37,891 nt of DNA. Origin: an uncultured Spartobacteria bacterium. GTDB lineage: Bacteria > Verrucomicrobiota > Verrucomicrobiia > Chthoniobacterales > Chthoniobacteraceae. The stretch is taken from positions 1-37,891 of the forward strand of contig CAIWVL010000134.1 of assembly GCA_903916085.1 (NCBI GenBank), written 5' to 3'. Positions within the stretch are counted from its first letter, which is position 1. Each line of letters opens with the position of its first letter. The position numbers were made by a program, and so were the translations under genes. The notes beneath the pieces are model-generated. The model worked only from the letters and a program-made list of their open reading frames with translations, was not told where the DNA came from and did not search any database. Of the stretch, positions 1-37,891 are shown one piece after another.

Positions 1-70
1 GGGACTCAATGGGACTCAATGGGACTCAATGGGACTCAATGGGACTCAATGGGACTCAATGGGACTCAAT
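1..70. repeat. 10-bp tandem repeat, seven copies (partial at window edge)
   Basis: Seven perfect head-to-tail copies of GGGACTCAAT run from the first base of the window and stop at position 70, where the sequence becomes unique (GGCGATAGGG). The array probably continues to the left. It lies 20 bases beyond the stop codon of the cytochrome-c/DUF1549 gene. A 10-bp unit is not a multiple of three, so each 30 bp would give a 10-residue repeat if translated. I see no evidence that it is coding. Confidence 0.97.
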
Positions 71-89
71 GGCGATAGGGCGCTGAACG

Positions 90-3077
90 CTAATTGCAAT
101 ACACCATCTCGTTTGCCATCAGGAGGGCGTGGGCGAGTTTTTCCCACTCACCCAAGGGTTTCCGTTCGACGATCTCGCCGGGATTCTGCAACTGAAACCC
201 GCCCGAAAGCCGATACTGGGCAGCGGCCTCATTCGCCTTTTTCTTCCCAGCCACCCGCTTCTGGGAGTCACTAGGGCTCACCGCAGGCGCTGCAACCTCA
301 GGAGCGCTGGTGACGATGGCCCGGACTTGCTCCAAGTACGCAAGACTCATGCGCACCTCGTTGGGCTTTGGTGCCCGCTGGTATGCCATCCAGTACAGGG
401 CCTCTACTTTCTCTGAGTCTGAGTGGGCCTTTTGCATTTCTGGGCGCGCCAACAACCGCCGGCTGACATCCACCATCAGCGGGCTATTCATGAGATACAA
501 CGCCTGCTGCGGCACAATGGTCTCGTGACGTCTGCCACTAGAGGCCCCTGGATTTGCAAAATCAAAGTGCGTCATTAGCTCCGGTACCGCCGCCCTGTCT
601 ACATAACCGTACACAGAACGCCTGTCGGAAAACGGCTCAGAAAGAATGTTCACGGGTTGGCCCCCCACTTCGGAAAGGTCCAGACGCCCTGCGATGAAAA
701 GCAGCGAATCACGGAACGCCTCAAAGTCGAGACGCCGCAGATTGAACCTCCACAAAAGACCGTTCGCAGGATCCTTAGCAGCCGCAACCTGATTCAGCAC
801 CGAGGATTGCCGATAAACCGCTGATAACAAAATCTCGCGATGCAATGGTTTCATGTGCCAGCCATTAGCCATGAACTGAGAGGCCAAATAGTCGAGTAGC
901 TCCGGATGCGTTGGTTTGGGCGATTGCGTACCAAAGTCATCGGGCGTACCCACGATGCCGTTTCCGAAGTGATTTTGCCACACGCGGTTCACAAACACAC
1001 GCGCGGTCAGCGGGTTGCCGCGGTCAACAATGGCTTCCGCAAGCTCTTTACGGCCGCTTCCTGCACGAAACTCGGGACGAGCGCCCGGCGACAGGATTTC
1101 CAAGAACCGGCGGGGCACAATCGCACCTTTGCTGCCCACCTCCCCACGGATGAGTACAGGAGAGTCTGAGGGCGAGGCGGAATCGGCCATCACCATAGCA
1201 CGGCGGGGCGCGCCAGGATGTGAGAGATCAAGTTTGTCCAGTTGCGCCCGGGTTCCCGCGAGCATCCCCGCAGCCTGTCGACCGAGTTTTTCCGCCAGCG
1301 CATCCGCGCTCAGGGAGTTGAAATCCTCGCCCCGGAACGGAATGGGACCAAGCTCCTCCACCATGGGATCCGCCGCGGATTCTGGATCGGCAGCCGCTGC
1401 TTCGCGGCGCGAAAGTTCTGCAAAAAGTTCGGAGTATAGTGCGGCAGCCTGCTGCAAGGTTTCAGGCGGCGCATCGGCAAAAGCAGCGCGCACAGACATG
1501 GGCACTTTCTCAAACCGACCGCTCCCCGCAATAATGGAATCAATGAGTGCAGGCGCGACCGTAGACCACTCGGCATTACTGAGCTTGGAGAGTGCGAAGA
1601 ACGGCAGAAAGGTGGGCTCGGAGCGCAGCACAGCACCCACCCCACGCAACCCTTCAAAGTCGCGCTTGTTATCCAACCCAGCCTTGCGCAGGGCTACAGC
1701 GCGTTCCCGTTGCTCAAGCTTGCTACTTAACAGAATGACGTCCACGGTTTTGCGGAATTGCCCTCTGAGCCTAACGTATTCGGCGCTCACTTGATTGCGA
1801 ATTTTCCCTACCAGCGCCTCCCGCGATTTTAGGTAATCTTCATACTGCGCTTGGGAACCGCGCATTTCGACCACGGGCGCTTCCTTTGGCTCAAAGCTCG
1901 ATTTAAAGATCCCGTGCAGCGAGTAATAATCCTTTTGCGGGACCGGATCGAACATGTGATCGTGGCAACGCGCACAGGAAACCGTCAACCCAAGGAACCC
2001 TTTCGTGACCACGTCGATTTGATCGTTAATCACATCATTCGCGTTGCCGCCGAAGTGTTCACCTACGGTTAGAAAACCCATCGCCGGCAACGATTTCCGA
2101 TCATCGCCCTTAGCGTATAAGTCGGCAGCGAGTTGCTCCCGAACAAATCGGTCATAGGGCAGATCTTCATTAAAACTACGAATCACATAGTCCCTGTAGG
2201 ACCAAGCGTCCACATTGCGCGGATCCTCGTTCTTTTTCCGACTCACAGTTCCCTTCGTGTCGGAGTAACGAGCCAAATCCAGCCAGTAACGCCCCCAGCG
2301 TTCACCGTACTGGGGCGAGGCAAGGAGCCGGTCAACCACCTTTTCCCATGCGCCGGGTGACTTGTCGTCCACAAATGCCTGTACCTCAGCCGGGGTGGGC
2401 GGAATGCCAACCATGTCAAAGGTGGCACGCCGGATGAGCGTGGCACGGTCGGTCTCGAGGTTGGGCTTGAGCCCCTCTTTCTCTAGACTGGCCAGAATGA
2501 ACCGGTCCAAGGGCGTCTTGCACCATCCCTTCATCTGAACTGCGGGTAACGACGGCGTCTGAACCGGTTGAAATGCCCAGTGACTTTTCGCAGAACTCGT
2601 CTGCCCGCCCCTCGCTGCCAACGTGGGAGCCGTACGAGGATCGGGGGCACCCGCCTTGATCCAGGCGGAGAGATCCTCCACTTGTTGTTTAGAAAGTTTA
2701 GCCTCTTTGGGAGGCATTTTCTCCTCGGGATCTGTGGAATGGAGGCGCTGCAAAAGCGGGCTCTTCTCCAAGGCTTCCTTCAGAACGACCGGGCCATTAT
2801 CGCCCCCGGCCATCAGCCCCTCGCGGGTATCCAAGGCCAAACCGCCCTTGGTCTTGCCTTCGACGGAGCTGTGACATTGCACACAACTCTCCGCCAACAC
2901 AGGGGCAATGCGGTTTTCAAAAAAGCCCGGCGCTAAAGCGGGGTTGCTTTGGGTCGACTGCAACTGGACGGCAGCCAGAGTGGGCGCGCCCAATCCGGCG
3001 GTTGCGCTGGCAAGAAAAACGGGCCCCAGCCCCAGAAGCAGGCGGCCGTAAGAGTGGGAGGAAAAAGGCTGTTTCAT
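90..3077 (-). CDS. Exported cytochrome c / DUF1549 / DUF1553 (PSD1-type) protein
   Basis: This 995-residue protein has a family architecture that is abundant in Planctomycetes and Verrucomicrobia. Residues 1-36 look like a signal peptide. A cytochrome-c-like domain follows with haem motif CVQCH at 65-69 and the later MPP...L...QV..L..WI pattern near 121-140. The DUF1549 region spans about 166-390 and contains a second haem-type motif, CARCH, at 368-372 (with DHMFDP after it). The DUF1553 region is C-terminal, with a conserved stretch containing NPLTARVFVNRVWQNHFG. The protein is presumably periplasmic or membrane-associated. Its biochemical role is not established, but such genes often sit with polysaccharide-degradation or oxidative sugar genes. 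The ATG start lies 28 bp after the stop of the upstream DUF1501 gene, so the two are probably co-transcribed. There is no Shine-Dalgarno sequence. Confidence 0.93.
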   Translation of the reverse strand: MKQPFSSHSYGRLLLGLGPVFLASATAGLGAPTLAAVQLQSTQSNPALAPGFFENRIAPVLAESCVQCHSSVEGKTKGGLALDTREGLMAGGDNGPVVLKEALEKSPLLQRLHSTDPEEKMPPKEAKLSKQQVEDLSAWIKAGAPDPRTAPTLAARGGQTSSAKSHWAFQPVQTPSLPAVQMKGWCKTPLDRFILASLEKEGLKPNLETDRATLIRRATFDMVGIPPTPAEVQAFVDDKSPGAWEKVVDRLLASPQYGERWGRYWLDLARYSDTKGTVSRKKNEDPRNVDAWSYRDYVIRSFNEDLPYDRFVREQLAADLYAKGDDRKSLPAMGFLTVGEHFGGNANDVINDQIDVVTKGFLGLTVSCARCHDHMFDPVPQKDYYSLHGIFKSSFEPKEAPVVEMRGSQAQYEDYLKSREALVGKIRNQVSAEYVRLRGQFRKTVDVILLSSKLEQRERAVALRKAGLDNKRDFEGLRGVGAVLRSEPTFLPFFALSKLSNAEWSTVAPALIDSIIAGSGRFEKVPMSVRAAFADAPPETLQQAAALYSELFAELSRREAAAADPESAADPMVEELGPIPFRGEDFNSLSADALAEKLGRQAAGMLAGTRAQLDKLDLSHPGAPRRAMVMADSASPSDSPVLIRGEVGSKGAIVPRRFLEILSPGARPEFRAGSGRKELAEAIVDRGNPLTARVFVNRVWQNHFGNGIVGTPDDFGTQSPKPTHPELLDYLASQFMANGWHMKPLHREILLSAVYRQSSVLNQVAAAKDPANGLLWRFNLRRLDFEAFRDSLLFIAGRLDLSEVGGQPVNILSEPFSDRRSVYGYVDRAAVPELMTHFDFANPGASSGRRHETIVPQQALYLMNSPLMVDVSRRLLARPEMQKAHSDSEKVEALYWMAYQRAPKPNEVRMSLAYLEQVRAIVTSAPEVAAPAVSPSDSQKRVAGKKKANEAAAQYRLSGGFQLQNPGEIVERKPLGEWEKLAHALLMANEMVYCN

Positions 3078-3105
3078 AAACGCAACAGGTTTTCGTTATG
3101 AGACT

Positions 3106-4527
3106 TCAGGCGATGATTTCGCGGACCACACGTCCGGACACATCAGTAAGCCGGAACTCCCTACCGTTGAGCTTGTAAGTCAGCTTTGTGTGTTCAAAGC
3201 CCATCAACGCTAGCATCGTAGCGTGTAGGTCGTGGATGTGCACTTTGTCCACCTCCGCGTGGGAACCAAACTCGTCCGTGGCCCCGTACACGGTGCCGCC
3301 CTTGACTCCGCCACCAGCCATCCACGTGCAAAAGCCCTTATTGTTGTGGTCGCGACCCGGCTTTTCGTTGCCGTTATTGTCAAAAGTAACCGTCCGCCCG
3401 AATTCGCCGCCCCAAATCACCAGGGTATCTTCCAAAAGGCCACGCGACTTCAAATCTGCAAGCAGCGCGGCCGCAGGCTGATCCACTTCCGATGCCCTGC
3501 GCTGCATGCTGCCTTCGACATCGTTGTGCATGTCCCAGCCACCGTGCCAGACTTGAACAACGCGCACTCCGCGCTCGCTCAGACGGCGAGCCAACAGGAG
3601 TTGGTTGCCCAAGGGCGTGTCGCCATAGAGTTCGCGAGTGGCGGCGGATTCCTTGGCCAGATCAAAGGCGTCCGAGGCTTCGGTCTGCATTTTAAAGGCC
3701 ATTTCAAAGGCTTGAAGGCGAGCGTCCAACTGGGCCTCGTGCTGAAGTTTAGCACTGTGTTCTTGGTTGAGTTGGGAAACAAAATCCAACTGCATGCGCT
3801 GGTCGCGTGAGCCCATGAACGGGTTGCGCAGATTTTCCAGCATGGTTTCCGGCTCCATTTTAGCCGTGCTCACCTGAGTCCCCGTGTACACGCCGGGCAA
3901 AAACGACGAAGAACAACAGGTCGTCATCGTGAGGGAAGGCGACCCATTACGCAGGGCGATAAAGCCCGGCAAGTTTTGATTCTCGCTCCCAAGTCCATAC
4001 AGAAGCCACGAACCAACACTCGGCCGGGCGATCCGCAAAGAACCCGTATTCATGAAAACCTGGGCGACGTCGTGCGCCGGGATGTCCGTGTAAAGAGAAC
4101 GAATCACTGCCATGTCATCCACGTGCGAGGCGAGCTTGGGAAACACCTCGCTTACCTCAATGCCCGAGTTCCCGTGTTTTTTGAACTCGAACGGCGAGGG
4201 AAATGCTTTTCCTCGCAGACCAGGCAGCGGCTGATTGGCGTACTTGACCAAAGCTGGCTTGGGATCCCACGTGTCTACCTGAGAGGGCGCTCCGTAGGCA
4301 AAAATCTGAATCACGCGACGCGCCTTAACCGGGTAATGGGGCTGCCGAGGGGCAAGATTGGCGAGCGTAGCCTCAGCCCTAGCTGAGGCTAGAAAGCCCT
4401 CGCCGGAGAGCAGCGCACCCAGCCCCAGCATTCCCATTCCAACACCCGTACGCTGAAGAACTTCCCTGCGAGACAACACCGCATTGAGTGGGTTCTGGAG
4501 GTGCGCAAGTGAGGGATCGTTTCTCAT
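3106..4527 (-). CDS. DUF1501 family protein with Tat-like signal
   Basis: DUF1501 proteins have an alkaline-phosphatase/sulfatase-like fold and nearly always pair with DUF1549/DUF1553 proteins, as here. The N-terminus has a twin-arginine-like motif (SRREVLQRTG) followed by a glycine-rich hydrophobic stretch, so export by Tat is likely. Family landmarks include DTWDPKP near the N-terminus, the VWHGGWDMHND segment in the middle, and WGGEFGRT followed by GRDHN in the C-terminal third. I chose the ATG at 4527, which gives 473 residues. A TTG at 4578 would add 17 residues, but it lies upstream of a perfect palindrome (4565-4576) that looks regulatory. Its stop is 28 bp before the DUF1549 gene, which fits one operon. 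Here DUF1501 comes first, with the DUF1549 gene behind it. Confidence 0.92.
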   Translation of the reverse strand: MRNDPSLAHLQNPLNAVLSRREVLQRTGVGMGMLGLGALLSGEGFLASARAEATLANLAPRQPHYPVKARRVIQIFAYGAPSQVDTWDPKPALVKYANQPLPGLRGKAFPSPFEFKKHGNSGIEVSEVFPKLASHVDDMAVIRSLYTDIPAHDVAQVFMNTGSLRIARPSVGSWLLYGLGSENQNLPGFIALRNGSPSLTMTTCCSSSFLPGVYTGTQVSTAKMEPETMLENLRNPFMGSRDQRMQLDFVSQLNQEHSAKLQHEAQLDARLQAFEMAFKMQTEASDAFDLAKESAATRELYGDTPLGNQLLLARRLSERGVRVVQVWHGGWDMHNDVEGSMQRRASEVDQPAAALLADLKSRGLLEDTLVIWGGEFGRTVTFDNNGNEKPGRDHNNKGFCTWMAGGGVKGGTVYGATDEFGSHAEVDKVHIHDLHATMLALMGFEHTKLTYKLNGREFRLTDVSGRVVREIIA

Positions 4528-4564
4528 GGAAAGTAGGGGGTTCGAGAGGGGGGAGTTCTGGGAA

Positions 4565-4576
4565 GTTCTTAAGAAC
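4565..4576. promoter_or_regulatory. 12-bp perfect palindrome upstream of DUF1501
   Basis: GTTCTTAAGAAC reads identically on both strands and lies 38 bp upstream of the preferred DUF1501 start. Its place in the short gap behind the Spy-like gene suggests an operator, but no regulator is encoded nearby, so this is only a candidate. Confidence 0.3.
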
Positions 4577-4673
4577 AAATGGGGAAACCCCGCGCCGCCG
4601 CAAAAGTTGCGACTGCGGCAGCGAGAAAAATCAGCTGGAGTGAACCTGTCAGAGCGGGTGCGCCGAAAGGAGC

Positions 4674-5360
4674 TCAGTTCTTGGGCTGTGCGCGCTGTTC
4701 CCGCATTTTTTCGCGCTGCTCCGGGGTGAGTTCGGCGGCGATTCGCTCGAAGCTCTGGCGCATTGCTTCCCGTCGTTCCTCGGGGGTGCTGGTAGAATTA
4801 TCACGCGAAGCCTTCATTTTTGGCCCTTCCTCAGCGAGGACTGTGCGGAGCTTGTCGACCTGCGTATCGGTGAGTGCCAGTTTTTCGCGCAGCGCCTTCA
4901 ACCGCGCCTCGACTTTGTCCTGACTGAATCCCTCACCGCGCTGCCTGAGTGCCTCGGCCGCCTTCGCTTTCTGTTCCGGGGTCAATACTGCTGCCAGTTT
5001 CTCTCGAACGCGCCCCATAGATTCCAAGGATTTTTCGCGCATCTGCTCGTCGGTAAGTGCGGAATCCGCCTTTAGTGCTCGAACCTTGGCCGACTCCTGT
5101 TCGAACACGGGCTTTAGTTGAGCCTCCTGTTCTGCTGAAAGTTCAAGGCGTTCTCGCATTGCCTCAAGCCAATTCGCCCCGGCTTGTGCTCGGGCCTTTT
5201 CAATCATCTCGGGCGCTGGTGCGGCAACATCAGGGGGCGGGGTACTCGATTCCGCCGGCGCAGCCGCCTGTAGGAGCGGACTCGCGCCTAAACAAAGCAA
5301 CCCGCACATACCGCGAAGGACACTACACATTCCCAAAGCGAGAGGTTGGATTGCATTCAT
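4674..5360 (-). CDS. Spy/CpxP-like LTxxQ periplasmic helical protein
   Basis: This 228-residue exported protein has a hydrophobic N-terminal segment ending in LLQAAAPAE (about residues 20-36) and an almost entirely helical, charged remainder. The helical part carries repeated L(S/T)xxQ motifs: LSAEQEAQL, LTDEQMREK, LTPEQKAKA, LTDTQVDKL and LTPEQREKM. These match the LTxxQ signature of Spy/CpxP-type proteins, which act as periplasmic chaperones or stress sensors in enterobacteria. Here it is longer than Spy and looks like two or more repeat units in tandem. The specific function in this lineage is unknown. It could belong to the downstream DUF1501 operon (146-bp gap) or be transcribed alone. 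It is divergent from the isomerase gene at 5541. Confidence 0.8.
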   Translation of the reverse strand: MNAIQPLALGMCSVLRGMCGLLCLGASPLLQAAAPAESSTPPPDVAAPAPEMIEKARAQAGANWLEAMRERLELSAEQEAQLKPVFEQESAKVRALKADSALTDEQMREKSLESMGRVREKLAAVLTPEQKAKAAEALRQRGEGFSQDKVEARLKALREKLALTDTQVDKLRTVLAEEGPKMKASRDNSTSTPEERREAMRQSFERIAAELTPEQREKMREQRAQPKN

Positions 5361-5540
5361 ATGTGTCTAAACACCGAATTTTGAGGAGAGTTGCTCGGTA
5401 ATCTCGCTTTTTACAGATTTCCGTTCCCGAAATTTGCCTGCCTGCGGCGTTGCACCTTTTCTGTTCCTTAAGCTCAATAGCGCATTGGTTCCAGTTTGAT
5501 AGCTTCAGGCCCCCTTCCCTTTCCAAACTAACACTCCCCC

Positions 5541-6398
5541 ATGTTCAAGCTAACCTCTCGACTCGCTTTCGCCGCTTTACTGCTGCCGCTGCTGCCCATC
5601 TCCAGCGCAAAGGCCGCCCCGCTTTTTCCAGGGACGCCCGGCATGGTGTCCTATACTTACCGGGAGGATTTCAAAAAGGACATCGCCTCCACACTCGACA
5701 CCATCAAAGCGCACGGAGTCAGTGACATGGAGTTCTCTAACCTATTCAACAGAACCGCCCCTGAAATCCGTCAACTGCTGGATGCTCGGGGTATGGTCTG
5801 CTCCTCGTACGGTGCTAACTACAACGATCTTCTGAACAAACCAGAGGAGGTCGCAGCTAATGCAAAGGCGTTGGGCGCGAAATTCGTGCGTGTCGCGTGG
5901 CTACCTAACCGACAGCCATTTACCCCTGAACTTGCCGAACAAACCGCTGCCGAGTTCAACCGCATTGGTAAGCAGCTGAGGGAACAGCACGGACTGACTT
6001 TCTGTTATCACAATCATGGCTATGAGTTTGTGCCTCACGGGAACGGAACTTTGTTTGATCTGCTTGTCGAGAAAACGCGGCCCGAAGACGTTTCTTTTGA
6101 GATAGACATCCTGTGGGCTCAATTCCCCGGAGTCAGCCCAGCGGCGCTTCTTGAAAAACATGGCAACAGGTTTAAGTTGATGCACCTGAAGGATCTCAAA
6201 AAAGGAGTCACGGGCGATCTGAGTGGCAAAACGCCCGTCGACAATGACGTTGCCCTCGGCACGGGCCAGATTGATCTTCCTGCAGTGCTCAGGGCTGCGC
6301 GCAAAGCCGGTCTGGAGCATTACTACATTGAGGACGAGAGTCCCAACATTGCCACCCAAGTTCCCCAGTCTATTGCATTTCTTAAGAGCCTGAACTGA
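5541..6398 (+). CDS. Secreted sugar isomerase/epimerase-like TIM-barrel protein
   Basis: This 285-residue protein has a clear signal peptide (residues 1-25, ending SSAKAAP), so the enzyme is exported, unlike classical cytoplasmic xylose-isomerase-like TIM barrels. Metal-site landmarks of the AP-endonuclease-2/sugar isomerase family are visible: Glu64 (DMEF), HNHGYEF at 157-163, Glu187/Asp189 (FEIDI), HLKD at 215-218 and Glu264. Family members isomerise or epimerise sugars and 3-keto sugars. The substrate here is not predictable. It precedes the PVC dehydrogenase by 58 bp and probably forms an operon with it and the NHL protein. The ATG is preceded by a run of five C residues and has no Shine-Dalgarno sequence. 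Confidence 0.88.
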   Translation: MFKLTSRLAFAALLLPLLPISSAKAAPLFPGTPGMVSYTYREDFKKDIASTLDTIKAHGVSDMEFSNLFNRTAPEIRQLLDARGMVCSSYGANYNDLLNKPEEVAANAKALGAKFVRVAWLPNRQPFTPELAEQTAAEFNRIGKQLREQHGLTFCYHNHGYEFVPHGNGTLFDLLVEKTRPEDVSFEIDILWAQFPGVSPAALLEKHGNRFKLMHLKDLKKGVTGDLSGKTPVDNDVALGTGQIDLPAVLRAARKAGLEHYYIEDESPNIATQVPQSIAFLKSLN

Positions 6399-6456
6399 AC
6401 GCTTTAATCAGGGCACGTTCAACAAGTGTCCGAGTTGCCGCAGCCACCCTTTTTCC

Positions 6457-9147
6457 ATGAAACGAATCGCGTTTCCCTACCTCACCTTCGCGTTCTTGAC
6501 CCTCACCGCTCCCGCCGTGGACGAGCCCGCAACACTCGTTCCCCCGGAATTATTCGCGGTGCCCGAGGGCCTCGAAGTGACCGTCTGGGCGACGACGCCT
6601 CTTCTCTACAACCCCACGAACATTGACTTTGATGCCGAGGGGCGGCTTTGGGTTGCTGAGGGCGTCAACTATCGGCGCGGGGTTCGGCGAGAAGAGGGCG
6701 ACCGGATCGTGGTTCTGGAGGATACCAAGCACGAGGGTAAGGCCGATTCGAGTCACACCTTTGTACAGGGCGCGGATCTCGTGGCCCCGCTGGGCATCGC
6801 AGTGCTGGACAACAAAATCGTCGTCTCACAACCGCCCGATTTGCTGGTATTCACCGACGTCAACGGGGATCACAAATTCGATCCCGCCGTGGACAAGCGC
6901 GAGGTTCTCCTCACAGGCTTTAACGGGCGCAATCACGACCACAGTCTGCACGCAGTGACGGCCGGGCCGGACGGACTTTGGTACATCAATCAGGGTAACA
7001 CCGGAGCCGTATTTACTGACAAATCGGGAAAAACCTTCCGCATCGGTAGTCCCTACGATCCCACCTACGGGCGCAAGAATCCGAACAAACCGCAGCTCTT
7101 TAATCCCACGGAAGTCGCTGGGCAAAAGAGCGATGACGGACGCGTCTGGATCGGAGGATTCACCGCCCGGATGCAGTCCGATGGCTCGCATCTCGAAATC
7201 ATCGGACACAATTACCGCAACAGCTTTGAACAAACGATCACCTCGCTGGGCGATGTTTTCCAAAGCGACAACGACGATCCACCCGCCTGCAGAGTCAGCG
7301 CCGTGATGGAGTACGGCAATGCCGGGTTCGCGTCCCTAGATGGAAAGCGCTCTTGGGGTGCGGACATACGCCCCGGTCAGACTACGCCCGTTGCCGAATG
7401 GCGCCAGGAGGATCCCGGTTCCATGCCGGCTGGGGACGTCTACGGGGGAGGTTCGCCCACGGGCATCGCTTTCTATGAAAATGGCGCTCTCGGCGATCCT
7501 TGGCGCGGACTCCTGCTCGCGTGCGAAGCGGGACGCAACGTCGTGTTTGGTTACAAACCCAAACTCGAAGGGGCGGACTGGAAACTAGAGCGCTTTGATT
7601 TTCTGACCTCCAACAAGGACAAAAAGTTCGCTGGAAGCGACTTCACAGGGGGCGGCAAAAGCGCCACAAACGAACTTCCCACCCTGTTTCGCCCCTCCGA
7701 CGTATGCGTGGGGCCCGATGGGGCGATCTATGTCGCAGACTGGTTTGACCCGCAAGTGGGCGGCCACGGAACACTCGACAAGGCAGCTGTGGGAACCATT
7801 TATCGCATTGCACCCAAAGGTTTTCAATCGGTTGTACCGAAGCTGGATCTGACCACAACTGAGGGCCAGATCGCCGCGCTCAAAAGCCCCGCGGTCAATG
7901 TGCGCTACAGCGGCTTCATCCGACTCAAGGCACAAGGTAAGGCAGCAGTGCCCTCAGTGGCAGCCCTCTTGGACGACGAAAACCCTTACATCGCGGCGCG
8001 TTCCGAATGGCTCCTCGCACAGATGGGTGAGGAAGGTCGCGCTAAGGCGAGTGAGTGGTTGGAGGCCCGGGAAGACAGTCGGCGCCTAGTGGCGTTCCGG
8101 GCTCTGCGCCGCGCGGGCGAAGACGTGGTAACGCTCGCGGGCAAACTCGTAACTGATCCCTCCGCCGCCGTGCGCCGCGATGTGGCCATCGCGCTACGGG
8201 ACGTGCCCGCCGCGCAGAGTGTGCCGCTCCTGGTGCAGATTGCGCGAGGCTATGACGGAGTGGATCGCGCTTATCTGGAGGCTTTCGGGACTGGGTCACA
8301 GGGTAAAGAGGCAGAGGTCTTCACCGCCGTACAAACGGCCCTCGGCGCACCGAGCGCCCAGTGGACAGAACCCTTCGCGCGTCTGGCTTGGCGTCTGCAT
8401 GTTCCGGCTGCCCTCCCCCAATTAAGCGCTCGTATACTGGACTCGGGCCTCAGCGATGCTCAACGCAAACTGGCACTAGATACGATCGCCTTCACCCCAG
8501 GCCGGGAAGCGGCTGAGGCCATGATCGGGCTCACGGCGGACAAGCAACTTCCTCTAGCCAAGGACGTTTTATGGTGGCTCAACAATCGGCGCGGCAGCCT
8601 TTGGAAAGCAGTGGGCCTCACACAACTCATGCGCGACCGGGGCCTGCTTGAAGAGAAGCCTGCCGTAGAAATCATCTCCCCGGAACCGCCTGAGCGCCTT
8701 GCGGATTTCCCCAAGGTTGAAGACATCGTCGCGCTCACCGGTGACGTGGAACGCGGACGGGCTGCCGTGGCAGTATGCTACACGTGCCACAAAATCGGTT
8801 CACAGGGAGTGGGATTCGGCCCTGAGCTGACTCAGTACGGCGCCACGCAACCAAAGGAAGTCATCGCCAAGGCCATCCTCACTCCCTCCGCCGACATCGC
8901 CTTCAACTACGATGGCAGCCGGGTTGAAACTACCGATGGCGTCCGCATCGACGGCATCGTTGCAACCAAGGGCGATCCCACGGTCATCAAGTGCGTAGGC
9001 GGCTTAGTGCAGTCGATCGCTGAGGACAAAATTAAGTCGATCACGCGCATGGACCGCTCGCTCATGACGGCGCCCGAGACCCTTGGCCTTACCCCGCAAT
9101 CTATCGCCGACATTATCGCTTATCTGAAGTCTGGCGAAATCAAGTAA
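6457..9147 (+). CDS. PVC-type membrane-bound dehydrogenase with C-terminal cytochrome c
   Basis: This 896-residue exported protein matches the large family of PVC-type dehydrogenases related to glucose/sorbosone dehydrogenases. After a short signal peptide (1-20) comes a beta-propeller domain of about 430 residues. It starts near FAVPEGLEVTVWATTP and contains AVTAGPDGLWYINQGN and FRPSDVCVGPDGAIYVADW. A HEAT-like helical region follows at about 465-720, rich in A/L repeats. The C-terminal haem domain has CYTCH at 774-778 and GVGFGPELTQYG directly after it. It most likely oxidises a sugar in the periplasm and passes electrons through its own haem. The neighbouring secreted isomerase and NHL protein fit such an oxidative route. 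Substrate and cofactor are not visible from sequence. Confidence 0.92.
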   Translation: MKRIAFPYLTFAFLTLTAPAVDEPATLVPPELFAVPEGLEVTVWATTPLLYNPTNIDFDAEGRLWVAEGVNYRRGVRREEGDRIVVLEDTKHEGKADSSHTFVQGADLVAPLGIAVLDNKIVVSQPPDLLVFTDVNGDHKFDPAVDKREVLLTGFNGRNHDHSLHAVTAGPDGLWYINQGNTGAVFTDKSGKTFRIGSPYDPTYGRKNPNKPQLFNPTEVAGQKSDDGRVWIGGFTARMQSDGSHLEIIGHNYRNSFEQTITSLGDVFQSDNDDPPACRVSAVMEYGNAGFASLDGKRSWGADIRPGQTTPVAEWRQEDPGSMPAGDVYGGGSPTGIAFYENGALGDPWRGLLLACEAGRNVVFGYKPKLEGADWKLERFDFLTSNKDKKFAGSDFTGGGKSATNELPTLFRPSDVCVGPDGAIYVADWFDPQVGGHGTLDKAAVGTIYRIAPKGFQSVVPKLDLTTTEGQIAALKSPAVNVRYSGFIRLKAQGKAAVPSVAALLDDENPYIAARSEWLLAQMGEEGRAKASEWLEAREDSRRLVAFRALRRAGEDVVTLAGKLVTDPSAAVRRDVAIALRDVPAAQSVPLLVQIARGYDGVDRAYLEAFGTGSQGKEAEVFTAVQTALGAPSAQWTEPFARLAWRLHVPAALPQLSARILDSGLSDAQRKLALDTIAFTPGREAAEAMIGLTADKQLPLAKDVLWWLNNRRGSLWKAVGLTQLMRDRGLLEEKPAVEIISPEPPERLADFPKVEDIVALTGDVERGRAAVAVCYTCHKIGSQGVGFGPELTQYGATQPKEVIAKAILTPSADIAFNYDGSRVETTDGVRIDGIVATKGDPTVIKCVGGLVQSIAEDKIKSITRMDRSLMTAPETLGLTPQSIADIIAYLKSGEIK

Positions 9148-9200
9148 GCGCTGACGGCACTGGGCATTTTTCCCTTAACAGAAATACACCATTTCCCCCG

Positions 9201-10286
9201 ATGAACGCATTCCGTCCCCTCCTCGTGAGCGTCGCCGTTTTCATGGCTGCACACACCTCCATCGCCGCCACAATCACCACTTTCGCCGGCAACGGCGCAA
9301 AGGGTTTTTCGGGCGATAACGGTCCCGCGACAGAGGCGCAAATCAACAATCCCTACGCTATTGCACGCGGCCCGGATGGCGCACTCTACATTTGCGACGT
9401 GGATAACCACAGGATCCGGCGGGTGGGACGCGACGGGCGTATCGAAACGTTTGCCGGAAGCGAAAAGCGTGGCCATGCGGGTGACGGTGGTCCGGCCACT
9501 ATGGCTTCCTTGAACATGCCCTACGAAATGGCCTGGGATCGGGAAGGTAACTTCTTTTTTGTCGAACTCGGCAGCCACTGCGTCCGGCGGGTTGATGCAA
9601 AAACGGGCACCATCAGCACCGTTGCGGGGACAGGGCAAGCTGGGTTTTCAGGTGATGGCGGCCCGGCCGCTCAAGCGCAGTTTAATCAGCCGCACAGTCT
9701 AGCATTCGACAACAACGGCGACCTTTATGTGTGCGACATCATCAACCACCGGATTCGCCGGATTGAGATGAAGACAGGCACGATCACAACCTGGTCTGGC
9801 ACGGGAGAAGCGAAGACCGCTCCCGATGGCTCGCCCATCTCGGGTGCCTCGCTGCACGGCCCACGAGCGCTTGCGTTCACCCCGGATGGCGAGTGTTGGT
9901 TGGCGCTGCGCGAGGGCAACGCGATTCTGAAGTTGGATCCCAAAGCGGGCACCCTTCGGCGTGTCGCAGGCACAGGACAGTCCGGGTTCACGGGCAATGG
10001 TGGCCCCGCCATCTCCGCCAAGCTCGCCGGCCCAAAGTGCGTTGGCCTGGATGCCGAAGGAAACGTGTATCTCGCGGATACAGAGTCGCATTCCATTCGA
10101 TACATTAATGCAAAGACGGGCACGCTGGAGGTACTCGTCGGCAACGGAAAAAAGGGCGATGGCCCCGATGGTGACGATCCCCTCGCCTGCCAACTCGCAC
10201 GTCCGCACGGCGTCTTTGTGGATAAGGACGGCTCCGTTTTTATTGGAGACAGCGAAAACCACAGAGTACGCGTGTGGAGAAAGTGA
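9201..10286 (+). CDS. Exported six-blade NHL-repeat beta-propeller protein
   Basis: This 361-residue protein has a signal peptide of about 22 residues (ending TSIAAT). It then has six consecutive NHL repeats, each with the pattern AGTG..GFSGDGGPA..A.L..P.....D..G.LYV.D..NHRIRR, filling the whole mature chain. Six repeats would close a six-bladed propeller. Repeats 1-3 and 5 are well conserved, while repeat 4 has lost the DGGPA and NHRI cores. NHL propellers bind proteins, sugars or nucleic acids and some act as lactonases. No catalytic residue is recognisable here. It follows the dehydrogenase by 53 bp and is probably co-transcribed, suggesting a periplasmic partner or lactonase-like role. 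Confidence 0.9.
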   Translation: MNAFRPLLVSVAVFMAAHTSIAATITTFAGNGAKGFSGDNGPATEAQINNPYAIARGPDGALYICDVDNHRIRRVGRDGRIETFAGSEKRGHAGDGGPATMASLNMPYEMAWDREGNFFFVELGSHCVRRVDAKTGTISTVAGTGQAGFSGDGGPAAQAQFNQPHSLAFDNNGDLYVCDIINHRIRRIEMKTGTITTWSGTGEAKTAPDGSPISGASLHGPRALAFTPDGECWLALREGNAILKLDPKAGTLRRVAGTGQSGFTGNGGPAISAKLAGPKCVGLDAEGNVYLADTESHSIRYINAKTGTLEVLVGNGKKGDGPDGDDPLACQLARPHGVFVDKDGSVFIGDSENHRVRVWRK

Positions 10287-10325
10287 GCGGCGCGAGGGGT
10301 TGGCGAGAAGCAGCGTAAGCCGTAC

Positions 10326-10754
10326 CTACTCCGGAGGGAGCGCGCCTCCGAGTTCAGCGCGCAGATGCTCGTAATCGCTCACAAGCATGTCCCAGTCCTC
10401 GCGATCCTCTGCCGGGAGGCCGTTGACGGCGTCGGAAATCCATTCACGCATTTCCGCCATCCGCGAGGATACGGAAGCGAAGAGGACGCGCAGCGTGTCG
10501 GCGCGGTCGGCGGCGGATTGCAGGGCGTCTTCCATGCGCTGTTCGTACTCGGCCTGAAGGGACTGAGCCTCGCCGATACCGGCTTCAACGCGTGCCACCA
10601 AGGCAGCGACATCGGACTCCAGCACAGGCATTTCCAAGCTATTCTCGAGCATCCGCTCCCTTTTTGCCTGGAGGATACCGATGACTGAAACGACCTCCAA
10701 GTAGCCGGCAAAGGGATCAAGCGGCGACTGAGGGTCAAGGGGTGGTTGATCCAT
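10326..10754 (-). CDS. Hypothetical small coiled-coil protein
   Basis: I do not recognise a family. The 142-residue product starts MDQPPLDPQ, is acidic (especially in the C-terminal half) and is almost all helix. Its central part (about 30-110) is rich in Leu, Ala, Glu and Arg with heptad-like spacing, so a coiled coil is likely. There is no signal peptide or membrane segment. A GTG at 10772 would add six residues; I prefer the ATG at 10754. It is convergent with the NHL gene (39 bp apart). The reading frame has normal amino-acid composition, which supports it being a real gene, but the function is unknown. Confidence 0.6.
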   Translation of the reverse strand: MDQPPLDPQSPLDPFAGYLEVVSVIGILQAKRERMLENSLEMPVLESDVAALVARVEAGIGEAQSLQAEYEQRMEDALQSAADRADTLRVLFASVSSRMAEMREWISDAVNGLPAEDREDWDMLVSDYEHLRAELGGALPPE

Positions 10755-11016
10755 CCCGAAACGTACGCACACCCCGGCGATGCGCTAGGGAGGATTAGGG
10801 GTGAGGATGAAAAAAGGCGAAAAAAGCACAGGAGTGTTGCCTGCGGCACCGAGGAGATAGAGTGACTTCTAGACCGAGAATTTAGATTTTCTCGAACATG
10901 CGGAGCGTTCGTGCTCTTGCCAGCAGACTTTTTTATGTGCACCAACGCAGGGCGGTTCAGGTTCCAAGGTGCGTCCGACCTTTTTTCCGGACTTAGGTGA
11001 ATCTTAAGAGCTGCTG

Positions 11017-11045
11017 TTGCCATAAGTCGACTTTAGGCCTAATTT
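11017..11045 (+). promoter_or_regulatory. Candidate promoter and operator of the DUF433/DUF5615 pair
   Basis: TTGCCA (11017-11022) is five-of-six to the -35 consensus. It is followed after 17 bp by TAATTT (11040-11045), a weak -10. Two perfect 10-bp palindromes fill the spacer: AAGTCGACTT (11024-11033) and TTAGGCCTAA (11033-11042), sharing one base. This is the arrangement expected for antitoxin autorepression. The predicted transcription start falls at about the ATG at 11052, so the transcript could be leaderless. Confidence 0.4.
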
Positions 11046-11051
11046 CCTGTC

Positions 11052-11282
11052 ATGCAGGCTTTCCAACGGATTTCACATGATCCAAACGTCATGGGCGGCA
11101 AACCCTGCATCAGGGGGATGCGAGTCACGGTGGGAACCATTGTTGGACTTATCGCTTCCGGCCATTCACGAGACGACATTCTTCAACTTTATCCTTATTT
11201 GGAGGCTCAGGACATCACCGAGGCGCTGTCATACGCCGCGTGGCGGGTGGACGAAGTTGAACTGCCATTTGCGATTGCTTGA
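11052..11282 (+). CDS. DUF433 family antitoxin
   Basis: This 76-residue protein matches the DUF433 pattern throughout. The segments RISHDPNVMGGKPCIRGMRVTV, GLIASGHSRDDILQLYPYL and ITEALSYAAWR are the family's core, which forms a small winged/helical DNA-binding-like domain. DUF433 proteins are commonly the antitoxin next to a DUF5615 PIN-like protein, exactly the arrangement here. The stop codon overlaps the downstream TTG start in a TTGA arrangement, so translation is probably coupled. Two palindromes immediately upstream may be its own operator. Confidence 0.9.
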   Translation: MQAFQRISHDPNVMGGKPCIRGMRVTVGTIVGLIASGHSRDDILQLYPYLEAQDITEALSYAAWRVDEVELPFAIA

Positions 11283-11641
11283 GGATCTTGATCGACATGA
11301 ACCTCTCGCCAGAGTGGGTTCCCGTTTTAACCGTACATGGCTTTGATGCGGTGCATTGGTGTACTATTGGTGCGGCCAGTGCGCCTGACTGGGAAATCAT
11401 TGCGTATGCTTTTCAGTATAAGTACGTGGTATTCACGCACAACTTGGACTTCGGCATCATTCTGGCTCACTCGAAAGCTGGCGGCCCCAGCGTCATTCAG
11501 GTGAGGACAAAGGACGTTTCACCTAGTCATTTGTGTGCGACCGTGGTTTCGATACTTAACAAGTATCGTCACATCATCGAAAACGGAGTATTAGTCACCG
11601 TTGACGAACTAAAATCACGGATCCGAATCCTGCCGATTTAG
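11279..11641 (+). CDS. DUF5615 PIN-like toxin
   Basis: This 120-residue protein begins MRILIDMNLSPEWVPVLTVHGFDAVHW, the standard DUF5615 (Mut7-C-like PIN) N-terminus with the first acidic metal ligand (Asp6). The later VFTHNLDFG motif supplies another acidic residue. Such proteins are predicted nucleases acting as toxins of the DUF433 antitoxin. The start is a TTG overlapping the antitoxin stop by four bases. Homology begins directly at this codon, so I accept TTG. The gene appears intact and of family length. Confidence 0.88.
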   Translation: MRILIDMNLSPEWVPVLTVHGFDAVHWCTIGAASAPDWEIIAYAFQYKYVVFTHNLDFGIILAHSKAGGPSVIQVRTKDVSPSHLCATVVSILNKYRHIIENGVLVTVDELKSRIRILPI

Positions 11642-11862
11642 CATTGAGCCCGCCTCCAGCTCAGGGGCTGCTGTCTTAGCCATTCTACCTGCGCAATCTG
11701 CAGATTTTTTCCCAATTTTCAGTTAGCCCGATTAAAAGTGGCGATTCTCTGAGGCGCGGCGTAATCACCGCCCTTGACTTGAAAGGTCTTCATTGATCGG
11801 AAAATAATCCAATCGCTTCTAGTGCATCAAGAGCCCACCGTGGCACATTATCCAACTTTCAA

Positions 11863-13539
11863 ATGCCTACCGGTGCCACCCCAGACCCGAGTTTTCCCGT
11901 CAACGCCCCGTCCCCTGCCCGGTCTTGGGATGTGGTAATCATGGGTGGCGCCATTTCCGGCGGGGCTACGGCCTGCCTGCTACTGCGCGCTAACCCTGCC
12001 CTGCGTGTGCTTATTCTGGAGCGAAACTCGACGTTCAAGCGGCGCGTGGGCGAGTCTACCGTGGAAGTCAGTGCTTTTTTTCTGGGACGAATTCTCGACT
12101 TAACGGATCACCTTCTCGAAAAACACCTCGTCAAACAGGGCCTTCGGTTCTGGTTCAAAAACGAGCAGACAGCCGCCTTGGATGAATGCAGTGAAATCGG
12201 GCCGGGCTATAATGTGCGACTGCCGGGCTACCAAGTGGACCGGGCCGTGCTGGATGAAGAAGTGCTAAGCCGAGCGGTCACGCTGGGGGCGGTGGTAAGG
12301 CGACCGATTTTAGTGCGCGGCGTGGACTTGGAACCGGGCGGGTTGCAAACCCTCAACTGGGAGGACGAACACGGAGGGCGGGGCGCGGAAAAAGCGCGTT
12401 GGGTGGTAGATGCGTCGGGAGTGGGCGCCGTTTTGGCGCGCAAAAACGGGTGGCTCTCTCTCAACCGCGAACATCCCATCGCTGCAGTTTGGAGTCGCTG
12501 GAGCGGCGTTAAAAATTGGGATTCGCGCGCTCTTGCCAACAAGTATCCAGAGTGGGCACGGCGCACCAAGGCGGTACGGTTCACGGCAACTAATCATCTT
12601 TTGGGGCGAGGATGGTGGGCCTGGCTGATCCCGCTCAAGGGAGGGGACGTGAGCATCGGCTTGGTGTTTGATCAGCGCCTGGTGGAACTCGCTGAGGGCG
12701 AACACCTCGGAGAAAGACTACGCACAATGCTCGAAACGCACCCCGTTGCACGGGAACTGCTTGCGGACGCCACGTGGAACCCGGGCGACGTGCATTTCCG
12801 CCGTAACTTAGCCTACAGTTCCAGCACGTTTGCAGGGGACGGCCATGTGCTTGTGGGAGATGCTGCCGCTTTCATTGATCCGTTCTATTCCCCTGGACTG
12901 GATTGGATTAGCTACAGTGCAAGCGCAGCGGCCAAGTTGGTGGGAGACAGCCTGACAGGGACCGCTCAGTCGCAGGCTATTACCAGACACAACGCACTTT
13001 TCAGCGCCAGTTATCAGCGCTGGTTCACGGCCATTTATAGAGACAAGTACCTCTACATGGGCGACTACGAGCTTATGAGCTTAGCCTTCCGCTTGGACCT
13101 TGGACTCTACTACGCGGGAGTTGCCTCCCAGCCCTTCAAGCACGGGGCGGCCGCTTTAGAAACGCCCGCTTTTGCCGGACCCGGCACATTTCTCCCGGCG
13201 CACATCATCGCATTCTACAACAGACGCCTCGCCGCGATGGGACGAGAGCGCTTGCGCCGAGGCACTTGGGGACGCCAGAACTCAGGACGCCACCTTAGCT
13301 TCCGCAGCTACGAGCTCAGTGGAATGCTCTATTGGAGGTTAGTTCTTGCCCTGTTGGCTTACCTAAAGCTCGAGCTGAGCGAGGGTTGGCGGAGTTGGTT
13401 CCGCGCAACCGAACTGTCAGGCGAACTTCCCCCGCACCCAAGCCGCTCGCCAGCCCGAGCTCAAGTGCACAGGGCAAGCACACCACCACACTCCCGCGAT
13501 TCCGACGTTCCACCTCTTAGCAACGCCCCCACCGCATGA
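11863..13539 (+). CDS. Flavin-dependent halogenase-family oxidoreductase (first copy)
   Basis: This 558-residue flavoprotein has an N-terminal dinucleotide-binding fold (DVVIMGGAISGG, 23-34). GEST at 63-66 is followed by a KQGLRF stretch with Lys91, placed like the catalytic lysine of flavin halogenases. WAWLIP at 252-257 is the WxWxIP signature of flavin-dependent halogenases. The FAD-contacting segment VGDAAAFIDPFYSPGLD comes later. It may halogenate or otherwise oxidise a carrier-bound acyl chain. An aromatic polyene would be a sensible substrate, given xanthomonadin-type clusters. Relative to the second copy it has a long C-terminal extension with a hydrophobic helix (YWRLVLALLAYL) and a Pro/Ser-rich tail. 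It is the first gene of an operon; its stop overlaps the ACP start (ATGA). Reaction and substrate are inferred. Confidence 0.85.
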   Translation: MPTGATPDPSFPVNAPSPARSWDVVIMGGAISGGATACLLLRANPALRVLILERNSTFKRRVGESTVEVSAFFLGRILDLTDHLLEKHLVKQGLRFWFKNEQTAALDECSEIGPGYNVRLPGYQVDRAVLDEEVLSRAVTLGAVVRRPILVRGVDLEPGGLQTLNWEDEHGGRGAEKARWVVDASGVGAVLARKNGWLSLNREHPIAAVWSRWSGVKNWDSRALANKYPEWARRTKAVRFTATNHLLGRGWWAWLIPLKGGDVSIGLVFDQRLVELAEGEHLGERLRTMLETHPVARELLADATWNPGDVHFRRNLAYSSSTFAGDGHVLVGDAAAFIDPFYSPGLDWISYSASAAAKLVGDSLTGTAQSQAITRHNALFSASYQRWFTAIYRDKYLYMGDYELMSLAFRLDLGLYYAGVASQPFKHGAAALETPAFAGPGTFLPAHIIAFYNRRLAAMGRERLRRGTWGRQNSGRHLSFRSYELSGMLYWRLVLALLAYLKLELSEGWRSWFRATELSGELPPHPSRSPARAQVHRASTPPHSRDSDVPPLSNAPTA

Positions 13540-13949
13540 CTGTTTCTTCTATCTCCATGAGCACAAACTCTGGCAATGCGCGTCCATCACTAACCTCAAG
13601 CGAGTTTCATCCGCTTGCAAAATTTCCTCAAGAGACTCGGGAAGCACATGACCGATTCGTAGTTTCGGGCGACCCGGGGGCGATTGGGGCGGTAGTGTTG
13701 GCCGTGATTTTGGATCATCAGCCGAGTGCCGCGAAGAAAGGGGGAGAAGCGCCGCCAGCCGACACAGCGAGGCTCATCGAGGACCTTGGATTTGACTCCT
13801 TGGCGCTCGCGGAAGTCGTGTTCTTTTTAGAAGACGTATACAAGGTGGCGATCACCAACGCGGAACTTCAAAACCTCCTCACGGTGGGCGAAATCCGGAC
13901 CTTTGTTCAGACCAAGGTGACCCAGGCGTATGGGAGTTCGCCTGCCTGA
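13536..13949 (+). CDS. Acyl carrier protein with long N-terminal extension
   Basis: This 137-residue protein contains a phosphopantetheine site, DLGFDSLALAEV, with Ser88 as the attachment residue. It is followed by a helix-III-like VYKVAITNAELQNLLTVGEI. The first 35 or so residues are Ser/Thr/Pro-rich and not part of the ACP fold, so the true start may be the internal ATG at 13557. The ATG at 13536 overlaps the upstream stop as ATGA, which favours it. The protein presumably carries the growing acyl chain for the ketosynthase immediately downstream. Confidence 0.9.
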   Translation: MTVSSISMSTNSGNARPSLTSSEFHPLAKFPQETREAHDRFVVSGDPGAIGAVVLAVILDHQPSAAKKGGEAPPADTARLIEDLGFDSLALAEVVFFLEDVYKVAITNAELQNLLTVGEIRTFVQTKVTQAYGSSPA

Positions 13950-13972
13950 GCGAGGACTCGCCTCGCCCGCCA

Positions 13973-15283
13973 TTGGCGCAAACAGCCCTCCATCCCTTTT
14001 CAAAAGTGACTCGCGAAGTCCTGATCACCGGCATTGGTTTTATCACCAGCATTGGCAACGACTCAGCCACCGTCAGCGCCAGTCTGAGGGAGGGTCGGCA
14101 CGGCCTGTTACCCTGGGACTTCTGCGGAAACCCGAATGTGCCCGTCAAAGTGGCCGCTCCCGTGCGAGGATTCAACGTGGATTCCCCCCATTGGCGCGAC
14201 TGGAACTGGCCCAAGGAACACAACATCCCTCGCGAAACCCTGCGTGGACTCGCCCCTCACGGGGTGTACGCCTTCTGCGCGATGGAACAGGCGCTGGCAG
14301 ACGCCGCCCTCACCCCCGCCGACATCACCGATGGAGCCACGGGACTCTTCTGCGCCTCAGCAGGATCCGCCTTCGTGTTACACCACAATCTGACGCAGGC
14401 GCGCGCCTGCCAGTTTGAGCGCGGGAATCCCATGGGCGTGGTTACCTCAATCGCAGGGACCCTCAACTTCAATCTAGCCGCGCATTTCGCCATCACGGGA
14501 GCGGTTACCGGTTTTGTGTCCGCCTGCGCCTCCTCGAGTCACGCGATAGGTTACGCCACGGACGAAATCCGCCTAGGCCGCCAAGAGCGTATGATTGTCG
14601 TGGGTGCGGAGGAACTTAATGCTGACACAGTTCTCCCCTTCGCCCCGATGCGCGCCCTCTCCCCCAACGCCGATCCGGCCACGGCCTCGCGCCCCTTTGA
14701 CATGGGAAGGGATGGTTTTGTGGGAACGGGTGGGGCCGTAGTGCTGGTGCTAGAAGACGGGGGAGTCGCAAGACGACGCGGGGCGCGAGCGTACGCGGAA
14801 ATCAGCGGCTGGGGCCAGGCGTCCGACGGATACAGCGTCGCCACCTCCCATCCCGATGGCGCCGGGTTGCGCGAGGCCATGCGCCGAGCACTGCGGGATG
14901 CTCAGGCGTTGCCGGAGGCGGTGAATTATGTGAACGCCCATGCCACCTCCACACAGATTGGCGACAAGGCGGAAGCGCAGGCGTTGCGATCCGTATTCAC
15001 GGCGGTGGGTGCGCGACCGGTCGTAAGCAGCACGAAAGGACTCACGGGGCATGGGCTTTCTATGGCCGGGGCGATGGAAGTCGGGTTCTGTGCGTTGGCC
15101 TTGCGAGAAGGGTTCATGCCGGGAAATGCGCATCTGCGCGAGGTGGACCCGGTTTGTGACGGGCTCAATCTTCCGAGGAAAAGCGTATGTACCCAACCGT
15201 CGCTTATCTTAAACAACAGCAGTGGCTTTGGCGGAAGCAACGTGTGCCATGTGCTTCGCCCCGTCCGGGAAATCCGTTCATGA
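13973..15283 (+). CDS. Beta-ketoacyl-ACP synthase (KAS II-like), complete triad
   Basis: This 436-residue thiolase-fold condensing enzyme extends ACP-bound chains by two carbons. The catalytic triad is complete, counting from the TTG at 13973: Cys185 in SACASSSHA, His323 in NAHATST and His360 in KGLTGHGLSMAG. It is therefore an active ketosynthase rather than a chain-length factor. The start is uncertain. A GTG at 14009 would begin right before the conserved VLITGIGF strand and remove 12 residues. The gene follows its ACP by 23 bp and its stop overlaps the acyltransferase start by ATGA. Confidence 0.92.
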   Translation: MAQTALHPFSKVTREVLITGIGFITSIGNDSATVSASLREGRHGLLPWDFCGNPNVPVKVAAPVRGFNVDSPHWRDWNWPKEHNIPRETLRGLAPHGVYAFCAMEQALADAALTPADITDGATGLFCASAGSAFVLHHNLTQARACQFERGNPMGVVTSIAGTLNFNLAAHFAITGAVTGFVSACASSSHAIGYATDEIRLGRQERMIVVGAEELNADTVLPFAPMRALSPNADPATASRPFDMGRDGFVGTGGAVVLVLEDGGVARRRGARAYAEISGWGQASDGYSVATSHPDGAGLREAMRRALRDAQALPEAVNYVNAHATSTQIGDKAEAQALRSVFTAVGARPVVSSTKGLTGHGLSMAGAMEVGFCALALREGFMPGNAHLREVDPVCDGLNLPRKSVCTQPSLILNNSSGFGGSNVCHVLRPVREIRS

Positions 15284-16689
15284 AGACGGTGCGGCATTTG
15301 TGGTTGGCATTCGCCTACTATTTTTCCTGGTTCTTGTTCGGATTAGGGGGCCTCGTACTGAACCTCGGGAGCGCCCTATTCATAAAGGCCAGCCAGCGGG
15401 AAAGGTTCGGCCCATTCGCCCGCCGATCCATGCGCTGGATGTTTGATTTGTGGCTACGCTGGATGCACTTTTCGGGCGTCGTACGCGTGACGTGGAAAGG
15501 CTTCGACGCACCACTTCCCACGGGCACTGTTTATGTGGCCAACCATCCCACCTTGGTGGACGCGCCCTTTCTGCTCGCCCGACTCCCTGACGCGGTCTGC
15601 ATCTTCAAGCCCGCCCTTTTGCAAAACCCCCTCATTGGCCCCGCAGCGATTCTTGCTGGATTCGTCTCCGCTGACTCTGGGGTGGACATGATCCGCAACG
15701 CCGCCCAGCGAGTTGCGACTGGACAATCCCTGCTTATCTTCCCAGAGGGCACGCGAACCAATCCCGGAGCTGAGCTGAACCCGCTCAAACCAGCTTTCGC
15801 CCTCATCGCGAGGCTCGCTCAAGCGCCCGTGCAGATCATCCGGGTGCGTACAGGCGAACGCATGGCGCGCAAAGGTTGGCCGTGGTGGTGCCTGCCACCA
15901 GTGCCAGGTTGGTTTGAGTTCACGTTGGATGAGCTGATTCCCGCCACAGAGATCGGCAGGCCCTCAGAATTAAGCGAACGAATTGAGGCCCTGCTACGCG
16001 CACCGTTCGCCGTCGAGGAAGCCCTTCCTTCGCCTCGCGGCGACGTTGGTGCAGCGCCGCTTCAGCCGCCATTCGCCGCGCGGTTTCAAACGCATAGAGG
16101 GCTCAAAAAGTGGGGCACGCCTGTGGGAATGTGCGCCTTTTTCATGCTCTACTTTGCAGTGCTCAGGCATCCGTTTTTTCCCGTCACCACGATGCCGCTC
16201 ACGGCCTTGGATCGCTGGATCTCGTTCCAACCCACTTCCCTCATTCTGTATGCGTCACTTTGGCTCTACGTCCCCCTGTTGCCTGCCCTTTTTGTCGAGC
16301 GCCGCGCCCTGTTTAGGTATGCTTGGGCAGTGGCACTTCTAAGCGGATTGGCCATGGGCATTTTCATCCTCTGGCCGACCCGCTCGCCTACACCTGACAT
16401 TGACTGGACACAACATGCGGCCTTTGGCTTTTTGAAAACAATCGACGCCTCAGGGAACGCCTGTCCCTCCTTGCACGCAGCCTTTGCGGTGTTTAACACC
16501 GTGGGTTTTCACAAGCTGCTGAGGCAACTCGAAGCGGGCGTGCGGCTACGTTGGGCGAATGTCTTGTGGAGTGTGGGAATCGTGTATTCGGCCCTCGCGA
16601 CTAAGCAACACGTCGCGCTAGACATTTTTGCAGGTTTACTGCTCGGAGCAGCGGTGGCGTGGGGCACATTTGGTGACAGACAAGTTTAA
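15280..16689 (+). CDS. PlsC-type acyltransferase fused to a PAP2-type phosphatase
   Basis: This 469-residue protein fuses two lipid-enzyme domains. The N-terminal half (about 1-240) is a lysophospholipid acyltransferase. It has NHPTLVD at 88-94 (the HX4D catalytic motif, His89/Asp94), FPEGTR at 154-159 and an N-terminal membrane helix. The C-terminal half (about 285-469) has several hydrophobic helices and PAP2_3-type active-site motifs: SGNACPSLHAAF (His399) and TKQHVALDIFAG (His444, Asp448). PAP2_3 members include lipid phosphotransferases of the inositol-phosphorylceramide-synthase type. A plausible role is to acylate a glycerol/lipid acceptor and then remove or swap its phosphate head group, making a membrane anchor. 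The ATG overlaps the ketosynthase stop, so I reject longer versions. It ends the first operon. Confidence 0.88.
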   Translation: MKTVRHLWLAFAYYFSWFLFGLGGLVLNLGSALFIKASQRERFGPFARRSMRWMFDLWLRWMHFSGVVRVTWKGFDAPLPTGTVYVANHPTLVDAPFLLARLPDAVCIFKPALLQNPLIGPAAILAGFVSADSGVDMIRNAAQRVATGQSLLIFPEGTRTNPGAELNPLKPAFALIARLAQAPVQIIRVRTGERMARKGWPWWCLPPVPGWFEFTLDELIPATEIGRPSELSERIEALLRAPFAVEEALPSPRGDVGAAPLQPPFAARFQTHRGLKKWGTPVGMCAFFMLYFAVLRHPFFPVTTMPLTALDRWISFQPTSLILYASLWLYVPLLPALFVERRALFRYAWAVALLSGLAMGIFILWPTRSPTPDIDWTQHAAFGFLKTIDASGNACPSLHAAFAVFNTVGFHKLLRQLEAGVRLRWANVLWSVGIVYSALATKQHVALDIFAGLLLGAAVAWGTFGDRQV

Positions 16690-16967
16690 CTGTTGACTGT
16701 TTTCCTCTGTAAAAATTCGTGCCATGAAATCGCCTCTACCGTTGATGATAGAGGAAACGATCCTCCGCTTGGAATGATGTAATAGCCTCGGGAAGCCCCT
16801 AATGTATTCACGCTTTCTACAAACGCAGGAGTCAGTTTGCAAAACCACCTCAGTCGCTGGAAAGACGCGCGTCATCGCAGCATTGGAAATACGGAATCGA
16901 TTCCCTAAACTCAACGCGACAGCTTCTTCTCCTCGCGTAGCCCACCCAGCCCACCCAGCCCACCCCA
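16690..16967. other. Convergent intergenic region without a gene
   Basis: I see no gene in this 278-bp gap between convergent stops. It contains a CCTCTA/TAGAGG hairpin (16733-16754), two perfect palindromes (GACGCGCGTC at 16864-16873 and GGAATCGATTCC at 16893-16904) and the G-rich tract annotated separately. No classical terminator with a T-run is apparent on either strand. Confidence 0.5.
16941..16966 (-). other. Predicted G-quadruplex tract at the 3' end of the FAD oxidoreductase gene
   Basis: On the minus strand this stretch has six runs of at least three G separated by alternating loops of T and CT. This is ideal for a parallel G-quadruplex. It starts one base after the stop codon of the minus-strand FAD gene, so it would lie in that transcript's 3' end. 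Confidence 0.7.
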
Positions 16968-18263
16968 TCACCACGCCTCGCCTGTCCCCATCCCAGTGGC
17001 ACGTCTGATCCCACGCGCCCAGCGCAGCCACGACTCGGACTCCGCCCCGCACTCGCCACCGGCTCCCGCGAACTCTGCTGCAGCAAGTCCCGCTGCCTGC
17101 CCCGTCGCAAGGCACGTCCCAATCACCCGTAGTGCCGCATGCGCCGTGTGCGTGCACGAAATACAACGCCCCGCTGCCAACAGGTTGTCAAAATCTCTCG
17201 AACGCAACGCCCGCAACGGCACCTCGCAACTCCGCCCGCCTTCTGGATACTGCAAACGAGGACCGCTGGCGGTCTCACGCATTTCCACAGGCCAGGCAGA
17301 CACGCAGACGGCGTCTTCGAAAGTCGCGCCCCGCAAAACATCTTCGTCCCTCATTTGATAGAGGCCAATCATCCGGCCCGACTCCCGGATTCCGAGCCGG
17401 GCCGGCCACTCGGAAACTTGCGCTTTCTCAAATCCAGGCACGGTCTCCTTCAAAAACCGCACAAAGACCAAGGCCATTCCCTCAACCTCGCGGTGTAATT
17501 GGGCCAGCAACAGCTCATTAAGAGGATCGTAGCATTCAGCCTGGGCAGCTAGGTCAATGCTCACTCGGACTTGTCCCTCGACACAGGTGGGACGGACTGC
17601 AGCGCCTGCAAGCTCTTGGGGAAGGCGTTTTTCACGAATGGCCCGACTCAGAGCCCCCACCAAGCGCAGTCGCCGCCCGTCCTCTAGCGCATCGGGATCC
17701 ACGCCAGAGATCCCAAAAATGTACGCAGGCCGCTGCAATCGTTCCGGTGAAACGCGTTCGACACCTGCACCTACGACTTGCGCAAGGGTGGCGTCGCCGG
17801 TGGCGTCGACAAACGCCTTTCCATGGACAACTCGGCCGCAGCGCTCAAGGGTCAGGCTATGCACTCGTCCCTCGCTTACTGATGCAGACGCAATAACATC
17901 GTTTCGAACGAGTTCCAACAGGGGTTCGGCAGCGACCAAGGTCTCGCAAAGACGCGCAAAACCAGCAGGTTCCTGTAGCAAGACGTCCATTCGCCCCATC
18001 CGCAAGGGCCCTTGGGCGGATCCTTCAGCCACCAAGCGACGCGCAAACTCCAGGGCAAAGCCTCCATTGGCAAGGCGAGGCGATTCTCCGGAGGCGATGT
18101 GAAACGTGCCACAAATGCTGTGCACGAGGGCATGTGTTACGTTGCCCCCTAAGCTTGGAGAACGCTCGACAAGCAATGTCGTGCATCCGGCACGCGCAGC
18201 ACACACGGCAGCGGCTACGCCCGCTGAACCGCCGCCCACAACAACCACGTCAAAGGTTTCCAA
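16968..18263 (-). CDS. FAD-dependent oxidoreductase (FAD_oxidored/PF12831-like)
   Basis: This 431-residue flavoprotein begins directly with the FAD-binding strand FDVVVVGGGSAGVAAAVCAARAG and an ERSPSLGGNVTH segment typical of PF12831 proteins. It has a second dinucleotide-site element, FVDATGDATLAQVVGAGVE, and ends with DNLLAAGRCISCTHTAHAALRVIGTCLATGQAAG. It lacks WxWxIP, so it is not in the halogenase group. The start is a TTG supported by GGAGG six bases upstream, one of the few clear Shine-Dalgarno sites in the window. It is encoded against the flanking biosynthetic operons. A desaturation or oxidation step in the same pathway is a reasonable inference, but it could be independent. Confidence 0.85.
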   Translation of the reverse strand: METFDVVVVGGGSAGVAAAVCAARAGCTTLLVERSPSLGGNVTHALVHSICGTFHIASGESPRLANGGFALEFARRLVAEGSAQGPLRMGRMDVLLQEPAGFARLCETLVAAEPLLELVRNDVIASASVSEGRVHSLTLERCGRVVHGKAFVDATGDATLAQVVGAGVERVSPERLQRPAYIFGISGVDPDALEDGRRLRLVGALSRAIREKRLPQELAGAAVRPTCVEGQVRVSIDLAAQAECYDPLNELLLAQLHREVEGMALVFVRFLKETVPGFEKAQVSEWPARLGIRESGRMIGLYQMRDEDVLRGATFEDAVCVSAWPVEMRETASGPRLQYPEGGRSCEVPLRALRSRDFDNLLAAGRCISCTHTAHAALRVIGTCLATGQAAGLAAAEFAGAGGECGAESESWLRWARGIRRATGMGTGEAW

Positions 18264-18446
18264 ATCGAACCTCCATTGCAGCCCAGCATGGCAAAGGCTT
18301 CATGCGTCTGAGCAAGCCACCTGTGTTGTTTTTCATTGGAGCCAAACCATGACACTATAGAATCTCCGTTTTTTGACACATCCCGGCCTAAAGTTGCAAG
18401 CAGCCTTGGAACGCATCTCAATCTCTCAGCGCCTCTGCGCCTACGC

Positions 18447-19229
18447 GTGAAACTTTCCCCAACCGCTACAGCCTCGCATTGCGTGATTATCCCGAGCTAC
18501 AACTCGGGTCCACTACTTGCCCCAACTCTGCGTGCCACTTTGGCCAAATGGCAGCATGTGTTCCTAGTCGTAGACGGCTCCACCGATGGCAGCGATTTGT
18601 GCGCTGAGACCATTAACAACGAGTCCGCCAGCCTGGAAATCCTGCGACTCACGGTGAATCAGGGCAAAGGCGGGGCCGTTCTAAGCGCACTCAAGCTGGC
18701 TTTCGGCAGGGGATTCACGCACGCACTCATCTTTGATTCCGACGGGCAGCATGACGCCTGCGACATCCCCAAAATGATGGCGCTTTCCCTCACCTACCCG
18801 GAAGCAATGATCCTTGGCGTCCCCATTTTCGGCCCCGATGCCCCGGCCCTGCGCGTAGGCGGGCGCCGGTTCGGGAACTGGTGGACAAACTTCGCGACGC
18901 TCTGGGGCGGCATCCAGGACTCCCTGTTCGGCTTCCGAATCTACCCCATTGAGGCGTCCATTTGTGTGCTGGAACAAATTCAGGGTGGCCGTCGCTTTGA
19001 CTTTGAAACCCAACTCGCCGTGCGACTGTACTGGCAAGGCGTCCCGGCCGTTAGCTTTCCATCGAAAGTCACTTACCCAGAAAAAAACGATGGAGGAATC
19101 ACGCATTTCAAGTACCTGCGGGACAACCTACTACTCATCATAACGCACATCAAATTAAGCCTGCGCGCAGCGACAATGCTTCCTCATCTGATGGCGCTCA
19201 GGAAACGCAACGCTCGGTATCGGCAATGA
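18447..19229 (+). CDS. Family 2 glycosyltransferase
   Basis: This is a GT-A fold glycosyltransferase resembling dolichyl-phosphate-mannose-synthase-type enzymes. Visible motifs are VIIPSYNSG, VVDGSTDGS, NQGKGGAVLSAL and the metal-site FDSDGQHD. A later DSLFGFRIYP segment and a hydrophobic C-terminal region follow. The start is uncertain. A GTG at 18447 starts just before the first conserved strand, giving 260 residues. A TTG at 18336 is the other in-frame choice but adds unconserved sequence that runs through a dispersed-repeat-like segment. The stop overlaps the deacetylase ATG (ATGA). It probably glycosylates a lipid or polyene product. Aryl polyene clusters often include a glycosyltransferase. 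Confidence 0.85.
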   Translation: MKLSPTATASHCVIIPSYNSGPLLAPTLRATLAKWQHVFLVVDGSTDGSDLCAETINNESASLEILRLTVNQGKGGAVLSALKLAFGRGFTHALIFDSDGQHDACDIPKMMALSLTYPEAMILGVPIFGPDAPALRVGGRRFGNWWTNFATLWGGIQDSLFGFRIYPIEASICVLEQIQGGRRFDFETQLAVRLYWQGVPAVSFPSKVTYPEKNDGGITHFKYLRDNLLLIITHIKLSLRAATMLPHLMALRKRNARYRQ

Positions 19230-20020
19230 AGTTGCCTTCGCCGCATTGGAGGCGAACCGCGACCCACGCGATGTCTGTCGCGCTGGCTGGGGGAGCGCTC
19301 ACTCAGACCTTTTTGGGCGCTCCAGCGAGCGTAATCGAACTTGGCACTCTCTGCGCCGGACTTCTCCTCGGCCCCACCCTTGTGAAAAACTGCGCATGGT
19401 TCGGCCCCGTCAAGAAGCGTTTCACCACAGACACGCGCGAGGTGTGGCTAACCATCGACGACGGCCCCAACCCTGAACAGACACCCTACGTGTTGGATGT
19501 GCTTGGCCGGCACCAAGTGAAGGCCACCTTCTTTGTCATTGGCAAACACGTCCAGCGCCACCCCGAGCTCGCCCGCCGCATTTTGGCGGAAGGACACGCC
19601 CTTCAAAACCACACCTACCAGCATTTGGAACGCTCCTTCTGGGCCGCAGGCCCTCGAGTTGCGCACTCCGAAATTGAACTATGTTCGCGCGCGATCGCTG
19701 ACATCACCGGTGCCGTCGTCACTCAATTTCGCGCTCCCGTCGGGTTTGCAAACTCGTTTGTACACGCAGCCGCAGCCACAAATAACCTGACGATGATTGG
19801 CTGGTCTGCAACGGGTTGCGATGGCATCACGCATCGCCCCATCCAAGTTGCCGACAGAATAGAAACCGCCCTGCATCCCGGTTCTATTGTGCTTCTGCAC
19901 GACAGTAAACTGCCTAAAATGCGCGCGGCCGACAGGGCGTCCACCCTAGAGTTGGTTCTCGCACGACTAGCGGCGGCAGGCTACGCATGTGCCCTGCCGC
20001 AGGACACCGCACTGGGATAA
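19226..20020 (+). CDS. NodB-type polysaccharide deacetylase
   Basis: This 264-residue protein has two hydrophobic segments (about 14-32 and 34-52), so it is probably membrane-anchored with the catalytic domain behind them. NodB motifs are intact: TIDDGP at 76-81 (Asp78 and Asp79), HTYQH at 129-133 (both metal histidines), RAPVG at 169-173 and a C-terminal IVLLHDS. These enzymes remove acetyl groups from N- or O-acetylated sugars using a divalent metal. Coupling to the upstream glycosyltransferase by a four-base overlap suggests that the transferred sugar is an acetylated hexosamine which is then deacetylated. This is an inference. Confidence 0.9.
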   Translation: MKLPSPHWRRTATHAMSVALAGGALTQTFLGAPASVIELGTLCAGLLLGPTLVKNCAWFGPVKKRFTTDTREVWLTIDDGPNPEQTPYVLDVLGRHQVKATFFVIGKHVQRHPELARRILAEGHALQNHTYQHLERSFWAAGPRVAHSEIELCSRAIADITGAVVTQFRAPVGFANSFVHAAAATNNLTMIGWSATGCDGITHRPIQVADRIETALHPGSIVLLHDSKLPKMRAADRASTLELVLARLAAAGYACALPQDTALG

Positions 20021-20125
20021 AGAGCACAGGCCCTGAGAGTATTTGCGGGCAAAATGTGCCAAAGCCTTTCCATTGCCTTGCCAATCGGCAATGTTCATCA
20101 AAAAACATTACCTTTTCTGGAATCT

Positions 20126-20419
20126 ATGCACCCCAGTAACGAAATTTCCATCGAGTTCCTCAAAGCAATGCTCCTCGAGAACACGATGATCAAGGTCAAT
20201 CCTGAATCTATTGATGAGGATACCATCCTCTTTGGTGAAGAGGGGATAGGCCTGGATTCCTTGGACGCATTGCAAATGATCGTGGCTGTTGAAAAAAGCT
20301 ATGGAATCGAAATTAAAGATCCGGCGACAGCTCGCGATGCGCTCCAGAGCTTGGGCGTACTACGCGACTGGATTCAACGCCGCCTGATGAGCTTGCCGCA
20401 GACCCCACCAACCGCCTAA
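20126..20419 (+). CDS. Acyl carrier protein (second)
   Basis: This 97-residue ACP carries EGIGLDSLDALQMIVAVEKSYGIEI, with the phosphopantetheine serine in DSL. The ATG at 20126 (MHPSNEIS) matches ACP length. An in-frame ATG 72 bp upstream would add sequence that overlaps a small hairpin (TTGCC/GGCAA) and has no ACP similarity. The gene starts 105 bp after the deacetylase stop and is followed 17 bp later by the flavoprotein gene. It probably serves the dehydratase and ketosynthases encoded downstream. Confidence 0.92.
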   Translation: MHPSNEISIEFLKAMLLENTMIKVNPESIDEDTILFGEEGIGLDSLDALQMIVAVEKSYGIEIKDPATARDALQSLGVLRDWIQRRLMSLPQTPPTA

Positions 20420-20436
20420 GGCGCGCCCCGATTCCG

Positions 20437-21720
20437 ATGTCCGCAGTCGACTCAAGCCACGATAGCCACGATGTCGTCGTCATTGGCGGCGGCCCCGCAG
20501 GAAGCGTAGCCGGCACGTTTCTCGCCCGGGAGGGACTGCGTGTTCTGCTTTTGGAAAAAGAGCATTTCCCTCGGTTTGCTATCGGGGAATCGCTGCTGCC
20601 TTACAGCAACGACATTCTCCGAGAGTTGGGCGTTTTTGAGGACCTAGAAAAAGCTGGGTTCACGCCCAAACACGGTGCTGAGTTTTGTACTGGGGAGGGC
20701 GCACGCTTTCAGCGGTTCTGGTTTGCAAAGTCCCTGCAACCACAATACGCCCAGTCTTTTCAAGTAGACCGTGCTACCTTCGATCACATTCTTCTTAACA
20801 AAGCCGCGGAGGCTGGCTGCCACGTCCAACAAGGAGCAAAAGTGACGCGACTCGCCCCGGTCAGCGAGGCTGGGCCACACCGCCTTGAGTTCCAAACCGA
20901 GGGCACCACGAGGACCGTGACTACTCGCTGGATCATCGATGCAAGCGGACGCGGTGGTTTTGCAGGCAAAGCTCTCGGCATCCCGAAACTCCAGACACAA
21001 AAGAGCCGACGCGTCGCAATTTACGGTCATTTCAAAGGTGTTTTGCGTAATAGCGGCAAGGCAGGTGGCCACACAACGATCGTGCGATTCAAAGACGGCT
21101 GGTTCTGGCTCATCCCCCTCGCCAATGATGTCACCTCCGTTGGGCTAGTTGTTCCCACGGAAACGGTGCGCCTCTGTGAAGGCGATGTGTCGCAAGTTTT
21201 CGAGCAGGCCGTTCGCGCAAACCCCGAACTAGTAGCGCGTCTGGCGCGCGCCCAAAACACAGTGCCACTGCGGGCCACTGCAGACTATAGCTGGCGTTTT
21301 CGCAGCTTTGCCACGCCGCGCGTCTTGCTGGCGGGGGATGCAGCGGGATTCGTGGATCCGATTTTCTCATCCGGGGTCCTTTTAGCCATGAAATCGGGAC
21401 GCCTCGCAGCCCACGAAATCATTCGCGCACATCAACAAAACCGGGAGCTTTCTGAAGGTGAGCAAATTCAATATACACGGAAAGTCGCGGAATGGATGGA
21501 AGTTTATCACGGGATTGTAAATGCCTTTTACAAAAGACCCGGATTTGAGGTTTTCATGAATCCTGCAGCTTTCCTTAAAATCCCAGGAAGCATTGCTCAC
21601 ATCGTCGGAGGGAACACGGAGTTGCCCTTTTCGCTTGGCTGGCGTTTCAAACTTTTCCAAGCTTTGTGTGGGCTTCAACGCTTTTTCAACATTGCACCGG
21701 CGATTTCCTCGCTGCGTTAG
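20437..21720 (+). CDS. Flavin-dependent halogenase-family oxidoreductase (second copy)
   Basis: This 427-residue flavoprotein closely follows the FAD-halogenase pattern. It shows DVVVIGGGPAGSVAG at 12-26, FPRFAIGESLLP at 44-55 and TPKHGAEF with Lys78, positioned like the conserved catalytic lysine. WFWLIP at 222-227 is the WxWxIP motif, and LLAGDAAGFVDPIFSSGV is followed by LLAMKSGRLAAHEI. This is closer to the compact CndH/PltA-like and geranylgeranyl-reductase-like group than the first copy. It may halogenate, hydroxylate or desaturate an ACP-bound intermediate. Its position beside an ACP gene supports a carrier-bound substrate. Halide chemistry cannot be proven from sequence. Confidence 0.88.
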   Translation: MSAVDSSHDSHDVVVIGGGPAGSVAGTFLAREGLRVLLLEKEHFPRFAIGESLLPYSNDILRELGVFEDLEKAGFTPKHGAEFCTGEGARFQRFWFAKSLQPQYAQSFQVDRATFDHILLNKAAEAGCHVQQGAKVTRLAPVSEAGPHRLEFQTEGTTRTVTTRWIIDASGRGGFAGKALGIPKLQTQKSRRVAIYGHFKGVLRNSGKAGGHTTIVRFKDGWFWLIPLANDVTSVGLVVPTETVRLCEGDVSQVFEQAVRANPELVARLARAQNTVPLRATADYSWRFRSFATPRVLLAGDAAGFVDPIFSSGVLLAMKSGRLAAHEIIRAHQQNRELSEGEQIQYTRKVAEWMEVYHGIVNAFYKRPGFEVFMNPAAFLKIPGSIAHIVGGNTELPFSLGWRFKLFQALCGLQRFFNIAPAISSLR

Positions 21721-21761
21721 CGCGATGAATGGCATACATCTAAAATTCTCTGCCCCAGTTC

Positions 21762-22745
21762 ATGTTCGCAACCCTCGCTGTTAGTCTAGGACTTTTATTA
21801 TTCACCGGCCTAGTCTATCAAATCGTAAAACGTGGTGCTCAAAACGATTACCGCACCTCGCTATTTTACAAGCTCCTATACACGCCGCTGGGATTTGAAA
21901 TGGCGATTTTCGGGCGCCGACTGGTGGGCCGTTGGGTGAGCGAACGCTTTTGCGAACTCGTTGGACTCGGCTATGCCTTGACCCACGCGGACACCCGTAA
22001 CGCCATCCGTCGCAACATCGCTCTACTCGATCCCTCGAAAGCCACACCTGGGGCGGCCATCCGCACCTGCATTTCCCAAGGCTACAACTTTCTGGATTTC
22101 GCCGAACTCTGGCCCATGAAACCCGGACAAATAGGCACGCTTCTGGGAGAGGGCATCGGCCTTGAAGAACTCCAAAAAGCCAAAGCACTCGGCAAAGGGT
22201 GCATTTTGGTAACGGGCCACCTCGGCTTCTTTGAACTCGGCGGCCCACTCCTCGCGGAACTCGGATTTCCGATGCTAACGCTAACCTTGCCAGAGCCTTC
22301 CGAACCCCTCACCCGCTGGCGCGCCGATTTCCGACTGCGTTGGGGGGTGCGTACGCTGGTTGTCGGCGCAGACGCCTTTTCGGCCGTCGAAATCACGCGC
22401 GAATTGCGTGCCGGTACGTGTGTAGCACTGCTGGCGGATCGCCCCTTTAACGAACACACAGCTCCAGTGCCGGTGCCCCATGGGGAGATCCTGTTTTCCA
22501 CGGCACCGGTCATGCTTTCGTTACTTTCAGGCGCACCGATTGTGCCCGTAGGCATTGTCCGTCAAACCAATGGAGCACACGCGATAGAGGCCAGACCCAT
22601 GATTACCCCAGAATGGCTGGCAGAGGGACGTGCGGCATCTCTTTCACATTTCACAACCAAGGTAGCTCAGGAGCTGGTTCCCATGTTTGTACGTAATCCA
22701 GAACAATGGCACCATTTTTCGGATCTCGCAGTTTCTCGCAAATGA
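21762..22745 (+). CDS. LpxL/HtrB-like lysophospholipid acyltransferase
   Basis: This 327-residue member of the lipid A acyltransferase (LpxL/LpxM) superfamily has an N-terminal membrane helix (4-20). It has the HX4E catalytic motif TGHLGFFE at 151-158 (His153, Glu158) and the conserved VALLADRPF and APIVPVGIVR segments. Genuine LpxL acylates lipid A. In aryl polyene clusters such enzymes are thought to transfer the polyene acid to its lipid. Its stop overlaps the dehydratase ATG. It is the second acyltransferase of the cluster and unrelated to the PlsC fusion, so two different acylation steps are likely. Confidence 0.88.
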   Translation: MFATLAVSLGLLLFTGLVYQIVKRGAQNDYRTSLFYKLLYTPLGFEMAIFGRRLVGRWVSERFCELVGLGYALTHADTRNAIRRNIALLDPSKATPGAAIRTCISQGYNFLDFAELWPMKPGQIGTLLGEGIGLEELQKAKALGKGCILVTGHLGFFELGGPLLAELGFPMLTLTLPEPSEPLTRWRADFRLRWGVRTLVVGADAFSAVEITRELRAGTCVALLADRPFNEHTAPVPVPHGEILFSTAPVMLSLLSGAPIVPVGIVRQTNGAHAIEARPMITPEWLAEGRAASLSHFTTKVAQELVPMFVRNPEQWHHFSDLAVSRK

Positions 22746-23173
22746 ATGTCAGTGCTTTCACTCCACACGGTCCAGGATTTCGCTTTATTGATAACTTTGA
22801 GATCATTACCCCCAATAAACAGGGGCGTTCACAGTTTCATCTCCAGCCTGATTTATGGTTTTTCGCGGAACATTTTCCGGGAAACCCAATCATGCCAGCC
22901 GCGCTTCTCGTGGAATGCGCTGCGCAAGCCTGCGGCGTCTTGTGGATGTCGCTTCCTGAAAATGTCGACACTGCGCACATGACTCCGCTTTTCGTAGCGG
23001 GAATAGACGCAGTGCGTGTCTTAGGGCCAGCCCGCCCAGGAGAAACCATAGTTAGCACGGTTGAATTACTCAAGGAGTTCGGCTCACTGGCTCAATTCCA
23101 GTTTGAATTGGCCACGGAATCGGGGGTGATTCTTCGCGGAAAAGCGACTTTGAGTCGTCAACTGAAGGGTTAG
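22742..23173 (+). CDS. 3-hydroxyacyl-ACP dehydratase (FabZ/FabA-like hot-dog fold)
   Basis: This 143-residue dehydratase has the FabZ signature FFAEHFPGNPIMPAALLVECAAQACG. Catalytic His44 and Glu58 are 14 residues apart, as in FabZ. It would remove water from 3-hydroxyacyl-ACP to make the trans-2-enoyl chain; repeated without enoyl reduction, this builds a conjugated polyene. The ATG at 22742 overlaps the acyltransferase stop as ATGA, so I prefer it to the ATG at 22706. It is the only dehydratase in the window. Confidence 0.93.
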   Translation: MNVSAFTPHGPGFRFIDNFEIITPNKQGRSQFHLQPDLWFFAEHFPGNPIMPAALLVECAAQACGVLWMSLPENVDTAHMTPLFVAGIDAVRVLGPARPGETIVSTVELLKEFGSLAQFQFELATESGVILRGKATLSRQLKG

Positions 23174-23181
23174 ATAAGAAC

Positions 23182-24408
23182 ATGTCTTTACCCGCTGAAG
23201 AGCGTGTTGTCGTCACCGGTTGGAGTTGCCTCACAGCACTCGGGGCAAACACTGAAACGAGTTGGTCCCGACTCCTAAATCAGGAGTATGCCCGGGGACC
23301 CATCTCGTGTTTCCCTACAGACGGCTGCCGCGTCACAGAAGGCGCTGAAGTCGTTCTCCCCGAACTCCCTTGGCTCCCCAAAAAAGCCGAAAGTCGCCTG
23401 AGCAGGGCCTCACGACTCGCCCTTCCAGCTGCACGAGAGGCACTTCAACACGCCGGACTGCTTGACCCGGCAGGGCGCTCAAAACTAGGGCATCTCGAAA
23501 TGAGCCTTAGCACAACTGCCACCAGCATGGAGCGCATCGAGGCCTTCGTGCGCCAAGTGTGGGAGGGCAAATCCCCGATACAACAGGCCGGACGGGTCGC
23601 CTCCTATCAGGCGCAACAGCAGGTGAACGACCTCCAAACGTTCCTTGGCTTCAGCGGCCCTGCCGCCGTCGTCTCCAACGCCTGCGCCGGCGGAGCGAAC
23701 TCGATCGGGCACGCCTTCGACCTCATCCGCGCGGGCCTTGTAGACATCGTGCTCACAGGCGGTTATGACATTCTTTGCGAGCTCGTCTTTTGCGGTTTCG
23801 ACAGTCTCCAGGCGATGTCCCCGGACCGCTGTCGCCCGTTTGACGTCAATCGTAACGGACTCATGCTTGGCGAAGGCGCCGCCTTTCTGGTGCTTGAAAG
23901 CGAGTCCCATGCACGGCGCCGAGGCGTTCCAATCCTTGGCGTACTCGCCGGATACGGCCACACCACAGACACATTTCACCTCACACAACCTGCGCCAGAT
24001 GGCACGCCGCTTGAAAAAGCAATCCGCAAAGCCCTGGAGCAATCGGCCACGTCTCCCTCGGAACTCGGCTACATCAATGCGCATGGAACAGGCACGCCCT
24101 TCAACGACCGAGCGGAGGCGCAGGCATTTACCCGGTGCCTCGGTGCGAACGCTTCCGGAGTCAGGCTCAGTTCGACCAAGGCGGCAATCGGACACACGCT
24201 CGGCGCAGCGGGTAGTATCGAGGCTGTTTTGTGCCTTAAAACACTTCAAACCGGCCAAATCCCGCCTCAACTGCACACGACCGATCCCGAGCCGCTCGTT
24301 GCAAACATGCTCGCGCGTCCTGGGGCGCTATTGGAAAAAAATGCAGCACTCAGCGTAAACCTCGGATTCGGAGGTTCCAACGCAGCCCTTCTGTTCAAAA
24401 CTCCATGA
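23182..24408 (+). CDS. Beta-ketoacyl-ACP synthase (KAS II-like), KS partner of the CLF-like protein
   Basis: This 408-residue ketosynthase has a complete triad: Cys168 in SNACAGGANS, His301 in NAHGTGT and His338 in AAIGHTLGAAG. The C-terminal LGFGGSNAALLF is also intact. It should catalyse decarboxylative Claisen condensation on ACP-bound chains. Its stop overlaps the ATG of a triad-deficient ketosynthase homologue by four bases. That is the classic layout of a KS/chain-length-factor heterodimer in type II polyketide and aryl polyene systems. Confidence 0.94.
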   Translation: MSLPAEERVVVTGWSCLTALGANTETSWSRLLNQEYARGPISCFPTDGCRVTEGAEVVLPELPWLPKKAESRLSRASRLALPAAREALQHAGLLDPAGRSKLGHLEMSLSTTATSMERIEAFVRQVWEGKSPIQQAGRVASYQAQQQVNDLQTFLGFSGPAAVVSNACAGGANSIGHAFDLIRAGLVDIVLTGGYDILCELVFCGFDSLQAMSPDRCRPFDVNRNGLMLGEGAAFLVLESESHARRRGVPILGVLAGYGHTTDTFHLTQPAPDGTPLEKAIRKALEQSATSPSELGYINAHGTGTPFNDRAEAQAFTRCLGANASGVRLSSTKAAIGHTLGAAGSIEAVLCLKTLQTGQIPPQLHTTDPEPLVANMLARPGALLEKNAALSVNLGFGGSNAALLFKTP

Positions 24409-25415
24409 ACACGCCGTTATCTATTTTGTCCTGGGGCGCGGTTTCTCCAGGTGGACTGGGCGTCGAGGCACTGGAGAACTTCCAAAACTGGCCGACGACC
24501 GTCGCTTCCGAGGTGGCGGATCCCGCCCGCCAACATCTGGTAGCCACCATTGATGCGTCCATCCTACCCGAGAAATGGCGAATGCGGCCCCGGTTCAGAC
24601 GGGCTAGCCCCATTTCGCATTACATGATTGAAGCGGCGGCACAAGCATTGGCTCCACACCCGCAAATTGAGCGAAACCGACTTGGACTCATTTACGTTAG
24701 CTTCATTGGCTGTTCGGTTTATTCGATTCGCTTCTACCGCCAGTTTCAAAAAGATGGCCGTAGATTTGCCAGCCCGATGTTGTTTCCAGAAACCGTCGCA
24801 AACAGTCCCCTTAGTCACCTGGCGGCAGAACTGGAAATTGGCGGCCCCGTTTACTCGCAAATTGGTGACAAATCCTGCTGGAGCTCGGCCCTGCGCACGG
24901 CTGCATGCTGGTTACATAACGGCGATGCGGAGCAGGTGCTCGTCATCGGTGCCGAAGAGTTCGAGCCACACCAACTCGAGGCCTTCCGCTCCATGCGCTG
25001 GCTGGCAAAACCCTATACGCGCCCGTTTGCAGAGGGAGCAGGAGCCGTTTTGCTCGGAAAAGGACCGCACTCGGGGAGGCCCTCCATTGTGAGCCTTAAA
25101 GACGGCTTTTGCTTCCGCTCCCGCAATGAAAGCAGGACAGCTGCGGAGCGGTGTTTAGCCGAGTTCGCCCCGAACCTTCCCGTACTGGATTCAGCCGTGG
25201 GCTGGATTCGCCCGGTAGCGATAGCGGCACTTAAAGGACGCACTGTGCATGATGGCATCCCGGCGCTGGCTCACGAGGCGTTTGGAGCTTCGTGTGCGTG
25301 GGACACGATCCGCGCGGCGCAGCGCCTAAGTATACACCCTGAGGAGCGGGTACTCATCCCCTACTGGGGGTTGTCCCAACAAATCGGCGCGGCAGCGTTG
25401 GAGGGGACTCCCTAG
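24405..25415 (+). CDS. Ketosynthase-like chain-length-factor-type protein
   Basis: This 336-residue protein is recognisably a ketosynthase homologue (GLIYVSFIGCS, GPVYSQIGDKSCWSSALRTA, VLVIGAEEFEPHQLEAF, FAEGAGAVLLGKG) but is shorter and degenerate. The NAHxT histidine motif is replaced by a VGWIRP stretch. A histidine in LAHEAFGASCAW may correspond to the second one. Aligned back from the GAEE strand without gaps, Lys156 falls at the nucleophile position, with Cys158 two residues away. It is therefore most likely a non-condensing partner that sets chain length for the adjacent ketosynthase. It is convergent with the ligase gene, with 27 bp between the stops. Confidence 0.85.
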   Translation: MNTPLSILSWGAVSPGGLGVEALENFQNWPTTVASEVADPARQHLVATIDASILPEKWRMRPRFRRASPISHYMIEAAAQALAPHPQIERNRLGLIYVSFIGCSVYSIRFYRQFQKDGRRFASPMLFPETVANSPLSHLAAELEIGGPVYSQIGDKSCWSSALRTAACWLHNGDAEQVLVIGAEEFEPHQLEAFRSMRWLAKPYTRPFAEGAGAVLLGKGPHSGRPSIVSLKDGFCFRSRNESRTAAERCLAEFAPNLPVLDSAVGWIRPVAIAALKGRTVHDGIPALAHEAFGASCAWDTIRAAQRLSIHPEERVLIPYWGLSQQIGAAALEGTP

Positions 25416-25442
25416 CGGGATACCGACCAGAAAGCCACTCGC

Positions 25443-26897
25443 CTAGCGCCGAAGTTTGCCATTCGCCGTCTTTTCCAAACGTTCGACGGACTCAAATCGT
25501 AACGGCACCTTGTAGGAGGCCAGCCTCTGTCGGCAATGCAACGTGAGTTCCGCCGAAATCGGCATCTCCGAGGCCGCAACAAGAACCACTTCGGCGACTA
25601 TAAACGTTCCCCACCGCACATTTTCCTCCCCGCGCACCCGCGCCTCACACACTCCGGGATGCTGGCGCAGGACCTCCTCAATTTCCTCCGGGAAACACTT
25701 CATCCCAGAAATGTTCAACACGGACTTAATCCTGCCACACAGTTCCAGATTCCCCGAAGTGTGGCGTCGGGCGACATCCCCTGTATGGAACCAGCCATCA
25801 GCCATGACCTCCTCCCGCTTGCGCCAAGGGACTAGATAGGCGTCAAACATTCCCGGACCGCGGAGGCACAATTCCCCCACGTCGCCGGGCTGCCCTGTTT
25901 CGTCCAGCAGCACCACCTCGAAATCCTCGGCACTTCCAAGCGCCGTAGGACATTCCTGTGCATCACGCAGATTGAGCAGGGGCAATCCCGCCTCAATAAT
26001 TCCCAGCCCCTGTGTGAGGGGAACCCCATAGCGGCTCCGAAACCAAACCGCGACCTCTTCAGACAGCGCGGCTGCTGTAGACACCGCCAGACGTAAAGTG
26101 GACCAGGAGCGCCCCGAAACGTCACCAGCCAATAACCGGTAATGATAAGGCGCACCGTACATCACCGTTGCCCCCCATCGGTTGGCCGCATCCAATAGAT
26201 CCGTCGCTAAGTGAGAATCTTCGAGAACAACGCCCGCGCCCGCGCTCAAGTACAGCAGAATGGACACCGCGAAATGGTGCGCCATAGGGAGCGTCCAAAG
26301 CACGCGGTCCTCGTGGGTGATCCGCAGGCGCCGGTTGGCAGAGGCGATTCGCGCAAGAAGAGTCCGGTGCGAAAGTACAACTCCCTTACTTGCGCCGGTG
26401 GTGCCGGAGGAAAACCGGATTAACGCAGGCGCGACCTCAGCAAACTGCGCCTCTGAGAAGGGCGCAGCCACGGGGGGGAAGCAGGTCAGCGCGGCGGCAG
26501 CGTGAAGTGAAAAAACAAGAGTGGCCGGCTGAGCGCAGGGATCTGTCCAGATTAGACCGCCGGCGCTCACGGTGGCATGGAGTGCGGTTTGGCGCACAAG
26601 GGCTAGGCGCTCCGCTTCAGTAAGTTCCTGAGGGATCGGAACCAGGCAGGCCCCGCCCATTAGGATGGCAAGCGCCCACACCACGTGATCGACGCCATTC
26701 GGACAATACAACCCGATGCGCGGCACTGGCTGCCAAGGACAATCAAAGGCATTGGCCTCGCGCAGTGCGGCGCATGCCAGCGAGGCCGCCCGCTCAAGCC
26801 ATGCGTACGTGCAACTGTTCTGCGCGCTCAGCAGCGCAAGGGACTGAGGACACGCCAAGGCCTGCGCGCGGAAGGCGGAGAGGATGTCGGGGCTCAT
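25443..26897 (-). CDS. Acyl-adenylate (AMP-dependent) ligase
   Basis: This 484-residue member of the ANL superfamily activates a carboxylic acid as acyl-AMP and loads it on a thiol, most likely the ACP encoded first in its operon. Motifs are intact: RFSSGTTGASKGVVLSH at 161-177 (P-loop-like A3), DGWFHTGDVARR (A7) and KTANGKLRR at the extreme C-terminus with Lys481 (A10). The chain ends just after A10. It resembles the ligases of aryl polyene and xanthomonadin clusters, which activate an aromatic acid, but specificity cannot be read safely. The ATG overlaps the upstream stop (ATGA), so it is the third gene of a coupled trio. Confidence 0.92.
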   Translation of the reverse strand: MSPDILSAFRAQALACPQSLALLSAQNSCTYAWLERAASLACAALREANAFDCPWQPVPRIGLYCPNGVDHVVWALAILMGGACLVPIPQELTEAERLALVRQTALHATVSAGGLIWTDPCAQPATLVFSLHAAAALTCFPPVAAPFSEAQFAEVAPALIRFSSGTTGASKGVVLSHRTLLARIASANRRLRITHEDRVLWTLPMAHHFAVSILLYLSAGAGVVLEDSHLATDLLDAANRWGATVMYGAPYHYRLLAGDVSGRSWSTLRLAVSTAAALSEEVAVWFRSRYGVPLTQGLGIIEAGLPLLNLRDAQECPTALGSAEDFEVVLLDETGQPGDVGELCLRGPGMFDAYLVPWRKREEVMADGWFHTGDVARRHTSGNLELCGRIKSVLNISGMKCFPEEIEEVLRQHPGVCEARVRGEENVRWGTFIVAEVVLVAASEMPISAELTLHCRQRLASYKVPLRFESVERLEKTANGKLRR

Positions 26898-28210
26898 TCT
26901 TGGCTAGGTAATCCGAGCAAATCTTCACGCAGTTGAGACGTCATACAGATGAGCTCCGAAGGCGACAATACGCCCTCCCGCCAGGAAATGGTGGCCGTAA
27001 GAGAGCGATTGCATTCACTAAAAAAGATTCCCGTCCCCGGAGGATTAGAGACGCTAGGAATGTGCCAGCCATTCAGGATTTGAGCACCGCAGAATACTCT
27101 CGTTTCTGGCATGAAACAGCCAGTGTGCGAGTGAAAAAAGGAGGTTAAGCCGGCGCCGTTCTCGCGTCTCAACCCATCCATGTAAAGCGATGATGGAACC
27201 CGCAAAAGAAACTGCACCATGATCAGAAACGCAGAATCCGCTTTTTCTTTCACCATCGAACTAAACTGGGAGTGAATGGAGCGAGTCGCGCTTTCGAGCG
27301 AACCGACTTCCTCGTGGGTAAGTCCAAAATACATTTGTGAAGTTTGATTCTGGAAAATTGGATGCACAGCTCCGCGCCGACGCCGCTGCACCGGAGCACC
27401 CGCGTGAAAGTTCATCGCTCGATTACCTCGCGCCGCAAACACGGCGGCATGCGCACGGGCTACCACAGCAAAGAAATACGGCAGTTGAAAAATCCCGCCG
27501 GTCAAGTGATGAGCCCGAGTGCGGATGGTGGCCGTTTGAGCAACGTCAAAGTGGAGGATACTGAAGCGAGACGCACCCGGCTCTGGCGAAGGTTTGCCAA
27601 GGGCATCGAACGCTATTTCTTTCAACGCGTTATGGCGTTTCACAAAGGGACGGACGTTCCGCAGGCGCTCGCGCAGTGATGACGGGACCTCAAATGCGGC
27701 CCCCCACGAGGACTGGATTGTCGCCGGTTCGTTGGGATGAGCTGCGAGACGGGCGATTTCTTGAAGGGCAAGCTCAACACCCCGACCGTCCAGAAGGAGA
27801 TGCAGCCAGCGAAACGCCACGAGAGTCGCCTCTGGGCCTGGGATGAGCTCAAAGCGTAGGGCTTCGCGTACCGGTGCCTGGAGAAGCGTAGCACACACTG
27901 TCTCAAGCGAGGTGCCTACGGGGTGTTCAATGACCGGGATGACATTTCCAAAAGGCCCTGTCGCCCGCCATTCTGGGAGGCTGAAACACCATTCACGCTC
28001 AAGTTTGGCATGGAGCAAAGGATGAGACTTAGAGAATCGGGCCGCAGCAGAGCGAAGCGCATCGGCGGAAAAACCTTCGCCAAGAGTGAGAACGCTCACG
28101 CCGACATGGCGCCCCTGAAGACCAGACGCCATCAAATCTTCGAGGGCTAGGACAAAACCATCACAGCCCACTAGGGGAACTCGGAAGTCAACTGCGACAG
28201 CCTCCGTCAT
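26894..28210 (-). CDS. Condensation-domain-like acyltransferase
   Basis: This 438-residue protein looks like the chloramphenicol-acetyltransferase/condensation/WS-DGAT superfamily. The start of the first half shows DLMASG...VLTLG...L..A..RFSKSHPLLHAKLE, as in condensation domains. The active-site motif RWLHLLLDGRG at 134-144 supplies His137 and Asp141 of HxxxDG. The first His of HHxxxDG is Leu136, which is tolerated because the second is catalytic. It probably transfers an acyl group from the partner ACP to an amine or hydroxyl. It sits between the ACP and ligase genes, overlapping both by four bases. A free-standing condensation enzyme is not part of canonical aryl polyene sets known to me. 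Family assignment is moderate. Confidence 0.72.
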   Translation of the reverse strand: MTEAVAVDFRVPLVGCDGFVLALEDLMASGLQGRHVGVSVLTLGEGFSADALRSAAARFSKSHPLLHAKLEREWCFSLPEWRATGPFGNVIPVIEHPVGTSLETVCATLLQAPVREALRFELIPGPEATLVAFRWLHLLLDGRGVELALQEIARLAAHPNEPATIQSSWGAAFEVPSSLRERLRNVRPFVKRHNALKEIAFDALGKPSPEPGASRFSILHFDVAQTATIRTRAHHLTGGIFQLPYFFAVVARAHAAVFAARGNRAMNFHAGAPVQRRRRGAVHPIFQNQTSQMYFGLTHEEVGSLESATRSIHSQFSSMVKEKADSAFLIMVQFLLRVPSSLYMDGLRRENGAGLTSFFHSHTGCFMPETRVFCGAQILNGWHIPSVSNPPGTGIFFSECNRSLTATISWREGVLSPSELICMTSQLREDLLGLPSQE

Positions 28211-28473
28211 GGGAGCGGGTTACGTAAGCGTTCAATCAAGGCACCAAGAGCTTGGATGGACTGGAAATTAGCGCGAGTCACGTCCGCATCGGGCACAACG
28301 ACCCCAAATTTCTCTTCCAACTGCAAAAGGAGTTGCATGACCCCCATGGACTCCAAACCCGCATCAAACAAGTCTTCATTCAAGCTCAGGACGCGATTAG
28401 AATCCAAGAGATGCGTTTGGATCAAGCAGGTCAGATCCGACGTTAATTTCTGGCACGTCACGGGCAGTTGCAT
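28207..28473 (-). CDS. Acyl carrier protein (third, GLES variant)
   Basis: This 88-residue carrier protein has LFDAGLESMGVMQLLLQLEEKFGVVVPDADV, with the attachment serine preceded by Glu rather than the usual Asp. It leads the three-gene minus-strand operon ACP, condensation-like enzyme, ligase. Its stop overlaps the next ATG by four bases. The coupling makes it the likely dedicated acceptor for the ligase, in a separate branch from the two plus-strand ACPs. It is divergent from the LolA-like gene across a 108-bp shared control region. Confidence 0.92.
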   Translation of the reverse strand: MQLPVTCQKLTSDLTCLIQTHLLDSNRVLSLNEDLFDAGLESMGVMQLLLQLEEKFGVVVPDADVTRANFQSIQALGALIERLRNPLP

Positions 28474-28499
28474 AAATGATGAGAGACCGGCAAGATTTG

Positions 28500-28517
28500 A
28501 ATCGCCCGATTGATCAA
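28500..28517. promoter_or_regulatory. Overlapping palindromes in the divergent ACP/LolA control region
   Basis: An AATCG-CC-CGATT inverted repeat (28500-28511) overlaps the perfect palindrome TTGATCAA (28510-28517). They sit in the 108-bp gap between the minus-strand trio and the plus-strand LolA/MMPL genes, a natural place for one regulator to control both operons. I could not identify convincing -35/-10 pairs. Confidence 0.3.
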
Positions 28518-28581
28518 GTCACGCTCAATTCGCGCCCAAACCTGCCTGCCACCGTTCTGCCAACTCCTTCATCGTCCTTTC

Positions 28582-29244
28582 ATGCGTCTTGCTCCCTCTG
28601 CTTTGTGCGTTCTGCTGGCTAGCTCCGCTCTGGCACAGGACTCCCTTGATCTTGCTCCACTTAAAAAATGGATTTTGCTCCAAAAGGAGTTGCGCACGCT
28701 TGAAGCGGACTTTGTACAAACCCGCTCCCTCCGCACCTTACGGAGCCCAGTCGCCGTTCCAGGAAAACTTTGGTTCAACTCTGGAGGGGATCTCCATTGG
28801 GAACTGGGAAATCCACCAAAGACTATTTTCCTGCGTAACAAAGAGGGTAGTTTTTTAATTCATCCCCAGAAACTGCGCTATGAAACAATAGCAATAGACA
28901 AAGCGGCCCCAGGAGCGCCCCAGAACTTTCCAATGTTGGAGTTCCCAATAGCCTCTAGTTTTGGAGATTTTTGCAACCAATTCGAGGTTACAAAAATTAA
29001 AACCGAGGGCGCACAATGCCATTTGGAATTTATTCCAAAAGAAGCTCAGGCTCGAAAATACGTTCAAACGATTCGCCTCGATTTCGAAACTCAAACCGGC
29101 GAACTCCAGTTTCTCGAGTTCGTAAGCCGGGATGGATCGAGTTTAAAAACCGAGTTTTCCAATGTGCGCACGAACAGAAAACTGGATAACGCCATATTTG
29201 CTTTTGACCTGAATGGATACCGCGCCGATTCCCCTAAACCGTAG
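28582..29244 (+). CDS. LolA-like outer-membrane lipid/lipoprotein carrier
   Basis: This 220-residue periplasmic protein has a signal peptide ending SSALAQ (about residues 1-17). It has the LolA-type N-terminus FVQTRSLRTLRSPVAVPGKLWFNSGGDLHWELGNPPKTIFLRNKEG, a concave beta-sheet fold for carrying acylated cargo. LolA paralogues are regular members of aryl polyene clusters and are thought to ferry the lipid-linked pigment across the periplasm. I chose the ATG at 28582 because the signal peptide starts there; a TTG at 28510 would add 24 residues. Its 3' end overlaps the MMPL gene by 32 bp. Confidence 0.88.
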   Translation: MRLAPSALCVLLASSALAQDSLDLAPLKKWILLQKELRTLEADFVQTRSLRTLRSPVAVPGKLWFNSGGDLHWELGNPPKTIFLRNKEGSFLIHPQKLRYETIAIDKAAPGAPQNFPMLEFPIASSFGDFCNQFEVTKIKTEGAQCHLEFIPKEAQARKYVQTIRLDFETQTGELQFLEFVSRDGSSLKTEFSNVRTNRKLDNAIFAFDLNGYRADSPKP

Positions 29245-31624
29245 CCGGTTGGCAGCACGCATCATCCTCGCGTTCGCGATTCTCACGCTGACGCTGCTAG
29301 GACTGTCTCGCATTTCGTTTGATGTGGATGTCCTGAAAATGCTGCCCCAAGGGCTGCCCCAGGTGAAGGGCCTTGGATTTTTCCTCAAGAACTTCGCGCA
29401 AGCCGACCAACTCATTCTCACGGTCGAAACCGACACCGCTGAGGCCACAGAAAAAGTGGCGTCGGAGATTGCAGCACATCTGGAAGGGCGACCAGATTTG
29501 GCACGCTTGGTGGTTTCACAGCCGCCCTGGGAAACGCATCCAGCTGACTTTGGAGAGCTCGCCGCGTACCTCGCAATCAACCAGCCAAAGGAGGCGTTTG
29601 GCGAACTGGTCAGACGCCTCACCCCGGCACAAAGACCTACCACTCTCGCGAAAGCGCTAGAGGAGATCACCGAATCTGTTTCCCCCCAAGATGTCGCCCT
29701 CGCTGGGTATGATCCGTACGGCATCGTCCCTTCACTGAAGGAAACTGGGCTGATGTCACCGGCGCAGGCTTCGGAGTTTGTCTCCGCAGATGGCACATTT
29801 CGAGTTCTGTACGTTCATTCGGCGCATTCCCTTAAGAATTACAAGGAAGCGATCCAATGGATTGGAGCGATCAAGAAGAGCGTTAATCCATGGCGCGTAC
29901 TTCCTGGAGTGACGCTGGGGTTCACGGGAGAGCCCTCTTTTGTGGCGGACATTTCAAGCGCCATGGAATGGGACATGTCGAGCTCATCGGCGGTGACGCT
30001 TTTGCTGATTGCCCTCGTGTTTTGGGCCTGTTATCGCCGCGCGACGCCACTTTTCGGGCTACAACTGATGCTGGCCATCGTTTTCGCAGTGAGCCTCGGG
30101 GCAGCGGGTCTTTTTCTAAAACACCTTACCGTCATCGGAGTAGGCTGTGCCGCCATCATGATCGGGCTGAGCGTGGATTACGGGTACTTCATTTTTCAGC
30201 GGTCACTGCATCACAACGGCTCGGTGGCTGAATTACGGCGCCATTGCTGGCAGTACATTGCTTGGACCTCAGGGACTACCGCAGCTGCCTTCTTTTCGCT
30301 CAACCTAAGCAGCCTTCCAGGCCTCTCGCAGTTGGGCAACCTAGTGGGTATTGGGGTGGTCACGGGGGCCGCAGTCATGCTGACGCTTTTTGCCCCGCTC
30401 GCCATGAGCTATCGTAGGAAAGCTCAACCACACTCCCTTTCGAGGATTGAGGGGGTGCTCGCCTCCCCTGCCCTCGCCAAGGTGGGGTTTTACTGCACGC
30501 TAGGCCTCGTGGTCGTGCTCCTTGGAGTGCTCTTCACCAAAGGCGCACCGGTCACGGAATTCACACCGGGGTACCTGCGTCCGCGCCATAGTGATGCTTA
30601 CACGGCGCTAGACAGGCTTTCTCTCAAACTTGCGGATAACCGGGATTTGCTGCACTTGGTGATTGAGGGAGACTCAGAGCGCCAGGTGTTGGAGCGCCTC
30701 AAGGCGGCGGAAAAGACTATCGCGACAGAACAGACACGGGGACACCTCGTTTCCCACCTGACCCCGCTGATGCTGTGGCCAGACGCAGATGCACAGTCGG
30801 CGAATCTTGAACTGGCTGCCCGGATTGCGAGAGATCCTGCCGGACTGCGCGAGGCGGCACTTCAGGCTGGCTTTACAGAGGACGCACTGAAACTGACTGA
30901 GCAGATTTTATTGCACTGGAGCGAATGGGCGAAACTCCCGTCCAAAAGCCTCCCGATTTGGCCGGATAGTCCGAGTGCTCGTTGGATTTTAAGTCGGGTC
31001 AGCAGCCGTGCACAGGGCCATTTTCTGGCGGCTGGAATGGTGACACCCGTTCTTGGCCAAGAGGCGGCGCTGTTGGAGACGTTGAAATTACCGGGAACCT
31101 TTCTGGTGAGCTGGTCGCTGTTGGGAAACTCGCTGCAACAGGTAGTTCCCCGGGAGCTTGTAGCCATCATGCTGACACTCAGCGGGCTGGTGTTGCTGTT
31201 GCTGGCGTTTGCGCTGCGGAGTGCAAGGGCATTGGTGTGTTTCGTTGTAACAACGGGGCTCGTTTTAGCGTGCCTAGCCGCAGTCATGTCGCTCCTTGGC
31301 ATGAGCTGGAACATCTTTAACATCGCCGCCATTCTGCTGCTCCTAGGTACCGGAACCGACTACAGCATCCTTATCCTGTTGTCCCTTCGGCGAAATGGCG
31401 GAGACGTGGAGGCGACGCGCAAAGAGCTGTTTCTCGTCGTAAGCCTATGCGCCACCTCAGCCGCCGCCGGGTTTGGCACGATCGGTTGGGCGAATCACCT
31501 TGGATTAGCGGTCCTAGGCCAGACATGCGCCATCGGGCTGGTCCTCGACGCGCTCATTTCGCTGTTTTTGCTTCCCCCAGCGTGGAGGGCACTGGCGAGA
31601 CTGGGGGCAGGACAAAAGCGCTAA
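29213..31624 (+). CDS. MMPL/RND-family exporter
   Basis: This 803-residue inner-membrane transporter has the duplicated RND layout: one N-terminal helix (about 10-32), a periplasmic domain, five or so helices, then the same again. Both central helices carry the family acidic motif, GLSVDYGYFIF in the first half and GTGTDYSILILL in the second; these residues relay protons. MMPL proteins export lipids, and homologues are in nearly all aryl polyene clusters next to LolA. The ATG lies inside the 3' end of the LolA gene. The stop codon shares two bases with the stop of the convergent vapC remnant. Confidence 0.9.
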   Translation: MDTAPIPLNRSRLAARIILAFAILTLTLLGLSRISFDVDVLKMLPQGLPQVKGLGFFLKNFAQADQLILTVETDTAEATEKVASEIAAHLEGRPDLARLVVSQPPWETHPADFGELAAYLAINQPKEAFGELVRRLTPAQRPTTLAKALEEITESVSPQDVALAGYDPYGIVPSLKETGLMSPAQASEFVSADGTFRVLYVHSAHSLKNYKEAIQWIGAIKKSVNPWRVLPGVTLGFTGEPSFVADISSAMEWDMSSSSAVTLLLIALVFWACYRRATPLFGLQLMLAIVFAVSLGAAGLFLKHLTVIGVGCAAIMIGLSVDYGYFIFQRSLHHNGSVAELRRHCWQYIAWTSGTTAAAFFSLNLSSLPGLSQLGNLVGIGVVTGAAVMLTLFAPLAMSYRRKAQPHSLSRIEGVLASPALAKVGFYCTLGLVVVLLGVLFTKGAPVTEFTPGYLRPRHSDAYTALDRLSLKLADNRDLLHLVIEGDSERQVLERLKAAEKTIATEQTRGHLVSHLTPLMLWPDADAQSANLELAARIARDPAGLREAALQAGFTEDALKLTEQILLHWSEWAKLPSKSLPIWPDSPSARWILSRVSSRAQGHFLAAGMVTPVLGQEAALLETLKLPGTFLVSWSLLGNSLQQVVPRELVAIMLTLSGLVLLLLAFALRSARALVCFVVTTGLVLACLAAVMSLLGMSWNIFNIAAILLLLGTGTDYSILILLSLRRNGGDVEATRKELFLVVSLCATSAAAGFGTIGWANHLGLAVLGQTCAIGLVLDALISLFLLPPAWRALARLGAGQKR

Positions 31625-31760
31625 GAGCTTGGATAAGCTACGCCCAATTCTTTTGCAGCATCATCCGAGCACCGATCTTTAGACCACAAAAGGGCTCCAG
31701 AAAGACGCGCAGCGACCAAAATTTGAATGTCATTCCAGCCAACGTATCCGCGATTATCAT
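31621..31760 (-). pseudogene. vapC: vapC remnant (PIN toxin with internal deletion)
   Basis: An ATG overlapping the vapB stop (ATGA) opens with MIIADT, the usual first strand of a VapC PIN domain with its first metal-binding Asp. Immediately after, typical PIN C-terminal sequence continues in a different frame: GWNDIQILVAARLSG and LLWSKDRCSDDAAKELGV, ending at TAG (31621-31623). About 80-90 codons of the middle, including further catalytic residues, are missing and the join changes frame. Only a short nonsense peptide would be made from the ATG. This is a decayed toxin. Confidence 0.8.
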
Positions 31761-31963
31761 GCCTCGTTGGGCATCTCCACTCGAGTGCGCTCGGGGATTT
31801 CGAGGGAAGGCATTCGAGCCCCCAGAAGAGCCAAGCGGCGGAATGCCTCCCGTTCAACAAGAGCCTCCAGCCCCATGCGGACGAGGACTGCTTTTTCCGT
31901 TTCGCCGGTAAACTCACATGCCAGAGCAAGCAGAAGCTCGTCAACATTGAGCGCTGTTCTCAT
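31757..31963 (-). CDS. vapB: VapB-family antitoxin
   Basis: This 68-residue protein opens MRTALNVDELLLALACEFTG, the VapB/DUF2191 ribbon-helix-type N-terminus. VLVRMGLEALVEREAFRRLALLGARMPSLE follows, the helix and toxin-wrapping tail. The complete antitoxin is retained although the partner toxin is broken. A strong promoter with an inverted repeat lies directly upstream, and the spacing implies a leaderless mRNA. Confidence 0.82.
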   Translation of the reverse strand: MRTALNVDELLLALACEFTGETEKAVLVRMGLEALVEREAFRRLALLGARMPSLEIPERTRVEMPNEA

Positions 31964-31970
31964 CTACATC

Positions 31971-32004
31971 AGAATAAACCAATTAGAGCGAACTGTCAAT
32001 TCGC
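31971..32004 (-). promoter_or_regulatory. vapB promoter with operator-like inverted repeat
   Basis: On the minus strand a perfect -35 box TTGACA (31999-31994) is separated by exactly 17 bp from a -10 box TATTCT (31976-31971). The -35 box is enclosed in an inverted repeat, GCGAA-N7-TTCGC (31988-32004), well placed for repression by VapB. The -10 ends seven bases before the ATG, so transcription should start at or next to the start codon. Confidence 0.7.
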
Positions 32005-32051
32005 ACGAACCCAGTTGGGACTTCAAATCGTCCTCGCCGTGCACCTTCTCC

Positions 32052-32714
32052 TCACGAAGGCGTGCCGGCGAAGGGCTCGAAGCCTAGGCCAAAGGCGTTG
32101 GCTGAGGCGGCGAACATCGTGGGGATCGAGCCCGTGAAACTCTCAAAATCCTGATCGTTGCGGTACTGCGTATCCGCTCCGACGTAGACTCCTGCTGGGA
32201 TAAGGTTGCTGTCTTCGATCTGGACGCGGACCTCGTATTCCCAGTCGGGAATGCGCACATGTCCGAGAGCTCCGGGGCGAGCGACGAGACGGTTGCCGGC
32301 GAAAGAGCGCAGGTAACGTTCGCGTTCCGGCAAAGAGCTGAAGCGCACCTGGGCCTGCATGGATAGATTGCTCACTGATTTGACGTCCAGTTCGAGCAGC
32401 GCGTGTACCCGGCAGAGCGTTTGATGAACCAGTTGCCAGTCGGCCCAACTCCGGGCGTTACGCACAGCCACGCGCATGCGCTCGGCCGTGCGCACGATAG
32501 TGCCGTTCCCTTCAAAGAACGTGGCGTTCAGCTCGTACTGATAGAGCATGTCACGCCCCAACAGCTGACATTGCGACGGGCGCAGGCCGACTCCCTTTTG
32601 CGGGTCGCACAAATCCCTCACGAACTGCTCTAGGGCCGGTTCCCGCATGCTTATAGGCTGCGGGAGCGGGAGGTCGATACTCACACCAAAGATTTCGATC
32701 GGGACAACTTCCAT
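32052..32714 (-). CDS. Hypothetical protein
   Basis: I do not recognise this 220-residue protein. It begins MEVVPIEIFGVSIDLPLPQP, has no signal peptide or membrane segment, and has mixed alpha/beta composition. Its C-terminal part is rich in Gly and aromatic residues (IPDWEYEVRVQIEDSNLIPAG and a final FGLGFEPFAGTPS). A GTG at 32720 would add two residues; I prefer the ATG. It lies downstream of the Ig-repeat gene in the same direction, but a terminator separates them, so it probably has its own promoter. A role linked to the Ig-repeat protein is possible but unsupported. Confidence 0.65.
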   Translation of the reverse strand: MEVVPIEIFGVSIDLPLPQPISMREPALEQFVRDLCDPQKGVGLRPSQCQLLGRDMLYQYELNATFFEGNGTIVRTAERMRVAVRNARSWADWQLVHQTLCRVHALLELDVKSVSNLSMQAQVRFSSLPERERYLRSFAGNRLVARPGALGHVRIPDWEYEVRVQIEDSNLIPAGVYVGADTQYRNDQDFESFTGSIPTMFAASANAFGLGFEPFAGTPS

Positions 32715-32794
32715 AACCACGCGTTAAGGGAAACAGAGCCAGATGGCACGCCTTTTTCCACTCCACCCCCAGCGCACGGCGACTTTGCGATGCA

Positions 32795-32831
32795 AAACGC
32801 CGCTAGGCTGGGATGGAAGATAGCGGCGTTT
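32795..32831 (-). terminator. Rho-independent terminator of the Ig-repeat gene
   Basis: A perfect 10-bp stem (AAACGCCGCT and AGCGGCGTTT) encloses a 17-base loop and is followed on the minus strand by one further T before GCATCG, giving a run of four T. The stem begins inside the TAA stop codon of the Ig-repeat gene. The T-run is short, but the stem is strong and exactly placed. Confidence 0.72.
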
Positions 32832-35800
32832 ATTCGCCCGGCAGCAACGCAAGTTCTGTGGCGAGATTGGTCCTGAGACCGCTCTTCACAGCGTTGAAGT
32901 CGGTGTCGCCACCGAAGAGGAGCACCTGCTCGGCGTCCCAAACGAGATCGACACGGAGATCGCTGGAGGCGGAGTCGTTGGGCGCGTAATCGCCTGCCAT
33001 CAGTTCGGGGGCTCCGTAGAGGGCGGCGTCCCCACCGGTTTGCACCCGACCGCTGACCGTGAAGGAAGCGGGGTTACGATAGGCGACCACCGAGAACTCG
33101 GAGCGCTCGCTAGAGAGGGCGTCCTGAGTGGTTTGATCGGCGACGGCCCAGTCATCCGCGGTATCGAGCACTGGGGTTAGGGAGATGGATCCCGTACCGA
33201 ATAGCCAGGAAGAGCGACCGGGAGTGACCACCCGTTTGCCGGCAACAGTCTGACTCACACGTTCCTCCAACCAGTAACCGTTACGATCCAGTGAGGCGGA
33301 GGTACCTGTGCCGTTCACCCAGTACACCCACCAGGAAGTGTAGGAGTAAGTGGTGCCATCGGAACCAGCGTTGGAGGTCGTCGGCAGATCCGTAGCCGAT
33401 GCGACTACCGTCAACCGCACCGAGGCTTCGACCGTACCGGCAGCGTTGGTGATCCTGACCGTGTAGGTTCCGGCGTTGGCTGCGCTCACACTGGAGAGAC
33501 GGAGCGCGGCTGAGGTGGAACCGACGAGATCCGAGCCGTCCTTGGACCACTGATACGTCACAGCTGTACTGGAACGCACCACGACGGCGAAGGAAGCCGA
33601 GCCACTTCCGCTCACGCGAGTGAGCGAAACGGGTTGGACCACAATCACCGGTACCTCCTTAACCTGGAGGGTCACCGGTGCGCTCGTGATTTCTTCACCC
33701 GTCGTATTCCTGACCGTCAGCACGTAAGCACCTGCATCGGAAACGGCCGCAGGGTTGATGCGGTACTGATCCGCTGTGGCCCCGGCGATCGCAACGTTCG
33801 CACTGCCCACCACACGCTTCCACTGTAGAGCGAGCGTCCCGGAACCAGTGACGGTCGCGGTCAGGTTGATACCGTCGCCCAGGTTGACTGGGTTTGGCGT
33901 ATCAATGGTCGCACTGAGTCGTTCCAAAACACGCACCGTGACCAGGTCGCTCATGACAGAGCTGGACGCGTTGCTTACACGCACCTGATAGATACCCGCA
34001 TCGGTGCCGCGCGCTGAGGTGACCGTCAATGCTGCGGAGGTCGCGCCGGCGATGGTCGTCCCGGAGGTGGTGCCGTTGCTAAGAGCAGCCCCGTCTTTGA
34101 ACCACTGGTAGACAAGAGTACCACCACCTGAGGCAACCACGTTCAGCGTGAAGTTGGCACCTGCGTTGAGCGCATTTGCGAGCGCAGGCTGTGTGCTGAT
34201 GCTCACAGGAGACGCCACGGTCATGTGGACGATGCTACTGCCAAGGATCCCGCCCGTGGATGGGTTGGTGACAACCACTTGGTAATCACCTTCCTTAGCG
34301 GCAGTGACGCCCTGAATGGTCATCGTCGCCGTTGCCGTGCCGGTCACGCCATTGCCATCTGAAAGCGCCGTCCCGTTTTTCTTCCACACGTAGGTGTAGG
34401 CCGCTCCCGTAGAACGCACTTTGACCGACATCTGCACCCCGTCACCTGGGTTGGCGGTGGTGGGGATGTCGAGAGACTCAATCTTCGGATCGACGGCAAC
34501 GACAACCGCCTGGCTGCTGGCAAAGGCCGCGCCGTTGTCCACGAGGAGGTCATAGACACCATCCGCGTCGTTGGTGATCGCGGGCAGCGCGTAGTTGAGG
34601 CTGTACACGTAAGTCGTGACGTTACCCACCACACTCGATTGAGCAACCGAGCGCAGCAGCGAGCCTCTACCTCCGGTGATGATTTCGCCATTGTGACGCC
34701 ACGCGTAGTTAAGGCTCGTTGCACCTGTGCTTTCCGAAGCGGTCGCGCTCAAGGTTTTGCCCGTTTCACCCGGCTTAACACTAAGGCTAACCCCACCATT
34801 CGGCTGGGTGAGGATTTTGACATCCGTGGGTTCAGACACGCGGAGGCTGACCGTGTCGCTCACCACACTGACGCCTGATCCAGTCACCGTCACGCGATAG
34901 GAGGAGCTGTCATCGCCGAGGCTGAGAGCTTTGAGCGTCAGGATCGACTGCCCCGCGCCCACAGCGTCCCAAGTGGAGGCTCCATTGAGTCGGCGTTCCC
35001 ACTGATAAGTGAGTGTGCCGGTGCCTGTCGCCTGCACGCGGAAGGTGGCGGTCCCGTTCTCAGAAGTGATCACGGAGATCGGCTGTAGCGTGATCGTCGG
35101 ACGCAGGCTGACGGATACCTGCGTGGCAGTGCTCAGAGCGACTCCGAAGGCGTTGGAAACAAGGAGGTCGTACCGCCCCGCATCAGTGCCTGCGGCCGCT
35201 GCGCGCGCCAGAGGAATGGTGACCGGCCCAGAAACGACAAGTACCACGCCTGAGTCGGCTGGAAGCGCCACCCCATCCTTACGCCACTGGTAATGGACGG
35301 AAGTTCCCGCAGTATCGGTGACCTGAGCGGCCAGCGCGAGCGCACTGCCCTCAGTGACGGACACAGTGGCGTTGGAGGTGAGAGTCACTGTGGGCGGCAC
35401 CTTGACGGTGACCCGTGCAACTTCGCGAGGAACGGTTGCATCGGTGAGAGCACCTGCGCGGGAGAAGGCGTTAGAGAGGATCACGCCATAGCTACCCGCA
35501 TCGGAAGCCTGTGCGGCGACGATAGAGAAGGCGTTGGAGGCGTTGACGATGGGGGTCCATTCGGTGGAAGAGACTGCCTTGTGGTACCAGTTATAGGCTG
35601 GAGCATAGCCAGTCGCGTTCACCTTGATGATCAGCGAATCACCCACTGCCAGCGAAGCCACCGCAGTGGTCGTGCCGGCCGCGAAGGCGACGTTGTCGCG
35701 CACCTTGATCTTCACAGGAGCACTGTCAACTCGCTCGTTAACCTTACCGTAAGCACGAACCCGGTAGGACGTCTCGTTCACCTTCTGGAGATTACTCAGA

Positions 35801-37891
35801 GTGAAGACGTTGCTTACCTGAGTCTGGAGCATGCTCCAAACACCTGTGGAGCGGCCCTGCACCCAGAGTTCGTACTGTTGGTTGTCCTGGAGTGCGCCGG
35901 TGGCAGCGGCATCCCCCACGTCGGCGGTGATGGTCAAGCTGGCCCCTGGATCCACTTCGGTGGCGGACGGTACGAGAGTCACCGTAATAGGATCCACCAC
36001 TTTAACGTAGGCGGAATCACTAGAAACGGTGCCTACAGCATTGGTCGCTTCGACCCGGTAATCGCCTTCGTCCACTTCTTTGACCCCGCGCACGTAGCAG
36101 GTGCTGCCGGTTTCCGAACCCGCACTTGCACCAGGCACAGGTACCCAAGCGGTGGTCCCCCTCTGACGGAAGTACCACTGAAAGCGAGTATCGCCCGAGA
36201 ATACGCCGCCGATGCTGAGGGTAGCCGTTTCGGCAACAGCCGTGGCCCGTGCAGGGAGGTATGCCGGACTGGTTTGCGGCTGCGCGGTAATCACCGGCAA
36301 AGCCTGGACATAGAGTGTGAACGGCACACTGGCGACCTCTACCGTGCCGCCTGCTCCGTCTGGAACGAGGACGACGCCCGTGTACGTTACAAGCTGAGTA
36401 GCGGTACTACCATCCGTAGGCAAAAGGCTACGTAGGGTCAAAGTGGCCTTATCTGCGCTGGTCACCGTTGTTACCACCGCCGCTGCGGTGGATCCGACGG
36501 TGCTCACAGACTTGCGCCACCGATAGGTCAGGCCCTGTCCGACTGGGAATAAGCGGAACACCGCTGTTCCACCTTCGCCAGCGAACACTGTCTGCTGGGC
36601 TGCCAGTGCGTTCCACTGCGTTGCATCAGCACGGAACCCGACTCTGTAGAGCGGATCCAAAGCGTTGATGTAGAGAGTGACAGGGGTGCTGAGATACTCG
36701 GTGGTCCCAGAATCCGCCACCGCGACGGCGCGGTAAACGCCGGAGTCCGCAGGAAGCGGGCTTGCGAGGGTGTAAGTCGCGCCGCCGACAACATCTTGTG
36801 TGGCGAGTGAGCTTACGTTGGACGCGTTCGTCACGGTGACAACACGACGCCAGCCGGTGATGTGGTAACCCGCGTTAGCCGCGGCAGTGAGGGAAACCGA
36901 GCGCCCTTCAAACCCGTTAACTGAGGTGGGCTGCGTGGCGAAAGCAGCGACGGACGCACTCCCCGCATCGCTCAAAGTAACGGTCGCGACCGCGCTCAAA
37001 CCACTCGGTCCGGTGACTGTGACGGTGTAATCTCCGAGGTCAGCGACAGCAGCGGAGGTAATGGCGAGCGTATCGGTCGTACTGAGAACAGTGGACGAAG
37101 CGCTAGCCTTGACCCAGCTGTATTGCAGCGGACCAGTCCCGGAGGCGAGCACCTTGAAGGTGGCCGACCGGTTAATGGTGCCGGAAGTTTCTACAGCGAG
37201 ACCCAGCGGAGGCACGACGATGGTCGGTCTTTCCACGACTTGCACCAGGGCTTTGCGGCTGTAGGCTGAAGCGATGAACTGGCCGGCAATGCGGTTGGTG
37301 ACAACCACATCATAGAGGTCGGTGTCCAAGACACTTACATTGCTGCGCGACAATGTGCTGCTGGTAGCCCCGCTGATGGGCGCTCCGTTGCGACGCCACT
37401 GGTAGGAAAGGTCGCCGTCGCCGGTCGCGCTGACGCTCAGAGTGACAGTGCCGCCCTGATCCACGCGCAGGTCGGTGGGCTCAGTGGTGATGGTTGCCGG
37501 GATGGAAACGCTCAGCGTTGCGGCCTGAGAGAGGACTCCAGTGACACTCACGATGTTACCGACAGAGGCTTGGTAAGTCCCTGCGTCTAGGGCAGACACT
37601 GAGCCGAGCGTGAGCGAGTCGGAGACGGCACCGGGGATCGCAACCCCGTTGTGCAGCCATTGGTACGTCAAGGGACCGGTACCGGTCGCCTTCACGAGGA
37701 AGGTCACAGCGGTGCCCGGTTTCACAGACTGGCCATTGGGCTGTTGAGTGATGACCACAGGCTGGTTGACCGTAACGCGGGCCAGGGTCGAACTCAGGCG
37801 ACCAAGCGGCGTGGTGATCAGCACGGTGTAAATGCCTCCATCGCTGGTCTGTACGCTCGCAATATCCAGAGCAGCCGAGGTCTTGCCAGCA
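32830..37891 (-). CDS. Giant Ig-like-repeat surface protein (5' end outside the window)
   Basis: At least 1,686 residues are present and the frame stays open to the window edge. The GTG at 37824 is inside an Ig repeat, not a start. About 15 complete Ig-like domains of 85-110 residues follow one another. Each has a core tryptophan (for example LTYQWLHNG, LSYQWRRNG, VYQWFKDG) and a D(A/T)GxY motif near its end. Several central domains are divergent. The last 200 residues are a different domain (YTSWWVYWVNGTG onward) ending LLFGGDTDFNAVKSGLRTNL, without an LPxTG or PEP-CTERM anchor. Such proteins are probably extracellular adhesins or stalks, frequent in Opitutaceae-like genomes. The export signal must lie beyond the window. 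A terminator follows directly. Confidence 0.9.
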   Translation of the reverse strand, partial: AGKTSAALDIASVQTSDGGIYTVLITTPLGRLSSTLARVTVNQPVVITQQPNGQSVKPGTAVTFLVKATGTGPLTYQWLHNGVAIPGAVSDSLTLGSVSALDAGTYQASVGNIVSVTGVLSQAATLSVSIPATITTEPTDLRVDQGGTVTLSVSATGDGDLSYQWRRNGAPISGATSSTLSRSNVSVLDTDLYDVVVTNRIAGQFIASAYSRKALVQVVERPTIVVPPLGLAVETSGTINRSATFKVLASGTGPLQYSWVKASASSTVLSTTDTLAITSAAVADLGDYTVTVTGPSGLSAVATVTLSDAGSASVAAFATQPTSVNGFEGRSVSLTAAANAGYHITGWRRVVTVTNASNVSSLATQDVVGGATYTLASPLPADSGVYRAVAVADSGTTEYLSTPVTLYINALDPLYRVGFRADATQWNALAAQQTVFAGEGGTAVFRLFPVGQGLTYRWRKSVSTVGSTAAAVVTTVTSADKATLTLRSLLPTDGSTATQLVTYTGVVLVPDGAGGTVEVASVPFTLYVQALPVITAQPQTSPAYLPARATAVAETATLSIGGVFSGDTRFQWYFRQRGTTAWVPVPGASAGSETGSTCYVRGVKEVDEGDYRVEATNAVGTVSSDSAYVKVVDPITVTLVPSATEVDPGASLTITADVGDAAATGALQDNQQYELWVQGRSTGVWSMLQTQVSNVFTLSNLQKVNETSYRVRAYGKVNERVDSAPVKIKVRDNVAFAAGTTTAVASLAVGDSLIIKVNATGYAPAYNWYHKAVSSTEWTPIVNASNAFSIVAAQASDAGSYGVILSNAFSRAGALTDATVPREVARVTVKVPPTVTLTSNATVSVTEGSALALAAQVTDTAGTSVHYQWRKDGVALPADSGVVLVVSGPVTIPLARAAAAGTDAGRYDLLVSNAFGVALSTATQVSVSLRPTITLQPISVITSENGTATFRVQATGTGTLTYQWERRLNGASTWDAVGAGQSILTLKALSLGDDSSSYRVTVTGSGVSVVSDTVSLRVSEPTDVKILTQPNGGVSLSVKPGETGKTLSATASESTGATSLNYAWRHNGEIITGGRGSLLRSVAQSSVVGNVTTYVYSLNYALPAITNDADGVYDLLVDNGAAFASSQAVVVAVDPKIESLDIPTTANPGDGVQMSVKVRSTGAAYTYVWKKNGTALSDGNGVTGTATATMTIQGVTAAKEGDYQVVVTNPSTGGILGSSIVHMTVASPVSISTQPALANALNAGANFTLNVVASGGGTLVYQWFKDGAALSNGTTSGTTIAGATSAALTVTSARGTDAGIYQVRVSNASSSVMSDLVTVRVLERLSATIDTPNPVNLGDGINLTATVTGSGTLALQWKRVVGSANVAIAGATADQYRINPAAVSDAGAYVLTVRNTTGEEITSAPVTLQVKEVPVIVVQPVSLTRVSGSGSASFAVVVRSSTAVTYQWSKDGSDLVGSTSAALRLSSVSAANAGTYTVRITNAAGTVEASVRLTVVASATDLPTTSNAGSDGTTYSYTSWWVYWVNGTGTSASLDRNGYWLEERVSQTVAGKRVVTPGRSSWLFGTGSISLTPVLDTADDWAVADQTTQDALSSERSEFSVVAYRNPASFTVSGRVQTGGDAALYGAPELMAGDYAPNDSASSDLRVDLVWDAEQVLLFGGDTDFNAVKSGLRTNLATELALLPGE

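Follow-up and report, generated by a model that had tools for sequence, protein, structure and literature searches.

In E. coli and Xenorhabdus doucetiae, aryl polyene (APE) clusters encode the ApeH ligase, the acyl carrier proteins (ACPs) ApeE and ApeF, the ketosynthase (KS)–chain-length factor (CLF) pair ApeO–ApeC, ApeD, ApeJ, LolA and an RND exporter. ApeH adenylates 4-hydroxybenzoate and the ACP is loaded without a CoA intermediate; the counterpart ligase of the E. coli and Xenorhabdus clusters alike charges an ACP with the starter (PMC8253772). Flexirubin (flx) and arcuflavin/xanthomonadin clusters contain a polysaccharide deacetylase, a glycosyltransferase, an acyltransferase, LolA, an exporter, an AMP ligase and ketosynthases (PMC3992019, PMC3949708), the arcuflavin cluster also having a halogenase. 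The hydroxybenzoates for xanthomonadin and arcuflavin are supplied by XanB2-type chorismate-utilising enzymes (PMC3949708).

The other closest described systems are the condensation, adenylation and carrier (C-A-T) modules of non-ribosomal peptide synthetases (NRPSs) and the stand-alone condensation-fold enzymes, such as PapA5-type acyltransferases and AzeD (PDB 8s6l). PapA5-like enzymes transfer carrier-bound acyl chains, and epimerisation, cyclisation and dehydration are known for some condensation-fold enzymes. Cluster type and fold are both known already. In the open-access literature searched, no description was found, for aryl-polyene-like pathways of Verrucomicrobiota, of a condensation-superfamily enzyme accompanied by a dedicated ACP, a ligase and an FAD oxidoreductase.

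Here we analyse a stretch of 37,891 nucleotides (hereafter the window; contig C134), part of a 3.7 Mb draft genome of an uncultured Spartobacteria bacterium. A cluster spanning 11.8 to 31.6 kb resembles, by gene content, the aryl-polyene/flexirubin-like, outer-membrane pigment type. Its plus-strand genes begin with a flavin halogenase-like protein (11863–13539; motif FIDPFYSPG; Pfam PF04820, E = 1.3e-14), ACP1 (13536–13949; PF00550, 6e-5), the FabF-like ketosynthase KS1 (13973–15283; NCBIfam fabF, 4.3e-94) and an acyltransferase–PAP2 phosphatase fusion (15187–16689; PF01553, 1.4e-12, and PF01569, 8.1e-10). Further along are a family 2 glycosyltransferase (GT2; 18336–19229; PF00535), a polysaccharide deacetylase-like protein (19226–20020; PF01522), ACP2 (20054–20419; PF00550, 9.3e-7) and a second halogenase-like protein (20437–21720; FVDPIFSSG; PF04820, 4.2e-31), which is CmlS-like (NCBIfam CmlS, 2.7e-63, below cut-off). 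They are followed by a lipid A-type acyltransferase (21762–22745; PF03279), a FabZ/FabA-like dehydratase (22706–23173; PF07977, 2.6e-17), the ketosynthase KS2 (23182–24408; PF00109/PF02801) and a CLF-like KS partner of 336 residues (24405–25415; PF00109, 4.8e-7) that overlaps KS2 by four bases. A LolA-like carrier (28510–29244; PF03548, 2.2e-13) and an MMPL/RND exporter (29213–31624; PF03176, 2e-23) complete the plus-strand set.

The window thus holds the KS–CLF pair, ACPs, dehydratase, LolA, MMPL protein, acyltransferase and GT2 of the aryl polyene/flexirubin gene set, a content shared with aryl-polyene, flexirubin and arcuflavin clusters (PMC8253772, PMC3992019, PMC3949708). Pfam and NCBIfam accordingly bear out, as fatty-acid/type-II-PKS-like gene content, the fatty-acid-like surroundings proposed in an initial annotation made from the letters alone. 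Like APE clusters, the locus pairs a ligase and a dedicated ACP with KS–CLF, dehydratase, glycosyltransferase, lysophospholipid-type acyltransferase, LolA and RND/MMPL exporter genes; unlike them, it associates the ligase with an FAD oxidoreductase and a member of the condensation superfamily, and neither a ketoreductase nor a thioesterase was seen in the window. The ketoreductase, absent among the scanned window proteins, may be encoded elsewhere. The polysaccharide deacetylase, AMP ligase and halogenases recall the flexirubin and arcuflavin/xanthomonadin clusters, from which the locus differs in that darA/darB (dialkylresorcinol) were not noticed in the window and no ammonia-lyase or chorismatase lies inside it, an ammonia-lyase being found on another contig. 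When KS2, the CLF and the dehydratase were compared with the PDB, Ape proteins were not the best solved matches; membership of the cluster in this type therefore rests on gene content and not on close sequence kinship.

The trio and its condensation-fold protein

Between the CLF-like gene and the LolA gene, which diverges from them, three genes lie on the minus strand: ACP3 (28207–28473; 88 residues), a 438-residue protein (26894–28210) and a 484-residue ligase (25443–26897). The ORFs sit exactly where the initial annotation had placed three genes with four-base overlaps. ACP3 and the 438-residue protein share the stop/start overlap 28207–28210, and the 438-residue protein and the ligase share 26894–26897, an arrangement of translational coupling. 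That the carrier, condensation and adenylation parts are separate proteins also held, each receiving its own assignment (PF00550, condensation fold and AMP-binding, respectively). ACP3 (PF00550, 1.8e-10) retains the attachment Ser in GLESMG; the preceding residue is Glu in the window (GLESM) and Asp in the relatives compared (GLDSM and similar).

The window sequence of the 438-residue protein matched nothing in Pfam or NCBIfam when searched alone, and its condensation-like character was a guess when first proposed. A profile of 25 homologues searched against the PDB retrieved an NRPS C domain (E = 6e-12), the stand-alone condensation-fold enzyme 8s6l (1.6e-9) and other superfamily members, and 9 of the 25 homologues matched Pfam Condensation (best 3e-6). 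An AlphaFold model (pLDDT 82.5, pTM 0.86) has the two-lobed condensation fold. In a Foldseek search of the PDB, its top match was 8s6l (TM 0.77, E = 1.3e-20), followed by NRPS C, E and Cy domains, so that the structure prediction agrees with what had been guessed and its lack of such a fold, named in advance as grounds for abandoning the idea, did not materialise. Picornavirus VP3 matches from a single-sequence PDB search (E = 0.006) were discarded as chance. By profile and predicted structure, we consider its membership of the condensation (C/CAT) superfamily secure, as a statement on fold that does not imply chemistry.

Eight residues are invariant in the homologue alignment: H137, D141, G144, N288, P339, H383, P385 and G392. 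H137 and D141, invariant across the 25 homologues, supply a catalytic HxxxD, within HxxxDxxG in the window protein. The full HHxxxDG of NRPS C domains proper is absent, the first His being replaced by L, S, D or other residues, and the family motif is xHxxxDxxG. This single-His form is also that of PapA5/BAHD (PapA-type) acyltransferases. Like PapA5-type enzymes and AzeD, the protein is a stand-alone condensation fold; unlike them (identity about 15%), its partners are a small ACP and an acid ligase, in a type-II PKS-like cluster.

The ligase is a complete AMP-forming enzyme by its domains (AMP-binding PF00501, 6.8e-49; AMP-binding_C PF13193, 5.6e-15) and has the A10 Lys (in NGK). LPMAHHFAVSI and GIIEAGLP are conserved signatures. 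The former is the core A4 segment, which reads LPMAHHFAVSI in close orthologues and is LxMxxHFVVTI-like in most of the distant ones. Among solved structures, those closest to the ligase are of the feruloyl-CoA, oxalyl-CoA, o-succinylbenzoyl-CoA and benzoyl-CoA ligase types. The amine-binding Asp of A4 is missing, its position being deduced from alignments to CoA ligases rather than to an amino-acid A domain. Since the amino-acid-recognition site lacks this Asp, an alpha-amino acid substrate is unlikely, and the trio ligase probably activates a non-amino acid. Of the adenylation part of an NRPS module foreseen initially, the AMP-forming ligase stands and the likeness to an amino-acid A domain does not; for want of the Asp, we no longer read the three genes as an NRPS module for amino acids. 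The locus resembles NRPS C-A-T modules in its three operon-coupled functions and in the PCP–C order of the ACP–condensation fusions of relatives. It departs from them in its separate proteins, in a ligase nearer to acyl-CoA-type ligases and in the absent first His.

Conservation and distribution of the module

We surveyed 388 Verrucomicrobiota genomes at E cut-offs of 1e-5 for the condensation gene and 1e-60 for the ligase; relatives of the 438-residue protein were sought in genome contigs with a closer homologue subset as the profile, the first alignment being too divergent. Homologues of the condensation protein occur in 36 of the 388 genomes. The condensation gene and the ligase are found together in 32 genomes, the condensation gene alone in 4 and the ligase alone in 10 (Fisher p = 1e-33, uncorrected for kinship). 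The closest relatives of the window's condensation protein come from Verrucomicrobiota records (Spartobacteria, Terrimicrobiaceae and similar), and plasmid records contained no relative of the condensation protein or of the exporter.

The order ACP3–condensation–ligase is kept in Akkermansiaceae-type genomes (Haloferula, Luteolibacter) and in one Terrimicrobiaceae genome, with ATGA or GTGA-type condensation gene/ligase junctions in many relatives. A single ORF encodes both ACP3 and the condensation protein in 13 Verrucomicrobiaceae loci (Prosthecobacter, Brevifollis and relatives). The trio is a unit and a real conserved set, partly fused in other genomes, as the search for it elsewhere suggested in the initial annotation has now established; chance neighbourhood was dropped on the strength of this conservation and fusion.

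The set has, however, four genes rather than the three first described. An FAD-dependent oxidoreductase (16968–18263, minus strand; PF12831, 9.4e-83), apart from the trio in the window, lies within the operon in relatives and accompanies the ligase more constantly than the condensation protein does. It is present in all 16 ligase-bearing genomes sampled from the same class, absent from genomes G379 and G258 and from three controls, and weakly matched in G218. One locus (L069) has a single operon ACP3–condensation–FAD oxidoreductase–ligase adjoining LolA/MMPL, and the oxidoreductase adjoins the ligase in G066. Within the same-class sample, the distribution is nested: the condensation gene in 11 genomes, the ligase in 16, the oxidoreductase in the same 16 and the MMPL exporter (E below 1e-60) in 18; ligase and MMPL are present in 7 further relatives. 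Two genomes (G314 and G355) have ACP3–FAD oxidoreductase–ligase without the condensation gene, so that neither loading nor priming in itself requires it. The condensation protein is optional within an acid-loading set that is itself more constant. In G258, KS2 and the CLF are among the closest to those of the window, yet ligase, oxidoreductase and condensation gene are all missing.

Proposed role of the module and alternatives

Our preferred reading, held tentatively and at a little short of even confidence, is that the trio and the FAD oxidoreductase form a module for acid loading and acyl transfer in an outer-membrane lipid pathway of the aryl-polyene/flexirubin-like kind. The ligase would adenylate a carboxylic acid other than an alpha-amino acid and pass it to ACP3, presumably in preference to CoA. 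The oxidoreductase would oxidise this acid, free or on ACP3, and the condensation-fold protein would take the acyl group from ACP3 via its H137/D141 site and deliver it to the pathway product, at an amine or hydroxyl, or else to a further carrier, forming what we infer to be an amide or ester. LolA and the MMPL protein would then export the finished lipid; the order of these steps is likewise a proposal. The ACP–condensation fusions argue that the cargo of ACP3 is the substrate of the condensation protein, and the optional distribution of that protein favours tailoring over core priming. The absence of the condensation gene in G314 and G355, and of ligase, oxidoreductase and condensation gene together in G258, is as expected for decoration and not for core polyene assembly.

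It is conceivable, although we would lean against it, that a Verrucomicrobiota-wide, previously unrecognised condensation-fold family joins a split NRPS-like loading module (ligase, carrier and FAD oxidoreductase) to an aryl-polyene type-II PKS. The polyene lipids would then carry a second, oxidised acid in amide or ester linkage and be made by a PKS–NRPS-style hybrid consisting entirely of free-standing proteins. A wide range of one phylum keeps the extra four-gene module, and Pfam and NCBIfam miss its condensation-fold enzyme on the window protein. The module thereby offers a handle for finding similar ones that such annotation may pass over, and the genomes with and without the enzyme, and those with fused and unfused forms, provide a defined test set for what is attached to the polyene.

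The strongest competitor, pure priming, is unlikely but has a real chance of being right. Here the ligase would load an aryl acid on ACP3 as ApeH does on ApeE, with the FAD enzyme preparing the acid, and the condensation protein would only hand the starter to KS–CLF or a second ACP, or edit ACP3. ACP loading by ApeH without a CoA intermediate (PMC8253772) speaks for it, as does the presence of the ligase in 16 of the 18 genomes of the same class that match the MMPL exporter strongly. The pathway is also tied to hydroxybenzoates by an FkbO/Hyg5-type chorismatase gene that adjoins the MMPL gene in G066 and has a homologue likewise placed in G218. Against this stand three observations: a condensation-type enzyme is not listed for the E. 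coli aryl-polyene cluster (PMC8253772); genomes such as G258 and G218 keep parts of the pathway although ligase and condensation gene are missing there; and in the genome of the window, a further ligase adjoins an aromatic ammonia-lyase. The latter pair, on contig C51, consists of an ammonia-lyase that has an HL motif and reaches the cut-off of neither the HAL nor the FlxA model, and a second AMP ligase after it; its presence means that the trio need not supply the starter. With the chorismatase and this lyase taken together, the product is likely to have aryl character. We take the HL motif to be like that of tyrosine ammonia-lyases. Family and protein searches found a homologue of this lyase in L041, a strict ASGDLAP-like motif search for MIO-type ammonia-lyases matched none of the loci, and neither an ammonia-lyase nor a chorismatase was found in several other genomes examined. 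The second C51 ligase is not conserved in other genomes, which ruled it out as a general starter ligase. Three points were counted against the preferred acyl-transfer reading in this connection: the ApeH-like precedent, by which ligase and ACP3 may simply prime; the ACP–oxidoreductase–ligase sets of G314 and G355, which have no condensation protein; and the cluster's lack of an obvious acceptor-making gene.

We regard it as improbable that the condensation-fold protein acts on the ACP3-bound acid by something other than acyl transfer, such as dehydration, cyclisation or a stereochemical change. The closest fold match, 8s6l, is deposited as the AzeD dehydratase, heterocyclization and epimerization domains rank high in Foldseek, and the family has other residues in place of the first His of HHxxxDG; but Foldseek rank inside one superfamily does not discriminate chemistry, and PapA5/BAHD acyltransferases are single-His enzymes too. 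That some condensation-fold enzymes epimerise, cyclise or dehydrate was also weighed against amide or ester formation.

Finally, the four genes might serve a separate pathway and share no more than a location with the polyene cluster, inside it or close by. The trio does not adjoin ketosynthases in Akkermansiaceae- and Verrucomicrobiaceae-type genomes, and in several Akkermansiaceae and Terrimicrobiaceae loci it lies among housekeeping genes with no ketosynthase nearby. We give this little chance of being correct, because every such genome tested has, elsewhere, one MMPL orthologue and a KS2 orthologue next to a CLF-like gene, the MMPL gene is absent from the three trio-less controls, and in more distant families KS–CLF–GT2 clusters usually enclose the condensation gene and the ligase. 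The pathway is thus scattered in some lineages and clustered in others.

Aromatic acid sources

In two sampled Verrucomicrobiota genomes, the MMPL/RND exporter gene is adjoined by a gene that may bear on the origin of the aryl starter: an FkbO/Hyg5-type chorismatase in G066 (L101:11820-12818) and its homologue in G218 (L109:8748). This adjacency suggests that the starter is derived from hydroxybenzoate. The genome of the window itself carries an aromatic ammonia-lyase (L128:3388-4899) followed by a second AMP ligase (L128:5367-6866), which form a flexirubin FlxA/FlxY-like pair located on contig C51, apart from the window cluster. The ammonia-lyase displays an HL selectivity motif.

Carrier site and FAD oxidoreductase

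In ACP3, the carrier protein of the trio (28207-28473), the residue preceding the phosphopantetheine serine is Glu, not Asp (GLESM); Asp-Ser occupies the matching site in the relatives examined. Among the genomes compared, the trio ligase (25443-26897) is constantly accompanied by the FAD oxidoreductase (PF12831; 16968-18263), and the two frequently share one operon.

Halogenase-like proteins and other genes

Two flavin halogenase-like proteins (11863-13539 and 20437-21720) contain FxxPxxSxG-type motifs, and the product may be halogenated. In loci from Akkermansiaceae and Verrucomicrobiaceae, the neighbourhood of the trio likewise holds distant halogenase-like genes.

Within the cluster, a PlsC-type acyltransferase is fused to a PAP2 phosphatase (15187-16689). 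The small gene pair at 11052-11641, comprising a DUF433 protein and a short protein beginning LRILIDMNLSPEW, looks like a toxin-antitoxin module, with the family assignment covering the DUF433 member. A 1664-aa ORF on the minus strand (32830-37824), with numerous Ig-like-looking repeats, probably encodes a cell-surface protein.
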